Shown here: piece by piece, positions 1 through 51,346 of the stretch
Layout of the letters: the number at the start of each line of letters is the position of its first letter
How positions within the stretch are numbered: the stretch's first letter is position 1
Virus record (IMG/VR): IMGVR_UViG_3300049259_000157
Location: 1-51,346 of that record
DNA length: 51,346 nucleotides
Source: a virus
Direction: 5' to 3' (one strand)
Notes under the pieces: model-generated
The model's database searches: none
Told to the model about the DNA's origin: nothing
The model's input: the letters and a program-made list of their open reading frames with translations, nothing else
Made by a program: the position numbers and the translations under genes

Positions 1-127
1 CAAGCATGCGCTCACGCTCGCGCGCCCCAAGCCGGCCTCGCTCCTGCGCCAGGGCGAAGCGTTCGGGCATGCCGCGGTGAGGTCTGCGCGTGCGGCGCGC
101 CGACGCGCGTTGCAGGCCGCGCGCCCC
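1..127. repeat. Terminal direct repeat, copy 1
   Basis: These 127 bases recur without a mismatch at the far end of the window. An open reading frame continues in frame across the joined ends, so the repeat marks closure of a circular or circularly permuted genome. A length of 127 equals a k-mer size often used by short-read assemblers, which favours an assembly overlap over a biological terminal repeat. Confidence 0.95.
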
Positions 128-421
128 GAGCCGGGGCGCGGCCATATCGCCAGACTCCTCCGCGCGCCCAAGTGCGTGTGGCGGTGCGCGTTCTGCGGCG
201 CCGAGCCGCTGTTTCGTCATACGCGAGAAGGCGCGCACGGCACTGACGAAGGCACGAGCTACCGCGTAGCGTTCTACGACCTGGTCGACGCCGTGTGCCC
301 TCGCGGATCGTGCACCGAGCATGACGCCGCGCCGATCGAGCTGCGCTGGCGCCACGTTGATCACGCCGAGCCGAGCTGCGCGCACGGCGTCCAGTGCTGG
401 TGCGAGGACGCGCCGCAATGA
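2..421 (+). CDS. Cysteine-rich protein, 3' part of the gene crossing the window ends
   Basis: This is the continuation of the gene that starts with GTG at 51197. Joining base 51219 to base 1 gives a 147-residue protein. It is Arg/Ala-rich up to about residue 60. Cysteines then lie at about 66, 70, 73, 107, 112, 134, 140 and 142, including the pairs CAFC and CWC, which suggests zinc binding. No family is recognised. The GTG at 77 that looks like a start lies inside the gene. The stop overlaps the ATG of the next gene (ATGA), so translation is probably coupled. The gene is the last part of the + array that begins near 43 kb. Confidence 0.75.
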   Translation, partial: KHALTLARPKPASLLRQGEAFGHAAVRSARAARRRALQAARPEPGRGHIARLLRAPKCVWRCAFCGAEPLFRHTREGAHGTDEGTSYRVAFYDLVDAVCPRGSCTEHDAAPIELRWRHVDHAEPSCAHGVQCWCEDAPQ

Positions 422-636
422 AGCTCTGGCTCGTGACCGTCATCGACAAGGAGCTCGCCGGCGAGCCGCACATAGGCGTGGTGATCGTCGAGGGCAACGT
501 CGCAGCCGCGGTGCGCGCGGTCGAGGATCTCGAGCGCGCCTGCATGGATGGCGGCCGCCGGCGGTGCGTCGGCAGCTACCGCGAGATCATTCGCGGCAAG
601 CAGTACCGCGCGAAGGCGCTGATCCGCACCGGCTGA
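418..636 (+). CDS. Small hypothetical protein, 72 aa
   Basis: The ATG overlaps the previous stop as ATGA; an upstream in-frame start at 394 would overlap more and is less likely. The N-terminus begins MKLWLVTVIDKE and the chain alternates predicted strands and a helix (VAAAVRAVEDLERAC), ending in a basic stretch with REIIRGKQYRAKA. This looks like a small single-domain alpha/beta protein. No family is recognised. It belongs to the + array of small genes and is followed by a hairpin that contains a DnaA-box-like sequence. Confidence 0.7.
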   Translation: MKLWLVTVIDKELAGEPHIGVVIVEGNVAAAVRAVEDLERACMDGGRRRCVGSYREIIRGKQYRAKALIRTG

Positions 637-641
637 CGGGA

Positions 642-670
642 ACCCACAGGATTATCCACACCCTGTGGGT
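642..670. promoter_or_regulatory. Hairpin with a perfect DnaA-box consensus in its loop
   Basis: Nine-base arms ACCCACAGG and CCTGTGGGT pair perfectly around an 11-base loop. The loop contains TTATCCACA at 652-660, which is the strict bacterial DnaA box. The element lies in the 75-base gap between two + genes. It could be an origin or initiator element, a DnaA-responsive site or a terminator; only one such box was noticed, so an origin is not established. Confidence 0.5.
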
Positions 671-711
671 AACCAGCTTGCACGGCGCGCTGTCCTGTGC
701 GACCACGTGGC

Positions 712-951
712 ATGCCCAATCAGGCCCTCGAAACCGTCATCGTCATGGTCAACAACGAAACCAACAGCATCGCCGTCACGGTGACCACCCTCCGCGATGA
801 GCTGGCCGGCGGAGATCCCCCGAGCCAGGCGCAGCTCGATCAGTTGTCCGCGATCGCCGCCCGGCTGCATGCGATCGCGGCCGATCCGAACGACCCGGTT
901 CCCGTTGCGCCCACGTCGACGGCGACCGCGGTTCCGACGTCGGCGGCCTGA
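712..951 (+). CDS. Small hypothetical protein, about 79 aa
   Basis: The chain carries the segment LRDELAGGDPPSQAQLDQLS followed by a helix (AIAARLHAIAA) and ends in a Pro/Thr/Ala-rich tail, a form common among small phage proteins of unknown function. The start is uncertain: ATG 712 is preferred, GTG 697 and ATG 746 are in frame, and none has a clear Shine-Dalgarno sequence. It is the last gene of the + array and converges on the recombination operon with only five bases between the stops. Confidence 0.6.
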   Translation: MPNQALETVIVMVNNETNSIAVTVTTLRDELAGGDPPSQAQLDQLSAIAARLHAIAADPNDPVPVAPTSTATAVPTSAA

Positions 952-956
952 GGCTT

Positions 957-2228
957 CTACTCGCCGCCGGAGCCGAGCGCCTTTTTCTTCGGCTGATGCG
1001 GCTTGAACGCCTCGCTCGTATTGATCGAGACGCCGCCAATCTTCGTGATCTCCAGGGTGACGGCGTCGAACACGCCGTCACCTTTTCTCGTTTCCATCTT
1101 GTCCTTGGGTCCCTTGTTCGCGGCGACGACCTCACGCAGCGCGGAGAACGACGTCTTGAGCTCGAACGCGGTCATCGCGCGCTCGGCCCCGTAGCGGCGC
1201 TCCATCACCTGGTAGGCGATCTTGGGATCGACGGTTCGCCACTTTCGCTCGACGCGCTCGATGATGCGCCCGTCGGCCAGCGGGATCGGCCCGGCGACCG
1301 CGCTGATGTTGCAGATCTCCTGCTTGACGCGCGCGAGCGCTTCCTCGATCCGCTCCGCCATCATGAAAACGTCGGCCGCGTTCCGAATGGTGATCGCCTT
1401 GGCATCGAACGCCAGCTTGCCCTCGGGATCGAGCGGACCGACGCCCATCGCGACGAGCTCGGCCGGCACCGAGCGGAGCATCTCGGTTTTGGCCCGACAG
1501 TTCAGATACGCCGGGCAGTAGTCGCAGTGCGCCCCCTCGCGGAGCGGCACGAGACGGCCGGCCTGGAGGTCATCGCGGTAGCCCTCGGCGAGCACGAACG
1601 CGGCGCGCAGCTCGAGGTCGAAGGCGTCAAGGTCCCACGAGTCGACGACGCGCCGCACGCTGTGGTGATCGCCGTCGTCATGGATGTACGTGAGCGAGAC
1701 CTCGACCTCGTCGACGCCATAGATCCGCTGGATGCACAGCGCGCCGAGCATCGTCTGGCCCCACTGGTCGGGCGTGGGGTACTTCGTGTGGCCGCTCTTG
1801 TAGTCGTCGCAGATGCCGCGCACGGCGTCGTGGTAGATGCCGGCGACGTCGATCGTGATGGGGATCTCGGGCCAGACCGGCGGATCCGCGACTCCGCCGT
1901 AGCCGCGGTTGAGGCCACGGCCCAGCACGCGCGCGCCGCCCGTCTGGCAATTCCACGCGAAGGCGACCTCGCAGGTCACCTCGGCGGGCAGGCGATCCAG
2001 GTCGATGCAGCTCAGCATCAGCCGCAGATCCTTGGGCGCGGCCGCGAGCGCGGCGTCGATCCCGATCTCGCGCACCGTCTCGAGAAACTTGTGGATGTCT
2101 TTGCCGCGGTTTCGCGCCGGCTCGGTGCGCGCTTCCTCGGTGTCGTTGATGACGCCAGGCAGCTCGGCGCTGGCGGGGCACTTCCAGAGGCGGTGCACCT
2201 TGGACCCAGTTATTTCGCGGCAGGTCAC
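957..2228 (-). CDS. Cas4/RecB-like PD-(D/E)XK exonuclease with Fe-S cluster cysteines
   Basis: The 423-residue protein has the RecB/Cas4 nuclease layout. An early cysteine (C17, in WKCPAS) precedes motif I GKDIHKF (H46), then ITIDVAG (D127), then DDYKSG (D142, K144), then a Q/Y helix beginning at QWGQTM. C235, C238 and C244 in HCDYCPAYLNC would complete a 4Fe-4S cluster with C17. The remaining 170 residues are a less recognisable C-terminal domain. Such nucleases resect dsDNA ends and commonly sit beside single-strand annealing proteins; here it is the last gene of the operon that begins with the RecT/Bet-like gene. The ATG overlaps the previous stop. An exonuclease role in recombination is inferred from motifs and context. 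Confidence 0.85.
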   Translation of the reverse strand: MTCREITGSKVHRLWKCPASAELPGVINDTEEARTEPARNRGKDIHKFLETVREIGIDAALAAAPKDLRLMLSCIDLDRLPAEVTCEVAFAWNCQTGGARVLGRGLNRGYGGVADPPVWPEIPITIDVAGIYHDAVRGICDDYKSGHTKYPTPDQWGQTMLGALCIQRIYGVDEVEVSLTYIHDDGDHHSVRRVVDSWDLDAFDLELRAAFVLAEGYRDDLQAGRLVPLREGAHCDYCPAYLNCRAKTEMLRSVPAELVAMGVGPLDPEGKLAFDAKAITIRNAADVFMMAERIEEALARVKQEICNISAVAGPIPLADGRIIERVERKWRTVDPKIAYQVMERRYGAERAMTAFELKTSFSALREVVAANKGPKDKMETRKGDGVFDAVTLEITKIGGVSINTSEAFKPHQPKKKALGSGGE

Positions 2229-2743
2229 GTTGAAGGCTCCGAGCGCTCAATCCGAGGGAGCCCAAGGGCTCGCCGCACCTCTTGCTTCGTGGGGTACCTC
2301 GAAATCCGATCGGTCCAATACGAGGTGACCCAGGCATCGAACCCTGACAGCCCGCATGCCAGGAATCCGAACGGGATATCGTTCGGATGCAGCCAGAGCG
2401 CGGTCAGGTCATAGACAACGAACGCGCCGGAGAATCCGCACCCCTCGCGGATCCCATGGAGCCGCTCCTCGTCCATGCCTTCCGATATCCTGCTTCCCAG
2501 CAGCACGATCCCGTCGGTGCGCTCTACCGTTGCGCAGTCATCGCGCATGCCGTGGCGTCGCTGGTCGTGGTCATGGTCGTCCGCCCCGGCGAGGATCGCG
2601 GCGATCCATGGAGCGATAAACACGGTCTCTGGGAACGTCTTGCGCAACCACGCGAGCCATCGCATAGCGTTTTCGATGTTGGCCTTCACGCCTTCCGGCG
2701 TTGATGCACCGAGCGGATGGGCTACATAGAGCACGAGCGTCAA
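2225..2743 (-). CDS. DUF4406-like (nucleoside 2-deoxyribosyltransferase fold) protein
   Basis: After the stop of the upstream gene, a TTG start gives 172 residues; GTG at 2734 is an alternative. The N-terminus LYVAHPLGA, the helix GVKANIENAMRWLAWL, the strand ETVFIAPWIA and the later RTDGIVLLGSRISEGMDEE match the pattern of DUF4406-type proteins, which share the nucleoside deoxyribosyltransferase/TIR-like fold. The MDEE segment lies where that fold has its catalytic glutamate. A C-terminal 60 residues with GWVTSYW-like aromatics are not assigned. Such phage proteins may act on nucleotides or bases; the substrate cannot be read from the sequence. Its stop overlaps the ATG of the exonuclease gene. 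Confidence 0.65.
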   Translation of the reverse strand: MTLVLYVAHPLGASTPEGVKANIENAMRWLAWLRKTFPETVFIAPWIAAILAGADDHDHDQRRHGMRDDCATVERTDGIVLLGSRISEGMDEERLHGIREGCGFSGAFVVYDLTALWLHPNDIPFGFLACGLSGFDAWVTSYWTDRISRYPTKQEVRRALGLPRIERSEPST

Positions 2744-2970
2744 GGCGTCACCTCGAGCTCGCGGTCGACGGCGCTGGCGAATACGCCATAGGCGTATGCC
2801 GCCGATCGCAGGTCCGCCGACGTCGTCGCGTTCGCCGCGGCGCCATACGCGATCGCGGCACCGCGCAGCCGACGGTCGAGCTCGAACAGCCGGTCGACCA
2901 CGGATACCGCGATCGCGGGTGGCGGCCACGCGACGTCGGCGACCACCTCCATCTTGACGGTACGCGTCAC
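2740..2970 (-). CDS. Small hypothetical protein in recombination operon, 76 aa
   Basis: GTG start overlapping the annealase stop as GTGA. The chain is mostly helical and Ala-rich: a short strand (TVKMEVVADVAW), then VVDRLFELDRRL, then AAYAYGVFASAVDRELEV. No domain or catalytic motif is visible. Position between the annealase and the DUF4406-like gene, with overlaps at both ends, suggests co-translation with the recombination genes. Confidence 0.65.
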   Translation of the reverse strand: MTRTVKMEVVADVAWPPPAIAVSVVDRLFELDRRLRGAAIAYGAAANATTSADLRSAAYAYGVFASAVDRELEVTP

Positions 2971-4202
2971 TTGGTGAGCTCCGTCATGCGCTTCGCATAC
3001 GCCTGCTGCATGGCGGCTGCTTCAGGGCTGCCCGATGCGATCCCACTTTCGTCGGTCTGCGCCCACGCGCGCCATCCCGCCTTGCCGCGGCGGAGGTCGG
3101 CTTCGGTGGCGCACGACGAGACCCACGTGTAGTAGTCGGCCAGCGTCTTGGGCGGCGGCGTCGCGTCACGCGGATCGTCCTCGTAGAAGTCATCGCCGCC
3201 GGCACCATGGGGCGTCGCGGCAGGGCTCGACTCCGATGCGGTCGACGCTGAGCTCGAGGTCGGCGCCGGCGAAGTAGGGCGCGACTTAGCGAGCTCCTCG
3301 CGCACGTCGGCCGGAACGGAGCCGGGAAAGGGAGCCGCCGTCGAGGCCGCTGGGGCGGCGGTTGACGATGTCACGGAGGGCGCAGGAGCGCTCGTCGCGC
3401 CCGACGACGAATCGCCGGATGTCGGGCGCGACGTAGGGACCTCGGTCGACTTGGCATCGATCGGCTTGGCGGCCGCGCGAGGCTTCGCCGCCGCGGTGGC
3501 GGGCTTGGCCGGCTCGGCCGCGGCAACCTGAACCTGCGCCGGTCGGGCGACGTCGGGCAGCGGGCCCGGCGTGACGTTGATGATAGGCGAGCTCGCGTCC
3601 GGCATGCCGTCGTTGGCCTCTTCCAGCGTCAGCAGGCCCGCCATGACGTCGGGCCACACCAGCCGGCACAGCTCGGCGCCGGCGCGCGCGAGCAGCATGT
3701 TCTCGGGGAACTTCATCCACATCCCCGGGCCGCCGTCGCGGTTCGTCTTGATGAGGCCGGCACGCTTCGCGCGCTCGATCGTCCAGGTGACGCTTTTTTC
3801 CGGGCGCCCGCGGCGCTTGCCTACCCAGGTCGCGCGCGTCTCGGTCGACTCGATGAACTCGAGGTATTCGCAGAGCGGAGAGCTGAGGATGAGGCCGCGA
3901 ACGCCCTCGGAGCTGAGTCGCGGCACCCCCTCGATCAGGTGGTAGCTCCGCAGCGCCGCCATCGGCGCGATGCCGAGCTCGGCGCCCGACATGATCACGA
4001 TCGCCATGTCCTGCGGCTTGTCCTTGTACGCCTTGGGCACCAGGTCGGACAATGTGAGCGCAGAGCACATGGCCTGCACCTGGACGAAGTTGGTGGGCAC
4101 GATGGGGAGCGGCCGCGATGCGCCGACCTCCATGCCGTCGCGTACTTGCATCAGCTGTTGGTTGCGCGTGGTGAGAGCTGTTTCCTGTGGCTGCGTCGTC
4201 AT
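2967..4202 (-). CDS. RecT/Red-beta-like single-strand annealing recombinase
   Basis: The 411-residue protein matches the Bet/RecT pattern. An N-terminal helix is followed by DMAIVIMSGAELGIAPMAALRSYHLIEGVP and LSSEGVRGLILSS, then a basic strand region (RATWVGKRRGR), VTWTIERAKRAGLIK, and the diagnostic WMKFPENMLLARAGAELCRLVWPDVMAGLLTLEEA. Residues about 215-340 are a Pro/Ala/Ser/Thr linker. The last 60 residues form a separate helical tail (DYYTWVSSC...AKRMTEL), the place where Red-beta contacts its exonuclease or SSB. Such proteins anneal complementary single strands. It is the first gene of the recombination operon, has AGGAG nine bases before the ATG, and is transcribed divergently from the replication genes. 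Confidence 0.85.
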   Translation of the reverse strand: MTTQPQETALTTRNQQLMQVRDGMEVGASRPLPIVPTNFVQVQAMCSALTLSDLVPKAYKDKPQDMAIVIMSGAELGIAPMAALRSYHLIEGVPRLSSEGVRGLILSSPLCEYLEFIESTETRATWVGKRRGRPEKSVTWTIERAKRAGLIKTNRDGGPGMWMKFPENMLLARAGAELCRLVWPDVMAGLLTLEEANDGMPDASSPIINVTPGPLPDVARPAQVQVAAAEPAKPATAAAKPRAAAKPIDAKSTEVPTSRPTSGDSSSGATSAPAPSVTSSTAAPAASTAAPFPGSVPADVREELAKSRPTSPAPTSSSASTASESSPAATPHGAGGDDFYEDDPRDATPPPKTLADYYTWVSSCATEADLRRGKAGWRAWAQTDESGIASGSPEAAAMQQAYAKRMTELTK

Positions 4203-4227
4203 CTGCGATGGCTCCTAGGCGCCCAAA

Positions 4228-4256
4228 TTGACAGGGGCGCACAGATTCTGTACTAC
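4228..4256 (+). promoter_or_regulatory. Candidate promoter with embedded operator for the replication operon
   Basis: A perfect -35 hexamer TTGACA at 4228-4233 is followed 17 bases later by TACTAC at 4251-4256, a weak -10. Between them lies the palindrome ACAGATTCTGT (4241-4251), a plausible operator. The expected transcription start is only a few bases before the ATG at 4266, which has no Shine-Dalgarno sequence, so the first message may be nearly leaderless. The same 63-base gap must also contain the promoter of the divergent recombination operon. Confidence 0.5.
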
Positions 4257-4265
4257 TTTTCTAGA

Positions 4266-4514
4266 ATGAGCGGCAAGCCGTTACCCAGACCACCGGCGCC
4301 GCAACGGCGGCTGCCGACGAAAATGGAAGCCTGGTACCTCGACTGCCTGACGAGGTGGACCAGCTACTACAAGCGGGCGCCGAAGATCTCGGAGCTCGCG
4401 GCCTACTGCGACAGGAGCAACACCGCGGTTCACTCGGCGCTGATCTCGCTCCTCAACAAGGGGCACGTCATCCAGAACACGGACCGCAGGTTCGAGCCCC
4501 GCGGAGCATCGTGA
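4266..4514 (+). CDS. LexA-type winged-helix DNA-binding protein, 82 aa
   Basis: The basic N-terminus is followed by a helix-turn-helix with the LexA DNA-binding layout: YLDCLTRWTSYYKRAPKISE, then ELAAYCDRSNTAVHSALISL as the recognition region, then LLNKGHVIQNTDRRF as the wing. No protease or ligand domain follows, so it is a stand-alone DNA-binding domain. The start at 4266 keeps the basic lead; ATG 4323 would remove it. It is the first gene of the replication operon and its GTGA junction couples it to the primase gene. Autoregulation at the operator just upstream, or a role as replication accessory protein, is plausible. Confidence 0.7.
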   Translation: MSGKPLPRPPAPQRRLPTKMEAWYLDCLTRWTSYYKRAPKISELAAYCDRSNTAVHSALISLLNKGHVIQNTDRRFEPRGAS

Positions 4515-5701
4515 CCCGGCTCGACAAGGATGCGGTGCTCGCCGCGTTGCGAGCCGAGGACGTCGCGTCCCACATCGGGATCAAGGGCACGTGGCGCGGG
4601 CTGTGGATGCGGTCGCGCCGCTGCGCCGAGACCGACCACCCCACGGACTGCTTCGGGATCAAGCGCGACGGCCACTGGCACTGCTGGAGCTGCGACAAGG
4701 GCGGGGATCTCCTTGGCCTGGTCGCGCTCGCCGCGGGGCTGAATCTCAGCTCCGACTTCCCGCGGGTGCTCGCCGCCGCGGCCGAGATCGCCGGGCTCGA
4801 CGACGACGATTCGTTCGGCGCGCCGGCGCCCAAGCGGCCGAGGCCCGAGCTACCGCCCGAGATCCCGATCGAGCAGCGGATCGCCACCGCCCGCAAGCGC
4901 GCCGCGTGGACCTGGGATCGGCTGCACGACGGCGCGAACAGCACGCTCGTCCGCATGTACCTCGAGATGCGCGGCCTCGATCCGGACGCTGTGCAGCGCC
5001 GCGAGACGCTGCGCTCGACGCCGCTCAAGCTCGACAAGCCGACCGAGCAGGGCGACCTCTACACGCTGTGGCGCACCATGCGCCCGCTGTCCCTGGTCAT
5101 CCCCGTCCGCTCCGTCGTCGACGGCGCGTTCGTCGATCTGCGGGCCCGCCGTGTCGAGCCCGAGGAAGGCCAGCCGAAGATCGTCGGCATGGTGGGCGGC
5201 GTGACGACGTCGCCGGCGATGGGCGCGAAGTCCCGCGAGCTCGTCGGCTGCTACGGGGTGCCCAACATCATCTTCGGCGACCTGGTCGTCGTGGTCGAGG
5301 GCGCCCTTGACTACCTGACCGGGCTGCAGCTCTGGCCCAACGCGCAGATCCTCGGCGCGACCGAGGCGGGATCGTTCTCGCTGGTCGCCAAGCTCGTCGC
5401 CCAGCAGCTCGCGTGGCAGGACGACGACTCGAGGCTGCTCATCGTCGAGCAGGCCGACCCGCCACGGACGCTGCGCGACGGGTCGACAGTCGCCGGCGCG
5501 GCCGATGGCGCGATCAACGAGGACCCGAACGCGGCCGCGAAGGTCGCGCTGCGGCACCTCGGCCCCAAGCGCGTCGGGTGGCTGTACTGCGGCAGGCCCC
5601 AGCACCCTGGGTGCAAGGATCTGAACGACCTGCTGCGTATCGAGGGCGAGGATTGTGTTCGCGACGCTGTGACATGGTCAAGCCTCGCGAGCGAGGGGTG
5701 A
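4511..5701 (+). CDS. DnaG-like primase (CHC2 zinc domain plus Toprim)
   Basis: GTG start overlapping the upstream stop gives 396 residues. The N-terminus has a CHC2-type zinc-binding domain with C38, H43, C58 and C61 (RRCAET, HWHCWSCDKGGDLLGLV), typical of DnaG and T7 gp4 primases. After a linker (residues 95-120) comes the catalytic part, with the Toprim motif VVVVEGALDYLTG (E263) and acidic residues near 303-316. It would make RNA primers at the phage fork. It overlaps the helicase gene, so primase and helicase are made together. The core is shorter than cellular DnaG and lacks a separate helicase-binding domain. Confidence 0.85.
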   Translation: MTRLDKDAVLAALRAEDVASHIGIKGTWRGLWMRSRRCAETDHPTDCFGIKRDGHWHCWSCDKGGDLLGLVALAAGLNLSSDFPRVLAAAAEIAGLDDDDSFGAPAPKRPRPELPPEIPIEQRIATARKRAAWTWDRLHDGANSTLVRMYLEMRGLDPDAVQRRETLRSTPLKLDKPTEQGDLYTLWRTMRPLSLVIPVRSVVDGAFVDLRARRVEPEEGQPKIVGMVGGVTTSPAMGAKSRELVGCYGVPNIIFGDLVVVVEGALDYLTGLQLWPNAQILGATEAGSFSLVAKLVAQQLAWQDDDSRLLIVEQADPPRTLRDGSTVAGAADGAINEDPNAAAKVALRHLGPKRVGWLYCGRPQHPGCKDLNDLLRIEGEDCVRDAVTWSSLASEG

Positions 5702-7014
5702 TGCCGGCGGAGCAAGACGACGAGGAGTTCGGCGCTCCGGCGCGCCCAGCCGACGTCATCCCGTTCCCGCAGATCCGGGCCAACCCCAAGGTCACCGACG
5801 CCTGGAGCTCGGCGGTCGTCGCGCTCAACAAGAAGCAGGCGACGAGCTACCAGTTCCTGAACCCGCTGACCGTGGTGGACCTGGTCATGCAGCAGCGCTC
5901 GCTGCCTCCCATGTTCTGGCCCGCGGCGTGGCCGGAGTCGGGCCGCCGGATGCGCACCTACCCCGGCGACATGGTCGGCGTGGTCGGATCGCAGGGCGGC
6001 GGCAAGACGAGCTACGCGATCCAGATCTGCATCGCGAACACCGCCGAGGGTACGCCTGTCATATGGGCGGCCCTCGAGCTCGACCCGGGCCAGATCTCGG
6101 TGCGCATCGCCGCGAACATGCACCGCGTGCACGCCATGGTGGTGCGCGACAGCTGGCCCCGCGCACGGCTCGACCGCGCGATGGTCACGGTCGCCGACCT
6201 GTGGCACTTCATCGACCGCTACCGCGACGCCGAGAAACAGATCGCGGCGATCCGGCACGCGGTCGGCGTATGCTGGGAAATCTACCGGCGCCCGCCCGTG
6301 GTGGTCGTCGACCACGTTGGCAAGCTGGCGAACGACGCGCGCGACATCCAGTCGGGCACGCGGTTCGCGCTCGAAGCGCTCCGCGAGCTGACCGTGGAGG
6401 GTCGCTGCTACACGCTGGCGCTCTCGCAGGGATCGCGCGCCAACCAGGCGACGCTGACGGGCAAGATGGACCACGCGTCGGCGACCGATGCGCTCGGGGT
6501 AGCCGCCGACTCGAAGTCGTTCGAGGACGATTGCGCCAACGTCGTCGCGCTGGCCTTGTTCAAGCGCGATGACGCCACCGAGCTCGATTCGCATGCGCTG
6601 ATCGGCAAGGCCCGCTGGACCGGGCTTGAGGACAAGGTGGGCATGCGGTTCTGGAAGGCGGGCGGGTTCTGGGGCGAGCTCGGCTACCTGCCCAGCTCGC
6701 CCACGGAGATCGCGCAGAAGCACGCGGCCGAGCTCAAAGACAAGCACCGCGCCGGGCCCGCGCCGTCGCTCCCCCAGGTCCGCGCCGACCTCAACGCGGC
6801 CCGCGCCGGTGACGCGGCGGCCATGCGGCGATCGCTGATTCTCGAGGCCCTGCTGCGCCACGGCCAGCTCGGCATGGAGATCGGCCAGGTCAGGACGATT
6901 CGCGGCGCTGGGCGAGGCCCCGCGCTACAGCAAGCACTCCAGGAGCTCGAACGCGCCGGCTCCGCGGAGCGCATCCCCGGCAACAAGTGGCGCGCGATAG
7001 CGAGGATGGAATGA
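5701..7014 (+). CDS. DnaB-like replicative helicase / RecA-fold ATPase
   Basis: The 437-residue protein starts at ATG 5701, directly after an in-frame GTG (5698) that overlaps the primase stop. A lead of about 90 residues precedes a RecA-fold ATPase core: Walker A GSQGGGKTS (K102), strand PVIWAALELDPGQ, and Walker B VVVVDHVGKLA (D204), then LALSQGSRAN in the position of the sensor motif. The C-terminal 70 residues form a helical, winged-helix-like domain (RRSLILEALLRHGQLGMEIGQVRTI). The layout fits the DnaB/RepA-type hexameric helicase group. It acts with the adjacent primase at the replication fork. Confidence 0.8.
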   Translation: MPAEQDDEEFGAPARPADVIPFPQIRANPKVTDAWSSAVVALNKKQATSYQFLNPLTVVDLVMQQRSLPPMFWPAAWPESGRRMRTYPGDMVGVVGSQGGGKTSYAIQICIANTAEGTPVIWAALELDPGQISVRIAANMHRVHAMVVRDSWPRARLDRAMVTVADLWHFIDRYRDAEKQIAAIRHAVGVCWEIYRRPPVVVVDHVGKLANDARDIQSGTRFALEALRELTVEGRCYTLALSQGSRANQATLTGKMDHASATDALGVAADSKSFEDDCANVVALALFKRDDATELDSHALIGKARWTGLEDKVGMRFWKAGGFWGELGYLPSSPTEIAQKHAAELKDKHRAGPAPSLPQVRADLNAARAGDAAAMRRSLILEALLRHGQLGMEIGQVRTIRGAGRGPALQQALQELERAGSAERIPGNKWRAIARME

Positions 7015-7039
7015 GCGAATCCTGCGGTCCGGCCCGCCG

Positions 7040-7234
7040 ATGAGCTCGCTACCGCGCGGCGCGCGCCGGCTGTGGTGGGCGACGCCACCGAGCAGCCTCG
7101 TGCACGCCATCCATGACCAGGCCGATCGCGAGGTCCCACGCGAGGCCATGCAGTCGGACACGCGGCGCCGCAAGGTCGCCAACGCTTTCTATCGGCTGCT
7201 CAAAGAGGCAGGCATCTACGTCGAGGGCGCGTAG
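7040..7234 (+). CDS. Small hypothetical protein, 64 aa
   Basis: A short basic protein beginning MSSLPRGARRLWWATP with one or two predicted helices (LVHAIHDQADREV, KVANAFYRLLKEAGI). No known motif. The ATG at 7011, nearer to the helicase stop, opens only a ten-codon frame, so 7040 is chosen. It lies between the helicase and the beta-helix gene on the same strand. Confidence 0.55.
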   Translation: MSSLPRGARRLWWATPPSSLVHAIHDQADREVPREAMQSDTRRRKVANAFYRLLKEAGIYVEGA

Positions 7235-7282
7235 CCCATCAACAATCCGCACGCACGGTCGACCCACACCAGACAGGAACCC

Positions 7283-8620
7283 ATGAGCGACACCACAGAT
7301 CTCCAGGCAATCATCAACGCGATCACGTCGCCGACGTTCGTGCTCCGGCTCGACCCGGGTCGGACCTATGTCATAGAGCCCGGCCCCAACACCACACGCG
7401 GGCTGTACATCCCGCCGTCTGCGGCCGGCTTGCGGATCATCGGACGCGGCGCGGCGTTCTCCGTGGTCCGCGGCGTTCCTGCCGCGTTCAACACCATCGT
7501 GGTCGATGCGCCAGGGGTCGTCGTCTGCGACCTCGACCTCGAAGGCGGCGTCCAGCCGGATGGTACAGGACACCGGCACGGCGTATTCGTCAGCGCGCCA
7601 TCGGTGACGCTTGAGCGGGTGTCAGCGTCGCTGCACGAAGGCGATGGAATCGTCCTCTACACGGGTGCCGATGACGCACAGATCAGGTCGTGCAAAGCGC
7701 GCGGCAACAAGCGAAACGGACTGACGTTCAACGGTGCGACGCGGCACGTAACCGTACAGGACAGCGAATTCGCGGCGAACGCCGCTCAGCAGGTCGACTT
7801 CGAGATCGGAGTGGGCGCACCCGAGTCGGCCGGGGTGGTCGACTCGACGCTCCTGCGCTGCACGATGAGTCCAGGGCCCAGCCAGGACTACGTGTTGACG
7901 CTCGGCGACCACGGCATGAACCAGCGCGTGCTCGACTGCGTCATCAACGGCGGCATCAAGATCGTCAACGGGACCGACATCGAGATCAGTCGGTGCAGAG
8001 GCGACAACGAGACCGCGAAGGCGATCGAGATCACCGGCGCGAGCGACAAGGTTCGCATCCTCGACAGCCAGTTCTCGGCGCTCGTCGCCAAGCGCGCGAT
8101 CTGGATCGCCGGCGGGACGGGCGGGGTTCCGGGCCGAATCGAGCTTAACGATCTCGGGCTGTCAGTGCACGACGTCGGCGCCTGCGCGATCGAGATCAAC
8201 GGTGCGGCCGACACCGTGATCTCGCAATGCCAGCTGCAGGGCGCCGGCGTTCCGGTGGCCGGCCGCGGCGGCGTGATGATCCGTTCGACGCTCATGGATC
8301 ACCCGATGGAGACGGTCAAGATCGACTCGACCTCGTTCGACTCGTTCGGCGAGGCCGGGATCGTAGTCGGAGGGATTACCGCGGTCGACAGCGCCGGCGT
8401 GCGCCACTACTCGCAGCTTCGCCGGCTCGTCGTGTCGGAGTGCGACTTCGGCAACAACCCGGGCGACGCCTCGCTGACCACCGCGATCCTCGCCGACCGG
8501 ACCTTGCTGCAGCTGGTGATCGGCCCTGACATCACGCTCGAGGGCGGCGTCACGCTGGGCGGCGTGCCATCCATCGGCGCCGGATGGGCGACAACCACGG
8601 TTGTTGTGCCGCAGCCGTAG
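7283..8620 (+). CDS. Right-handed parallel beta-helix repeat protein
   Basis: The 445-residue protein shows the periodic short-strand pattern of pectate-lyase-like beta-helices: GLRIIGRG, NTIVVDAPGVVVCDLDLEGG, VTLERVSASLHEGDGIVLYTG, VTVQDSEFAANAAQQVDFEIG, TDIEISRCRGDNETAKAIEITG, TVISQCQLQGAG and LVIGPDITLEGGVTLGG. The N-terminus (LDPGRTYVIEPG) resembles the capping start of Pectate_lyase_3-type folds. No signal peptide and no catalytic residues can be assigned. In phages this fold is usual for tail spikes and depolymerases, yet this gene sits behind the helicase and far from the tail genes. ACAGGAACCC precedes the ATG. It converges on the next gene with one base between the stops. Confidence 0.75.
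   Translation: MSDTTDLQAIINAITSPTFVLRLDPGRTYVIEPGPNTTRGLYIPPSAAGLRIIGRGAAFSVVRGVPAAFNTIVVDAPGVVVCDLDLEGGVQPDGTGHRHGVFVSAPSVTLERVSASLHEGDGIVLYTGADDAQIRSCKARGNKRNGLTFNGATRHVTVQDSEFAANAAQQVDFEIGVGAPESAGVVDSTLLRCTMSPGPSQDYVLTLGDHGMNQRVLDCVINGGIKIVNGTDIEISRCRGDNETAKAIEITGASDKVRILDSQFSALVAKRAIWIAGGTGGVPGRIELNDLGLSVHDVGACAIEINGAADTVISQCQLQGAGVPVAGRGGVMIRSTLMDHPMETVKIDSTSFDSFGEAGIVVGGITAVDSAGVRHYSQLRRLVVSECDFGNNPGDASLTTAILADRTLLQLVIGPDITLEGGVTLGGVPSIGAGWATTTVVVPQP
8591..8604. terminator. Short hairpin at convergent gene ends
   Basis: ACAACC and GGTTGT form six-base arms with a two-base loop inside the last codons of the beta-helix gene. It is the only symmetrical element near this convergent junction, where the two stops are one base apart. 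No T-tract follows on either strand, so a terminator role is weakly supported. Confidence 0.25.
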
Positions 8621-8621
8621 G

Positions 8622-8801
8622 CTACAGCCCGCCCCGGCCGTAGCCGCGCACCGGGCCGCGCGCGGGGTTGATCGTCCGGTAGTCCTCGAGCTCGAGGCGC
8701 TTGCGGTCGCGGATGATCTCGATCTGGCGCTGGGTCGGGCGGCCCGGGAACGGCGAGACCCAGAGCGCGGTATTCGCGGGCGGCGGCATTGCAGAGGCCA
8801 T
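8622..8801 (-). CDS. Small hypothetical protein, 59 aa
   Basis: This frame runs from ATG 8801 to TAG at 8622 and is too short for most ORF cut-offs. The product starts MASAMPPPANTALW, continues with TQRQIEIIRDRKRLELEDYR, a charged helix, and ends in a Gly/Arg-rich tail (RGPVRGYGRGGL). A second in-frame ATG lies at 8789. The balanced composition and clean fit between a hairpin and a convergent stop support a real gene. No function can be given. Confidence 0.6.
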   Translation of the reverse strand: MASAMPPPANTALWVSPFPGRPTQRQIEIIRDRKRLELEDYRTINPARGPVRGYGRGGL

Positions 8802-8826
8802 GCGCCCAGGCTACCAGGAAGCAGCC

Positions 8827-8861
8827 GGGGGCCGGGATCGATGAGCGCGATCCCGGCCCCC
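8827..8861 (-). terminator. Strong 14-bp stem-loop downstream of the receiver gene
   Basis: Fourteen-base perfect arms (8827-8840 and 8848-8861, GC-rich, containing CCGGGATCG) enclose a seven-base loop. The element lies 24 bases past the stop of the receiver-domain gene in the direction of its transcription. There is no T-tract, as is common in GC-rich genomes, so it may slow or attenuate transcription into the 59-residue gene. Confidence 0.6.
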
Positions 8862-8884
8862 ATCGCACGCAGCCCCCGCAGCTC

Positions 8885-9301
8885 CTAGACCATAGGGGCA
8901 TGCAGGATCGACGTCAAGTAGGCGCGTGACTCCGACGTCGGCGCACCCTTGACGAGAACCTGGGCGTGCATCGCGCCGGCGAGCTCCTCCGCCCCGGTCA
9001 GGAACACGAAGCGCGCGGCGAGCGCCGGCTGCTGGCGCCTGATCCACAGCAGGATGTTGCCGCCATTCTCGCTGGGATCGGCGAGCTCGAAGTCTGAGAC
9101 GACCAGGTCGACCTTGATGCAGGCCAGCACTGCGATCGCTGAGGACGCCGTGTCCCTGGCGACCACGTACGAGCCGGGGAAGCAGCGCGCGAGCCAGCGC
9201 TTGTGGGCCTCGAGCAGCCGGGGGTCATCGTCGACGACGAGGATGGTGTGCTGGATGATCTTACGGGTGACGTCCTGCGATTCGGTGGGATGCATGCCCA
9301 T
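8885..9301 (-). CDS. Stand-alone CheY-like response-regulator receiver protein
   Basis: All receiver-domain landmarks are present in 138 residues: the acidic pocket VVDDDP (D24-D26), the phosphoacceptor aspartate D70 in LVVSDFEL, the switch threonine T102 in VFLTGAEE, and the conserved lysine K118 in VLVKGA. No output domain follows. A phosphorylated aspartate would normally be supplied by a host histidine kinase, so the protein could tap or titrate a host phosphorelay. The ATG at 9295 is an alternative start. The leader contains CACAGGAC eight bases before the ATG. It is transcribed divergently from an RHH-like gene across a gap with a duplicated operator-like element. Receiver domains are rare in phage genomes. 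Confidence 0.85.
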   Translation of the reverse strand: MGMHPTESQDVTRKIIQHTILVVDDDPRLLEAHKRWLARCFPGSYVVARDTASSAIAVLACIKVDLVVSDFELADPSENGGNILLWIRRQQPALAARFVFLTGAEELAGAMHAQVLVKGAPTSESRAYLTSILHAPMV

Positions 9302-9352
9302 GATGTTCGTCCTGTGCGCAGAGTTGTTGGGGTACGGACCGGGTAGCTCGGC

Positions 9353-9397
9353 ACATGTTTGACATGTCTTCCAACCGGTGGCAGGATGTTTGACATG
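9353..9397. promoter_or_regulatory. Duplicated operator-like element between divergent genes
   Basis: The 12-mer ATGTTTGACATG occurs at 9355-9366 and again at 9386-9397, 31 bases apart, about three helical turns. The first copy extends to a palindrome, ACATGT-TTG-ACATGT at 9353-9367. The second copy overlaps the start codon of the RHH-like gene. Two in-phase palindromic sites in a divergent promoter region suggest binding of a dimeric repressor, most simply the RHH-like protein itself. Confidence 0.6.
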
Positions 9398-9844
9398 GCA
9401 ACCAAAAAACCAAAGCCCAAGTCACGTAGGCCGGCAACCAGGCGCGATCCCGCGCCGGCGCGCCGCGGCCCAGCACCGCGCGCGGAGTCGGCTCGGACGG
9501 ACAGCCCGATCGGACTGCGCATGAACCCCGCCGAGATGGCCCACGTGCGCGCCGCGCTGGCCCAGCTCAACGAAGAGACCGGGCTCGTGCTGACGCCCGG
9601 AGCCTACGCCAAGCACGCTACGCTGTCGTATCGCAGGTTCCGGCTGATGGAACAGGCGATCCGTGCGTTGCGCGCCGACATGCGGCGGCCGCTCGATAAC
9701 GTCACGATCGATCGCCTCGACGCGATCATCTACACGCTGTCAGATGGCGTCGCGCCCAGCAAGCTGGCTCCGGACGAGGCCGCTACCGAGCAGGCCGCGA
9801 TCGCCGAGCACGAGGTCGCGGCGGATGTCGGGGGTGAGTCGTGA
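9395..9844 (+). CDS. Ribbon-helix-helix-like DNA-binding protein
   Basis: ATG 9395 has AGGA eight bases upstream and gives 149 residues. The first 37 are strongly basic and Pro/Arg-rich. Residues about 39-80 fit a ribbon-helix-helix: strand IGLRM, helix NPAEMAHVRAALAQLN, turn and helix TPGAYAKHATL. A second helical part (RLMEQAIRALRADM and DRLDAIIYTLSDG) and an acidic end follow. The operator-like repeats just upstream, one over the start codon, suggest autoregulation. The assignment rests on secondary-structure pattern, not on a recognised family. The stop overlaps the next GTG. Confidence 0.6.
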   Translation: MATKKPKPKSRRPATRRDPAPARRGPAPRAESARTDSPIGLRMNPAEMAHVRAALAQLNEETGLVLTPGAYAKHATLSYRRFRLMEQAIRALRADMRRPLDNVTIDRLDAIIYTLSDGVAPSKLAPDEAATEQAAIAEHEVAADVGGES

Positions 9845-11460
9845 TCTTGCTGTCGACCTGCGTCGCCAATAGGCATTGGCGACTGAGGGAGCTGGCGACC
9901 GGACATCCGAGGCCAGGATGGCTGGGCGCCCAATGCAACGCCGTGCTCGAGGAGCTCGCGTCGATCGGCTTGAGCCGCAGGTCGTGGCGGATCTGCGATG
10001 GCGTCGGTGTGATCCTGCCGGCGCACGCTGTCGGCATTGACGTACAGCACAACATCTTGCGGTGCGTGATTGATAGATTCCTGACGATCGAGAAGACGAT
10101 GCGGTTCCAATTTTCGAACTACCTCGACACGCTCGACTTTCGAGGCATTCCAGCCGATTACCAACACGCGCCGTTGATGGTCCGCATGTCCATCGTCCAG
10201 CTCGGGGCGATCATGGAGCTGGAGGCCGGCCGAGCACGGGACGACTGGCGGCCATGGCACACCCGCATCGGCGTGCTGGCCGGCACCGGCGTCGCGGTCG
10301 GCAGGTATCTGCAGAACCTGTGGGGCGTGCTGCCGTCCATTGCACCCGAGCTGCGCGGCGGCCTCGAGTCGATCCTGATCGACAAGGCGGCGATCCCGGC
10401 CGACGTCGAGGTCCAGCCGGTGACGTCGCCTGACGTCCTGACTGACCGTATCAAGAATGCCCTGGGCAAGCTCGGCGCCGACGTCGAGCAGCCAACCGCG
10501 GTCGGCCAGTGGGCCAAGCGCATCGCCGAGCTCGAGGGCCAGCTCGAAGAGACCTCCGCTATCGCCGCGTCTGCACGGGCCTTCGAACGCGAACGCGACA
10601 AGCTCAAGGGCTGCCTCGACGTGGCATACGCCGATATCGCCAGCCTGCGCCAAGACGCCGCGTTCTTCGCGCTGTCCGGGTTCAACCTGGACCTCGATGC
10701 CGAGCGTCAGACCGTCAAGCGGCTGACGCGCGAGCTCGAGTCGGTGCGAGCGGAGCTGGCATCGGTGATCAAGCTGCGCGACCAGGCGATCAAGGACGGT
10801 ATCGGCGCCGCCCAGCAGGCGAACATCGAGATCGTGCGCGCCATGAACGATGCGCAGAACCGGCTCAGGACTGAGGTCAGCGAGGCGACGGCGGCACTGG
10901 AAATCGAATGCTCGCGCGTACGCTTGCTCCAGGAAGCACGGGCCACCGACCAGCGCAGCCAGAACGACACCGTTCGATGGCTCACGCAGTCCAACCATGA
11001 TCTGAAGAACCAGTTCCGTGCGGCAGAGCAGATCGCCGCCCGCCGCAAGGACGAGAACGAGGTGCTGGCCAACAGCATGGCCAAGCTGCAGGCCAACTTC
11101 GACGCGTCGTCCGAGCACTGCAAGGAGCTGGTTGAGCAGGTCGATAAGCTCGAACGCCAGAACAGCGCTGAGGGAAAACTCGATACGGCTGCAGCGCTCA
11201 GGGAGTACGGCGACCGCAACATGGCCCTCGAGCTCAAGCTCGACCGCGCCACCGCTGCGCTGAGCGAAGCCGCCGTCCGCAACAAAACGCTCGACGTCCA
11301 GCTCAGCGCGATCGCCGACAGCAACAAAGCGCTCGAAGGCAAGCTGGTTGACCTCGAGAAGGTTCTGGCGGCGACCCGGGTTGCCTTCGGCCGGTGGCGC
11401 GATGCTGCGATTGGGCGCCGCTCGAAGTCCAACATCGAACTCGGCAAGGAGGAGCCATGA
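9841..11460 (+). CDS. Large coiled-coil protein of unknown function, 539 aa
   Basis: GTG start overlapping the upstream stop. Residues 1 to about 210 form a globular region (SRRSWRICDGVGVILPAHAV, FRGIPADYQHAPLMVRMSIVQLG). From about 218 to 520 the protein is an almost unbroken heptad-rich coiled coil (RIAELEGQLEE, RLTRELESVRAELASVIK, DKLERQNSAEGKLD, LKLDRATAALSEAA). A charged tail ends RRSKSNIELGKEEP. It resembles SMC-type or scaffolding coiled coils only in form; no ATPase motif is present. It leads directly into a chain of membrane proteins. The strong AAGGAGG of the next gene lies inside its 3' end. Confidence 0.7.
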   Translation: MILLSTCVANRHWRLRELATGHPRPGWLGAQCNAVLEELASIGLSRRSWRICDGVGVILPAHAVGIDVQHNILRCVIDRFLTIEKTMRFQFSNYLDTLDFRGIPADYQHAPLMVRMSIVQLGAIMELEAGRARDDWRPWHTRIGVLAGTGVAVGRYLQNLWGVLPSIAPELRGGLESILIDKAAIPADVEVQPVTSPDVLTDRIKNALGKLGADVEQPTAVGQWAKRIAELEGQLEETSAIAASARAFERERDKLKGCLDVAYADIASLRQDAAFFALSGFNLDLDAERQTVKRLTRELESVRAELASVIKLRDQAIKDGIGAAQQANIEIVRAMNDAQNRLRTEVSEATAALEIECSRVRLLQEARATDQRSQNDTVRWLTQSNHDLKNQFRAAEQIAARRKDENEVLANSMAKLQANFDASSEHCKELVEQVDKLERQNSAEGKLDTAAALREYGDRNMALELKLDRATAALSEAAVRNKTLDVQLSAIADSNKALEGKLVDLEKVLAATRVAFGRWRDAAIGRRSKSNIELGKEEP

Positions 11461-11795
11461 TCGAGCGCACCATGGAGGTCTCGGCCACGGTCGACCGCTT
11501 CGTCGCGCTCGGGCTGATCCTGATCGTCGCTGGATGCGCCGGCGTCCTCGTCGTCATGCTCCTGCGCGCGCGGCGCGAGATCCACCGGCTGGAGGTCATG
11601 AACTGGGCGCTGATGCAGCCGCGGCGCGTGAACGAGATCCTCGCGACCGCAGTGGGCTCGATTCGCAAGGGCGACATGGTCACGACGATCGACGCGCCGC
11701 TCAACGGTCCCATCCGGGTCGGCACCATCATCTCGCCAGCGCCGGGCGGTCGCTACTGGGTCGACGTCGACGGCGTCACCCGGAGGCGCCATTGA
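11457..11795 (+). CDS. Single-pass membrane protein, 112 aa
   Basis: ATG overlaps the upstream stop and follows AAGGAGGAGCC, one of the best ribosome binding sites in the window. A transmembrane helix occupies about residues 16-37 (ALGLILIVAGCAGVLVVMLL). A cytoplasm-facing part with a beta-rich end follows (GSIRKGDMVTTIDAPLNGPI, GTIISPAPGGRYWVDVDG). The GDMVTT segment is like the short SH3-type folds that bind ligands near membranes. No family is assigned. Confidence 0.7.
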   Translation: MIERTMEVSATVDRFVALGLILIVAGCAGVLVVMLLRARREIHRLEVMNWALMQPRRVNEILATAVGSIRKGDMVTTIDAPLNGPIRVGTIISPAPGGRYWVDVDGVTRRRH

Positions 11796-12205
11796 ATCTT
11801 CCGATCGTGCTCCTCGAGCTGGCCAGCGGTTACGCCGCGCGCGTCCTGTACGACTACGTGCGCGATCGCCTGCGCAAGCGCCCCACCGACTGGCGTGGCG
11901 AGCTCGAGGCCACACCGCTCCGCCTGCACAAGGCGCCCAACGATGGGCTGTCGGTCATCGAGTACCACCAGGACGCCAACAGCTTCGGATGGAGCGTGGT
12001 GGCGCTGATCGTCGCGTCGGTCACCGGCCCCTGGGGCAAGGAGCGCTGGGGAGTGCTCACCGCCCTGGTCGGCACGGATGTCGGCATGGTCGGCGGTCGC
12101 TCGCGACAGGATGTCGTGCGCGACAGTTGGCACATCGTCGACTGGTACGGCTCGATGGCTGACGCCCACCAGGCCTACGACGAGGTCAAGAGCAGGACAC
12201 GGTGA
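11792..12205 (+). CDS. Hypothetical protein, 137 aa, possibly membrane-associated
   Basis: TTG start within TTGA at the previous stop, with GGAGG five bases before. The N-terminus NLPIVLLELASGYAARVLYDYVRDRLRKR is an amphipathic helix followed by a basic patch. A hydrophobic segment (WSVVALIVASVTGPWG) may contact the membrane. The C-terminal part is polar (DSWHIVDWYGSMADAHQAYDEV). No family is recognised. It is coupled at both ends to membrane-protein genes. Confidence 0.6.
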   Translation: MNLPIVLLELASGYAARVLYDYVRDRLRKRPTDWRGELEATPLRLHKAPNDGLSVIEYHQDANSFGWSVVALIVASVTGPWGKERWGVLTALVGTDVGMVGGRSRQDVVRDSWHIVDWYGSMADAHQAYDEVKSRTR

Positions 12206-12336
12206 TCGTCGTGCTCGTCCTGATGGGGTGGCTTGTGATCAGCGGCACGCGCGCCATCCTGTTCGATCCGCCGCGGCCCATCGCAATTCGTGACTACCGA
12301 ATCGGCCGGCTCGGCGCCGGCAAGGAATACAGATGA
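12202..12336 (+). CDS. 44-aa membrane protein
   Basis: A GTGA start overlaps the upstream stop and the TGA overlaps the next ATG, so the frame exactly fills the gap in the coupled chain. The product is MIVVLVLMGWLVISGTRAI followed by a Pro/Arg-rich cytoplasmic tail (FDPPRPIAIRDYRIGRL). Residues 2-20 form one transmembrane helix. Its short length keeps it out of common ORF lists. No function is known. Confidence 0.65.
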   Translation: MIVVLVLMGWLVISGTRAILFDPPRPIAIRDYRIGRLGAGKEYR

Positions 12337-12740
12337 ACAGAAAGATCAAAATCGTCGCCGTCCTGATCGGCATCGCGGCAGTCTCGCTCGCCGTGGCCAT
12401 CGTCATGCTCGTGGTCGATCTCGTGGAGGATGCCTATGCCAGGCGTACCTATCGCGACCCGCCCAAGCATGACGTCCTCAGGTGGGACATCGATAAGGAT
12501 TGCGACAACTCCAAGGGTCCGTGCGCCACGCACCCGATGACCGCTGACGAGGCACGCATGGTCGCGCGCGAGGCATTCGTTCGCCACTACCCGAAGATCG
12601 TCGACATCAAGATGTCTGAGCCGTGCTTCGCGGCGGCGGCGGGCGCCGGGTGGACGTGCACGGCCTACGGGGATCTGGAGGGCGTCACGGTCAAGCTGCA
12701 GGGCACGGTCAACGGCCGTGTCCAGGATGACCGGCCATGA
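12333..12740 (+). CDS. Membrane-anchored extracytoplasmic protein, 135 aa
   Basis: A basic start (MNRKIK) and a long hydrophobic helix at about 6-30 (VAVLIGIAAVSLAVAIVMLVV) anchor a soluble domain of about 100 residues with C57, C64, C98 and C109. These four cysteines could form two disulfides outside the cytoplasm. The domain has a helix (TADEARMVAREAFVRHYP) and strands (TCTAYGDLEGVTVKLQGTV). No family is recognised. It is coupled by ATGA to both neighbours. Confidence 0.65.
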   Translation: MNRKIKIVAVLIGIAAVSLAVAIVMLVVDLVEDAYARRTYRDPPKHDVLRWDIDKDCDNSKGPCATHPMTADEARMVAREAFVRHYPKIVDIKMSEPCFAAAAGAGWTCTAYGDLEGVTVKLQGTVNGRVQDDRP

Positions 12741-12871
12741 GCGTTGGGCACAAGGTCATGTGCAAATGCGGATCGCTGGTCGACGCCGTCGATAGCTATT
12801 TTGGGATTCCGCTTCACCGAATCGGCAGCGTTTACCGCGTATGCCGCCTGTGGTCAGGACTGCCTCGATGA
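12737..12871 (+). CDS. 44-aa protein with cysteine motif
   Basis: This frame begins with ATGA at the upstream stop and ends with ATGA at the next start. The product reads MSVGHKVMCKCGSLVD, then AVDSYFGIPLHRIG, then VYRVCRLWSGLPR. CKC with a later cysteine could bind metal, but the protein is too short to classify. Support comes mainly from the two overlapping junctions. Confidence 0.5.
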   Translation: MSVGHKVMCKCGSLVDAVDSYFGIPLHRIGSVYRVCRLWSGLPR

Positions 12872-13050
12872 GGCAGTCAGAATGGAACCGGTGGCACACG
12901 ATGTTCGTGGTCGGCACGGTCGCGGTGTGGAGCGGGATCGTGATGGCCATCGTCACAGGCGGCATCGGGATCTGCGACGCGAGTCCCGCATCTGTGCTCG
13001 TCGTGTTCGGTGCGCTTTCGGTCGTGTGGGCATCAAGGAAGATGCCGTGA
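12868..13050 (+). CDS. Two-helix membrane protein, 60 aa
   Basis: ATGA start at the previous stop. Two hydrophobic helices (MFVVGTVAVWSGIVMAIVTGG, about residues 12-32, and ASVLVVFGALSVVWAS, about 41-56) are joined by a short loop with one cysteine, with basic residues at both ends (MRQSEWNR, RKMP). This hairpin topology is seen in small holins and in phage membrane effectors. It lies far from the lysis genes, so a holin role is not assumed. Confidence 0.6.
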   Translation: MRQSEWNRWHTMFVVGTVAVWSGIVMAIVTGGIGICDASPASVLVVFGALSVVWASRKMP

Positions 13051-13235
13051 AGCTCTGGCCGTTCGAGACCGTCGACGCACCCAGCGCCGAGCACGCATGC
13101 CATGACGACCCGCTGGGCGTCGTTGCGTTCGGCAGCTGCGGCCGCTACACGGTGTTGCGTTGGACGCTGCTTCCGTACATCGCGCTCGCGCAGGTCGCCG
13201 GCGTCGCGATCGTTCGCCTGCTGCGCTGGCTCTGA
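13047..13235 (+). CDS. Small protein with C-terminal hydrophobic helix, 62 aa
   Basis: GTGA start at the previous stop. The polar N-terminal half contains ETVDAPSAEHACHDDP and GSCGRYTV; the C-terminal half is hydrophobic (LLPYIALAQVAGVAIVRLLRWL) and probably membrane-inserted with the last residues basic. This is the last member of the overlapping chain that starts near 9.4 kb. No family is recognised. Confidence 0.55.
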   Translation: MKLWPFETVDAPSAEHACHDDPLGVVAFGSCGRYTVLRWTLLPYIALAQVAGVAIVRLLRWL

Positions 13236-13284
13236 CGCAAATCGCGCTACCCGATTGCGGTCGTCGATCCTGTTGCGGTCCTGG

Positions 13285-13326
13285 CTCGGAGGAACGAGAG
13301 TGCACAGGACTCGGAATTCCTCCGAG
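13285..13326 (+). promoter_or_regulatory. Ten-bp inverted repeat upstream of the secreted protein gene
   Basis: CTCGGAGGAA (13285-13294) and TTCCTCCGAG (13317-13326) are perfect complements separated by 22 bases that include CACAGGAC. The hairpin ends 18 bases before the ATG of the secreted-protein gene. It could terminate the upstream chain or control access to the start region. No T-tract follows. Confidence 0.45.
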
Positions 13327-13344
13327 CGACTGGAGATACCGCAG

Positions 13345-14058
13345 ATGAAGCACGTGACTGGATTCTTATCGTTATTATTTCTGATGTTCGTAGTGTGCCA
13401 GGTCGACGCCGCCCCGAGCTCGCCCGCGAAGCCAGACGCCAAGTGCAACGACTGCCCGACGACGCCGCATCCACCGGTGCTCACCGAGGAGCAAGCCCAG
13501 AACAAAACACAGGAGCGGATCATCCTGGATCTGGGCGGCGGGATTCTGATCCAGATCAACAACGTATTCTGCAACGTCTGGGCGGATGGCGCGTGGGGAT
13601 GCGAGGCAGAGGTTATATTTGGGGGCCTACTGTGGAACGCAGGGTGCCTATGGAACACCCGCCCAGAGGACGGCGAGGAGGGCTGCACCTACGGCCTCGG
13701 GTTCGCGCCGGCGGCGCCGTCATCCTTGGCGGATCCGCAAGCGTGCCGCGAGGGACCCGACGGCCCGATCTGCTCGGGAAACAAGTTCGACCAGGCCCAG
13801 CACGTCAACGACACCGAGGCGCGGCTGCGATCCTCTCACCCCGACTACACGGACGACACCGCTGATGTCCGGGGATGCGATCTGATCTGGCGCGACCCGG
13901 GTGGAGTCGGCGACCTGTACTCGTGCGGCTGGCACGTGTTCGGTCCATTCGGGATCCGAGTCAACTGGTCGTGCGAATACTCGGTCAACGACGTCGGCAC
14001 CGAGACGTTCCAGGGCTGCTCGCTGTCAGCCACGAGCGGCGCCCGGAACCCGCCCTGA
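13345..14058 (+). CDS. Secreted cysteine-rich protein, 237 aa
   Basis: A clear Sec signal peptide (MKHVTGFLSLLFLMFVVCQVDA, about residues 1-22) leads to a mature chain with 12 cysteines, an even number typical of disulfide-bonded exported proteins. Cysteine-bearing segments include KCNDC, NVFCNVW, WGCEAE, GCLWN, GCTYG and NWSCEY. A strand pair LDLGGGILIQINNVF and a late beta-rich part (WHVFGPFGIRVNW) suggest a globular fold. GGAG lies about nine bases before the ATG. The product should reach the periplasm or cell surface of the infected host. No family is recognised. The gene ends one base before the convergent hydrolase gene. Confidence 0.75.
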   Translation: MKHVTGFLSLLFLMFVVCQVDAAPSSPAKPDAKCNDCPTTPHPPVLTEEQAQNKTQERIILDLGGGILIQINNVFCNVWADGAWGCEAEVIFGGLLWNAGCLWNTRPEDGEEGCTYGLGFAPAAPSSLADPQACREGPDGPICSGNKFDQAQHVNDTEARLRSSHPDYTDDTADVRGCDLIWRDPGGVGDLYSCGWHVFGPFGIRVNWSCEYSVNDVGTETFQGCSLSATSGARNPP

Positions 14059-14059
14059 C

Positions 14060-14623
14060 CTACGGACGTACGCGCAGCAGGTAGGCGCGGTGCTCGGGCT
14101 TCGACCAGGTCTCGTTATGCTGGTCGATGCCCTGCCCGGTTGAGCGACGGATGGCCGGGTGGTTGCCGTTCGGTCCGACGCACTCCAGGATGTCGAGGTT
14201 GCGGAACACCGGCTTCGCCGGATCCCATCCGACGAACGTCCTCGAGACCCCCGTGACGATCACGGCGTGCCCCGGCCACGGCCCGGCGTCCACGCCAGGC
14301 AACCGGATAGTCGGGTAGGCGATGATGTCGCCCTCGCGCGGCAGGTCCGCGACGAGCTCGAACAGATCCCGCCGGTGCTTGGCGTCCTCGATCGCGCTGT
14401 TGCTGTTCGTGTCGTCGCTGACGGTCGCCCAGCCGCCCTGGTTGTAGCCGGGGCGATGCGTCGGGATCCGGTAGCAGTAATTCACCGCGTACCGGAAGCA
14501 GTCGAACACCAGGTGCTCGGCGGCCGCATCGTCAGCGCCCCAGAGGTACGTGCCGCGGCCGAGCAGGGACCATGCGCGAGAAACCGCTTCGGCCGCGGTC
14601 GCGCCAGGTCGAGGTCCGGTCAT
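14060..14623 (-). CDS. NlpC/P60-like peptidoglycan hydrolase (endolysin candidate)
   Basis: The 187-residue product has the core of a papain-like cell-wall hydrolase: a helix AAEAVSRAWSLLG, then TYLWGADD, the nucleophile region VFDCFRYAVNYC, EGDIIAYP, and the histidine in GPWPGHAVIVTG, followed by a strand VGWDPAKPVF. NlpC/P60 enzymes cut peptide bonds in peptidoglycan. ATG 14623 overlaps the upstream stop; the longer frame reaching back to 14725 runs through another gene. It is the last gene of the lysis cluster. There is no signal peptide, so release would need the holin candidates upstream. Confidence 0.7.
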   Translation of the reverse strand: MTGPRPGATAAEAVSRAWSLLGRGTYLWGADDAAAEHLVFDCFRYAVNYCYRIPTHRPGYNQGGWATVSDDTNSNSAIEDAKHRRDLFELVADLPREGDIIAYPTIRLPGVDAGPWPGHAVIVTGVSRTFVGWDPAKPVFRNLDILECVGPNGNHPAIRRSTGQGIDQHNETWSKPEHRAYLLRVRP

Positions 14624-14838
14624 CGCTGGACCTCGACCTGGATGTCCCCGTCGACCTTGAGCTCCAGGGAATCGTCCACCATCAAGATCGCGAGATGGAG
14701 TATCGGGATGTTTCCTGCATCGCACTCGAGCTTGAAGCTCACGATCCTCTGCGAGAGGATGCCGTTGATCCAGATCTTGGTGTTGTTAGATTGCCCCTTG
14801 GATTCGATGCGGACGTGGGTGTTGCCAACCTCCTCCAT
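14620..14838 (-). CDS. Small hypothetical protein, 72 aa
   Basis: A beta-rich small protein: THVRIESKG, TKIWINGILSQRIVSFKLECD, ILHLAILMVDDSLELKVDGDIQVEVQ. Overlaps exist at both ends (ATGA). The all-beta pattern with a short loop resembles small structural or carbohydrate-contacting phage proteins, but no family is recognised. It lies between a 110-residue gene and the hydrolase. Confidence 0.6.
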   Translation of the reverse strand: MEEVGNTHVRIESKGQSNNTKIWINGILSQRIVSFKLECDAGNIPILHLAILMVDDSLELKVDGDIQVEVQR

Positions 14839-15170
14839 CACGCACCTTCCTGATGTGCGGCGACCTGGACCACGCACGACCCCGGAACGACGACGTCGAC
14901 GGTGGGATACACGAAGCAGTGGCCGGTGACGGTGTGGCCGCGCTCTCGCGCGATGGCAATGGCCGCCATCTTGACGTCGTTGATCGTGGCCGGGAGTCCA
15001 ATCCCGCTGACGCTCGGCTTCTTGACGATCACGCAGACCGGCCCGCCGATGTCCGTCAGTGGCTCGCTGGTGCCGTCGTCTCCCACCATGACGAGCTCGT
15101 AGCACACGAAGTCGTCGCGGTTGATCTCGTACGGATACGGCACCCAGCGGATCTCGATGGTGCCGATCAC
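14838..15170 (-). CDS. Hypothetical protein, 110 aa
   Basis: GTG start overlapping the holin-candidate stop. The N-terminal half is strand-rich (IGTIEIRWVPYPYEINRDDFVCYELVMVG), followed by GPVCVIVKK, a helix NDVKMAAIAIARERG, and a late strand region (GHCFVYPTVDVVVPGSCVVQV). No catalytic pattern is evident. Its place in the lysis cluster does not by itself define a role. Confidence 0.6.
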   Translation of the reverse strand: MIGTIEIRWVPYPYEINRDDFVCYELVMVGDDGTSEPLTDIGGPVCVIVKKPSVSGIGLPATINDVKMAAIAIARERGHTVTGHCFVYPTVDVVVPGSCVVQVAAHQEGA

Positions 15171-15670
15171 GACGCGACCACCTTCGCGCTCGGGATGCTG
15201 GACGCGGCGGCCGCCGTCGCGCCGCCCGGGATGTGGGCCTTGATCCATTCCCACAGGCCGGCCGCGGTTGCCGCGGTTGCGAGCGCGCTGGCGACCAGCA
15301 TCCACGAGATCGTCACGCCGACCGCGAGGGCCGCACCGAGCGTGCCGGCCAGCGAGATCGCGAACGCCAGCACGAGCCCGCCGAACGCCGTCTTGAACAC
15401 GTCGGGCCCGAACACGCGCAGCGGGTAGACGATCCCGATGAGGCCGACGCCGGCGAGCACGCCCCACTGCTTGCTCGTCACCGCGACGTAGAGCGCCTGC
15501 AGCCACGCGCTGGCGTTCTGGTCGGGCGGGGGCGGCGCGGTCGCCGCGAGCGCGCTACCGGCCAGGCAGAGCAGGAACAGCGTCGCCAGCGGGAACCGCC
15601 AGCGGGGCAACCGCGCCAGCGGGCGGAACAGGGGCCACAGGAACGACTTGCGAGGGGTCAGGTTCTGCAT
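15167..15670 (-). CDS. Multi-spanning membrane protein, holin candidate
   Basis: The 167-residue protein begins with a basic lead and a hydrophobic segment ending in AGSALAATAP, which could be a cleaved signal peptide. Three more hydrophobic segments follow (VLAGVGLIGIVYPL, GLVLAFAISLAGTLGAALAVGV, SWMLVASALATAATAAG), then a short tail. Position between the spanin genes and the hydrolase fits a holin. The size is at the upper end for phage holins, and a conjugation-pilin-like or other membrane protein is possible. Its first codons overlap the 3' part of the Rz1-like gene in another frame. Confidence 0.55.
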   Translation of the reverse strand: MQNLTPRKSFLWPLFRPLARLPRWRFPLATLFLLCLAGSALAATAPPPPDQNASAWLQALYVAVTSKQWGVLAGVGLIGIVYPLRVFGPDVFKTAFGGLVLAFAISLAGTLGAALAVGVTISWMLVASALATAATAAGLWEWIKAHIPGGATAAAASSIPSAKVVAS

Positions 15671-15992
15671 GACCCCCGGTTTCGCACGCCGCGCGCGCTT
15701 CGTACAGTCCTGTCAACGTGTCCAGCAGGCTCGCCAGCCTCACCGCGTTCGCCGGGTCTAAGCAGAGCGATCCCGCGCCGAACGCTGCGCCACAGGACGC
15801 GCTGTCAAGTCTTTGCGGCGGGCTTGCCGGCAACGGTGGGAGGGTCGGTGGGCAGAGGGTTCGCACCTCCACCGGCACCGGTACTCGCACTTCCACTGGA
15901 TGGTCGACGGTCACGGTTCGCGTACAGCCGACTGGTGGCGCTGTCATACAGAGCGTCACCCACAGGAGCACCGAGCTTGGCGAGTTTTTCAT
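15555..15992 (-). CDS. Rz1: Rz1-like outer-membrane spanin lipoprotein
   Basis: The ATG lies inside the Rz-like gene in another frame. Residues 1-22 form a lipoprotein signal (MKNSPSSVLLWVTLCMTAPPVG) with the lipobox cysteine next (C23). The mature part is Pro/Val-rich (VEVRVPVPVEVRTLCPPTLPPLPASPP), as usual for Rz1, and a longer Pro/Ala-rich tail follows. It is longer (145 aa) than classical Rz1 and runs into the start of the holin-candidate gene. The out-of-frame embedding is the hallmark of two-component spanins, which fuse inner and outer membranes of Gram-negative hosts at lysis. Confidence 0.75.
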   Translation of the reverse strand: MKNSPSSVLLWVTLCMTAPPVGCTRTVTVDHPVEVRVPVPVEVRTLCPPTLPPLPASPPQRLDSASCGAAFGAGSLCLDPANAVRLASLLDTLTGLYEARAACETGGHAEPDPSQVVPVAPVPPAGAVAPLAVPAGDAVPALPGR

Positions 15993-16281
15993 AGATGGCG
16001 TCCTTGTCGAGTCGCGTCCGCTGCAACTCGAGCTGCAGCGATCCGATGGTTGCCTGCGCCGCCTTGAGCTGCATGGTCGCCGTCGCGGTGCCAGCCTCCG
16101 CGACCTCCGCCCGGTGCAGCATGGCGTCCGTCTTGGCCTCTGCGATCCGCCTGCCGTCCGCCATCGCGTTCGCATCGACCCGGGCGTCAATGCCGTCGCC
16201 TCGAGCTCGCCAGGCAAAAAACCATCCGCTCGCGGTGCCGGCGAGACCGACGACGATCGAGACCCAGGTTGCGATATCCAT
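15805..16281 (-). CDS. Rz: Rz-like inner-membrane spanin
   Basis: An N-terminal anchor (TWVSIVVGLAGTASGWFFAW, about residues 5-24) is followed by a long periplasmic helix or coiled coil (IDARVDANAMADGRRIAEAK, AATIGSLQLELQRTRLDKDAIYEKLAKLG) and a Pro/Gly-rich end. This is the layout of an i-spanin. A lipoprotein gene of the Rz1 type starts within it in another frame. It directly follows an XhlA-like gene, with one base between stop and start regions. Together they complete lysis by disrupting the outer membrane. Confidence 0.75.
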   Translation of the reverse strand: MDIATWVSIVVGLAGTASGWFFAWRARGDGIDARVDANAMADGRRIAEAKTDAMLHRAEVAEAGTATATMQLKAAQATIGSLQLELQRTRLDKDAIYEKLAKLGAPVGDALYDSATSRLYANRDRRPSSGSASTGAGGGANPLPTDPPTVAGKPAAKT

Positions 16282-16809
16282 CTAGCATTTCCCCGACAGC
16301 ATCAGCCCGGATACCACAGCCCACAGCGCGGCGATCGCGGCGAACACGCGCAGCGCGACGTCGCGCCAGAACTTGCCGCGCTCGCGCCGCGCCTCGATGG
16401 CCGCGATCTGGTTCGTCTCGCGCACCTTGATCTCGCTGCGTACCGACTCGACCCGGATGGTCGCCCCGGCCTGGCGATCTACGGCGCGGTCCTCGAGCAC
16501 CAGGTCGAGCTTGCCGACCATCTCGGCCTGGCTCAGCGACAGGTTGACGACATGTCCGGCGAGCTCGTCCACCTTGCGGTCGACCTCCTTGATGCCGTCC
16601 TGCATCTCGGAGCGGACCTGGTGCAGTGCGCTGACCTGATCCTGTGACGCCCGCTTGACCCGGCCGTCGACGTGCTGCAGCGCCTGGATCGCCCCGTCGG
16701 GCAGGGGTGTTACCTCATGATCCCAGGACAGCTCGACGGGGGTCGTCGGCGCCGACGCCGCTCGGGCCTGTGGGGTTCCGAGGTACGGCGTCTTGGGGCG
16801 TGGTGCCAT
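16282..16809 (-). CDS. XhlA-like protein: coiled coil with C-terminal membrane helix
   Basis: The 175-residue protein has a Pro-rich lead, a coiled coil at about 45-110 (GRVKRASQDQVSALHQVRSEMQDGIKEVDRKVDELAG) and a single hydrophobic helix near the C-terminus (VALRVFAAIAALWAVVSGLML). This order matches XhlA/hemolysin-type lysis proteins, which act with holins. It opens the lysis cluster. The family assignment rests on architecture. Confidence 0.55.
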   Translation of the reverse strand: MAPRPKTPYLGTPQARAASAPTTPVELSWDHEVTPLPDGAIQALQHVDGRVKRASQDQVSALHQVRSEMQDGIKEVDRKVDELAGHVVNLSLSQAEMVGKLDLVLEDRAVDRQAGATIRVESVRSEIKVRETNQIAAIEARRERGKFWRDVALRVFAAIAALWAVVSGLMLSGKC

Positions 16810-16842
16810 GCGATCGGGGTTACACGCGGCTCGATGTCGGGG

Positions 16843-17577
16843 TCAAGGCGCGCGCTGGAAGGCGAACCGCAACACGCCTACCCTCAGGCTCATCCCGCCC
16901 GTGGTCGCCGACGCGATCAGGCGGATGTTCATCCAGCTTCCGGGTGCAATCACCTGCGGCGTTATCGCACCTCCGCCAACCGCGGTGAGCGCGTAGGTCG
17001 TGAACGTCGCCGATGGGTTAGTTAGCGCCTTGCGCGCGATGATATTGACCGAGCTTGACGGGTCGACATACACGATATCCATCTGAAGCTGGTGATCGGC
17101 AACACCGTCGCCTGCGGCCTCCAGCGTTCCGCCGAGGAACGTCTCGCCCTCTTCGAATTGGAGCTCGAGGTACACCTCGCATGCGGCAGTCGCCTTGATC
17201 GCGGGCCTGTCAAAGCTGGGGCCCGCGTCGAGCCTGTCGACCTGCCATGCGTTGGTTGCGTCAACCTTGACGATCTTCGGCGCAAACACCCTTGTGAAAG
17301 GCTTCCTGGCGCCGGCCACTATGTTCTGCTGAATCTCATTAAGCAGGGCAGGCGAGATCGGATCATGCGATCCCAGCGTCGTGGTCACGGCGAATGGCAG
17401 GTTGCCCATGCAGTCTCCTTGTGCGCGCGGTGGCGCAGCGTCGTGGTTCGCGGCATCGGCGGCCGCATCGATAGATGTCGCATCCTGCGGCAACGGATCG
17501 GGCGTTGCGGGACTGGAAGAGAACTGACACCCGACCATGACCAGGACAGCTGCGAGAATTTTCATTCCGCGAATCAT
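16843..17577 (-). CDS. Phage lipoprotein with Asp/Ala linker
   Basis: ATG 17577 has AGGA eight bases upstream within CACAGGACA. The signal MIRGMKILAAVLVMVG is followed by the lipid-attachment cysteine C17. A spacer of about 40 residues rich in Ser, Pro, Asp and Ala (TSIDAAADAANHDAAPP) leads to a domain of about 180 residues. This domain is beta-rich (CEVYLELQFEEGETFLGG, DIVYVDPSSSVNIIARK, GGMSLRVGVLRFAFQ). Asp/Ala linkers like this are frequent in myxobacterial surface lipoproteins. It sits between the tail genes and the lysis genes. It could be a receptor-masking lipoprotein or a tail-associated protein. The longer frame to 17610 would bury the signal. Confidence 0.7.
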   Translation of the reverse strand: MIRGMKILAAVLVMVGCQFSSSPATPDPLPQDATSIDAAADAANHDAAPPRAQGDCMGNLPFAVTTTLGSHDPISPALLNEIQQNIVAGARKPFTRVFAPKIVKVDATNAWQVDRLDAGPSFDRPAIKATAACEVYLELQFEEGETFLGGTLEAAGDGVADHQLQMDIVYVDPSSSVNIIARKALTNPSATFTTYALTAVGGGAITPQVIAPGSWMNIRLIASATTGGMSLRVGVLRFAFQRAP

Positions 17578-17606
17578 TGACACTGTCCTGTGCGTTCGCC
17601 AGTGGG

Positions 17607-19574
17607 TCAAAGCGCACCCATCGGCGTCCAGTCGGTCAGGCTATCCGGGTCGTCGGCGATGAACGACCTGGTCGTGATGAACGCGGCATCCGTAAATGCG
17701 TGCTTGATCGCGGCGATAACCGCGTTTGACGCTGCGACATCTGGGTGATGGCCTAGCGCGCTATCCAGCATGACGTACGCGACCAGCGGGCGACCCCAGA
17801 ACGGGATGTAGGCGATCGCCTCGTCCGAGTCGACCGTGGCCGTGCCGGCAAGCGCGGCGATCGACCGTGCGTAGATGCCGCACCACTGGGCCCCTGTGGG
17901 GTGCGCGATGTCGCCGCCGATTTGGGTATACCCGGTGCGCGCGTCGGTCTGGGAGAACTCGATGTGCCACACGCCATCGGTCTCGGTCTGGAAGAGGTGC
18001 AGCCACAGCTGCGACGGGTTTCCCGATACGAATCCGAGCAGGTTCACCGCGCCAGTGCTGACCTGGCTGACGAACGTCTCGCGGAACAGCTGGAAGCTCC
18101 CCGCGGTATCGCGTAGCCCAAACAGGATATAATTCCCGGCCACGCGATCGCCAAAGAACACGCCGGTCTCGAGCCCGCTTTGCGGCGTATTCATCATGAT
18201 CTTCGCGATCATGTGAGACTGCTTGGCATCGGCGCCCACTGGCATCTGCATGTAATGCCAATCCTTCACCACTCCGTCGAACGAATAAGATCCAGCGGGG
18301 AGCGATGCGCGGGCCTGTCCCGCAACCGACGTCCAGCTGCCGGCCGGGGTGACGTCCCACCTCTGAAGCAAGATCTCGTCGAACCCGTCGGAGATCTCGT
18401 TGGAGAATGAGATGTATTGCAGCTCGGTGAGATCGAGCGTGTCGACGATCCCGCCGATGGCGTCCTCGATTCCGGGGATCGAGCAGCCGCGGCGCTGCCG
18501 AAGGCGGGCCAGGACACGCTGTCGCAGCGTGTCGATGCTGTCGCCGGCGACGACCGGCGGCCGGGTCACGGTGATCCAGTCCTGTAGCACCTGGCCGTAC
18601 GCGCGGCCTGGCAGGAAGTTGGCGCGCATCTCCTCGATCTTGGCGCCGGCGAACCCGAGCGCATGGCCCGCCATACGGTTGTCGAGCTGCACATCGCTGT
18701 CGAGCTTGTCGCTGATCGGGAACCCCAGGTCGTGCGACTCGATGAACAGCTGGGTCCCGAGCGGCTGGTACCGGGTGACTCGAAGCCAGGTGGCTTCGAT
18801 CTCCTCCTGGCAGAGCTCGCGCGGAACGACCATGAGCTCATCGATCACGCCGGCGTAGAGCCGGCGGAACCCGTCGGTCGGGTCGCCGAAGATGAACCTC
18901 GACCCGACGAACGAGAAGTCCGTGGTTGACCCGGCGATCGAGCCGTCACTGCTGGCGACCTCTCCGAGCAGCAGATCTCCGATGTAGTAACGGAGCACGA
19001 CGGAAGTCGGCGAGATCCACCGGCGCGTCGCCGTGAGGATCGTAAACTGGCCCGGCGGCAGCGTGAACTCGGCGCCGGTCTGGATGTGGAGCGCGCCGGC
19101 GGTGTCGTTCCAGAGCATCTCGAGCCGCCCGGTTGCAGACGGCGCATCGACCACCGAGATCTGCAGGCCGTAGCAGGCGCCCGTGCCAGCGTCGTTGAAG
19201 ATACCGCGGACCATGATGGTGCCAGCCTCGCCGTAGGCACCCTGGGTGACAGCGTCCCACGACACGACGGCCTGGATGCTGACGTCGCCGGTCAGCATCG
19301 TCGAGCCCGGAACGCGATCCTTGGCGACGATCGCGGTGCTCGCGCTTGGCGCGAACTTGCGGCCGCGGCCGCACGCGGCGCCGACGATCGGCGGCATCGT
19401 CACCGGCGGGTCGTTGAGCGGAGCTATCAGATCCTGCAGGCCGCCGGCGGAGTCGCGCGGTCGCTCGACGTCGTCGCGCTCGAGGAACCGCAGCATGATC
19501 ACGGCCTGGTCGTCGGTCAGCCCAATCGCGCCCGGCGGGTCGTACGAGAACGTGCGGTCAGCGCCCGGCGCCAT
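17607..19574 (-). CDS. Mu gp48/DUF2313-like baseplate protein with LamG-like domains
   Basis: The 655-residue protein starts with a short lead (AIGLTDDQAVIMLRFLERDD). A LamG/concanavalin-like beta-sandwich follows at about 90-260 (VSIQAVVSWDAVTQGAYGEAG, FRRLYAGVIDELMVVPREL). The region at about 325-395 resembles DUF2313/YmfQ tail proteins (DTLRQRVLARLRQRRGCSIPGIEDAIGGIVD). A second beta-rich part follows (MIAKIMMNTPQSGLETGVFFGD, VWHIEFSQTDARTGYTQIG). Directly after the BaseplateJ gene it holds the gp48 position of Mu. LamG-type domains probably serve carbohydrate binding or tip assembly; the fusion is unusual for this position. Confidence 0.7.
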   Translation of the reverse strand: MAPGADRTFSYDPPGAIGLTDDQAVIMLRFLERDDVERPRDSAGGLQDLIAPLNDPPVTMPPIVGAACGRGRKFAPSASTAIVAKDRVPGSTMLTGDVSIQAVVSWDAVTQGAYGEAGTIMVRGIFNDAGTGACYGLQISVVDAPSATGRLEMLWNDTAGALHIQTGAEFTLPPGQFTILTATRRWISPTSVVLRYYIGDLLLGEVASSDGSIAGSTTDFSFVGSRFIFGDPTDGFRRLYAGVIDELMVVPRELCQEEIEATWLRVTRYQPLGTQLFIESHDLGFPISDKLDSDVQLDNRMAGHALGFAGAKIEEMRANFLPGRAYGQVLQDWITVTRPPVVAGDSIDTLRQRVLARLRQRRGCSIPGIEDAIGGIVDTLDLTELQYISFSNEISDGFDEILLQRWDVTPAGSWTSVAGQARASLPAGSYSFDGVVKDWHYMQMPVGADAKQSHMIAKIMMNTPQSGLETGVFFGDRVAGNYILFGLRDTAGSFQLFRETFVSQVSTGAVNLLGFVSGNPSQLWLHLFQTETDGVWHIEFSQTDARTGYTQIGGDIAHPTGAQWCGIYARSIAALAGTATVDSDEAIAYIPFWGRPLVAYVMLDSALGHHPDVAASNAVIAAIKHAFTDAAFITTRSFIADDPDSLTDWTPMGAL

Positions 19575-21103
19575 TACGCCTTCCTCACGATCACCACGCC
19601 GGGCGTCACGTAGTGGATCTGGCCGCTGCTCGGGAACGGATCATCGAGGGGCTCGTAGTCGGCCGCCGGCGACAGGATGAGGGCGTTGCGCACGCCCTGC
19701 TTGTACGCCGCGATCATCGACACCGTCGCCAGGTTGATGCCGCCGATCCAGGGCCCGTATTTGCCACCGGGGTTGGCGCTGCCGATGCCGTTGGCGAGCA
19801 CGTCGAGGCCGATGATGCTCTGCCCTGTCGGCACGGTGGGCGCCGCACTGCTTGCCGGAAGGGGGAGCTGGCCGCGGCCCGCGTAGACGATCTGACCGTT
19901 CAAATGGGCCACGATCGCGTCGCGGATCGGAGTGACCAGCGGGCCACCCGAATAGACCTTGTCGGTGGCCGCAGGCGCGTTGACCGGGGCGACCTCGAGA
20001 ACAACCTTGTCGGTGCCGCTGATCGCCTGAATGCGAAACGGCCGCCCGTCCTGCGCACTCGCAACGCCGTCAAGGATCAGGTCGTGGCCGGCGCGTAGTG
20101 ACGCGGGAAGCGGTGTGGTGAGTCGGAGCTCGCGGGTGCTCGGCGTCCAGGACAGCACGGTCAGCCCCCCGCTGTCCTCGAAGTTGAAGTTGAACGCGGC
20201 GATCCCGTTCGGCGTCAGAACGATCTCGACGCGCTGCGGATCGGCGACGGTGGCCAGCACGCGCAACGCGCCGCCCGTTCCCGAGATCGTGAACGGCGCC
20301 TTTGTCCTGATGTACGCGGCGACGGCGTCGCGATCATCCGACGTCAGCGAGCGGTCGGTGCCCGATCCGTTGTAGAACGCGACGACGTCGATCGAGCCCC
20401 GGCCGGCTCGGTTGGGGTAGGCGTATGCCGAGCTCACCGAGGGCAGCGACTCGATCGCCCAGCGCACGAAGTCGTCCTGGTTGCCGCCGGACGGTGTCTG
20501 AGAAAACGTGTCGAGGAACCGGGCGCGGTAGCCGCCGAACGGCTCGACGTCGAAGCCATCCTCGTCCATGTCGAGCTGCAGGATCACGCCCGACTCGATG
20601 CCGTCGGGCAGCGCCAGGAACCTCAGCGTCGATCCGGCGTCGAGTCGGGTCTGGGATCCGGTGTCGATCGCGGCAACGTCGACATCGACGAACGAGTCGG
20701 GGTCGACGCCTACGGTCCCGGGGATCGTCGCGCCGTTCGGTAGCTCGAAGAGCAGGCCGGTCTCGTCGTGGCGGAGCTGCGCGCCGGCGTCGGCTGCCTT
20801 GCCGGCGGCGCCACGGACCCTCGCGGCGGCCGACTTGCGCGCCGGCGTTGCGCCCTTGCGCTGGACGCCGATGGTGCTGCCCCAATCGTTGATCGGCTTG
20901 CCGTCGCCCGCGGTGAGCGGATGGAGGTCGCGTTGCGCCGAGTCGACGTGGGCGTGCAGTTGGGTCTCGGCGCCCGCCATGTAGCTCGCGCGGCGCCCGT
21001 GGTAGCTCTGCGTCGACGAGAAATTGAGCGTGGGAAATAGCGCCTGGCCGAGGTTGATCAGGAAGTCTCGGGCCTGGGCGAACGTGGGGATCGAGAACGG
21101 CAT
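19574..21103 (-). CDS. Baseplate J-like protein (Mu gp47 type)
   Basis: The 509-residue protein shows the BaseplateJ pattern: an N-terminal part with FSIPTFAQARDFLINLGQALFP, PINDWGSTIGVQRKGATPA and GGLLFELPNGATIPG-like segment, the central DFVRWAIESLPSVSSAYAYPNRAGRGSIDVVAFYN with an aromatic/acidic pattern, and a C-terminal region with VTPIRDAIVAHLN and LATVSMIAAYKQGVRNA. It forms wedges of the contractile-tail baseplate. An inserted beta-rich region (about 310-370) is not typical. The stop shares a base with the downstream start. Confidence 0.8.
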   Translation of the reverse strand: MPFSIPTFAQARDFLINLGQALFPTLNFSSTQSYHGRRASYMAGAETQLHAHVDSAQRDLHPLTAGDGKPINDWGSTIGVQRKGATPARKSAAARVRGAAGKAADAGAQLRHDETGLLFELPNGATIPGTVGVDPDSFVDVDVAAIDTGSQTRLDAGSTLRFLALPDGIESGVILQLDMDEDGFDVEPFGGYRARFLDTFSQTPSGGNQDDFVRWAIESLPSVSSAYAYPNRAGRGSIDVVAFYNGSGTDRSLTSDDRDAVAAYIRTKAPFTISGTGGALRVLATVADPQRVEIVLTPNGIAAFNFNFEDSGGLTVLSWTPSTRELRLTTPLPASLRAGHDLILDGVASAQDGRPFRIQAISGTDKVVLEVAPVNAPAATDKVYSGGPLVTPIRDAIVAHLNGQIVYAGRGQLPLPASSAAPTVPTGQSIIGLDVLANGIGSANPGGKYGPWIGGINLATVSMIAAYKQGVRNALILSPAADYEPLDDPFPSSGQIHYVTPGVVIVRKA

Positions 21104-21106
21104 CGG

Positions 21107-21625
21107 CTACCTCGGGTTGAAAGCCTGGTTGATCGCTGACCCCGTGGTGAGGTCCGTATAGTCGAGCTCGACGACCAGCCGGCCGGTCTCGTCGACCAGC
21201 TCGGCGCCGTCGCGGTCGCGCACCGTGACGTTCAGGTTGCCGATGAGGCCGCTGATCACGAGCAGACCGGCCGCGCGCGCGATGTCGGCCTGCAGCATCT
21301 CGGGGGTCACCGGCTCGCCGTCGCGGATCAGCGACGCGACCGACGTGCCGTCCTCGGGCGTGTACGCTGACAGCCCGAGCTCGATCTCGAGCATCAGCAT
21401 CATCGCGGTGCGGGCGTCGCCGGTCTCTGCCCACTCACCGTTGGCGGTCCGCACGTAGTCGCGGGTGACCGGGTCGAGCAGGCGATCGCCTGTGCCGAGC
21501 TTCGAGCCCGCAACCGCGGTCGGGTTGAGCGACGCCAGCGAGCTTCCACCGGCGCCGCCCGGCGGCACGAACGAGAACGCAGTGCCGAACGGAGACGGGA
21601 ACGGGAACGAGAATGACGTGCCCAC
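21107..21625 (-). CDS. Mu gp46-like baseplate wedge protein
   Basis: The 172-residue protein has an aromatic/Gly-rich lead, then LLDPVTRDYVRTANGEWAETGDARTAMMLMLEIELG, the core of GP46/GPW-like proteins, followed by GTSVASLIRDGEPVTPEMLQADIARAAG and a strand pair (LNVTVRDRDGAELV, GRLVVELDYTDLTTG). It sits immediately before the BaseplateJ gene, as in Mu. It helps to join baseplate wedges to the tail. Confidence 0.75.
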   Translation of the reverse strand: MGTSFSFPFPSPFGTAFSFVPPGGAGGSSLASLNPTAVAGSKLGTGDRLLDPVTRDYVRTANGEWAETGDARTAMMLMLEIELGLSAYTPEDGTSVASLIRDGEPVTPEMLQADIARAAGLLVISGLIGNLNVTVRDRDGAELVDETGRLVVELDYTDLTTGSAINQAFNPR

Positions 21626-21626
21626 G

Positions 21627-22175
21627 TCAGGTTCCGCTCGTCGACATGATCTCTTCCCACTGCTTGGGCGTGGTGGCCTCGTTGAACCAGTACCAAATCG
21701 ATCCGTTGACCCCGCCGCCAGCCGCCTCGATCCCGCCGGAGTTCTTCATCTGGCCGTCGCCGCCTTGGAGATGTTGCCAGCGGGGCGATCCCGAGGTGTT
21801 CTCGCTCTTGAGGCAGATCACCGATCCGTGTACCGCGTTGCGGATCGAGATCTGATTGACGTTGCGCGACGAGCCGTCGGTGACGCAGTGGATCAGCGTG
21901 ACGCTGCCGTAATCGGTTCCGGGATCCCACGGCGACACCGAGGGGCCGAACGTGATCGTCGATCCGGTGAACTCGACATCGAACAGCGCGGTGGCCCCGC
22001 CGCCCCCGCCGGAGAGCGCCAAGATCGCCGCGCGCAAGTCGAACATCGCTTGCCTGACGATGTTGTACTCGGCGTTGGTGATCCACATCTCTGGGTGGGC
22101 GCCGATCGTGGATACCCCGTCCCATTCGGACTTGGGGCCCGGGAGATCGGTCATGTCGTCAACGAAGTTAGTCAC
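21627..22175 (-). CDS. Hypothetical tail-region protein, 182 aa
   Basis: Inserted between the gp45-like and gp46-like genes, a place with no counterpart in Mu. A helical start (NAEYNIVRQAMFDLRAAILAL) and a Gly-rich linker (SGGGGGA) are followed by beta-rich sequence (FDVEFTGSTITFGPS, TLIHCVTDGSSRNVNQISIRNA, SVICLKSENTS). The end has a tryptophan-rich surface (GSIWYWFNEATTPKQWEE). It looks like a small decoration or adhesin-like protein of the tail. No family is recognised. Confidence 0.6.
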   Translation of the reverse strand: MTNFVDDMTDLPGPKSEWDGVSTIGAHPEMWITNAEYNIVRQAMFDLRAAILALSGGGGGATALFDVEFTGSTITFGPSVSPWDPGTDYGSVTLIHCVTDGSSRNVNQISIRNAVHGSVICLKSENTSGSPRWQHLQGGDGQMKNSGGIEAAGGGVNGSIWYWFNEATTPKQWEEIMSTSGT

Positions 22176-22207
22176 CGCCCGGTGTTACCGGATCGGCCGC
22201 GGGCGGT

Positions 22208-22798
22208 CTACTCCGCCATGAAAACGCTGGTCCCGGTCGGATCCGGGCAGGACGACTCCGGTGCGGCCGGGGTACTGGTGACGCCGCCCAGCGCTGGCGC
22301 CACGTGCGTATGGTCATTGAAGGTCTCGATGAAGTGGTTGAGCTTGTCGATCGCGTTCTGCAGGTCGATCAACATCGACAGCGGGACCGCGACGCCGTCG
22401 ATCGACCGCGCCTCGATGATCGGGTCCTGGCTCAGGGTGACGGCTGCCTTGCGGGTGAACACCCGCGTTTCGTTGCTGCGCAGCTTGGGCCAGAGCTTGC
22501 GGGCGTCCTCGTCCCTGTGGGCCAGCAGGATCGGGTTCTCCATCCCTCCGACGTTGGCCATGATGCCCTCGGCGTTGCTGTCGCCCGACGGCCGCGCGTC
22601 GAACCCGATCCCGGAGAACACCTCGACCTCGCGCCGCTCCTTCGTCTTGCCGTCGATCAGCAGGTGGCCGACGACCTGCCAGAATGAGCTCGAGGTCAGC
22701 GTGACAGCGACGCGGCGGATCATGCCGGCCAGCGCCCGCGCCTCGTGCGACACGCTATGGCGGGACTCGTCGATCGATGAATCACTCTTGACGCTCAC
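22208..22798 (-). CDS. Mu gp45 / gpV-like baseplate spike protein
   Basis: GTG start overlapping the P-like stop; 196 residues. The segment MIRRVAVTLTSSSFWQVVGHLLIDGK followed by EVEVFSGIGFDARPSGDSNAEGI matches the OB-fold start of Mu gp45-type proteins. Later parts hold VFTRKAAVTLSQDPIIEARSIDGVAVPLS and a helix DLQNAIDKLNHFIETFNDHTH with two histidines that may bind a metal at the spike tip. It would form the central spike or hub of the contractile tail. Confidence 0.75.
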   Translation of the reverse strand: MSVKSDSSIDESRHSVSHEARALAGMIRRVAVTLTSSSFWQVVGHLLIDGKTKERREVEVFSGIGFDARPSGDSNAEGIMANVGGMENPILLAHRDEDARKLWPKLRSNETRVFTRKAAVTLSQDPIIEARSIDGVAVPLSMLIDLQNAIDKLNHFIETFNDHTHVAPALGGVTSTPAAPESSCPDPTGTSVFMAE

Positions 22799-23925
22799 AG
22801 GACGATCTCCGTTCCGGTCGGAACCATGTGGATGTTGGTAACGTCTCCGGTGTCGTGCGCGCCGCTGTACGAGCACGACACCAGCAGGTACGTGTCATCG
22901 ATCTCGGCCTCTGCGTCGATCAGGTGGCCGACCGTGTCTGGCGCGAACAGCGTCAGCGCTCCACCTCCCAGGTTCTGCCCGAACCCGTCCATCTCGATCG
23001 ACGCGACGTGGCGCTTGTAGTCGCGCCGCGCCTGTTCATTCTTCGCAACGCGCTGCGCATCGCCATAGCTGTCGAACGCGCGTTCCGGGAGGAACAGGCG
23101 CTTGGGATGGATGAAGTCGCGGCCGGTCCCGTCGAGCTTGTTGAACGGGTTGTCGAACACCACGCCGCGGTTGTCGATCACGTTCTTGCCGTAGTTCGTC
23201 GTGCTCTGGCCGCCGACGCCGGCGCACAGGATCAGCGAGTAACGATCTCCATCGTCCTCGGAGATCATGATGTCCTTGACGGTTCCCGGATCGGAGTTGC
23301 CGAACTGGTAGACGAACTTGTACTGCGGCGCCTGGGTCTGGTTCGGCTTGCCGATGATCAGCTCCTTGCCGTCGGAGCTCGAGTAGCAGATGAGTCCTGC
23401 GCGCGAGACGATCTCGTGGATGAGGTGCCACCTGGACTCGCCAGGGTGGACCTGGCCGCGCCGCGGCACGCGCACGTTGATCGTCACCACCGGCTCGTTG
23501 CCGGAGGCCACGCGTCGGCCCTTGCCGCGGCGCAGGAGCCGGTTCTTGGCGTCGCTCAGCGTGATCGTGGAGAACCACGGCGACGCGAGCAGCTTCACCG
23601 CCTGCTCGATCGTCAGGCCGTCGTATGTGATCGCCGGCGCCGACTCGTCGATCAGGCGGCCGACCCGGTCGCGGCCGTTGATCTCGAGGACGCCCTGTCG
23701 GCCGTGCCGAACCCGCCGGTCGATGAACCCGTCGAGCATGGTCACGCCGTCGACCAGGATCGTGATTCGCGAGTCGCGGCGCAGCGTGCGGTACGCGGTC
23801 GCGTTGAACGGCATCCGCATCACGAACGTATCGGCCGGGGTGATCAGCGAGCTCTCGAAGTTGTACGACTGCCAGCCATCGATCTGCTGGCCGTTCACGA
23901 TCGCGGTGACGTCGTGGCTGATCAC
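22795..23925 (-). CDS. Mu P (gp44)-like late-control/baseplate hub protein
   Basis: GTG start within GTGA; 376 residues. Early strands (VTAIVNGQQIDGWQSYNFESS, FVMRMPFNATAYRTLRRD, SRITILVDGVTMLDGFID) are followed by the GRDRVGRLID element. A long variable middle (WHLIHEIVSRAGLICYSSSDGKELIIG) and a C-terminal region with HVASIEMDGFGQNLGG and DTVGHLIDAEAEIDDTYLLVS complete the GpD/gp44 layout. It forms the hub that anchors the spike. The upstream and downstream gene order agrees with Mu. Confidence 0.75.
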   Translation of the reverse strand: MISHDVTAIVNGQQIDGWQSYNFESSLITPADTFVMRMPFNATAYRTLRRDSRITILVDGVTMLDGFIDRRVRHGRQGVLEINGRDRVGRLIDESAPAITYDGLTIEQAVKLLASPWFSTITLSDAKNRLLRRGKGRRVASGNEPVVTINVRVPRRGQVHPGESRWHLIHEIVSRAGLICYSSSDGKELIIGKPNQTQAPQYKFVYQFGNSDPGTVKDIMISEDDGDRYSLILCAGVGGQSTTNYGKNVIDNRGVVFDNPFNKLDGTGRDFIHPKRLFLPERAFDSYGDAQRVAKNEQARRDYKRHVASIEMDGFGQNLGGGALTLFAPDTVGHLIDAEAEIDDTYLLVSCSYSGAHDTGDVTNIHMVPTGTEIVL

Positions 23926-25124
23926 CGGAATCCGCCGGACTGCCGCGCCGGCATGACGTAGTCTCCGGGGTCGAGCCACCCCTGGGTCGCGATGTCGTTG
24001 AGCTGCGCGATCTGCCTCGCCCGATCCTGCGCCGCGGCGCCGCCGTAGACGCGCGCGGCGAGCGGCAGAAGCGACGTCTGGTGCAGGACGCGCATCGTGA
24101 ACAGCCGCGGCGTATCGGCGGTCGCGGCCTGGGCCGCCGAGCGGATCGCCGCGCCCAGCTGGATCGCCGCGACGAACGCCGGCCAGAGCAGCAGATCCTG
24201 TTCCAGCTGGCCGACGCCGATCATCAGGTTGATGCTGTCGCTGATTCGCGCGGCGTCGGTGAGCACCTTGCGCGGCGTCGGCGGGTCGCCTGTGTTCCAC
24301 GATGCCGCTGACAGCCGAGCGTCCATGGTGAGCGCGGCGCTCGCGTAGGCGAACGCGAAGTTGCCAGACGCCTGGGTCAAGCCGGCGGTGATCCCCGCGG
24401 CGACAGCGGCGCTGGCGCGCGCGTAGGCGCCGGCGAACGCCATGGCCGAGGCGTCGGCGGCCGCGGAGGCGCTGGCCGCGGCGGTTGCGGTCGCTGAGGC
24501 CGAGGCGTTCGCGCTCGCTGACGCCGAGAAGTTCGCGCTCACGCTGACGTCGGCGTTGACATCGACGTCGAACGCCACGTCGATGCTCTGCTGCACGGGC
24601 TGCGAGAAATCGATCTTGCCCGGTACGCCCGGGTCAAACCCGTGGTCGATGTTCGCGAGCTCCTGGTCGAGCGCGTCGGCCGCCGCCGAGACCGCGCCCT
24701 CGCCGGCGGCCGCGCTCGTGCCGATCCCGGCGGGCTGCACCACGACGTCGGAGTCGCCGTCGAACACGAATTCGATCTCGGCCGTGGTCACCGAGCTCTC
24801 ATCGATGGCCGGGTCGAAGTCGCCGACCAGGGCGAAGAACGCGCCGTCCATCGGGTGAATGAACAGACGCCGCTCGTGCCGGCGCGCGGCGTCGCGCAGC
24901 GCTCGATACGCCTGCGCCCCGGTCACCGTGGCGTCGGGGAAGTCGTCGAACTGGACCGTCAGCTTGGTGCGGTTCGCCTTGTCGCCGCGGTCCTGCACGG
25001 GGTGCGCGTTGCCCGATGCCAGATCGTGGACCACGAGCGTGTTGCCTGCGTTCCAGTTGCACTTGGACGCGTAGAGGCGGATGTCGCCCCACGCGCAGAG
25101 GTAGAGCTCTCCGGGGTTCGGCAT
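23922..25124 (-). CDS. Mu N (gp43)-like DNA-circulation/tail protein
   Basis: The 400-residue protein begins with a short lead and DRGDKANRTKLTVQFDDFPDATVTGAQAYRALRDAARRHERRLFIHPMDG, a pattern of the N-terminal DNA_circ_N domain, including the strand FFALVGDFDPAIDESSVTTAEIEFVFDG. Residues about 190-240 are an Ala/Ser/Asn repeat (SANFSASASANASASATATA), forming a long flexible or beta-solenoid-like segment. The C-terminal part is helical (INLMIGVGQLEQDLLLWPAFVAAIQLG). It lies between tape measure and P, as in Mu. Confidence 0.7.
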   Translation of the reverse strand: MPNPGELYLCAWGDIRLYASKCNWNAGNTLVVHDLASGNAHPVQDRGDKANRTKLTVQFDDFPDATVTGAQAYRALRDAARRHERRLFIHPMDGAFFALVGDFDPAIDESSVTTAEIEFVFDGDSDVVVQPAGIGTSAAAGEGAVSAAADALDQELANIDHGFDPGVPGKIDFSQPVQQSIDVAFDVDVNADVSVSANFSASASANASASATATAAASASAAADASAMAFAGAYARASAAVAAGITAGLTQASGNFAFAYASAALTMDARLSAASWNTGDPPTPRKVLTDAARISDSINLMIGVGQLEQDLLLWPAFVAAIQLGAAIRSAAQAATADTPRLFTMRVLHQTSLLPLAARVYGGAAAQDRARQIAQLNDIATQGWLDPGDYVMPARQSGGFR

Positions 25125-26950
25125 CAGGGCTTTCTGCGGCGGTCGGTCGAGTTATGGACCGCGGTGGCAACGTGCTTGCCATCAACGTGTAGCTGCGGCG
25201 CCGGAGCGGCGACCATGGCCTCCGACACCGCCTTGGCGATCGCCGGCGCCATGACCGCGCTCACAGCCTGGTTGAACTCCCATATCGCGCTCACCGATGC
25301 CTTGCGTTGGGCGGCGTCGACGATGTCGCTCGCGTGTTGCTGCTGGAGCTCCTTGATCAACTTGTCTCGGCGATCGAGCGACATCCCGGTGTCCTCGAGA
25401 TACTTGCTTCCGATCGACCTGCGCCCCGCCACCCCGGCCTCTCCGGGGAACGGGAACGCGGCGGCGATCGCCAGGCGGTCTGACTTCTGCGTCGTCTTGT
25501 CGTCGACGATCGCGTCCTTGATGTCGTTGTACGCCTTTACCTTGGCCTCGTGGTCGCGCTGGATCTTCTGAACTGCTTCGAGCTCGCTGATGCCGTTGTT
25601 CTTGGCGGTCGCCTTGATGTCGCCGATCGACGGCTGCGCCAGCTTGCCGAGGTACGGCCCCGAGAATGTCCCTCGCACCTTTTTGCCGATCTCGTAGATG
25701 CCGCCCATGATGTCGGCGAACTTGCCGACCATCTCGACGAGCGGGCCGACCTTGTCGGTGAGGCCCTCGATCGCGGACACGAACGCCTCGATACGCTCTG
25801 GCGTCACGGCCGCCGCTATCGAGTTGCGCATCTTCTCGAACGCGATGTCGATCCGGCCAGCGTCGCTCTCGGTGACCGTCGCCAGATCCTTCGGGATGAC
25901 GCCGTTGACCATGCCGCTCGCCACGAGATCCTTCAACCTCTTGACGTTGCCGAGCAGCAGCTCGACGGTGCGCCAGCCTTCCTGACGGCCGAATGCTTTC
26001 TTGAGGAGCTCGGGATCTTTCATCAGCTTGCTCTTGCCGATGTCTTCGAGGATTTCGCCGAATGCGCGTGCGTGCTTGACGCCGTTGGCGTCCGTCACGT
26101 TGACCTTGACGCCTGCCTTTTCGAACCGGCTCGCGTAGGTGCGCAGGCCGACGAGCACGCGCTGTAGCCCGGTACCGGCCTCGCTGGCCGAGTTGAACCC
26201 GTCGCGCGTGATCTGGAATGCCGCGCCGATCTCGACCGCGCCCTTGCGCCCCTGGGCTCCGTCGAACTTCGAGAACAACGGCAGCAGGCCGGCGAACTCG
26301 GCCGCCATTTGCTTCGCCTCGATGCCGCCGTCCTTGGCCTGGTTGATGAGGCCGCCGATGGTGTTCTCCATCTCGCCGTCCGCCACATGCATCGAGCGAG
26401 TCAGCTGGTACATCATGCCGGCCAGATCGCTGGCCTCGGACTTTGACGCCCGCGCGGCGCGCGCCAGGATGTTCATCTTGTCGATCGTGAACTCCTCGGC
26501 GCCGGCCAGGTCGGAATATGCCTTGCCGCCGGCGAGCACCGAGTCTGCGCCGACCCCGATGTCGGCCGCGGTCTGGCGCGAGGCGCGCGCGATCTCCTTG
26601 AGCTGCAGCGGCGTCGACCTGGCGGCGATGCCGAACTCGACCAGCCTCTTGTTGAAGTCCCACACCTTCTTGCCCTCGTCGACGATCGTGTCCATGCCTC
26701 GCACCGCGAGGTTGCCGACCAGCGCGCCGGCGGCGCGCTTGATGACCCCGGCCGGGGTCATGATGCCGGCGCCGGGCTTTCCACCCTTGCCGGCCGGCCC
26801 GAACATGTTCGGCGCCAGGTTCATCTTCGACAGCATGGCGCTCACGCCTTGCGCGAAGCCTGACACCATCGACAGCGCCCGCCGCAGGCCGAGCGGAAGC
26901 TGCGAGGAGTTCGCCGTGATCTGGATCTGTGCGGTTGTTCCGGGCGGCAT
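25124..26950 (-). CDS. Tail tape measure protein
   Basis: The 608-residue protein contains the TIGR01760-like core: VWDFNKRLVEFGIAARSTPLQLKEIARASRQTAADIGVGADSVL..., EASDLAGMMYQLTRSMHV, INQAKDGGIEAKQMAAEFAGLLPLF, GTGLQRVLVGLRTYASRF and KLMKDPELLKKAFGRQEGWRT. Long helices and no membrane helix follow. Tape measure length sets tail length; at roughly 0.15 nm per residue this suggests a tail near 90 nm, which is an estimate from the family rule. It sits after the frameshifted chaperone gene, as in tailed phages generally. Confidence 0.85.
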   Translation of the reverse strand: MPPGTTAQIQITANSSQLPLGLRRALSMVSGFAQGVSAMLSKMNLAPNMFGPAGKGGKPGAGIMTPAGVIKRAAGALVGNLAVRGMDTIVDEGKKVWDFNKRLVEFGIAARSTPLQLKEIARASRQTAADIGVGADSVLAGGKAYSDLAGAEEFTIDKMNILARAARASKSEASDLAGMMYQLTRSMHVADGEMENTIGGLINQAKDGGIEAKQMAAEFAGLLPLFSKFDGAQGRKGAVEIGAAFQITRDGFNSASEAGTGLQRVLVGLRTYASRFEKAGVKVNVTDANGVKHARAFGEILEDIGKSKLMKDPELLKKAFGRQEGWRTVELLLGNVKRLKDLVASGMVNGVIPKDLATVTESDAGRIDIAFEKMRNSIAAAVTPERIEAFVSAIEGLTDKVGPLVEMVGKFADIMGGIYEIGKKVRGTFSGPYLGKLAQPSIGDIKATAKNNGISELEAVQKIQRDHEAKVKAYNDIKDAIVDDKTTQKSDRLAIAAAFPFPGEAGVAGRRSIGSKYLEDTGMSLDRRDKLIKELQQQHASDIVDAAQRKASVSAIWEFNQAVSAVMAPAIAKAVSEAMVAAPAPQLHVDGKHVATAVHNSTDRRRKP

Positions 26951-26954
26951 CCGG

Positions 26955-27607
26955 TTACTTTCTGAACGCGGAGTTCACGAACCGGGTTACGCCGGGTGCC
27001 GCGGGTCCATCAACGTCCTCTAAGAGTCCGCCGACGACGCTGGCCCAGTAGACGACGTTGGTGTCGGTGAGCTGGATAGCCGGAACTCCGAAGTAAGCAT
27101 GAAGATCACCAGCGCGGACACACCGAATCCTCTCAACAGCCGAGGATCTTTTTTTTCGAACGCGTGCTTGATGAGCTTGAAGTCGTCGTCCGAGATCGAG
27201 TCGCCGCCGATCGGGTCGAGTCGGTGGCGAACGTCCATGTAGACGTAGCCGCACGCGTTCACCAGGTCGTCGTCCAAGTCGAGCCACTCGTCGACCGAGC
27301 CGAACTGGACCGCGTGGTCCTCGGTGGTTCGCACGGCGCGCGCCAGCGTGCGGGCGGCACGCTGGAGCTCGAGGGTGTTGTGGTGCAGCGGGATCGGGTC
27401 GAGCTCCAGCTCGGACATCCGCTTGTAGACCTCGGCCTCGATCTCGTCGGTGACGTGCCGCGGGTTGAGCTCGATGTAGCAGGCCCCGAGCAGCGGAAGC
27501 GTGACATCCTCGCCGCGCGCGATCGCCGCACGGCGCTTGCCGAGCGCCGAGGTGGGCGGCGGGGCCTTGGTGAGGCCGCCACGAATTTTTTCTCCGAGGG
27601 CCGACAT
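26955..27607 (-). CDS. Tail assembly chaperone, frameshifted long form (G-T type)
   Basis: The short chaperone gene shares its first 153 codons with this product. Slippage by -1 on the eight-A run (minus strand, 27149-27156) moves ribosomes after FEKK into the frame reading RSSAVERIRCV, then LHAYFGVPAIQLTDTNVVYW and AAPGVTRFVNSAFRK. The joined length is 217 residues. A -1 slip at A AAA AAA G is the standard mechanism of G/GT chaperones of tape measure folding, and the gene lies exactly between tube and tape measure. The second frame has protein-like composition past the overlap. Confidence 0.7.
27020..27607 (-). CDS. Tail assembly chaperone, short form (G type)
   Basis: The unshifted 195-residue product holds KRRAAIARGEDVTLPLLGACYIELNPRHVTDEIEAEVYKRM..., two helical parts and GGDSISDDDFKLIKHAFEKK before the slippery site. 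After it the zero frame continues for 42 residues and becomes Ser/Thr/Pro-rich (SSSPTPTSSTGPASS), which looks like a poorly constrained tail. The ATG overlaps the tube stop (ATGA). It corresponds to the Mu gp41 position and probably binds the tape measure protein during tail assembly. Confidence 0.75.
   Translation of the reverse strand: MSALGEKIRGGLTKAPPPTSALGKRRAAIARGEDVTLPLLGACYIELNPRHVTDEIEAEVYKRMSELELDPIPLHHNTLELQRAARTLARAVRTTEDHAVQFGSVDEWLDLDDDLVNACGYVYMDVRHRLDPIGGDSISDDDFKLIKHAFEKKDPRLLRGFGVSALVIFMLTSEFRLSSSPTPTSSTGPASSADS
27149..27156 (-). other. Slippery site for programmed -1 frameshift
   Basis: On the minus strand the eight consecutive A bases read, in the chaperone frame, as gaA AAA AAA G, a canonical A-AAA-AAG slippery heptamer. 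The -1 frame stays open for 64 further codons while the zero frame stops after 42. A homopolymer of eight is rare in this GC-rich genome, and it sits at the expected place between tube and tape measure genes. An assembly error in the run is the alternative. Confidence 0.75.
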
Positions 27608-28008
27608 CAGGTCTCGTACGCCTGGCTGCAGGCCAGCGTAACGGTGTCCTCGAAGTTGCCCTCCGCGTCCTTCTTCGGATCGATCTTCGAGACGCGGCAC
27701 GTGTATGCGCGGCGCTGGCCGTTGCCCTCGTCCTGCGTCGTGATCGTGAACGTGCGCTGGACGCGGTTGGCCTCGTACCAGTCGTACTCGGGCGTCTTGG
27801 ACACCTCGCGGTAGACCACCATGTCGATCTCGAACCCGCCCTGCTTGCGCCGGAATCCCGCGCCGCGCGTCACGCCGATCGCCATCACGACCTCGGTAGC
27901 GGCGTTGTCCTTGGCGTCGAAGTTCTTGACCTTCAGGAGCTGCTTGAGCGCTCCGTTGCCGGCGCCGCTGTTGATGAAGATCTGTCCCTGTGAAGCAATA
28001 TCCGGCAT
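27607..28008 (-). CDS. Tail tube protein (Mu M type)
   Basis: The 133-residue protein has a strand-rich design: GQIFINSGAGNG, NAATEVVMAIGVTRGAGFRRKQGGFEIDMVVYREVSKTPEY, RTFTITTQDEGNGQRRAYTCRVSKIDPK and NFEDTVTLACSQAYE. It directly follows the sheath gene, the position of the tube gene in contractile-tail phages. Size is similar to Mu gpM. The tube carries DNA through the sheath on contraction. Confidence 0.75.
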   Translation of the reverse strand: MPDIASQGQIFINSGAGNGALKQLLKVKNFDAKDNAATEVVMAIGVTRGAGFRRKQGGFEIDMVVYREVSKTPEYDWYEANRVQRTFTITTQDEGNGQRRAYTCRVSKIDPKKDAEGNFEDTVTLACSQAYET

Positions 28009-28011
28009 GGG

Positions 28012-29484
28012 TCACCCTCCGATCTGAATGTTGTGCACCCAGGCGATCTGGTGCAGGTTGACCGCTACGGTGTAGGGCAGCAGGACGTTGTTGCGGCCGC
28101 TGGTGATCGTGTCGTGCTCGACGATGATCCCCGCGATGTCGCTCTCGACCTTGGACTGCACCAATACCTTGGCGATGGCCTCGGAGCGCATGATCGCGGC
28201 CGCGAGATCCTTGATCTGGTCGTCGGTGTCTTCGTCCTGCGAGACGCCGTCGGGGTTCGAGTCAGCGCCGAGCGCGATCCCCGTGGCGATGTCGAGCTGG
28301 ATCGCCAGCGCGACGCCGGTTCGCGACACCGCGATGTCGCGATTCCGGGCATCTGGTTGACTCGAGGTCGTCGTCTTGGTGGTGACCAGGCGCTCGCACT
28401 TCGCCCGGTTCGCGGTGAACTGCCCGGTCGAGTCGACGACGCCGGTGTAGGCCGTGAGGCCAGCCAGGATCGCGGTCTCGACCTCCGGTCCGGTGTAGAC
28501 GGTCGCCGCGCCCGGTGGGAACAGCGGCACGGTGGCGCCGTCGTAGTTCGCGTTGGGCCGCTCGCGCGACCACACCAGCATAGCGGTGGCGGTCGCGATC
28601 TCGCCGGCGGTGTTGAGGCAGCCCTCGAACGACGAGACCACGACGGCCTGGTGGTTCGCCGCGGCCGCGAGCGACGTCGCGGTGCCGATCGACCCCATCT
28701 CGCCGATGAAGTACCACCCCCACGTCTTGGATGACGCCGACCAGCGCGCGGCGATGTCGAGGTTGATCTCCGTGATGTCGGCCGCCGCGTGGTTGGCGAT
28801 CGCGATCCCGTCGTAGCGCAGCGGCGAGAGCGCGTCGATCGCCGGCTGGCAGTCGGCGACCCCGGTGCCGGCGACGGTGTTGGCCGCGGTCGCGGTCAGG
28901 CCGGCGACCTGGAAGTCGACGGTGACCACGATGTCGGCGCCGTTGGCGCCCTTGGTGGCGTGGGTCAGCGTCACGACCGCGCCGGCGACCGTGACGATCA
29001 CGGGCAGGTTGGCCTGGTCAGCCTTGAGCACGCTGGCGATCGCGGCCGCGTTCGTCGCTGCGACGTCGCCCGACCGCACGCCGACCAGGTAGGTGCGGCC
29101 GGCAATCCGGATCTTCTGGTTGCCGTCGGTCGTCGCCGTTCCGGCGCAAGTGATCGTCTTGACGTTCGCGGCGCCGCCGCCCGGCTCCGCGATCGACACC
29201 ACCTTGACGCGCGGGCCGCGCCCGAACAGCACGTTGCATTCGTACGACTTGCGACACATCAGCGCCGCCTCGCTGCCGATCCCGAACAGCGCGTCAGTGG
29301 TCGCCGCGTCGGTCGCGTCGTAGATCGTGCCGAGCACGGCGGTGCCGCTTGACGCCTTCATCCCGACCAGCGCGATCGTCAGCGGGACCGCGGTCAGCGA
29401 CCCGCTCTGCAACAGGTAGTTGAAGACGTGGAACGTCTGCGGGCGGTTGAGGTTGTTCGGGACGTTGGTGACGACCTGGTTCAC
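28012..29484 (-). CDS. Contractile tail sheath protein (Mu L type)
   Basis: GTG start overlapping the upstream stop; 490 residues, close to Mu gpL. The N-terminus has a short strand arm, then an inserted beta-rich region (KTITCAGTATTDGNQKIRIAGRTYLVGVRSGD). The conserved half has INLDIAARWSASSKTWGWYFIGEMGS, VYTGPEVETAILAGLTAYTGVVDSTG, RDIAVSRTGVALAIQLDIATG, DQIKDLAAAIMRSEAIAKVLVQ and a terminal strand. These are marks of sheath proteins; its presence defines a myovirus-type tail. Confidence 0.85.
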   Translation of the reverse strand: MNQVVTNVPNNLNRPQTFHVFNYLLQSGSLTAVPLTIALVGMKASSGTAVLGTIYDATDAATTDALFGIGSEAALMCRKSYECNVLFGRGPRVKVVSIAEPGGGAANVKTITCAGTATTDGNQKIRIAGRTYLVGVRSGDVAATNAAAIASVLKADQANLPVIVTVAGAVVTLTHATKGANGADIVVTVDFQVAGLTATAANTVAGTGVADCQPAIDALSPLRYDGIAIANHAAADITEINLDIAARWSASSKTWGWYFIGEMGSIGTATSLAAAANHQAVVVSSFEGCLNTAGEIATATAMLVWSRERPNANYDGATVPLFPPGAATVYTGPEVETAILAGLTAYTGVVDSTGQFTANRAKCERLVTTKTTTSSQPDARNRDIAVSRTGVALAIQLDIATGIALGADSNPDGVSQDEDTDDQIKDLAAAIMRSEAIAKVLVQSKVESDIAGIIVEHDTITSGRNNVLLPYTVAVNLHQIAWVHNIQIGG

Positions 29485-29750
29485 GGCGTGCCGCCTTTCT
29501 TGATCTCGATCTTGCCGAAGTCGGTGGGGGCCGCGGCGAGCTCGCAGCTCGCGACCGGCGCGCCGTCCATGTTGCAGAGCGTAAGGTCGAGACGAGTGAT
29601 CGACCGGCGGATGCTCTGGCTGTAGCGCACCCGGCTGATCCATCCCGGTTTGACGTACAGGATGTAACCGCCCGGCTCGCAGCCGTCCTCGGTGTGGATG
29701 GGGGTCAGCTTGCCCTCGGGGGCGGTGACCGAGACATGGGAGGGTGGCAT
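29481..29750 (-). CDS. Small hypothetical protein before sheath gene, 89 aa
   Basis: It holds the position of Mu gp38 but does not show that family's sequence. The chain has strands (SHVSVTAPEG, GGYILYVKPGWISRVRYSQSIRRS, TRLDLTLCNMDGAPVAS) and a charged end (GKIEIKKGGTP). ATG 29750 is chosen because the longer frame back to 29864 runs against composition. The stop overlaps the sheath GTG. Confidence 0.6.
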   Translation of the reverse strand: MPPSHVSVTAPEGKLTPIHTEDGCEPGGYILYVKPGWISRVRYSQSIRRSITRLDLTLCNMDGAPVASCELAAAPTDFGKIEIKKGGTP

Positions 29751-29763
29751 CTCTGGTGTGCTC

Positions 29764-30471
29764 CTACAGAACGGTGTCTGCGTCAACAGAAGTTGAGAAG
29801 TTCGCCGCGGCCGGCCTGTTGACCTCGGTCGGCTCGGTCGTGGTGCGCCAGCCGATCGATTCAAGGAGCTGGCCGGCGGTGCGGAACTCGGCGCCGCCGC
29901 CCTTGAGCGGCGTCATCACCATCAGCTTGATCCGGAACGTCATCAGCCAGATCAGGATCGCGTCGCGCGACGCGAGCTCCTCCTCGCGCACCGGCCTGAT
30001 CTGCTTGATCGCCGTGCTGGCGTTGCAACGCTGTCCGATCAGGAGCTCGCGCACGTGCTCCATGATCACGTGGATGCCCGGGTCGGCACGGTCGTCGGCC
30101 AGGGCTACGCCGTCTGCGCGGTGACGGCCGCGCGAGCGACCGCGCTGGTGCTGCGTCGCGATGTAGACCAGCAGCTCCAGCTCGCCGGCCGACTGCATCC
30201 CGCCGCTGCCGATCGCGCCGCCGCCGAGGTTCGTCGTGTCGTAGGTGCAGGTTCCGGTCTGCAGCGCGATTGACGGCGTCACCTTCACCTGGTCCATGAG
30301 GCTGGCGATGCCCTCATCGTCGGTGTAGGTGCGCACGACGCCGCCGAACGGCTCGACGTTGTACAGGTAGCCGCCGTTGGAGCGCAGCAGGCCCGACAGA
30401 AGATCGGTCGCTCCCTCTTCGATCACGGTGCGCTGCGGAACATGGAGGCCGGTGTCAAACACGTGGGTCAT
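29764..30471 (-). CDS. Mu gp37-like tail terminator candidate, 235 aa
   Basis: The gene lies after the virion-morphogenesis gene and before the sheath, where tail terminator or completion proteins are encoded. Early segments TVIEEGATDLLSGLLRSNGGYLYNVEPFGGV, VKVTPSIALQTG and ELELLVYIATQHQRGR fit the DUF1834/gp37 layout of a helix, two strands and an edge strand. The C-terminal part (EFRTAGQLLESIGWRTTTEPTEV) is longer than usual. Assignment rests mainly on position. Confidence 0.5.
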   Translation of the reverse strand: MTHVFDTGLHVPQRTVIEEGATDLLSGLLRSNGGYLYNVEPFGGVVRTYTDDEGIASLMDQVKVTPSIALQTGTCTYDTTNLGGGAIGSGGMQSAGELELLVYIATQHQRGRSRGRHRADGVALADDRADPGIHVIMEHVRELLIGQRCNASTAIKQIRPVREEELASRDAILIWLMTFRIKLMVMTPLKGGGAEFRTAGQLLESIGWRTTTEPTEVNRPAAANFSTSVDADTVL

Positions 30472-30923
30472 GGGATTCCCATCCAGCGCCTGTAGAGCGC
30501 GTCCTCGAACTTGGCCTTGACCTGCTTCACGAGCCGCGGCCCGATCCACAGGTACTGCCGCTGCGGAACGATCGCGCCGTGGCCAACCCGGGTCGGGCCG
30601 TCCTGGTGCGCCAGGGACCAGCGCACGCGCGATTTCAGCAGCAGGCGATCGGCGTTGGTGGAGATACGGTTCGCGCCAGGTAGTCGCGCGAGGATCTGTC
30701 GGTTCTGCCGCTGGCCCATACGCACGCGGCGCGCGATGGTCGTCGAGGCCAGGTACGGCCAGGGCCCGCGGGGGCCGCGCATGCGGTTCTTGTGGTCGCG
30801 CATGTCGGCGTTCGTGGGCTTCCTGAGCTCGCGAAACACGCGACTGAAATCGCGCCTTCCGAGCTTCACGAACATCGCCTTGATGCCGCCGAACTTCACG
30901 ACGGCATCGACGTCTACGAGCAC
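30468..30923 (-). CDS. Virion morphogenesis / tail completion protein (Mu G, P2 S type)
   Basis: The 151-residue basic protein has PWPYLASTTIARRVRMGQRQNRQILARLPG, then strand RVRWSLAHQDGPTRVGHGAIVPQRQYLWIGP and a final helix QVKAKFEDALYRRW. HQDG and P-R-Q-Y-L are diagnostic of the phage_tail_S group, which completes the head-tail joint. ATGA overlap couples it to the gp37-like gene. In Mu this gene lies earlier in the order, so a local rearrangement has occurred. Confidence 0.7.
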   Translation of the reverse strand: MLVDVDAVVKFGGIKAMFVKLGRRDFSRVFRELRKPTNADMRDHKNRMRGPRGPWPYLASTTIARRVRMGQRQNRQILARLPGANRISTNADRLLLKSRVRWSLAHQDGPTRVGHGAIVPQRQYLWIGPRLVKQVKAKFEDALYRRWMGIP

Positions 30924-31372
30924 TAGATGAAGTCTTTCATCCTGCGGCGCGAGACGAACAGCGAGGGGTCGCGCGGCGCCGCCTTATCGATCACGATGGT
31001 GGCGGCGAGCGGCTCGGGGTCGACGCCCAGCGAGATGACGCCCTTGGAGACGCCGTCGAGCCAGGCGATGTCGATCCGCTCGGCCTCCTGGTCGTCGACC
31101 ATGGGCTGACCCTTGTAGCGGTTCTTCCGCAGGATTCGCGCGGCCCAGCGGGCCGACATCGACGAGATCACGATCGGCGTCGTGACAAGAGGCACCTTCG
31201 AGCGGTGCGCCACGTACGAATCGATGTGGCCATCGGCCTCGGCGATCGCCGCGTCGATCACCGCAAGCGCGCCGGAATCGAGCGTGTTGGCTTCTTCGAG
31301 ATCGGCCAGCTGGACGAGGTTGGCCAACCCGCCCACGGCGATCTGAACCTGCGCGAGCGTCGAGTAGGCCAT
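30923..31372 (-). CDS. Head-tail connector protein (Mu gp36, DUF1320 type)
   Basis: The 149-residue protein begins AYSTLAQVQIAVGGLANLVQLADLEEA, then AVIDAAIAEADGHIDSYVAHR, then PIVISSMSARWAARILRKNRY and a late strand. This helix order and the DxxIDxYV motif are typical of DUF1320, the connector beneath the portal. Its stop shares a base with the next start. It is followed by the tail-completion gene. Confidence 0.8.
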   Translation of the reverse strand: MAYSTLAQVQIAVGGLANLVQLADLEEANTLDSGALAVIDAAIAEADGHIDSYVAHRSKVPLVTTPIVISSMSARWAARILRKNRYKGQPMVDDQEAERIDIAWLDGVSKGVISLGVDPEPLAATIVIDKAAPRDPSLFVSRRRMKDFI

Positions 31373-31380
31373 GGCCGAGG

Positions 31381-31992
31381 TTACTTCCGCTGAGGAGCGC
31401 CGAAGTCGTCAGCCTCGGTCGACGCCACGGGGCCCGTAACCGCGGCGCCGGCGGCAAGCCGCGATGACGAGCCGTCTCCCGGATCCTTGGCTGCGCGGCG
31501 AGCGTCACGGGCCGCCTTGGCCTTCGTGATCTCAGCGCGCATCGCCTCGTTCTCCTTGCGGAGATCCTCGTTCTCGGACTGCAGCCGCGCCGCGTCCTGC
31601 TCGATCGCCGGCGACTGGTGCGCGGTCAGCGCGTTGTCGGCGAGGATGCGCTCCGCGCCCCACGGGTTGACGACCATCTTGCCCGCGGCCTGGGCCTTGG
31701 CGACGTCGGCGTCGCTCAGATCGACGATGTCGACCTCGGTGCGCTTGCCGGCCGAGCCGTCGAAGCGCAGGCCGGCGCGCGAGCGCTGCTTGATGCCGCG
31801 CTGCGGGATGATGAACATCTTGTCGCCCGGCTTGGGCTCGGGGATCGACGACCGACGGTTCGCCGCGGCGACGTCGCGGCGCTCGCGGCGCTCGTTGAGG
31901 CGCGTCTCCTTGTCCATGATCTCTTGCTGGATCTGGTGGGCGGTCGGCGGGATGAAGTCGGGATCGTCTTCGTGGAGAGGCTGGTTCGGCAC
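31381..31992 (-). CDS. Head-region protein with coiled coil, 203 aa
   Basis: This gene occupies the Mu gp35 place between capsid and gp36. A charged lead (MDKETRLNERRERRDV) is followed by GDKMFIIPQRGIKQRSRAGLRFDGSAGKRTEVDIVDLSDADVAKAQAAGKMVVNPWG, which has the shape of a small FluMu-type or gp35 fold. A coiled coil then follows (EQDAARLQSENEDLRKENEAMRAEITKAKAARD) with a Ser/Ala-rich end. A capsid-joining role is inferred from position only. Confidence 0.6.
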   Translation of the reverse strand: MPNQPLHEDDPDFIPPTAHQIQQEIMDKETRLNERRERRDVAAANRRSSIPEPKPGDKMFIIPQRGIKQRSRAGLRFDGSAGKRTEVDIVDLSDADVAKAQAAGKMVVNPWGAERILADNALTAHQSPAIEQDAARLQSENEDLRKENEAMRAEITKAKAARDARRAAKDPGDGSSSRLAAGAAVTGPVASTEADDFGAPQRK

Positions 31993-32057
31993 GTCGGAGC
32001 TCCTGGAACGGGTTGGAATACGTGGTGGCGGCGATTCCCTCGCCGCTGGGCTACGAC

Positions 32058-33092
32058 TTACGAGCCGACGCCGCCGACGATCTCCTGCGGCAGGCCGTAC
32101 GCGGCGCCGTCCTCAGACTCGAGGCCGTACAGGTACTTTCCCGTGCGGAACACGAACTCCGAGTCGCTCGAGTCGACCGACATGAATTCGGGCAGGCGCT
32201 TGCGCTGCAGGATGACGGCCGTCGAGTCGACCGGGATCAGGAACCACTCGAGCCCGGTCAGCGTGACCGACTGGCCGAAGATGTTGTAGACCGCGCCGGC
32301 CGTGATCCATGACGTGCAGTCGGGGATCGCGGTCCCCTTGTCGAGGTTCGTCTGCGTCTGCCCGACGATATTCTCCTGCTGCAGCACCGAGCGGACAGCG
32401 GTTCGGTTTGCCGGGCCGTGGAGGAGTCGGAGCTGGCGACCAGCGATCGGGTTGATCGGCAGCCCGTACTCGTCCTTCATCTGCAGGAACAGGTTCCACG
32501 CCGTCGCGTAGGTCGTCGCCGAGAACGCGCCGGTGACCTTGTTGCTGTACTGCGTGCCCGTACCGTTGCCGAGGAACGTGTGATCGGTGTCGATCAAGTT
32601 CTGGCCGTCGTACGTCGTGCCGAGCGCCGTGCCCTGGATGCCGGCGATGAGCATCGCGATCACGATCTCGTCGAGGTGGCGGTCGTACGAGTCGCCGAGG
32701 CTGTTGATCTTCTCGCGGTACAGCCCGAACCGGTCGTTCAGGATGTCCCCTTTGGGGACCGTGATCGAGACCTCGTGCGGGCGCGTGATGATCGGCAGCG
32801 ACTCGGCGCGCAGCATCGAGACGACCTTGTCGCCCTCCCAGAGGCGCATCTTCGGAACGCTGTCGAGCCACAGCTGGCGATCGAGCAGGTTATCCGTGTC
32901 CATGACCTTGGCGTAAGTCTTCCAGAGCGCGCCCGGCCGGCCGAGCCGGTTGTTGAGCATCGTGCCGAAGCCGATGTAGGCGGCCTCGATCTTCGATGCA
33001 TCGGGAGAGCTTCCGCCCTGGCGGATGCTCGACAGCATGTCGGTGCCCGTGGGGGTCCATCCGGGGCCGCGAGCTAGGTAGGTGTGGCGCAT
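32058..33092 (-). CDS. Major capsid protein (Mu T type)
   Basis: The 344-residue product matches Mu gpT: GFGTMLNNRLGRPGALWKTYAKVMDTDNLLDRQLWLDSVPKM..., SITVPKGDILNDRFGLYREKINSLGDSYDRHLDEIVIAMLIAG, QNLIDTDHTFLG, then WNLFLQMKDEYGLPINPI and VRSVLQQENIVGQT. The C-terminal part has the strand series of the HK97-fold (WFLIPVDSTAVILQRKRLPEF). ATG 33092 is chosen over the frame back to 33206, which lies in the gap and the next gene. AAGGAA precedes the start. Confidence 0.85.
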   Translation of the reverse strand: MRHTYLARGPGWTPTGTDMLSSIRQGGSSPDASKIEAAYIGFGTMLNNRLGRPGALWKTYAKVMDTDNLLDRQLWLDSVPKMRLWEGDKVVSMLRAESLPIITRPHEVSITVPKGDILNDRFGLYREKINSLGDSYDRHLDEIVIAMLIAGIQGTALGTTYDGQNLIDTDHTFLGNGTGTQYSNKVTGAFSATTYATAWNLFLQMKDEYGLPINPIAGRQLRLLHGPANRTAVRSVLQQENIVGQTQTNLDKGTAIPDCTSWITAGAVYNIFGQSVTLTGLEWFLIPVDSTAVILQRKRLPEFMSVDSSDSEFVFRTGKYLYGLESEDGAAYGLPQEIVGGVGS

Positions 33093-33120
33093 GTTACTGG
33101 TGGTTCCTTTCGTCGGCCGA

Positions 33121-33537
33121 TTACGCCGCGGCGACAAAGCCGCCGAGCATCGCGGTCCAGACGCCATCGGCGTCCACCTCTTCGATGTAGCCGGCGCCGA
33201 TGTCATTGGTGGTGGTGGCCGCTAGCGACACCGTCTGGTTGTCCAGAACAGTCGCCAGTGTGCCGACGTTGGCGACGGTGATCGTGCCGTCGTTTCCCAT
33301 GTTGAACACGCCGCGTTCGACGACGATCTTGATATCGCCGTTGACCGTGCTGGCCGGGTGGGCCGAGATCCCCTGGACCTTGAGCGCCGTCGTGTCGCTC
33401 GCGTTGACCGCGAGCCCCGAGGCGTTGGTGGCGACCATGACGCCCGCGGGGATCGTCGTGGAGGCCGCGAGCGTCAGCACGATCTGGCGCTCCACGAACC
33501 GCTTCTTGGTGTTCCGGTCGAGCGTGGTTGCCGCCAT
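33121..33537 (-). CDS. Capsid decoration/cement protein (DUF2190-like)
   Basis: The 138-residue protein is beta-rich and Ala/Thr/Val-rich: KKRFVERQIVLTLAASTTIPAGVMVATNASGLAVNASDTTALKVQGISA, GDIKIVVERGVFNMGNDGTITVANVG, GAGYIEEVDADGVWTAML. This pattern is typical of small capsid decoration proteins placed between protease/scaffold and capsid genes. The start overlaps the upstream stop (TAATG). It probably stabilises the capsid lattice. Confidence 0.7.
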   Translation of the reverse strand: MAATTLDRNTKKRFVERQIVLTLAASTTIPAGVMVATNASGLAVNASDTTALKVQGISAHPASTVNGDIKIVVERGVFNMGNDGTITVANVGTLATVLDNQTVSLAATTTNDIGAGYIEEVDADGVWTAMLGGFVAAA

Positions 33538-34787
33538 TACGACACCCCGCCCTGCTCGCGCTGAAACGCGACCATATCCTCGACCTTGAGGCCGAGCTGG
33601 TCCGCCACGCGTTGGAAGTTGGGGTTGGCGCCTTCGGGCGCAGCGGTCGACGCCGGCGGCGCGCCGACGGTCTCGACCTGCAGGCGCTGGCCGACCGGCA
33701 CGATGACGTCGAGCTCAGCAAGCTCGGCCTCGAGCGCCACGATGCCGTCGCGCGCCGCGATCTTGCGTAGACGCTCCTCGCGCGGACTCGGAGTCGCCAG
33801 GCCGGCGGCGTCGCGGCCATGCTTGAGCTTGCCGGCCCGGTAGCAGCCCGACAGCAGGTCGTCGATCCGGATCTTCGACGCCGCGGCGAGCCCGGCGGTG
33901 GCCGCCGTGAGCTCCATCTGGGTGGTAGCGAGCTTGGATTCGGCGGTGAGGGCGCGCCGCTCCAGCGCCTCCACGGCTGCGACCGCCGACGGTTCGTCGG
34001 TCTCGGCCAGCGCGGTCAGTTTCAGAACTGCCGCAAGTCGGGGAAACGCCATCTGCTGTATCTCCTTGGGTGGTAGTTCGAGCTCGGCGGCCAGGTCCGC
34101 CCGGATATCGCTGATCCTGGTGCCTTTGACGGCCGGGACGTTGACGCCGGAGAGCTCCTTGCCCTCCCAGATACTGAACTCGTATTCGACGATCCGGGGC
34201 TTTCCGTCAACCTCCACGGTTTCCCCGAGCCAGCAGTGGCACGAATCGCGGCCTCGGACGTCGACGCCGTGCAGGGTGCAGAACACCGGGCCAAGCGGGA
34301 ACCAGCTGATCGAAAAGCTGTCGATCGTGCCGTCAATCACCGAGATCACGGCGTCGGGCTTGACGACGTTAAACGACATCTCGAACGCGTCGCGGCCCTT
34401 GTCGTCGACGAGCTTGCTGCCGAGGATCGTGCCCTTGCGAGAGCTTTGGGTGTGGGTGTCGTGATCCGTGAGGAACGGCAAGCCCTTGAATGTCGACGCG
34501 CTGGCGCCCAGATCTCCGCCGAGCCGCACAAATCGGCGGTTCGGCGCGCCGGGCGTCTTGCGTTGCCGGAACGTCAGCGCCGAGACCGCGAGCTCGACGT
34601 GCTTCCCGCCGCGAATCAACGTGATGAGCTCGGCGCGCTGGGCCTTGGCGTCCGGATCGGTCGCGCCGGCGCGCAGCTCGGTGAGCGCGCCGGCGCCGTC
34701 GACCTGGATGTTGCCGAGCCACGGGCTGATCTCGAAAGCCGATCGGCACGCCGTGGCGGTCAGGAGCGTAGGGTCCTTGAGCTTCAT
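33537..34787 (-). CDS. Head maturation protease fused to scaffold (Mu I type)
   Basis: The 416-residue protein has a prohead-protease domain in the first 220 residues: FKGLPFLTDHDTHTQSSRKGTILGSKLVDDKG with H in the DHDT motif, and IDGTIDSFSISWFPLGP with the serine, the two expected catalytic positions. Residues after 260 form the helical scaffold (AAVAAVEALERRALTAESKLATTQMELTAATAGLAAASK) and a terminal NFQRVADQLGLKVEDMVAFQREQGG element. Self-cleavage then frees scaffold pieces during head maturation. A cysteine group in the middle (CTLHGVDVRGRDSCHCWLG) may bind metal. Confidence 0.75.
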   Translation of the reverse strand: MKLKDPTLLTATACRSAFEISPWLGNIQVDGAGALTELRAGATDPDAKAQRAELITLIRGGKHVELAVSALTFRQRKTPGAPNRRFVRLGGDLGASASTFKGLPFLTDHDTHTQSSRKGTILGSKLVDDKGRDAFEMSFNVVKPDAVISVIDGTIDSFSISWFPLGPVFCTLHGVDVRGRDSCHCWLGETVEVDGKPRIVEYEFSIWEGKELSGVNVPAVKGTRISDIRADLAAELELPPKEIQQMAFPRLAAVLKLTALAETDEPSAVAAVEALERRALTAESKLATTQMELTAATAGLAAASKIRIDDLLSGCYRAGKLKHGRDAAGLATPSPREERLRKIAARDGIVALEAELAELDVIVPVGQRLQVETVGAPPASTAAPEGANPNFQRVADQLGLKVEDMVAFQREQGGVS

Positions 34788-36130
34788 TTCTTGTCCTCGC
34801 GGGCGTGGCCCGGTTCGGGCGGGGGCGTCGGCACGAAGATGATTCTGTCCTTGGGGTCGCCCACGGCCGGCTCTCGAAGGTTGAACTCCTCGCGGATTTG
34901 CGACGCGGAGATCGGCAGCGCCTGCCCGAGGATCTCGATCGCCTGCGCGCGCGCGAGCTCGTCGCGCGTCAGCTTGATCTTGAGCATCGGCGGGGCCGCC
35001 TTGTCGAACCCGTTCCACGCGATGAACGTGCGGCCGATGTCCCGCACGAACATCTCTTCGACGCACTTCGCGTCGTGGCGCTTCATCTTGTAGGCGCGGC
35101 TCTCGTGGACGGTGGCCGCGTTGTAGCTGCCAGCGCCGGTCGAGCTGACGTCGGTGTTGAGCGATCCGCCAGTGATGAGCTTCGTCATCATCGACTCGGC
35201 GATCTGCATGATCGTCGGCCAGATCGTCGAGGCGTCGCCGCCGCGAGCCGTCTCCTTGATCACGAGCTCGGTCAGCGACGACAGCACCGCGTAGCCGTCT
35301 TGGCCGATCGAGCGCACCGAGTCCTCGAGCGCGTCGCGCGATTTGCCGCTCGCGCCTTCCTCGTAGTAGCCGATCGCGAGGGGCAGGCCGAACATGTCGG
35401 CGAACACCTGGAAGTCCTTGAACCCGGCGAGCGCGAAGAACGCCCATGGCGCGCAGCTGCGCATGAGGCCGGCCGCGTACGGGTTCCGGAACCGGTTCCT
35501 CGAGATCGCCCACAGCCCCGGAACGAGATCGACGAGCTCAAACCTCGAGCTGTTGCCGTCGATCAGCATGATCTGGTCGGCCATGTCGGAGCGTGGTGCG
35601 CCGAACCGTCGAGCCGCCGGGTTCACGAATCGAGTCGGCACCACGGCGCCGTCGACGTAATCCCACTCCATGTTGGTGCACGCGAACCCGTTCGGGACTG
35701 CGGTCAGCTGGTGCCCGAGGAACTCGCGAAACTGCAGCTGGTTCTGCAGGCTGTCGTTGAGGATCGCCGCGGCCATGACAGACGGCTTGTCGGTGCGCCC
35801 AGGTGGCGGGATCACGACCCAGTCGCAGCCGGCGACGTCCTCGTTGCGGTCGTTGAGCAAGCCGCGGAGCTCGGCGTGGCGCTCGACCAGGCCGTCGAAC
35901 AGGTCGAACTGCTTCGTCGGCTGCCCGTTCTCGGCCTGGCGGTAGTAGCTAAACAGCGACTCGATCGTCAGGCCCTGCTCGGGGTGGGAGGAGTAGGTTT
36001 CCATCCCGCGTGGGTTCGGGGCGACCACCGATCGCCGGGTCGTCGGCAGTGGAATCGGTCGGCCGTTCTCGTCCAGTATCGTCGGCGCCGGCTGGCGCAG
36101 CTTCGGCCGGGTCGCAAGAGCGTTCGTCAC
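34784..36130 (-). CDS. Portal protein (Mu gp29, DUF935 type)
   Basis: The 448-residue protein matches DUF935 portal proteins: QFDLFDGLVERHAELRGLLNDRNEDVAGCDWVVIPPP, ENAAILNDSLQNQLQFREFLGHQLTAVPNGFACTNMEWD, WAISRNRFRNPYAAGLMRSCAPWAFFALAGFKDFQVFADMFGLPLAIGYYEEGASGKSRDALEDSVRSIGQDGYAVLSS-type segments and GGSLNTDVSSTGAGSYNAATVHE. It forms the ring through which DNA enters. Overlaps join it to terminase and protease genes. Mu gpF (gp30) is missing from its usual place after the portal. Confidence 0.85.
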   Translation of the reverse strand: MTNALATRPKLRQPAPTILDENGRPIPLPTTRRSVVAPNPRGMETYSSHPEQGLTIESLFSYYRQAENGQPTKQFDLFDGLVERHAELRGLLNDRNEDVAGCDWVVIPPPGRTDKPSVMAAAILNDSLQNQLQFREFLGHQLTAVPNGFACTNMEWDYVDGAVVPTRFVNPAARRFGAPRSDMADQIMLIDGNSSRFELVDLVPGLWAISRNRFRNPYAAGLMRSCAPWAFFALAGFKDFQVFADMFGLPLAIGYYEEGASGKSRDALEDSVRSIGQDGYAVLSSLTELVIKETARGGDASTIWPTIMQIAESMMTKLITGGSLNTDVSSTGAGSYNAATVHESRAYKMKRHDAKCVEEMFVRDIGRTFIAWNGFDKAAPPMLKIKLTRDELARAQAIEILGQALPISASQIREEFNLREPAVGDPKDRIIFVPTPPPEPGHAREDKK

Positions 36131-37923
36131 AGGCCCCGATTTCGAGTCCCCCGGCGCCCTGGCGCGCGCGGGCGGTCGGGGGCCGCGCCTAGACCGCGCT
36201 CTGCGGGGGCGGGCTTGTCCAGGGCCTTCTGGATGGCATCCACCCCGCCGGGTTTGTCAGATCTGAAGATTCTTGGGAAGAGCCTAACGATCGGATACGA
36301 AACGGCGTCTCCCAGGTGGGCGTGCTCCTGGATGCGGCTCGGTCGGCCGTGGACCGTCTTCCAGCCGCGGATCGCCGCGCAGCACTTCGGGGCGAGCTCG
36401 GGATCGGCGAACAGCCGGCGCTTCTTGTCGGCCGCCTGGATCAGCGAGGTGAACGAGCGGATCCGGTCGAGCACGTCGGGGTTCTTGCGCCGGAACCGGC
36501 GCGATGGAGGCCGGATGTTGGTGTATCCGCCGTCGCGGATGATGTCCCACGAGCCCTTGCCTTTCCATTCTGGCGGCGGGCTGTCGGCCTGGCGCCGGCG
36601 CGAATGCTGATACTCCGCGGTGGCGTCGCTGACGATGATCGTCGTCTCGTTGCTAAATCCGCGATCGCGAAGCAGGGCCGTCCAGTGCTCCTCGTCGCCG
36701 GCTTCGACAATCGCCTCACCTACGATCCAGGCGATCACGTTGTCGTGGTTCGCAACCTCGCCGGGCTTGGCATAGAACCGATAGACCGGGCCGCCGATGT
36801 GCGGATGCACCTGGACGTCGAGGCCGAGCAGATCATCGAACCCCTCGCCCTCTTCCTCGATCTCGAGGAATTCTGCCGTGACGTCGAGCAGGCCGGTCAC
36901 CGGGCATGGCAGCTGTCGGCCCTCGGCGTCGCGCGTCGGCCGCGGCATCGGCCGCTCGCACTCGATCCGCGTCCAGTTGTAGGCGACCGCGTCGATCGCT
37001 GCGCGGAACTCGCCGAGTACCTCGATCGAAAACGTCCGCTCGTCGAGCTCCTTGCGCATGGCGAGGAGCGCGCGGCGGTTGATATGAGGGTTGTCGAGCG
37101 GGTTGAAGTGTTTGTAGACGGCCTCGCGGCGCTTCGCGATGCAGTCGGCCGCGAAGTCGTTGACCCAATCCTGATCGCCGGCCTCGACCGGCGGGTTCGC
37201 GCAGACCAGCACCAGCCCCGCCTTGTCGCTGATGGCGCCACGGGCCACCACGTACACGCGGTGCTTCATCTTCTGGCCCTCGTTGAGCCAGATGAGGTGC
37301 GCTTCGCCCTCCTTGATCGCGTCGGTGTCGGCGCCGATGTACGCGCTCTTGAGGTCGATGATCGAGCCGTTGATCAGCTCGTATTTCTGCGCCGTCGGGC
37401 GACGCGCGAGCCAGTTCGGCGACAGCAACCTGCTGAGGTAGCGCTTCACCTCGGCGTCTTTTTTCTCGCTCGGCGAGACCGGCCACACGATCCCCTCGGG
37501 GAACATCACCGCGTACATCGCGCAGCAGACCGCGGCGATCCACGTCTTGCCGCCGCGGCGCCCGCCGGCGAACAGCGCCGAGTACGCTTCGTCGTCGATC
37601 GACTCGACCGTCGAGATCGCGCCCTCGAGCTCCTCCTGGGTCAACTCGGGGGGGTCGTCGCGGCGCCCCGCGTGGACGCCGAGCCAGTCGATGAACCACT
37701 TGATCGCCGGGATCTGGCCGGGGTGCGGCCGAACCACAACGCCTTGCTCAGGCTCGTCCTCCGTGAACTCCTCGGCGCGCTTGTCCCATCGCCCGCCGAC
37801 CCATCCAAGGATCTCGCCATCGAATTCGACGTCGATCCGCATATCGACCAGCGCCGCGCCGGTCTGGCGCTCGCGCCGGCGCCGCTCGAGCGCCTCCCCC
37901 TCGGTCGCGCGCGCCTTACCCAT
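36127..37923 (-). CDS. terL: Terminase large subunit
   Basis: The 598-residue protein has Walker A SALFAGGRRGGKTWIA (K126), a Walker B-like AHLIWLNEGQKM with the glutamate, and motif III-like LVLVCANPPVEAG. The nuclease half has LLGLDVQVHPHIGGPVYRFY, ETTIIVSDATAEYQHSRR and a late HLGDAVSYPIVRLFPR. These are the ATPase and RNase-H-like nuclease parts of TerL, which cuts and pumps DNA into heads. It is longer than Mu gp28 and has an N-terminal extension with an acidic stretch. It lies directly before the portal. Confidence 0.85.
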   Translation of the reverse strand: MGKARATEGEALERRRRERQTGAALVDMRIDVEFDGEILGWVGGRWDKRAEEFTEDEPEQGVVVRPHPGQIPAIKWFIDWLGVHAGRRDDPPELTQEELEGAISTVESIDDEAYSALFAGGRRGGKTWIAAVCCAMYAVMFPEGIVWPVSPSEKKDAEVKRYLSRLLSPNWLARRPTAQKYELINGSIIDLKSAYIGADTDAIKEGEAHLIWLNEGQKMKHRVYVVARGAISDKAGLVLVCANPPVEAGDQDWVNDFAADCIAKRREAVYKHFNPLDNPHINRRALLAMRKELDERTFSIEVLGEFRAAIDAVAYNWTRIECERPMPRPTRDAEGRQLPCPVTGLLDVTAEFLEIEEEGEGFDDLLGLDVQVHPHIGGPVYRFYAKPGEVANHDNVIAWIVGEAIVEAGDEEHWTALLRDRGFSNETTIIVSDATAEYQHSRRRQADSPPPEWKGKGSWDIIRDGGYTNIRPPSRRFRRKNPDVLDRIRSFTSLIQAADKKRRLFADPELAPKCCAAIRGWKTVHGRPSRIQEHAHLGDAVSYPIVRLFPRIFRSDKPGGVDAIQKALDKPAPAERGLGAAPDRPRAPGRRGTRNRGL

Positions 37924-38383
37924 CGCGGCGGATCGGAATCACCTTGGCGCCGGCGGACTTCGGTCGGCGTTCGAGCTTCGCCGCGGCGCGATTGCGCTTC
38001 TTGGCATCGAGCTCCTCCCGGTCGGCGTTGATCTGCTGGCTCAGATCGTACTTGGCGGCCTCGGGGAAGTGCTTCGACGCGCTCGCCAGGATGATCCGTA
38101 GCTCCTTCCGGCGCGCCGTCTGGCTCAGCGTCGGGTCGACCACGGTCTCGTACGCCTGCGCGGCGAGGAGCTGGTACATCCATTTCTGTAGCGCGGCCGC
38201 ATCGGACGGTGGTTCGCCGAGGTCGAGCATCCGCTGGGGCGCCGGCGCCGCCGGATCCATCGCGGCGCCGGGGTACGAAGGCGGTGCAGGCGCCGGTCCG
38301 AGCCGTTCCGGTGGCTCGTCATCGTCTGATTCGTCGCTCCAGAAGTCGAGATCTGGGTCAATCGGCTCCCGATCCTGTCGCAT
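37916..38383 (-). CDS. Terminase-adjacent protein, small-terminase candidate
   Basis: ATG 38383 gives 155 residues; a TTG at 38419 would add 12. An acidic N-terminus (DPDLDFWSDESDDDE) and Pro-rich linker are followed by a helical core (AALQKWMYQLLAAQAYETVVDPTLSQTARRKELRIILASASKHFPEAAKYDL) and a basic C-terminus (KKRNRAAAKLERRPKSAG). Its place directly before TerL fits a small terminase or DNA-packaging partner. No winged helix is obvious, so the role is inferred from context. Confidence 0.5.
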   Translation of the reverse strand: MRQDREPIDPDLDFWSDESDDDEPPERLGPAPAPPSYPGAAMDPAAPAPQRMLDLGEPPSDAAALQKWMYQLLAAQAYETVVDPTLSQTARRKELRIILASASKHFPEAAKYDLSQQINADREELDAKKRNRAAAKLERRPKSAGAKVIPIRRDG

Positions 38384-38606
38384 CCTCGGATGGTTGCTCT
38401 GGAGCGCTCCATTCCGCAAGGCCCTCGGCGTATGCCGCCACCATGCGGAGCTCGTCGTCCGACAATCGAGCGATCAGGTCGTTCAGGCGCCGGATGTCCC
38501 GTAGTGGTAGCCGGTAGGCGCGGTGCGCCAGCCGATTTCGCTCGAAATAGAGCTGTTCGCCCAGCTCGGCCTGCTTCAGAGCGGGCGAGACCTTAGTTTC
38601 TGCCAA
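38358..38606 (-). CDS. Small helical protein near terminase, about 82 aa
   Basis: TTG 38606 follows GGAAAGAG and keeps overlap with the upstream gene low; ATG 38663 is also in frame. The product is helical and charged: LKQAELGEQLYFERNRLAHRAYRLPLRDIRRLNDLIARLSDDELRMVAAYAEGL. It could bind DNA or an adjacent terminase part. Overlap with the next gene start is 26 bases. No family is recognised. Confidence 0.5.
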   Translation of the reverse strand: MAETKVSPALKQAELGEQLYFERNRLAHRAYRLPLRDIRRLNDLIARLSDDELRMVAAYAEGLAEWSAPEQPSEDATGSGAD

Positions 38607-38872
38607 ATTGCTTTCTCTTTCCGGATCTTTTGCCGCGATCGGTCCTGCTGATAGGTCAGGCAAAGCTCTGCATGTAGGCGTCTTGCGGTGATCTGCCGCC
38701 TGCTCGACGGCGACGACCCCGTGACCACCGAGATGATCTCGGGATCGACGGCGACCAGGGCCTGATCGAGCCTGATCATGTGCACAGTCCTGTCACAATC
38801 GCGGCACACCTGCCGCCGCGGACCCTCGGTTTTGACGTCGTGGTAGGCCAGGTCAGCGCGGCGTGATGACAT
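38576..38872 (-). CDS. Hypothetical protein with CxxC pair, 98 aa
   Basis: ATG 38872 has GAGGAGGAA before it, a strong ribosome binding site. The product has a basic start, VCRDCDRTVHMIRLD with one CxxC pair, then a helical segment (RRQITARRLHAELCLTYQQDRSRQKI). One pair alone cannot form a full zinc site, though H and C in HAELC might complete it. It is the first of three overlapping genes before terminase. Confidence 0.6.
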   Translation of the reverse strand: MSSRRADLAYHDVKTEGPRRQVCRDCDRTVHMIRLDQALVAVDPEIISVVTGSSPSSRRQITARRLHAELCLTYQQDRSRQKIRKEKAIWQKLRSRPL

Positions 38873-38905
38873 CGATTCCTCCTCAGTCACCGGCCATCGT
38901 AACAC

Positions 38906-39403
38906 CTAGTGAGGCTGGCTGCCGAAGTCGTCCTGTGTATCGAGATCGCTCTCCGGCTCGTCCTCTTCCTGTGACGCCTCGGTATCCGCCGGGAACAGCG
39001 GCTCCTGGAGCTCCGACGACGACGCCGTGCGAGCGCCGACTTGCTCCTGTGTGTCTGTGCGCACACGTATCACCTCGTTGGAGGCCGTCAGCCACTCCTC
39101 GATCGTGACGTCGACGCTTTTCTTGCCGCTCGCGTCGATTCGCCGCAGGGTCGAGCGCTCCAATCGGATCGCCTGTATCCGCGCCTTGAACTGAGCCTTG
39201 ACGTCGGCGAGCGCGTCATCGGCATGATCCTCGTCGGCCATGAGCTCGACGATGCGGCGGCGGCCCCGGTCGAGCTCGGCCGGCGAGACCTCGACGGTGA
39301 TCGTCTCGTCGCGCTGGCCGATCTTGCGGACGCGGCGCTTCGGGTCTGGCTTGGTGACCGGGCTGGCCGGCGCGGTGGCGGTGTACTTCTTGGGCTGCGT
39401 CAT
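38906..39403 (-). CDS. Hypothetical protein, 165 aa, acidic C-terminus
   Basis: A basic N-terminal 30 residues (TKPDPKRRVRKIGQRD) are followed by a helical domain (VSPAELDRGRRRIVELMADEDHADDALADVKAQFKARIQAIRLERSTLRRI) and a strand region (KKSVDVTIEEWLTASNEVIRVRTDT). The last 35 residues are strongly acidic (EASQEEDEPESDLDTQDD). Such acidic tails occur in DNA mimics and single-strand-binding partners. No family is recognised. Its leader contains GACAGGACA 29 bases before the ATG. Confidence 0.6.
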   Translation of the reverse strand: MTQPKKYTATAPASPVTKPDPKRRVRKIGQRDETITVEVSPAELDRGRRRIVELMADEDHADDALADVKAQFKARIQAIRLERSTLRRIDASGKKSVDVTIEEWLTASNEVIRVRTDTQEQVGARTASSSELQEPLFPADTEASQEEDEPESDLDTQDDFGSQPH

Positions 39404-39819
39404 CGTCTTGCCTTTCTCATGGGATCTTCGTTGTCCTGTCGTTCACCTTGGTGGTCGTTATCCTCGCACCATCTCGCATCGGCGACGCTCGAAACGCCGA
39501 TGCTCGATGGGTACATGGTCGTGTAGGTGCTCTCGACATCGTCGAAGTCGCCGATCAGCGTGATGAACGTCATCGGCGTTCCGTTCTTGGTGTGGCGCTG
39601 GATTCGGCCACGATCGCCGTTGCCGAGCGTCACGATCTCGCCGCGCTTGCGAGATCCGAGGGTCATCGTGCAGCCGAACAGCGGGGCGCCCTCGACAAGC
39701 TGGTGGCCGGAGCCGTCGCAGATCGAGCAACGCAGCCACGCGAGATCGGCGGGCGGCGGGAAGATATGGCCGCACCCGCCGCATTGCTGGCACTTCCTGT
39801 AGACCGGGCTCAGAGCCAA
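39400..39819 (-). CDS. Zinc-ribbon protein, 139 aa
   Basis: TTG 39819 lies at the end of the upstream gene with GGAG five bases before it. The N-terminal zinc ribbon uses KCQQCGGCGHIFPP and LRCSICDGSGH, i.e. two CxxC pairs separated by 21 residues, plus additional Cys/His. The rest is a beta-rich domain (GEIVTLGNGDRGRIQRHT, TFITLIGDFDDVESTYTTMYPSSIG). Zinc ribbons of this kind bind nucleic acid or partner proteins. It belongs to a cluster of four such genes. Confidence 0.6.
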   Translation of the reverse strand: MALSPVYRKCQQCGGCGHIFPPPADLAWLRCSICDGSGHQLVEGAPLFGCTMTLGSRKRGEIVTLGNGDRGRIQRHTKNGTPMTFITLIGDFDDVESTYTTMYPSSIGVSSVADARWCEDNDHQGERQDNEDPMRKARR

Positions 39820-40130
39820 CGCAGCTCCACGCAGCGATCCGTGAAGCGATCCGTGAAGCGCTGCGCCTTGCGCTTCTTGAGCTGGGCCTTGAGCGTCTCG
39901 CGGGTCCGCACGGAGCGGGGTGGAAGCGGAGAGCTGGTGCGCGCCGCAGACTTGCGCTCGGATTCTGCGCGCAGGTGATGACGGCACTGCTTCTTGACGA
40001 TCCCGGTGGCCTTGTCGACCTCCGCGGGCGCCCCGCACGTCATGCAGAGGCCGTGACGGATCCGGGCGTCGCGGATGTTCTTCTGTCGTTCGGCGTTCCG
40101 GGCCCGCCGTTCCGCGATTGTCTTAGCCAT
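39810..40130 (-). CDS. Small zinc-binding basic protein, 106 aa
   Basis: A helical basic start (AKTIAERRARNAERQKNIRD) is followed by a single zinc site, GLCMTCGAP and QCRHHLRAE (C-x2-C with C-x2-H). The tail is strongly basic with QLKKRKAQRFTDRFTDRCVELRWL, where FTDRFTDR comes from a 12-base tandem repeat. The general form is that of phage DNA-binding zinc proteins. It overlaps both neighbours. Confidence 0.6.
   Translation of the reverse strand: MAKTIAERRARNAERQKNIRDARIRHGLCMTCGAPAEVDKATGIVKKQCRHHLRAESERKSAARTSSPLPPRSVRTRETLKAQLKKRKAQRFTDRFTDRCVELRWL
39835..39858. repeat. 12-bp tandem duplication inside zinc-protein gene
   Basis: The unit CGATCCGTGAAG occurs twice in a row and encodes the repeated tetrapeptide FTDR on the minus strand. 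Flanking GCAG and CTGC are complementary. The duplication keeps the reading frame, so it adds four residues without disrupting the gene. Confidence 0.8.
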
Positions 40131-40347
40131 CCGCGGACTCTACAGCAATCACCATTCCGTTCGACAGGACGATGGACCGGTCGGCGTCAGCGCGCGGGTC
40201 GCGTTCCCGGCGGATGTCGACGCCGGCGTCGGTTTCCTCGACGATGAGGTCGACGTAGTCCGGCACAGGACCGGCGTAGTGCTGGGCGATCTGCAAGGCA
40301 GGCAGAGCGCCGGTTCCCGTGTAGACGCGAAGCAGTAGTTTCTTCAT
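40123..40347 (-). CDS. Small hypothetical protein, 74 aa
   Basis: The ATG overlaps the RusA stop. The product is beta-rich: KKLLLRVYTGTGALPALQIAQHYA, VPDYVDLIVEETDAGVDIRRERDP and RSIVLSNGMVIAVE. No motif is recognised. It is coupled to RusA and to the basic zinc-protein gene, in a segment devoted to DNA handling. Confidence 0.6.
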   Translation of the reverse strand: MKKLLLRVYTGTGALPALQIAQHYAGPVPDYVDLIVEETDAGVDIRRERDPRADADRSIVLSNGMVIAVESADG

Positions 40348-40817
40348 TTGTCCTCGATCTGGCTGATCTTGATCCAGGCGCCCTCCCTGCCCGGGTCGAC
40401 GTAGATCTTGCGCATGCTCGTTCTGACGACGCGGGCATCGTCGTCCCACACCAGCTTGTTGAGCCAGTCCTCGGTGCTGCGCAGGAGCTTGCTGGTATCG
40501 GGCGCCGAGAGCGGATAGCGCGGCGCCGTCCCCTTGATCTGTCCGATCAGTGGGCCCTTTTTGTGGAAGTGACCCATCGGCCGAGGCATGAACCATTCGG
40601 CCGTCAGGAACAGCGGAACCCCGACGAACAGGATGAGCGGAGCCCCGCCGGTCATCTTCTCGACCGCGCTCAACGCGGCCGCGCGTACCGCGCCGCCCCA
40701 ATCGACCTGCGCGGCGCGGTTCACCGGGGAGCCGCTCGGGATCACGCGGTTTCCGGCGGCGCGAACGCTGCCCTTGGGGGCCGGGAATCCGAAGACGCGA
40801 AACTCGATGACCTTCAT
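40344..40817 (-). CDS. RusA-family Holliday junction resolvase
   Basis: The 157-residue protein shows the RusA layout: strand EFRVFGFPAPKGSVRA, a basic patch, FVGVPLFLTAEWFMPRP, then the catalytic region PDTSKLLRSTEDWLNKLVWDDDARVVRTSMRKIYV with D107, E116/D117, D125-127 and K137. RusA cuts four-way junctions in recombination or before packaging. ATG 40817 overlaps the upstream stop. The longer frame back to 41129 is a shadow of the upstream zinc gene. It lies upstream of terminase, as in many phages. Confidence 0.8.
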   Translation of the reverse strand: MKVIEFRVFGFPAPKGSVRAAGNRVIPSGSPVNRAAQVDWGGAVRAAALSAVEKMTGGAPLILFVGVPLFLTAEWFMPRPMGHFHKKGPLIGQIKGTAPRYPLSAPDTSKLLRSTEDWLNKLVWDDDARVVRTSMRKIYVDPGREGAWIKISQIEDK

Positions 40818-41359
40818 GGCTCGACGTTGACCATTCCCGCCTGGCGCTCGATGAACTGCTCGTGCGCGCGGGCGTTGTGCGGCGGCATCGAGGGCGGGAT
40901 GCCGAGCGCTCGGCACTTCCGGCAGTAGTAATAGCGAACTCCCATGGCCTCGCGTTCGCTTGGCGTCGTCACGCCGCGGCGATGCCGCTGGCGCTCGCAT
41001 TCGCGCGCTGCGCACCGTACGCAGAGCGTCTTGGTGTGCAGCGGGCCGGTGGCGCACTTCACGCAGAGCCCCTTGGCCTTGAGCTCCTGCTTGAGCGCCC
41101 TCCGCTTGATGGTCTGCGAATCGCGGCACTTCTCGCAGAGCTGCATGCCGACGCGATCGCCCAGCTCACCGCCACACGTCAGGCAGATGATGCCGATCTT
41201 AACGCGGCGGTTTTCGATGACGAGCTCGATGCACGGACGGCACGTCATCCGACCAGGTTGCGGAGGCCGCTTCGCGCAGCGCGTGCACAGCTGGGCTGCC
41301 AGTGCGCGTTCCCTGCGGACGGCGGCCGCGGCGCGATAGCGGGCCTTGGGGTCTCTCAT
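40814..41359 (-). CDS. Multi-zinc-ribbon protein, 181 aa
   Basis: Seven CxxC pairs are spaced along the chain: LCTRC (25), CRPC (40), CLTC (59), CEKC (75), CVKC (98), CVRC (112) and CRKC near 145. Linkers are basic and helical (RRALKQELKAKG, RECERQRHRR). The pairs would make three or more zinc ribbons in tandem, apparently arisen by duplication. Such repeats bind nucleic acids. The leader contains ACAGGACA, with AGGA eight bases from the ATG. Confidence 0.65.
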   Translation of the reverse strand: MRDPKARYRAAAAVRRERALAAQLCTRCAKRPPQPGRMTCRPCIELVIENRRVKIGIICLTCGGELGDRVGMQLCEKCRDSQTIKRRALKQELKAKGLCVKCATGPLHTKTLCVRCAARECERQRHRRGVTTPSEREAMGVRYYYCRKCRALGIPPSMPPHNARAHEQFIERQAGMVNVEP

Positions 41360-41652
41360 GGGCTTTGTCCTGTATCATGGTCGACAGGACGCTCGCAACC
41401 TTCTTCGACGTGGCGATCGTGGCTTCGACGGGTGTGTCCTGTATTGCCGCAGATGCCGCAGTGGTAGACCGTGGGTCGGCGATGTCGCGCTGCGAGCAGC
41501 GCGTTCCTGCGCTTTCGCTGCCGATCGAGCTTTTGGTTGGCGCAGCGCGCGCACAGCATGATGTTGGGCGCTCGCGTAGACCCGCATTGCGTGCACACGC
41601 CAGCGGTGCGGCGCGCTGCCATCAACGCGGCGAACCGCTCTTTCCAGTTCAC
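41356..41652 (-). CDS. Zinc-ribbon protein, 98 aa
   Basis: GTG start overlapping the XRE-regulator stop. VCTQCGSTR with LCARCANQK forms one zinc ribbon, and HCGICGNTGHTRRSHDRH forms a second site of CCHH or zinc-knuckle type (C-x2-C-x4-H). Between them is a basic helix (QKLDRQRKRRNALLAARHRR). The knuckle pattern is common in single-strand nucleic-acid binding. It is coupled to the multi-zinc-ribbon gene. Confidence 0.65.
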   Translation of the reverse strand: MNWKERFAALMAARRTAGVCTQCGSTRAPNIMLCARCANQKLDRQRKRRNALLAARHRRPTVYHCGICGNTGHTRRSHDRHVEEGCERPVDHDTGQSP

Positions 41653-42182
41653 GCGCTGCCCTGGGTATCGGCCGGGGCTTCCTGCAGTGCGGCGAGCTGC
41701 GCCGTCGTCGTCGCGGCGTCGACCCACGGATCGAGGCCGAGCTCGCTGAGCGCTTCGCAGACCTCGCAGGTCTCGGCCCGGCCCGGCTCGCAGATGCAGA
41801 GGGAATCCGGGTCGGGCGCGGTCACCAGCAGCAGCCCGAACATGTTAATCAGCGACTGGCGGACGCCGTCGAAGCGCCTCGACTTGGAAGCCTTGGAGCG
41901 GATCTCGTTGAGCCGCTCGAGCTTGCGCTTCTGGAACGCGTCGACGGGGAGCTCGCGGTACGCGGCGATGAGCTCGGCGGTCTGCGCGTCGTCGAGCTGA
42001 TAGAACAGCGCCAGGCGCTCGATCTTGTCGATGCGGCACGTGATCCTGTTCAGGCTCTCGAGGTTGCCGTACGACGACCCCGCGATGCCGATCGCGGCCG
42101 CAACCTCGCGCTGGCGGTAGCGATTCTTGACCCTGAGGTCGCGAACCATCTTCGGAAGCTTCATCTTCTCTGTTGTCGTCAT
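41649..42182 (-). CDS. XRE-family helix-turn-helix regulator with C-terminal cysteine cluster
   Basis: Residues 8-65 fit an XRE/Cro-C1 helix-turn-helix: MVRDLRVKNRYRQREVAAAIGIAGSSYGNLESLNRITCRIDKIERLALFYQL. A helical middle follows, then a cysteine group CICEPGRAETCEVCEALSELG that may bind zinc or Fe-S. The gene is the first of the long - strand unit that runs through the structural and lysis genes and faces a palindrome-rich gap. It is a good candidate for the switch that sets timing of the late unit. AGGATGG lies upstream of the ATG. Confidence 0.75.
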   Translation of the reverse strand: MTTTEKMKLPKMVRDLRVKNRYRQREVAAAIGIAGSSYGNLESLNRITCRIDKIERLALFYQLDDAQTAELIAAYRELPVDAFQKRKLERLNEIRSKASKSRRFDGVRQSLINMFGLLLVTAPDPDSLCICEPGRAETCEVCEALSELGLDPWVDAATTTAQLAALQEAPADTQGSA

Positions 42183-42290
42183 TTGACCATCCTATCGGAT
42201 AAGTAAGGGTGATGTTCTACTCATGTGCTACCGAATATGTGTGCACGCAACTAGAACGTGCATGGCGCGCAACAGGTCTTAGTTTGGGTG

Positions 42291-42313
42291 GAGTTACATG
42301 TTTCATGTAACTC
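42291..42313. promoter_or_regulatory. Perfect 23-base palindrome, operator candidate
   Basis: GAGTTACATG, three T bases and CATGTAACTC form 10-base perfect arms. The site lies about 110 bases upstream of the XRE gene start. Its short spacer and dyad symmetry match operators of dimeric repressors. The XRE protein is the most likely ligand. Confidence 0.6.
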
Positions 42314-42366
42314 TCTTTTCTCCCCTCTCTCTCTCCCTCCCCGAAGGGGAGGAGAGAGGGAGAGAA
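42311..42366. other. Homopyrimidine tract followed by homopurine tract
   Basis: Positions 42311-42342 are only C and T, and 42343-42366 only A and G. The halves pair imperfectly: CCTCCCC with GGGGAGG around a GAA loop, and six further pairs after a single-base bulge. No T-run follows, so it is not a standard terminator. It could form a cruciform or triplex and act as a strand-opening or protein-binding element. Confidence 0.6.
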
Positions 42367-42724
42367 TTAAGAATCTGGTATCCTGCCAGATATAGGTACA
42401 GCAAGTAGAACGTCTAGCTGACGCGAGATAGCAGTTGTAAGCCAGCTCTATCATGTGTCCAATCGAGACCGCACGCCGACCAGGATGTCGGTAATGCAGG
42501 TCACTTCACCTATGGGAAAAGGAAGGAAGCTTTCTTTGCGAACCAACGCCTCGGCTGTCCTGCCCACCCGCCCCCAGTTAAAGCCCCGCCCCGCACACCA
42601 CGTGACGCCAGGCTGACGCCTGCCGCATCTGCTGCCCGACCCGGCTCAGCACCACCACCCCACGCCACTGAACGCGCTACAACGCACGCCATGCGATGCC
42701 CCCAATCGCGGTCTGACCATGCCC

Positions 42725-42743
42725 CGTTGCGCACTGCGCAACG
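42725..42743. promoter_or_regulatory. 19-base palindrome, second operator candidate
   Basis: CGTTGCGCA and TGCGCAACG form 9-base perfect arms around a single C. A smaller dyad (ACGCA-CT-TGCGT, 42741-42752) overlaps its end. It lies about 285 bases before the first gene of the + array. Confidence 0.5.
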
Positions 42744-42956
42744 CACTTGCGTGCACACGACCACACCAAGCGTGCTCGCGAACACGGGGTTTGCAGGCAG
42801 GCCGATCGTGCGTGATTGCGCGCCCGTCTTGACTTGCCTGCTCGCGCCTAGGCGCACACGCGTTTCTCGCGCGCCTGCGTCATCACATACGCGTGATCGC
42901 ACGCGAGGAAATCCTGAACAATTTCGCTGGGTTGCGAAAATGAGACGAGCCTCCCC

Positions 42957-42985
42957 TTGACGCCGATCCTCGGGATGACTAACCT
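42957..42985 (+). promoter_or_regulatory. Candidate promoter of the + gene array
   Basis: TTGACG at 42957-42962 matches five of six -35 consensus bases. It is followed after 17 bases by TAACCT at 42980-42985, a weak -10 match. It points to the first + gene, whose ATG is 42 bases further on. Host sigma preferences are unknown, so this is tentative. Confidence 0.4.
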
Positions 42986-43027
42986 GAGAATCTCGGGTCG
43001 TTCATCCCACGGCCCCCAAGGCACCCC

Positions 43028-43270
43028 ATGACCACCGCCGCCCACGCAGCCCTCGCCGAACTCGACCTCGCCCGGACCTACGCCCGGTCGCTGCACCTCG
43101 CCAAGACGGAGCGCCAGCAGGCGGCCCGACTCGCGACGTGCATGGCCTGCCTCCAGGCCGCACGGGCGGCCGGCGTCGCCGCTGGGATGCTGACCATCGT
43201 CGCTGCCTGCGACGAGCTCGCCACTGCCCTCCGCGCCGCGGTCGTCCAGACCGCCTCGCTTGCCGCCTGA
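43028..43270 (+). CDS. Small alanine-rich helical protein, 80 aa
   Basis: The product is almost wholly helical and Ala-rich: AHAALAELDLARTYARSLHLAKTERQQAARLATCMACLQAARAAG, with one CMAC pair, then AAGMLTIVAACDELATALRAAVV. No membrane helix or family is evident. It is the first gene of the + array. No strong ribosome binding site precedes it. Confidence 0.6.
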   Translation: MTTAAHAALAELDLARTYARSLHLAKTERQQAARLATCMACLQAARAAGVAAGMLTIVAACDELATALRAAVVQTASLAA

Positions 43271-43294
43271 TCACCCCGGACACCAGGAGCCACC

Positions 43295-43867
43295 ATGCAG
43301 AACATCGCAGCCCTCGCGAGCCACCTCGCCAGCATCAACACGCTCACCACCCGCACCGACGGCCATATCCGCGTCAAGCCACTCGAGCACGTCGCGGTGC
43401 GCACCAACCTCGGCCCCGGGCAGCTGCTGAGCGTCACCGACGACGCGTGGTGCCAGGTCCGCCTGACGGGCGAGGCTCGCACCGACGAGTACCCCATCGA
43501 GCTCTGCACCCTCGCTCTGCCCGATGCGACGGGCCCCCGGCAGCTCGACGTCGTGCTGCTCGCCGACCTCACCAGCATCCCCGAGGACGACCTCGCGATG
43601 GGCGTCGCGTCGGCGGGCCTCGACCCCGACGGCGAAGCGCAGCCCTGGTCGGCGGGCTACCCGCAGTCTGGGCAGACGGTCGCGGCCCTGGACTGCGAGG
43701 GCACGATGCGCCTCTGGGTGGTCGTCGCCAAGGAGAGCGGGCCGGGCGCGGGGATGCCGACCGCGATGGTCAGGCTCGCCGGCTACTCGAGCAACGCTCG
43801 GCAGCAGTGCAGCGTCGCCAGCGAGGTCTACGCGGTGACGTCGCTCCGGCCGCTGCGCGAGGTCTAG
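43295..43867 (+). CDS. Hypothetical protein, 190 aa
   Basis: CAGGAG precedes the ATG by seven bases within GGACACCAGGAGCCACC, a leader shared with several genes of the array. The product mixes strands and helices (HIRVKPLEHVAVRTNLGPGQLLSVTDD, PRQLDVVLLADLTSIPEDDLAMGVASAGLDPDG, TMRLWVVVAKESG, ARQQCSVASEVYAVTSL). No motif is recognised. It ends before a strong hairpin. Confidence 0.65.
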   Translation: MQNIAALASHLASINTLTTRTDGHIRVKPLEHVAVRTNLGPGQLLSVTDDAWCQVRLTGEARTDEYPIELCTLALPDATGPRQLDVVLLADLTSIPEDDLAMGVASAGLDPDGEAQPWSAGYPQSGQTVAALDCEGTMRLWVVVAKESGPGAGMPTAMVRLAGYSSNARQQCSVASEVYAVTSLRPLREV

Positions 43868-43890
43868 TCACCAGGGCCGCGAGGCCCGCT

Positions 43891-43915
43891 GGGTGCCGCC
43901 GGTTGCCGGCGACCC
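43891..43915 (+). terminator. GC-rich hairpin, attenuator or terminator candidate
   Basis: CGCCGG and CCGGCG pair around a TTG loop, and outer GGGT and ACCC extend the stem after a two-base bulge. It lies between the stop of the 190-residue gene and the next start. There is no T-tract. A smaller hairpin with GGGCC/GGCCC arms (43874-43887) lies just upstream. Confidence 0.4.
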
Positions 43916-43960
43916 TCAGCGGACATCCCGTCCAGCCACCCAAGATACCAGGAGCCACCC

Positions 43961-44389
43961 ATGCGCCGCACCAAGTGCTTGTTCACCGCCCTCTGCCTCA
44001 TGCTGACCGCTGCAACCCCCGCCCTCGCCGGCAAGCGCCACGCCGATGCGCCGACCCTCGCGAGCGCCAAGCACGCGGTCGCTGCCTCGAAGCTGCGGCT
44101 CGCGAGCGCCAAGGGCGAGGCCAAGCTCGCCGCGCACCGCCTGAAGCTGGCCAAGGCCCAGGCCGCGGTCACCAAGGCGCAGCACAAGCTCGCCGTCGAG
44201 GCCTGGATCGAGCAGTGCATCTACGAGCGCACCGGGCCGACCGAGGGCATCACGGAGGGGGAGGCCGCGGTGATCTGCGCTGCCGAGGTCCCCGACGAGG
44301 CCGGCGACGACGCGCTCAATGCCTGGGCGCAGCGCACCCTGGGCCAGCCGATCATCACGCCCGCGGTGCTCGACGCCAGCCAGCAGTAG
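43961..44389 (+). CDS. Exported helical protein, 142 aa
   Basis: A Sec signal peptide (MRRTKCLFTALCLMLTAATPALA, about residues 1-23) with an A-L-A cleavage motif leads to a Lys/Ala-rich helix (HADAPTLASAKHAVAASKLRLASAKGEAKLAAHRLKLAKAQAAVTKAQHKLAV). A shorter acidic C-terminal part with two cysteines follows (EQCIYERTG, AVICAAEVPDEAGDD). The long charged helix could form a periplasmic coiled coil. It is a second exported product besides the one at 13.3 kb. CCAGGAG precedes the ATG. Confidence 0.7.
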   Translation: MRRTKCLFTALCLMLTAATPALAGKRHADAPTLASAKHAVAASKLRLASAKGEAKLAAHRLKLAKAQAAVTKAQHKLAVEAWIEQCIYERTGPTEGITEGEAAVICAAEVPDEAGDDALNAWAQRTLGQPIITPAVLDASQQ

Positions 44390-44525
44390 CCGACGGGGCC
44401 CGGCGCCCTCTGGCTGCATGCCTCGTTGCCTGCAGCTCCTCGACGCCGAGCACTGTCGCCCCCTTGTTACAGTTCGATACTCGCGACGCCCGCTCAAACC
44501 GCAACCCCGGACACCAGGAGAGACC
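44390..44525 (+). promoter_or_regulatory. Leader module A
   Basis: This gap shares features with two later gaps. A GC-rich dyad (GGGC/GCCC near 44397) comes first, then CTCGACGCC (44438-44446), then TTGTTA and GATACT (44464 and 44476), then GGACACCAGGAG just before the start. Conserved order and spacing suggest a promoter or operator with its own ribosome binding site. The -10-like GATACT has no normal -35 at 17 bases. Confidence 0.5.
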
Positions 44526-44843
44526 GTGAAGAACCTCGCACCCTCTACCCTCGCATCCCTGCCGCCCGCCGCGGCCATCGAGCTGCACTCGCTCGCCGAC
44601 CTTGAGGCCGCGTTCAACGCGCGACGCCTCGCGCTCCGCGAGCAAGCCGATGCCCAGCTCCTCGCGGGGCGCGTGCTGATCGGCACGATCCCCCAGCCGT
44701 CGATGGCATCGCCGACGGGCCCCCGCACCCAGCCGCGCGACGGCCGCGGCAGGTTCCTGAACCGGGCGTGGCTCGCTGCGGCCGAGAGCTACTCGCCGGC
44801 CGAGCTCGCCTGGTTCCGGGCCCCGATCGCGGAGGGCAAGTAA
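44526..44843 (+). CDS. Hypothetical protein, 105 aa
   Basis: GTG 44526 follows CCAGGAGAGACC. The product has ELHSLADLEAAFNARRLALREQADAQLLAGR, an amphipathic helix, then a Pro/Thr/Arg-rich middle and a last helix NRAWLAAAESYSPAELAWF. It ends AEGK, because its last codons contain the ribosome binding site of the next gene. No family is recognised. Confidence 0.6.
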   Translation: MKNLAPSTLASLPPAAAIELHSLADLEAAFNARRLALREQADAQLLAGRVLIGTIPQPSMASPTGPRTQPRDGRGRFLNRAWLAAAESYSPAELAWFRAPIAEGK

Positions 44844-44844
44844 C

Positions 44845-45105
44845 ATGGAGGCGCCGACGTTCGGCTACGTCGCGAACCGCTCGCCCACGGGCGACGCGAG
44901 CGCGCTCCTCGTCAGTCGCGCCGACGATGGCCGCTGGATGTTCCAGCCTGACGAGGGCGGGCCGCTGCGCGAGCTCGTCGGGCGCCACAGGCTCTACGCG
45001 AAGCGCGACGAGGCCGTGCTGATCGCTCGATTCCTGTGGCGGTGCAACGGCGGTCGGCCCCGTTCGATGCGGCCCGTGTCCATCGGCTACGCGGAGGGCA
45101 AGTAG
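44845..45105 (+). CDS. Hypothetical protein, 86 aa
   Basis: The ATG follows the stop by one base, with GGAGGG of the preceding codons serving as ribosome binding site. The chain has strands (TFGYVANRSPTGDASALLVSR, DGRWMFQPDEGG), a helix (RDEAVLIARFLWRCNGG) and ends YAEGK. The last codons again contain GGAGGG. No known motif. Confidence 0.6.
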   Translation: MEAPTFGYVANRSPTGDASALLVSRADDGRWMFQPDEGGPLRELVGRHRLYAKRDEAVLIARFLWRCNGGRPRSMRPVSIGYAEGK

Positions 45106-45106
45106 C

Positions 45107-45259
45107 ATGTCGATCTACAACAAGTTCGGTCCTCGCGGCCAGGTTGGCGGACATGACGTTGTGCCGCCACGCTGCATGGTGTGCAAGACGCCCGTACGAC
45201 CCGGCATGAACGATCCCTGCAGATGCTTCCCTGCAGATGCTTCCGCGAAGGGCAAATAG
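45107..45259 (+). CDS. Small zinc-ribbon-like protein, 50 aa
   Basis: The frame starts one base after the previous stop and is too short for common ORF lists. It reads MSIYNKFGPRGQVGG, then PRCMVCKTPV and DPCRCFPAD, so two cysteine pairs (C-x2-C and C-x-C) could hold one zinc. It ends AKGK and supplies AAGGGC as ribosome binding site for the next gene. A 14-base tandem duplication lies in its 3' part and changes the frame there. Confidence 0.5.
   Translation: MSIYNKFGPRGQVGGHDVVPPRCMVCKTPVRPGMNDPCRCFPADASAKGK
45214..45241. repeat. 14-bp tandem duplication
   Basis: TCCCTGCAGATGCT occurs twice with no spacer and is followed by a partial third TCC. Fourteen is not a multiple of three, so the duplication shifts the reading frame in the 50-residue gene. 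It appears recent because both copies are identical. Confidence 0.85.
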
Positions 45260-45261
45260 CC

Positions 45262-45687
45262 ATGGCGCAGAAACTCGTGCGCTTCGAAACCTGGGAGCAA
45301 GTGCTGGAAGCGGCGCGTTCCGGAGAGCGTCTCTGGTACGCCTCACCGATGGACGTCGCATCGGCGTATGGGCGTCGCATCGTCGCGGTGATCCGCGTGT
45401 ACAAGAACGGCAAGCTGCGCATCGACGCGATGTCGAGCCAGCTGGACAACTTCACCGCAGACGCTGGCCATCTGTATAGGTTCTTTCGCCGCGCGAAAGA
45501 CGAGCCTCTGCCCGATGCCACCTCGATCGCCAGCGCGGTCAGGCAACTCGGCCATCACGCGAATCTCACTAATCTCGCACACCTCGGCTGGACGCGTCGG
45601 GATGTCCAGGCCGCGGTCAGACGGGGCGAAATCGCCTGGACTGCTAGCGGAACACTTGAAGCCAGCGACGTCGCGGAGGGTAAGTAG
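45262..45687 (+). CDS. Hypothetical protein, 141 aa
   Basis: ATG 45262 follows AAGGGCAAATAGCC. The product begins AQKLVRFETWEQVLEAARSGERLWYASP, then IVAVIRVYKNGKLRIDAMSSQLDNF, then a helical part (GHLYRFFRRAKDE) and LGWTRRDVQAAVRRGEIAW. The last resembles a small helix-turn-helix or winged helix. It ends VAEGK with GGAGGG inside its last codons. No family is recognised. Confidence 0.65.
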   Translation: MAQKLVRFETWEQVLEAARSGERLWYASPMDVASAYGRRIVAVIRVYKNGKLRIDAMSSQLDNFTADAGHLYRFFRRAKDEPLPDATSIASAVRQLGHHANLTNLAHLGWTRRDVQAAVRRGEIAWTASGTLEASDVAEGK

Positions 45688-45688
45688 C

Positions 45689-46003
45689 ATGGCAGGCTCA
45701 AAACGCTCCGCCATCGAGGTGTGCGCGCTTCGCGTTCGAGCACTAGTCGCCCATGATGCCAAGAGACACGCTCTTGTCCGTTCGGTTCTGAACGCACGCG
45801 CCGAGCGCTGTGATGCGAAATGCCCTGGCTGGCTCATCGATTCGGAGCGAGCTGGACGCATCATGCGGTGCGACGAATGCGCAAGCCTCAACGGCTACGC
45901 TGACGTCCTGCGTGACGCCGATGTTTCGAAGCTGCCCGCGGCGATCGATGCACAGATCGCATCGCTGCCTAACAGCGCCGGCGCTCGACGGAAGCGCACC
46001 TAG
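45689..46003 (+). CDS. Cysteine-containing hypothetical protein, 104 aa
   Basis: The ATG follows GGAGGGTAAGTAGC. The product has a basic helix (SAIEVCALRVRALVAHDAKRHALVRSVLNARAERCDAKCPGWL) and a CDEC pair (IMRCDECASLNGYAD). The C-terminus is basic (GARRKRT). Cysteines at about 39, 43, 60 and 63 could bind zinc. No family is recognised. Confidence 0.6.
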   Translation: MAGSKRSAIEVCALRVRALVAHDAKRHALVRSVLNARAERCDAKCPGWLIDSERAGRIMRCDECASLNGYADVLRDADVSKLPAAIDAQIASLPNSAGARRKRT

Positions 46004-46122
46004 CCCCTCGGCCCGTGGGGCCCAGCGACGGCATCGGTCAGTCTGTGCCGCGGCTCGACGCCACGACCTATTGCAATTGGATACTTGCCACGCACGCTCA
46101 ACACAGGACACCAGGAGGGACT
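46004..46122 (+). promoter_or_regulatory. Leader module B
   Basis: The hairpin GGCCC/GGGCC (46010-46022) and CCCAGCGA are followed by CTCGACGCC, then TTGCAATTGGATACT (46071-46085) and CACAGGACACCAGGAGGG before the start. Its order and several words match modules A and C; CCCAGCGA and CACAGGACA are shared exactly with module C. It probably carries transcription and translation signals. Confidence 0.55.
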
Positions 46123-46428
46123 ATGCCGTTTTACAGGACGCCACCGCTCACTCGCCTCGCCGAGACCTACGTCTCGATCATGCCACGAACCTGCAGCCTC
46201 GCGCTGCAGGGCCACGCCGAGGCGATTCGCTCGCTAGAGCTCGTCGCGCTCGCCGACTCGGTGCAGCCGATCGCCGAGGCGTCGTGCTTGCGCCTGTTCG
46301 GACGCGGCGTGTCTTGGAGGGCAATCGCGACGACCATGGCGATCTGCCGCAATGCTGCCAAGTCGGACAGGGCACGCGCCATCCTCGGCCGCGCCTCAAT
46401 CTACGCCGAGCGCAAGGCGGTGTCGTGA
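46123..46428 (+). CDS. Hypothetical protein, 101 aa
   Basis: CAGGAGGGACT precedes ATG. The product is helical: TRLAETYVSIMPRTCSLALQGHAEAIRSLELVALADSVQP, then CLRLFGRGVSWRAIATTMAICRNAAKSDRARAILGRASIYAERK. The segment GVSWRAIATTMAICRNAAKSD resembles a helix-turn-helix. A DNA-binding role is possible but unproved. The stop overlaps the next start. Confidence 0.6.
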   Translation: MPFYRTPPLTRLAETYVSIMPRTCSLALQGHAEAIRSLELVALADSVQPIAEASCLRLFGRGVSWRAIATTMAICRNAAKSDRARAILGRASIYAERKAVS

Positions 46429-46598
46429 TGGACCGCTGGAACGTCCACACTGGTCGCCCGTCGTGGCATCAGGCCAAGGCTGGCCACATCTCCGCGGGCT
46501 GCACGAGCTTCACGGATCGCCAAGCTGCCGATCGCTACGCCGACACCTATCGCCGCAACCACCCTGACGATCCGTGCTTCGTGCAGGAGGTCAAGTAG
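46428..46598 (+). CDS. Small hypothetical protein, 56 aa
   Basis: ATG 46428 directly follows GTG 46425, which is also possible. The product has an aromatic, His-rich start (DRWNVHTGRPSWHQAK), then SAGCTSFTDRQAADRYADTYRRNHPDD and ends CFVQEVK. The form is that of short phage proteins of unknown function. Its last codons hold GGAGG for the next gene (caGGAGGtcaagtagcATG). Confidence 0.55.
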   Translation: MDRWNVHTGRPSWHQAKAGHISAGCTSFTDRQAADRYADTYRRNHPDDPCFVQEVK

Positions 46599-46599
46599 C

Positions 46600-46830
46600 A
46601 TGCCGGCGCGCGGCGACCTCACGGTGCCATACGCCTACCACGGAGTCTCCGACGGCGTTCCCACGCCATGGATCGCGCAGGACCTGACGCTCCTCGAGCA
46701 GATCGCAATCGAGGCCGCGCTGCACGACGATCACCTCACGGTCGAGCTGTGCGAGCTCGCGGTCCACGGATCGCCCAACGTGAGGGAGGCCGCATGCGAT
46801 GCGATCTACGCGAAGCTCGGTGGGCGATGA
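46600..46830 (+). CDS. Small hypothetical protein, 76 aa
   Basis: The ATG lies one base after the previous stop at the same type of junction as at 44.8-45.7 kb. After a polar lead it is helical (PWIAQDLTLLEQIAIEAALHDDHLTVELCELAVHG, NVREAACDAIYAKLGG). No domain is recognised. Its ATGA end couples it to the next gene. Confidence 0.6.
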   Translation: MPARGDLTVPYAYHGVSDGVPTPWIAQDLTLLEQIAIEAALHDDHLTVELCELAVHGSPNVREAACDAIYAKLGGR

Positions 46831-47075
46831 GCTTGAAATTCGCAGTCAACGGCGCTCCGATACCGTGTCCGGGCGCCACTCTCGAGTACCACAACGGGTC
46901 CGTCCGTTGCCCAGAATGCGCAGCGGCGTGGGGCTCGGTCGAGCCATTCATCGTAGCATCCAAGCGGCTAATTCAGGCGCTCGAGACATCCGACCCGCGC
47001 GGCGTCCTGCCGGAGCTCGCCGAGCGTATGATGCTTATCTGGGGCGAGGCCATGCGGGGGACCGAGGGCCAATAG
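46827..47075 (+). CDS. Small protein with CxxC, 82 aa
   Basis: ATG overlaps the upstream stop. The start carries FAVNGAPIPCPGATLEYHNGSVRCPECAAAWG, with a CPEC pair and an earlier CP, a possible half zinc ribbon. A helix follows (PFIVASKRLIQALETSDPRGVLPELAERMMLIWGEAM). No known family. It precedes leader module C. Confidence 0.55.
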   Translation: MSLKFAVNGAPIPCPGATLEYHNGSVRCPECAAAWGSVEPFIVASKRLIQALETSDPRGVLPELAERMMLIWGEAMRGTEGQ

Positions 47076-47183
47076 CGTCCGTGGCGCCCAGCGATTTCAC
47101 AGGTATGTCCTGTGCGCTCGCTAGACCCCATTGACAATGTGATACTTCGGACGACACTTCACACAGGACACAGGAGGTTTGGA
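47076..47183 (+). promoter_or_regulatory. Leader module C, bracketed by an inverted repeat
   Basis: CCCAGCGA (47087), TTGACAATGTGATACT (47131-47146) and CACAGGACACAGGAGG (47162-47177) follow the order of modules A and B. In addition TGTCCTGTG (47106-47114) and CACAGGACA (47162-47170) are perfect nine-base complements flanking the GATACT element. The ribosome binding site is inside the right arm, so a long-range hairpin could mask it. Confidence 0.55.
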
Positions 47184-48725
47184 ATGGAAATCGAGCTCGA
47201 AATCGACGCACCGTGCAACCAATGCGGCCGCGTCAGACTCCTCGGCGTGGATGGCAGCTGCCGACCGTGCGCAACCGACCGACCGACGGTCAGCTACCAG
47301 GCCGATCCGCCCGCCATCATCGTCAACGGATCTTCGCAGGCATCGGTGGATGCGGTGAGCGAATCGCTTCGCGATATCGTCGCGGCATCCCGTCACAACT
47401 CGTCCGTGCAGGGCATCGGATCTCTGGCCGGGGGCCAGCTGCAGGGGATCGGGTTCTCCAACAAGGAGGGCTACATCACGGCGATCCGCAACGGGGTTCC
47501 TGGCCGCACGCACGCCGAGTACATGACGGTGCTGCGCTCGCGGTACGGCATGACCACGGCCGACATCGCGGCGCTCGCGCTGCCGGGCCCCATGACGCCG
47601 ACCGCGCTCCCCGATGGCCCCGGCATCAAGCATGTGCCGACCGGGCCGTCCGTCTTCGACCGGCCGCGCTCGGAACGCACGTTCGTCGTCGGGCCCAAGG
47701 CGAACGACGTCGTTGAGGCCGCGCCGATCGTCAAGCTTGAGCACGGCCAGCTCATCGCCGGCGCGACGGCCGAGGGGCACGGAGTCCTGGTCGGCTGGCA
47801 GGGCCAGGGCAAGCTCTCCCGCGGTGCGCTTGTCGCGGCGATCGAGACGCTGGGCGTCAGGGTGCCGCTCGCGACGTCGGCTCGCGCACAGGCAGGCCGG
47901 GTCATGGGCGAGCTGAACGGGCTCGGCTACGTGGTCCGCGTCGCCCGCGAGGCCAGGGCGGTCAACACCACGATATGGACGATCGGGCGGGTCAATCACA
48001 AGTCGCTCGTGGGCAGCGAGCTCGGCGAGGTCACGATGCGCGCCACGCTGCATCCCGACGGCTCGATCACGACCGATGGCGGCGGGGGTCTCGCAGAGCA
48101 AGTGCAGGCCAAGTACAAGACGCTCGTCGAGGGCGAGATCTACCAGGCCGCCGACATCACCGGCTGGCTCGTCCGCACGCTGATGATCGGCTACGACGCG
48201 GTGCGGTTCGGCGTCGGCTGGTACGTGCCAGCGCGGCATGCCGCGGCCGCGGGCGAGCTGTGCGCGACGGTCTCTAAGATCTGGGGCTCGGACTGGATCG
48301 TGCCCGCGCTGCCCGTGGCGACCAGCGACCAGCTGCGCGATGGCATCGTTCGTGGACTCACGGACGAGGTCGCGAGCCTGCTGCACAAGCTGGCGACTGA
48401 GCGCAACACGGCACAGGTGGCATATGAGGACCGCGTTGCGACGCACAAGGCCAACCAGCAAGACCTGATGATCGGGCGCGGCGACATCGGCCCCAAGCGC
48501 GCGGCGTCGTTCCTGGTCGAGCTCCGCGCGATCGGCGCCCGCATGGTGGCCTACGGGCAGATCCTCGGCGAGGAGCGCGTGAAGCTCGCCAGCGACAGCG
48601 TGCGCGCCGCGGTCGTCGAGCTCGAGTCGGTGCTCAGCGATGACTTCTCGGGGATCAGCGCACGGTTCGCCGCGGTGTGGGACGAGATCGAGCTCGACCG
48701 CAAGCGCTCGGGCGGGGTGCTCTGA
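47184..48725 (+). CDS. Large protein with N-terminal zinc ribbon, 513 aa
   Basis: CAGGAGG precedes the ATG. The N-terminus has a zinc ribbon (PCNQCGRVRLLGVDGSCRPC). Residues about 40-130 include NNSVQGIGSLAGGQLQGIG-like Gly-rich sequence and a helical part (TVLRSRYGMTTADIAALAL) like a helix-turn-helix. Residues 195-350 mix strands and helices (VLVGWQGQGKLSRGALVAAIETLGV, VVRVAREARAVNTTIWTIGR). The C-terminal half is helical, with ITGWLVRTLMIGYDAVRFGVGWYVPA, DQLRDGIVRGLTDEVASLLHK and LVELRAIGARMVAYGQILGEE. I recognise no family with confidence. It is the largest product of the + array and may be its main effector. Confidence 0.7.
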   Translation: MEIELEIDAPCNQCGRVRLLGVDGSCRPCATDRPTVSYQADPPAIIVNGSSQASVDAVSESLRDIVAASRHNSSVQGIGSLAGGQLQGIGFSNKEGYITAIRNGVPGRTHAEYMTVLRSRYGMTTADIAALALPGPMTPTALPDGPGIKHVPTGPSVFDRPRSERTFVVGPKANDVVEAAPIVKLEHGQLIAGATAEGHGVLVGWQGQGKLSRGALVAAIETLGVRVPLATSARAQAGRVMGELNGLGYVVRVAREARAVNTTIWTIGRVNHKSLVGSELGEVTMRATLHPDGSITTDGGGGLAEQVQAKYKTLVEGEIYQAADITGWLVRTLMIGYDAVRFGVGWYVPARHAAAAGELCATVSKIWGSDWIVPALPVATSDQLRDGIVRGLTDEVASLLHKLATERNTAQVAYEDRVATHKANQQDLMIGRGDIGPKRAASFLVELRAIGARMVAYGQILGEERVKLASDSVRAAVVELESVLSDDFSGISARFAAVWDEIELDRKRSGGVL

Positions 48726-48961
48726 TGCCGACTCGCACAGAGCTGCAGCTCGAACTACAGGGCATCATGCGCGCCCTTGACGAGACGATGCAGGAGATCC
48801 ACGGCGAGCGCATCGGCGTGACGCTGTTCGTGTTCGAGCTCGGCAAGGATGGCGGCACGAACCTCGCGTACGTCTCGAACGCCGAGATCCCGGCGATGAT
48901 CCAGACCGTCAAGGGATGGCTCGCGATGGTGGAGAGCGGCATGACGAGCGAACCGCGGTGA
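48725..48961 (+). CDS. Small hypothetical protein, 78 aa
   Basis: The start follows the previous stop as TGATG. A helix TRTELQLELQGIMRALDETMQEIHG leads to strand IGVTLFVFELGKDGGTNLAYVSNA and a last helix IPAMIQTVKGWLAMVES. This is a compact alpha/beta protein without known motif. Next GTG overlaps its stop. Confidence 0.65.
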   Translation: MPTRTELQLELQGIMRALDETMQEIHGERIGVTLFVFELGKDGGTNLAYVSNAEIPAMIQTVKGWLAMVESGMTSEPR

Positions 48962-49164
48962 ACCGCCAGCGCCGCGACCAGGTCAGACGGCATACGCTCG
49001 AGTATCTCGGGAACCTGCTGCATTGTTGTCCCGATCAACGCGGTCAACTATACGTTGACGACACGGGCAGGGTGATAAACGACGACGAACAACGGTTTAT
49101 CGTCTCCATTTGCCAGCAAGAGGGGATGCGGCTCATCGCCCGCGCCAAGAGGAGCAAGCCGTGA
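48958..49164 (+). CDS. Small hypothetical protein, 68 aa
   Basis: GTGA start. The product is basic at its N-terminus (NRQRRDQVRRHTLEYLGNLLHCC), then QRGQLYVDDTGRVINDDEQRFIVSICQQEGMRLIARAKRSKP. Its end KRSKP arises from AGAGGAGCAAGCCG, which contains the ribosome binding site of the next gene. No family is recognised. Confidence 0.55.
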   Translation: MNRQRRDQVRRHTLEYLGNLLHCCPDQRGQLYVDDTGRVINDDEQRFIVSICQQEGMRLIARAKRSKP

Positions 49165-49361
49165 TCACCGGGTGTTACGACCTCGTGCTGTATTGCGACG
49201 CCGACGGATGCCACGGCGGACGGGCTCGCGGGCCATCCAGGTTCGAGGCGACCGATGAGTTCGGATCGGTGTGCCGCACGATGGCACGCCAAGACGGATG
49301 GGTGCTGCGGCGTGACGGCACCTGCGTATGCCCGGCCTGCGCAAAGAGGAGCAAGCCGTGA
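49161..49361 (+). CDS. Zinc-ribbon protein, 66 aa
   Basis: GTGA start. The chain has LVLYCDADGCHGGRARG, a central helix (VCRTMARQDGWVL) and RDGTCVCPACAKR. C-x4-C with C-x-C-x2-C is a known form of small phage zinc ribbons with a GWV-RDG-CP-C core. It ends KRSKP as its neighbour does. A nucleic acid or protein target is possible. Confidence 0.65.
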   Translation: MITGCYDLVLYCDADGCHGGRARGPSRFEATDEFGSVCRTMARQDGWVLRRDGTCVCPACAKRSKP

Positions 49362-49612
49362 GTAGGGCCAAGTTCAAACCCGGTCAGGCCGTCGAGGTTC
49401 TTCGGGACATGCAGAGAACGTGGGAAGCTGCCACCTACGTGGGACGATGTCAGTCGATCGGGCGCTCGTTCCATCGCGTGAAGCTTGCGACACCTAAGCG
49501 CATAGACAGCGGCACCGGAATTGACATCGACGCCGATGATCCGCGCGGATACCTGACGGACAATGATGTCCTGCCTGCCATGCGGATTCGCCACCCCAAG
49601 GCCAAGCCGTGA
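49358..49612 (+). CDS. Small beta-rich protein, 84 aa
   Basis: GTGA start. SRAKFKPGQAVEVLRDMQRTWEAATYVGRCQSIGRSFHRVKLATPK suggests a small SH3-like barrel of strands. RGYLTDNDVLPAMRIR follows and the end is HPKAKP, with CAAGGCCAAGCCGTGA at the junction. The KPGQAVEV start is common among small barrel proteins that bind nucleic acid or protein. No family is assigned. Confidence 0.6.
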   Translation: MSRAKFKPGQAVEVLRDMQRTWEAATYVGRCQSIGRSFHRVKLATPKRIDSGTGIDIDADDPRGYLTDNDVLPAMRIRHPKAKP

Positions 49613-49917
49613 GACTTCGCAAGCCAGGGGTCACCGATCTGACGCTCATGACCACCATCGTGCTGACCGACGGCATCCCGCAGATCCGCTTCTGGGACGA
49701 TGACGAGGAGGACGACGCCATGGAGTACATCCGCAAGATCAAGGAGCCCGGCGCGGCATACGTCAGCCGCGTGACCTGGAATGGCGAGCTCAAGCTCGCC
49801 TCCGTGAAGTACCAGGCGAGCTCGATCACCAGGGCTTGCCCGAAGTGCAACGCCCCGGTCGGCGCGGGCTGCAAGAAGCCCAACGGTGACCCCACAGCGC
49901 TACACAGGATGCGATGA
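49609..49917 (+). CDS. Zinc-finger protein, 102 aa
   Basis: GTGA start. A strand TTIVLTDGIPQIRFWDDD and helix DAMEYIRKIKEP precede VTWNGELKLASVKYQ. The C-terminus has RACPKCNAPVGAGCKKPNGD and ALHRMR, a CPxC-x6-C ... H motif frequent at the ends of phage proteins that bind nucleic acid. The final R-rich residues fit that group. Its stop is followed by two hairpins. Confidence 0.65.
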   Translation: MRLRKPGVTDLTLMTTIVLTDGIPQIRFWDDDEEDDAMEYIRKIKEPGAAYVSRVTWNGELKLASVKYQASSITRACPKCNAPVGAGCKKPNGDPTALHRMR

Positions 49918-49957
49918 CGCCTCCGGGGTGGAAGGCGACCGAGCCGTTCCAATAGGA

Positions 49958-49999
49958 CGCCGCGCGTTGGCGCCTTGCGGCGCGCCCATCATGTGGGCG
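49958..49999 (+). terminator. Two adjacent hairpins
   Basis: CGCCGC/GCGGCG (49958-49963 and 49977-49982) and CGCCCA/TGGGCG (49983-49988 and 49994-49999) each form six-base stems. They lie in the gap between the zinc-finger gene and the next start. There is no T-tract. They may attenuate transcription or protect message ends. Confidence 0.4.
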
Positions 50000-50016
50000 G
50001 ACCGGAGGGATTCAAC

Positions 50017-50526
50017 ATGAGTACAGACGACAACCCAGACACCACGCGCGCGAAGATGATCGCGCTCCTCGCCCTACTCGACGTACTCGAGGGCGGCGGC
50101 GACATGACAGCGATCGGCATCGACCGCATCGACAAGGTCGGCGACCACAACGGAGGCAGATTCGCCGGCAAGCTCCGGCTCAAGTTCACCGTGTTCGCGA
50201 CGGAGTCGCGCACGATGGAGCTCGCCGACGAGCTGCGCTCGAGTAGCTCAGAGCAGGCCATGCTTTCCATGGTCGCTCAGCGGATCGGCCGCGACGACAA
50301 GCTCAAGTTCGCGCTGCGGATGATCGGCGCCTGGTCGGAGCTTGCGCAGCGCCTGGTCGACATGTTCTACACCAAGGGCAAGCTACTCGCCGAGGGCCGC
50401 AGGCAGTTGCCCGAGCCCGTCACCGCGGGCCCAGTTCCGGCGGCGCACTGCTTCGACGCAAGCGCATGCGTGTTGGGAAAGCCCTGCAAATGCTCTTGTT
50501 TAGCCTGCAGGCCAAAGCTGAAATGA
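50017..50526 (+). CDS. Hypothetical protein with C-terminal cysteine cluster, 169 aa
   Basis: CGGAGGGA precedes ATG. The first 120 residues are alpha/beta: AKMIALLALLDVLEGGGDMTAIGIDRIDKVGDH, GKLRLKFTVFATESRTMELADELRS, KFALRMIGAWSELAQRLVDMFYTKGKLLAEG. The end has HCFDASACVLGKPCKCSCLACRPK, six cysteines that could bind one or two zinc ions. No family is recognised. The stop overlaps the next ATG. Confidence 0.6.
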   Translation: MSTDDNPDTTRAKMIALLALLDVLEGGGDMTAIGIDRIDKVGDHNGGRFAGKLRLKFTVFATESRTMELADELRSSSSEQAMLSMVAQRIGRDDKLKFALRMIGAWSELAQRLVDMFYTKGKLLAEGRRQLPEPVTAGPVPAAHCFDASACVLGKPCKCSCLACRPKLK

Positions 50527-50738
50527 AGCCCAAGGGCTACATCGACCTCGATCAGCTGCGCGACCAGATCGCACAGGCCGCTGAGGAGATCGCGGCGGGC
50601 GCCGGGATCGAGAACCCACGCGCCCGCGTCGAGCTCGACCTGCCCAGCAAGGGCAAGCGAACCATCCGCGTCTACGTCTCGCACGCCTCGAAAGAGGACT
50701 ACGAGCGCCAGACCGGCCTCAAGTGGCAAGACAACTAA
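50523..50738 (+). CDS. Small hypothetical protein, 71 aa
   Basis: ATGA start. A helix YIDLDQLRDQIAQAAEEIAAGAG is followed by strands RARVELDLPSKGKRTIRVYVSHASKEDYE. The form is a small alpha-beta protein. No motif or family. It is followed by a gap containing ACAGGACAGGAG. Confidence 0.6.
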   Translation: MKPKGYIDLDQLRDQIAQAAEEIAAGAGIENPRARVELDLPSKGKRTIRVYVSHASKEDYERQTGLKWQDN

Positions 50739-50760
50739 CGCTACAGGACAGGAGCGGGAC

Positions 50761-50979
50761 ATGTACCAAGTTCGACAGGATGGACAGGACTGTGACAGCG
50801 ACATTTCGCTGATCGGCGCGACGATTCGCGCAAAGTCGCGGGCGACCTACGCCGGCAAGGGCAAGTTCACCGTGATGCGCCTGCTGTTCGCGCCGGGCCG
50901 CGAGGGCAAGCACCTCGGCGAGGAGCTCGCAGCGTCGTACACCTGGACCGGCGGCAAGCTGATCGCGTGGGTGCGATGA
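50761..50979 (+). CDS. Small hypothetical protein, 72 aa
   Basis: ACAGGACAGGAGCGGGAC precedes ATG. The product is strand-rich: YQVRQDGQDCDSDISLIGATIRAKSRATYAGKGKFTVMRLLFAPGREG..., and ends SYTWTGGKLIAWV. It is likely a small beta barrel. Its ATGA end couples it to the next gene. Confidence 0.6.
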   Translation: MYQVRQDGQDCDSDISLIGATIRAKSRATYAGKGKFTVMRLLFAPGREGKHLGEELAASYTWTGGKLIAWVR

Positions 50980-51200
50980 GCGATCACGGCAAAGACATGC
51001 TCTACCGCGATGAGCTCCAGGCGCTGCTGCTTGCCGTCGAGCTGACAGCTATGACGCTGGGCCCGCATGCCCCTATCGATCACAAGGCTGCGCTGGGGCG
51101 TCTGTTCGTAAAGTTGGAGCGCATGGCCGCGGTGGCCCCGAGCAGGCCGGCCGCCTTGGCCGCCGGCCAGGGCAACGACTCGATCTCGGTGGACAAGTGA
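50976..51200 (+). CDS. Small helical protein, 74 aa
   Basis: ATGA start. Helix YRDELQALLLAVELTAMTLG, then HKAALGRLFVKLERMAAVAP and a Ser/Asp end. No domain is recognised. The stop TGA is inside the GTGA start of the gene that crosses the window ends. Confidence 0.6.
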   Translation: MSDHGKDMLYRDELQALLLAVELTAMTLGPHAPIDHKAALGRLFVKLERMAAVAPSRPAALAAGQGNDSISVDK

Positions 51201-51346
51201 GCACGCACGTCGAGTACATCAAGCATGCGCTCACGCTCGCGCGCCCCAAGCCGGCCTCGCTCCTGCGCCAGGGCGAAGCGTTCGGGCATGCCGCGGTGAG
51301 GTCTGCGCGTGCGGCGCGCCGACGCGCGTTGCAGGCCGCGCGCCCC
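51197..51346 (+). CDS. Cysteine-rich protein, 5' part of the gene crossing the window ends
   Basis: GTG at 51197 overlaps the upstream stop. The visible start reads VSTHVEYIKHALTLARPKP and stays open to the end. Past the terminal repeat it continues in frame to the TGA at 421, giving 147 residues. The gene is intact in the circular genome and only appears broken because of where the sequence was opened. Confidence 0.75.
   Translation, partial: MSTHVEYIKHALTLARPKPASLLRQGEAFGHAAVRSARAARRRALQAARP
51220..51346. repeat. Terminal direct repeat, copy 2
   Basis: Exact copy of bases 1-127. It should be counted once; the circular genome is 51,219 bases long. See copy 1 for the reasons to read it as an assembly overlap. 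Confidence 0.95.

Follow-up and report, generated by a model that had tools for sequence, protein, structure and literature searches.

The receiver gene and its surroundings

The window analysed here, 51,346 bases with a GC content of 67%, is an entire IMG/VR virus record of environmental origin. On its minus strand, positions 8885–9301 hold an ATG-initiated gene for a stand-alone receiver of 138 amino acids, an assignment that draws on Pfam, sequence alignments, AlphaFold2, Foldseek and the coding signature. The ORF has a coding log-odds of 51 under a codon model for which the long ORFs of the phage itself served as training set, and its GC content by codon position (0.65/0.44/0.90) matches the rest of the phage. 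A Shine-Dalgarno-like AGGA (9310–9313, minus strand) is found 8 nt 5' of the start codon. On the other side, 3' of the stop, lies a perfect 14-bp hairpin (8827–8861, minus strand) that folds better than shuffled sequences (z −3.3); since it carries no U-run, we infer a terminator here only as a candidate. Past the hairpin, on the same strand, is a 59-aa ORF with no family match (8622–8801, minus strand). The divergent neighbour (9395–9844, plus strand) encodes 149 aa, likewise with no family match, and its start is preceded by AGGA at the same spacing as that of the receiver gene. The receiver gene is also adjoined by a gene for a right-handed beta-helix protein (7283–8620; Pfam Beta_helix, E 8.6e-11), which sits in the replication region, remote from the tail genes, and whose product is possibly a receptor- or polysaccharide-acting protein.

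Profile searches of the record identified a large terminase (36127–37923), portal (34784–36130), major head protein (32058–33038), tail sheath (28012–29484), tape measure (25124–26950) and baseplate wedge (19574–21103), together with a DNA primase, a DnaB-like helicase, a RecT-like protein and an exonuclease. With structural and packaging genes on one record, the window is that of a contractile-tailed phage, and these genes, along with the phage-typical codon usage of the ORF, bear out the view of the initial annotation that the receiver is phage-encoded. Neither a tyrosine- nor a serine-type integrase was found in the window, a weak phage-repressor match lies at 41649–42182, and a prophage search with an alignment of the sheath returned no match. 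Matches of the portal protein in a phage collection are just 26–27% identical and uninformative for the host. On a 17.8-kb viral contig, IMGVR_UViG_3300049004_000049, the portal and sheath proteins are both 100% identical to those of the window phage; the contig contains no receiver match, but is itself only a fragment. Elsewhere in the window, a 655-aa tail-region protein (17607–19574) matches Laminin_G_3 and a Mu Gp48-like family weakly and in each case under the cut-off, and a 513-aa ORF with a strong coding signature (47184–48725) is unmatched in Pfam, PHROGs and NCBIfam.

Sequence and predicted fold of the receiver

The ORF matches Pfam Response_reg (PF00072) with E 1.4e-7 and 32.1 bits, above the curated cut-off of 30.2, and is the sole match to this family in the record (31.8 bits in the genome-wide search). 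All of the residues expected of a receiver are present in the alignments: the acidic pair D24/D25, the phospho-acceptor D70, T102 and K118 align with CheY D12, D13, D57, T87 and K109, respectively, in agreement with the claim of the initial annotation that the set is intact. Its further suggestion of structure prediction as a check also returned a receiver. An AlphaFold2 model built on an 11-sequence alignment (the window receiver plus ten receivers from viral contigs) reached pLDDT 88.3 and pTM 0.81 and replaced a single-sequence model with pLDDT 42. It shows the five-stranded beta-alpha order of a receiver, with strands at residues 19–23, 45–49, 66–70, 98–101 and 114–116 and helices between them. 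Foldseek returned 340 matches in the PDB at E<=0.001, and almost all of the best 50 of these 340 are receiver domains or proteins that contain one, with TM scores to the model of about 0.6–0.74. AlphaFold2 was given an alignment made up of receivers, so the predicted fold supports the assignment but is not independent of it. The chain begins with an 18-residue N-terminal tail and stops directly after helix 5, leaving no output domain, so that the protein is stand-alone as originally described. We conclude that ORF 8885–9301 is confirmed as a real, intact, phage-borne stand-alone receiver with the appearance of a phosphorylatable protein.

The receiver departs from CheY in several respects, of which the short helix 4, the KG in place of KP and two insertions had escaped the initial annotation. 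Helix 4 spans residues 105–110 in the model (~6 residues), where confidence is lowest within the folded core (pLDDT 75–82 by block), and the spacing between the conserved Thr and Lys is 16 compared with 22 in CheY. The conserved Lys is followed by Gly rather than the Pro of CheY, the position of CheY Y106 is occupied by Val115, and there are two insertions of two residues each, one following strand 3 and the other preceding strand 4.

Repeats in the intergenic gap

The receiver gene and the rightward gene are separated by 93 bp (9302–9394). A first ATGTTTGACATG repeat (9355–9366, plus strand) falls within ACATG-TTTGA-CATGT, a putative operator-like element with 5-bp inverted arms, and a second (9386–9397, plus strand) overlaps the Shine-Dalgarno sequence and start of the rightward gene. 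These two 12-bp copies, 31 bp apart, are the only exact ones in the window, on which ground a wider operator regulon was rejected. Simulated sequence yields about one pair of closely placed 12-mers per window, whereas about eight separate pairs were observed, so that the ATGTTTGACATG pair alone is weak evidence. The gap had been described in the initial annotation as a divergent promoter region with paired operators that implies separate regulation of the receiver gene. The repeats are real, but the operator claim is overstated: promoter function, operator function and separate regulation are not established, as a scan confined to sigma-70-like promoters found none in 9302–9394. Paired operators are thus a reasonable but unproven reading of what are, from their sequence, putative sites.

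Kinase partners and homologues

No HATPase_c, the ATPase domain by which kinases are recognised, was detected in the record, even at E<=1. A kinase partner within the same phage was rejected on this basis, which leaves a kinase of the host or a small-molecule donor as the source of any phosphate. Close homologues of the receiver were found neither in GenBank phages nor in IMG/VR or GTDB genomes. Plasmid matches are ordinary receivers at about 30–35% identity (best E 1e-4), and the best partial matches in NCBIfam include the myxobacterial hybrid kinases EspC and EspA, a weak hint that a hybrid-kinase-type receiver may have been the source of the gene. Neither a generic receiver alignment nor a self-written myxobacterial-style receiver query recovered viral loci. 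Among matches to receivers in the GenBank phage collection, for which one of the queries was a FleR fragment with an added generic tail, most were evidently host DNA. Judged by their annotated housekeeping response regulators, many phage-labelled records in that collection (OR84xxxx, MT83xxxx, CAKLQ...) look like host DNA, and its signalling-gene counts are unreliable.

Lone receivers in other viruses

As sequence searches were blind, IMG/VR was scanned with degenerate DNA patterns for the motif pair DD(D/E)P ... D-L-V-x-x-D and the matches were translated; many receivers would escape these patterns, and the resulting counts are lower bounds. Six other groups of lone receivers were recovered on nine viral contigs: L009/L014 (91 and 81 kb), L012 (155 kb), L020/L024 (37 and 13 kb), L039 (24 kb), L040/L045 (67 and 53 kb) and L049 (76 kb). 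The scan also returned hybrid kinases (L016, L025, L044 and the broken L047) and a fragment at a contig end (L010). HATPase_c was absent from all nine contigs, and five of the nine have terminase matches. The L020/L024 receiver ORF (1878–2255 on L024) belongs to a co-directional run just upstream of the terminase and portal, which on L024 identifies it as a genuine phage gene. The L040 and L045 receivers differ by 36 synonymous and 3 nonsynonymous codons, a ratio that indicates purifying selection and hence maintenance of the gene in that pair; L040 (7764–8153) and its L045 counterpart also have QKNKP around the conserved Lys, where KPF is usual. In L009 and L014 alike, the large terminase is matched at two separate places, one of them with an in-frame TGA, and the L020/L024 terminase match has two TGA; frame edges, mixtures of prophages or recoding might account for this.

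Several PHROGs families of unknown function match the lone receivers of the viral contigs, BFVD includes CheY-like proteins from tailed phages, and a CheY-like gene, CDS-30, has been published for Alteromonas phage V22 (PMC7289586). Viral auxiliary genes are further reported to include those of two-component systems, with enrichment in temperate viral communities (PMC9636769). The statement of the initial annotation that receivers are rare in phages is therefore too strong: they are uncommon, yet they recur in unrelated viruses, as the six other viral groups, V22 and BFVD attest. From the PHROGs families, the BFVD proteins and the V22 gene, lone phage receivers are a known kind, for none of which has a function been shown, and the window gene adds a member.

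Possible roles during infection

The reading that we tentatively favour is that the protein is a functional single-domain response regulator, phosphorylated at D70 by the host, with a chief role as phosphate sink or decoy. In its favour are the intact catalytic residues and receiver fold, the absence of HATPase_c from the window and from the nine other contigs, and the recurrence of lone receivers in six other viral groups, with maintenance by selection in one pair. D70 would accept phosphate from a histidine kinase of the host, from several such kinases or from an HPt protein, and the receiver would compete for it with the host's own response regulators, a competition that may damp or redirect a host pathway during infection. 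The redirection or blocking of a host pathway proposed in the initial annotation is to that extent plausible. In many response regulators the alpha4-beta5-alpha5 face is the output surface. The shortened helix 4 of the model would alter this face, which we take to fit a sink better than an output switch. A precedent for a phosphate sink exists in LovK/LovR, and one for a hub in MrrA, which receives phosphate from at least six kinases (PMC5964349). Among phage proteins, PIT4 binds to several histidine kinases of its host (PMC10714779). It is this trimming of the usual output face, with the hub and sink roles documented for soluble single-domain regulators, that leads us to prefer a sink or decoy. 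The sequence itself cannot decide between a sink or decoy, a switch and a direct inhibitor; a receiver acting as a switch would look identical.

Somewhat less probable, though a serious contender, is a switch in which the receiver, once phosphorylated, would bind to a specific target of the host or the phage, for instance in motility, envelope polysaccharide or the replication machinery, as CheY and other single-domain response regulators do. All of the switch residues are intact, and host single-domain regulators work in this manner: one is reported to bind a phosphoglycosyl transferase and thereby activate the synthesis of exopolysaccharide (PMC12802240). The CheY Y106 position and the Pro after the conserved Lys are, however, replaced by Val115 and Gly, and helix 4, which forms part of the usual output face, is cut to about six residues in the model.

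We consider it unlikely that the receiver is a phosphorylation-independent inhibitor that docks on a host kinase and blocks its autophosphorylation. Osp, a single-domain receiver-like protein, inhibits CckA directly in this way and stays active with D51 mutated (PMC9430884), and PIT4 demonstrates that phage proteins can target kinases (PMC10714779). Osp, however, is without the acidic pair and the Lys (PMC9430884). The window receiver keeps both, and with them the whole catalytic set, which suggests selection for phosphorylation chemistry and makes an Osp-like mode of action less likely.

A passenger, that is a recently acquired fragment of a host receiver (such as the C-terminal receiver of a hybrid kinase) with no role in infection, is more doubtful still. 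The lack of a homologue in phage, viral or genome collections would be in keeping with such an origin, as would the partial matches to EspC and EspA in NCBIfam and the similarly short helix 4 of a hybrid kinase on a viral contig. Set against these, the gene has its own start, ribosome-binding site and hairpin end and a codon usage typical of the phage, and an active site intact at about 30% identity to any known receiver would be unexpected in a decaying fragment.

A cREC-type divergent receiver, processing cyclic phosphates or NAD-derived nucleotides in place of aspartyl phosphate, is highly improbable: such proteins are known in jumbo phages (PMC7824862) and there is a weak match to Pfam cREC_REC (PF20274; 15.6 bits, E 0.027), but this score is far under the 27-bit cut-off of the family, on which ground the identity was rejected, whereas Response_reg passes its own, and family scans, which covered all but some small ORFs, recognised no NAD- or ADP-ribose-processing gene beside the receiver.

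Returning to the sink or decoy, we would extend it with more reserve to a general proposal, namely that lone, kinase-free receivers form a recurrent class of phage host-takeover proteins acting on host kinases as phosphate sinks, of which the window receiver, its helix-4 face trimmed, would be a pure decoy, accepting phosphate but passing on no signal. If lone phage receivers do drain or rewire host two-component signalling, then the simplest part of such a system would be enough to seize control of stress responses, motility or the envelope. As recently as 2023, the report on PIT4 stated that direct interaction with a component of a two-component system had not previously been described for any phage protein (PMC10714779). 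The class is easily tested, as its members are small soluble proteins with a single Asp, suited to standard phosphotransfer assays.

Comparison with known systems

The jumbo-phage cREC proteins share with the window protein a receiver-like fold in a phage setting, but two-component systems are said never to contain them (PMC7824862). Of the hybrid histidine kinases with C-terminal receivers, EspC, EspA and NahK/ErcS are among the best NCBIfam partial matches, and L016, from a viral contig, resembles the window receiver in its short helix 4 and Thr-Lys spacing; the receivers of all of these are fused to kinases, whereas the window receiver is free. The lone receivers recovered from IMG/VR resemble it in being stand-alone ORFs with no kinase in the contig, but are 14–31% identical to it, and in most of them the helix 4 region is longer and the conserved Lys is followed by Pro. 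A counterpart from an isolated myovirus is V22 CDS-30 (UniProt A0A6C0R1B8), a receiver-fold protein of 149 aa whose gene is assigned to the class II auxiliary genes, under signalling (PMC7289586); V22 has a marine host, the two proteins are 18% identical over the fold alignment and the function of both is predicted. Among cellular proteins, single-domain response regulators of the CheY, Spo0F, DivK and MrrA types differ from the window receiver in that it is phage-borne, has no cognate kinase on its record and is about 30% identical or less, but they have the same architecture: one receiver domain, the full catalytic set and no output domain.

Follow-up and report, generated by a model that had tools for sequence, protein, structure and literature searches.

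The window analysed here is the whole 51,346-bp stretch of the IMG/VR record IMGVR_UViG_3300049259_000157, which encodes a myophage. Its minus strand carries the genes for terminase, portal, tail sheath, baseplate, tape measure, RecT and exonuclease, and the plus strand holds, from 43.0 to 51.3 kb, a block of small genes that appear to be early, judging from gene type and orientation. The small open reading frames were called mechanically, and genes F and H are low-scoring. The features of this block are as follows (G numbers denote related phages specified below).

43961..44389, plus strand: gene C, signal-peptide-like, a conserved anchor, without the junction in the window
44472..44525, plus strand: leader/promoter-like repeat 1 (..TTACAGTTCGATACTC..GGACACCAGGAG), before gene D
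44526..44843, plus strand: gene D, 105 aa, ending PIA-EGK; homologues in G001, G002 and G004 with differing 3' ends
44831-44847, plus strand: junction j1, GGAGGGCAAGTAACATG
44845..45105, plus strand: cassette gene E, 86 aa, without a homologue in the relatives
45093-45109, plus strand: junction j2, GGAGGGCAAGTAGCATG
45107..45259, plus strand: cassette gene F, 50 aa, Cys-rich
45247-45264, plus strand: degenerate junction j3, GAAGGGCAAATAGCCATG, differing by two G-to-A changes and one additional C
45262..45687, plus strand: cassette gene G, 141 aa; N-terminal homologue in G008, whose copy is preceded by another start sequence
45675-45691, plus strand: junction j4, GGAGGGTAAGTAGCATG
45689..46003, plus strand: cassette gene H, 104 aa, the last of its unit
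46073..46122, plus strand: leader/promoter-like repeat 2, before the gene at 46123
46123..46428, plus strand: gene I, 101 aa
46428..46598, plus strand: gene J, 56 aa, ending QEVK; weak match to phrog_642 (unknown function)
46586-46602, plus strand: junction j5, GGAGGTCAAGTAGCATG
46600..46830, plus strand: cassette gene K, 76 aa
46827..47075, plus strand: gene L, ending EGQ, which overlaps K by 4 nt and closes the unit; start and stop read from the sequence
47120..47183, plus strand: leader/promoter-like repeat 3, before the gene at 47184
47184..48725, plus strand: gene M, 513 aa, a conserved anchor of unknown function, 60-65% identical in G001 and G002 and also present in G008

The earlier note had described a repeated junction of stop codon, ribosome site and start codon at five sites, and we found it there in four exact copies and one degenerate copy. 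The sequence GGAGGNNAAGTARCATG occurs exactly at 44831, 45093, 45675 and 46586, and the consensus of this joint is GGAGG[GT]CAAGTAGC(C)ATG. When the 51,346 bp were searched on both strands with up to three mismatches, the only matches were the four exact copies, j3 not being among them, whereas 0.05 matches are expected by chance and the largest count in 100 shuffles was 1. All five copies lie on the plus strand between 44.8 and 46.6 kb, and in each the joint lies at the ribosome binding site directly before the start codon, the genes so preceded being non-homologous. As the note had also proposed, the ribosome site occupies the last sense codons of the upstream gene, so that the frames before j1 to j5 end in ..IAEGK, ..YAEGK, ..SAKGK, ..VAEGK and ..QEVK, although the genes themselves are not paralogous: no paralogy was found when the junction-flanked genes were searched for it. 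At each of the five window sites the start follows the stop with a gap of +1 or +2 and the SD is inside the upstream gene, which is the geometry of termination-reinitiation. A perfect 14-nt tandem duplication (45214-45244, plus strand) is situated directly upstream of j3 and determines which frame is closed by the j3 stop. With one 14-nt copy removed, F reads in frame through the joint into G, and it is thus possible that the duplication fixed the frame once the two had been joined.

Five of 14 close junctions use the joint, in comparison to 0 of 25 on the minus strand among the structural and replication genes (Fisher p = 0.003), where close junctions are mostly -4 and -1 overlaps. The early block 3' of gene M also has mostly -4 overlaps. 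The absence of the joint both from the minus-strand operons and from the block past M implies that it belongs to the region from C to M and not to every gene pair. Three leaders sharing CA-AT--GATACT...GGACAC-AGGAG precede the first genes of three units. As no sigma-70-like promoter was found between 42.9 and 49 kb, it is possible that the GATACT leaders are early promoters or operators of a non-sigma-70 consensus. Further downstream, a second repeated junction, AGAGGAGCAAGCCGTGA, is present at 49138-49164 and 49335-49361 (also 49600-49613); it has a 4-nt GTGA overlap, and the products end in KRSKP. A sequence resembling it, AAGCC[AG]TGA, is rare in the relatives.

Relatives were found in IMG/VR through gene M, gene D and the terminase, and early regions were taken from eight related contigs whose terminases are 52-62% identical: G001 (3300012927_000002), G002 (3300036852_000324), G004 (3300046694_000329), G005 (3300017528_000255), G006 (3300005345_000151), G007 (3300031507_000007), G008 (3300028380_000023) and G010 (3300002461_000559). 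Some of these regions were spliced across contig ends on the assumption of circular permutation, and no joint falls at a splice. The terminase tree places the window with G008 and unites G001, G002, G004 and G006 in a clade, with many inner branches left open. L052 (IMGVR_UViG_3300049004_000049), a contig whose terminase is 100% identical to that of the window, is 17.8 kb long and stops short of the early region. Among 50,697 phage records no cultured relative was detected by DNA match, nor was there any match to M, G, K or the MRFRFN gene described below; the terminase gave weak matches only (23-28% identity). Two scans of 84,980 genomes for a host or prophage revealed no terminase relative.

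The exact joint GGAGG[GT]CAAGTAGCCATG is present in G001 (two copies), G002 (three), G006 (one) and G007 (one), and near variants occur in G002 (GAGGGGGAATAGCC), G006 (GGGAGGCAAGTAGCC) and G008 (GGAGGGCAGGTAGCC). The distant relatives G005 and G010 have the geometry only (GGAGATCGTGTAGCC and GGAGGTCGCGTAACC), and the early region of G004 contains neither the joint nor the looser geometry. Across the early regions of the nine related phages, the window included (58 kb in all), the pattern GGAG-N6-TAR-N(1-2)-ATG was counted 16 times. It was absent from the same-strand sequence flanking these regions in the same phages (about 112 kb), and unrelated phage DNA contained it 3 times (about 313 kb, or 627 kb over both strands; the count excludes the hits that fetched those contigs). 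The enrichment in early regions is significant at P about 5e-23. Moreover, the spacer with one C distinguishes four of the five window copies and none of the 17 junctions in the relatives, which suggests copying inside this genome.

The earlier note proposed comparing the gene content between junctions in related phages, and this comparison revealed that the junction is kept while the genes behind it differ. When the early genes were clustered, C, D and M emerged as conserved anchors and many others as singletons; window genes E, F and H to L have no homologue in the other genomes compared. Behind gene C the joint is found in four relatives, each with its own, non-homologous cargo: c32 in G001, c10 in G002, c79 in G006 and c93 in G007. 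In the window, G004 and G008, C has no joint. Since the C joint occurs in three of the four members of the G001/G002/G004/G006 clade as well as in G007, it may have been inherited in place, its cargo being replaced, and lost in G004. Similarly, D carries the joint in the window and in G002, with different genes behind it, and is without it in G001 and G004. Without the joint, D has the C-terminus SPIA (G004) or SPLNG (G001), and with it PIA-EGK (window) or PVT-EGK (G002), so the joint overwrites or extends the C-terminus of the upstream gene. The shared EGK end is most easily understood as a consequence of the joint and not as a tag common to these proteins. We rejected a tag function for EGK at the C-terminus, since in relatives without the joint the same proteins do not have it.

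The limits of similarity between genomes were assessed in ungapped alignments anchored at the ATG and scored in 10-nt bins. The c10 gene, which comes second after C and behind the joint in G002, is driven by a leader in G006; the identity between the two copies per 10 nt is 4, 3, 4, 2, 4 and 4 before the ATG and 9, 9 and 9 after it, until an indel. For the MRFRFN gene, compared between G002 and G004, the corresponding values are 1, 5, 5, 1, 6 and 6 before and 10, 9, 7, 9 and 9 after. Thus, in two gene families the DNA similarity jumps at the ATG, from 35-40% to about 90%. In the window itself, GC3, which averages 0.895 (sd 0.024) in the structural genes, falls from 0.92 in E to 0.68 in F precisely at j2. 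The MRFRFN gene is intact in G004 (L058 10927-11091); in G002 it forms a fusion with the middle of a truncated gene M (L006 3088-4084), where the frame breaks near 3360. The variable early regions of two relatives also encode pentapeptide-repeat proteins with NLTxADL-like units (L005 9066-9710 and L058 13380-13719).

Relatives with a fixed gene order and diverged junctions, which the earlier note had named as the pattern contrary to its view, were not seen among these genomes; the opposite pattern was found. Its picture of cassettes is therefore largely supported, in that the cargo differs and similarity is edged at the ATG, although the arrangement itself proved to be partly translational and convergent. 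The search for recombination exactly at the junctions, which it had also suggested, puts the edge at the start codon in two gene families. No near-identical pair of genomes differing by a single cassette was present in the collections searched, and therefore we can only infer a crossover inside the joint itself.

We slightly favour the view that the joint is a start-associated coupler combined with an accessory-gene slot edged at the ATG, which offers short homology for RecT-like annealing. The SD is situated in the last sense codons of one gene, with the stop about 5 nt further on and the start of the following gene 1-2 nt past the stop. Reinitiation requires an overlap or a very short gap and is usually helped by an intragenic SD (PMC10666635, PMC6728339), and given this the geometry of the joint suggests that it couples translation. 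A small gene lacking a promoter could in this way ride at the end of a leader-driven early unit through termination-reinitiation. In this phage group the joint is the constant piece and the gene behind it the variable one, so that the accessory slot has the ATG as its left edge. A stretch of 17-20 bp repeated at many gene ends offers short homology for annealing, and the window encodes two candidate proteins for this step.

2967..4202, minus strand: RecT-like single-strand annealing protein, the candidate recombinase
957..2228, minus strand: exonuclease (phrog_69), the likely partner of RecT

RecT homologues were detected in the window and in all three relatives tested. Phage Rad52-like recombinases, RecT included, build mosaics from diverged DNA (PMC3945230). 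A RecT-like annealing protein could swap or add cassettes by using copies of the joint, and with such a protein encoded in the window, exchange by annealing at the joint itself is plausible. However, cargo turns over behind joint-less leaders as well, so the joint is not needed for exchange, and in G006 one joint (GGAGGCCGCGTAGCC) seems to derive from the C-terminal codons of the gene itself; both observations count against this explanation. Cassettes edged by the joint could also arise by illegitimate exchange, with selection then favouring a working joint. A more ambitious form of the same idea, which we consider doubtful, is a dual-purpose cassette linker serving both as a stop/SD/start coupler and as a homology arm for RecT: any foreign frame that brings the joint along would be integrated in phase and expressed immediately, and chains such as D-E-F-G-H would grow by successive insertions.

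The alternative that survives best, though we still regard it as rather unlikely, is that only translation is involved: a favourable arrangement of stop, SD and start would re-evolve between back-to-back early genes with no role in exchange, and selection acting on codon use, on the SD and on an A-rich spacer would account for the identity of the joint. When the viral collection was scanned with the joint, 45 stretches were found, 4 of them in these relatives and 41 as single copies of identical 17-18-mers in unrelated contigs (GC 0.35-0.75), where nearly all lie at apparent stop/start junctions flanked by open frames. This implies that the arrangement is recurrent for back-to-back genes, and such convergence makes the identity of the joint alone a weaker proof of common descent. 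Moreover, the AAG form (45 stretches) is about fourfold commoner than the GCG form (11), so a lysine codon before the stop is generally favoured, and distant relatives G005 and G010 retain the geometry alone. However, contigs with several copies turned up in that scan only within this phage group, none of the 25 close junctions in the phage's own minus-strand operons uses the joint, and the window copies share a private one-C variant. Convergence does not explain the multi-copy genomes, the restriction to early regions, the one-C spacer or the changing cargo. Whatever role the joint has in translation, the edges at the ATG and the differing cargo behind an orthologous joint demand gene exchange.

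A start-associated regulatory site, at which a phage or host factor (RNA or protein) would control early translation with modularity secondary, could account for the confinement of the joint to the early region and for conserved positions outside the SD (CAAGTAGCC), which resemble the SAS bases without rRNA pairing (PMC3203893). The leaders, too, have genome-specific repeated start sequences, such as CCAGGAGCATCCA-ATG, which occurs several times in G008, and ACAGGACAGGATACAGACC-ATG in G005. We nevertheless consider such a site improbable, since RNA structure at the five window joints gave no consistent signal (z -0.4 to +2.0), one C is missing in most window copies, the AAG codon changes freely in distant relatives, and the same gene family occurs both with and without the joint. 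Repeated tandem duplication of an ancestral gene and its junction, with later divergence of the copies, fits their closeness and single orientation but was already disfavoured and is very improbable, because the junction-flanked products have no mutual similarity, G has a homologue in another phage that is not shared by the others, and neighbours differ in base composition.

The preferred reading, a coupler joined to an accessory slot, can be compared with several known systems. Boundary sequences, or linkers, have been proposed as sites of homologous recombination in lambdoid phages. Exchange by homology has likewise been proposed for short shared boundary sequences at module edges (PMC3029335). 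Like these, the joint is a short shared stretch at an edge where modules differ between relatives; unlike the lambdoid boundaries, it is probably also a translation coupler, is repeated within one genome and acts on the scale of single genes. In cluster K mycobacteriophages, SAS is a short conserved repeat with an SD before the starts of unrelated genes (PMC3203893), and motifs similar to SAS occur in Microbacterium cluster EF phages (PMC7302621). The joint shares with these motifs the SD, several copies per genome and conservation beyond rRNA pairing. However, the SAS sequence (GGGATAGGAGCCC, a 13-bp consensus, or GGGAAAGGACCCC) is unrelated, and SAS includes the upstream stop only sometimes, whereas the joint always contains both stop and start, so that the last residues of the upstream gene are largely fixed (E-G/V-K). 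There are 1-5 joints per genome in comparison to 10-19 SAS copies. SAS and ESAS mostly stay with a gene family, whereas families gain and lose the joint and its cargo changes. ESAS are 17-bp inverted repeats upstream of a subset of SAS, and no such repeats were found near the joints (44380-47200). The differences in sequence, in stop/start content and in family fidelity are why we do not file the joint as SAS. As in prokaryotic termination-reinitiation junctions, stop and start lie within a few nucleotides and the SD is in the upstream gene (PMC6728339, PMC10666635), but typical junctions of that kind are -4/-1 overlaps in free surroundings, as on the minus strand of the window, and the joint has a +1/+2 gap in 17-20 nearly fixed bp. 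Finally, joint-preceded genes differ from morons in being without their own flanking promoter and terminator, and the gap of 1-2 nt before them leaves no intergenic room for a promoter.

An old dispute on phage mosaics with edges at genes sets shared boundary sequences against random illegitimate exchange followed by selection. Here a visible repeated boundary with a plausible purpose of its own, variable cargo and an annealing recombinase come together, which makes both ideas testable at one locus. Almost none of the accessory early genes of this phage group matched a known family in our searches; against Pfam and PHROGs the cassette products gave nothing above the curated cut-offs, apart from one weak match to a PHROG of unknown function. 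The joint can also serve as a guide for spotting accessory early genes in this phage group.
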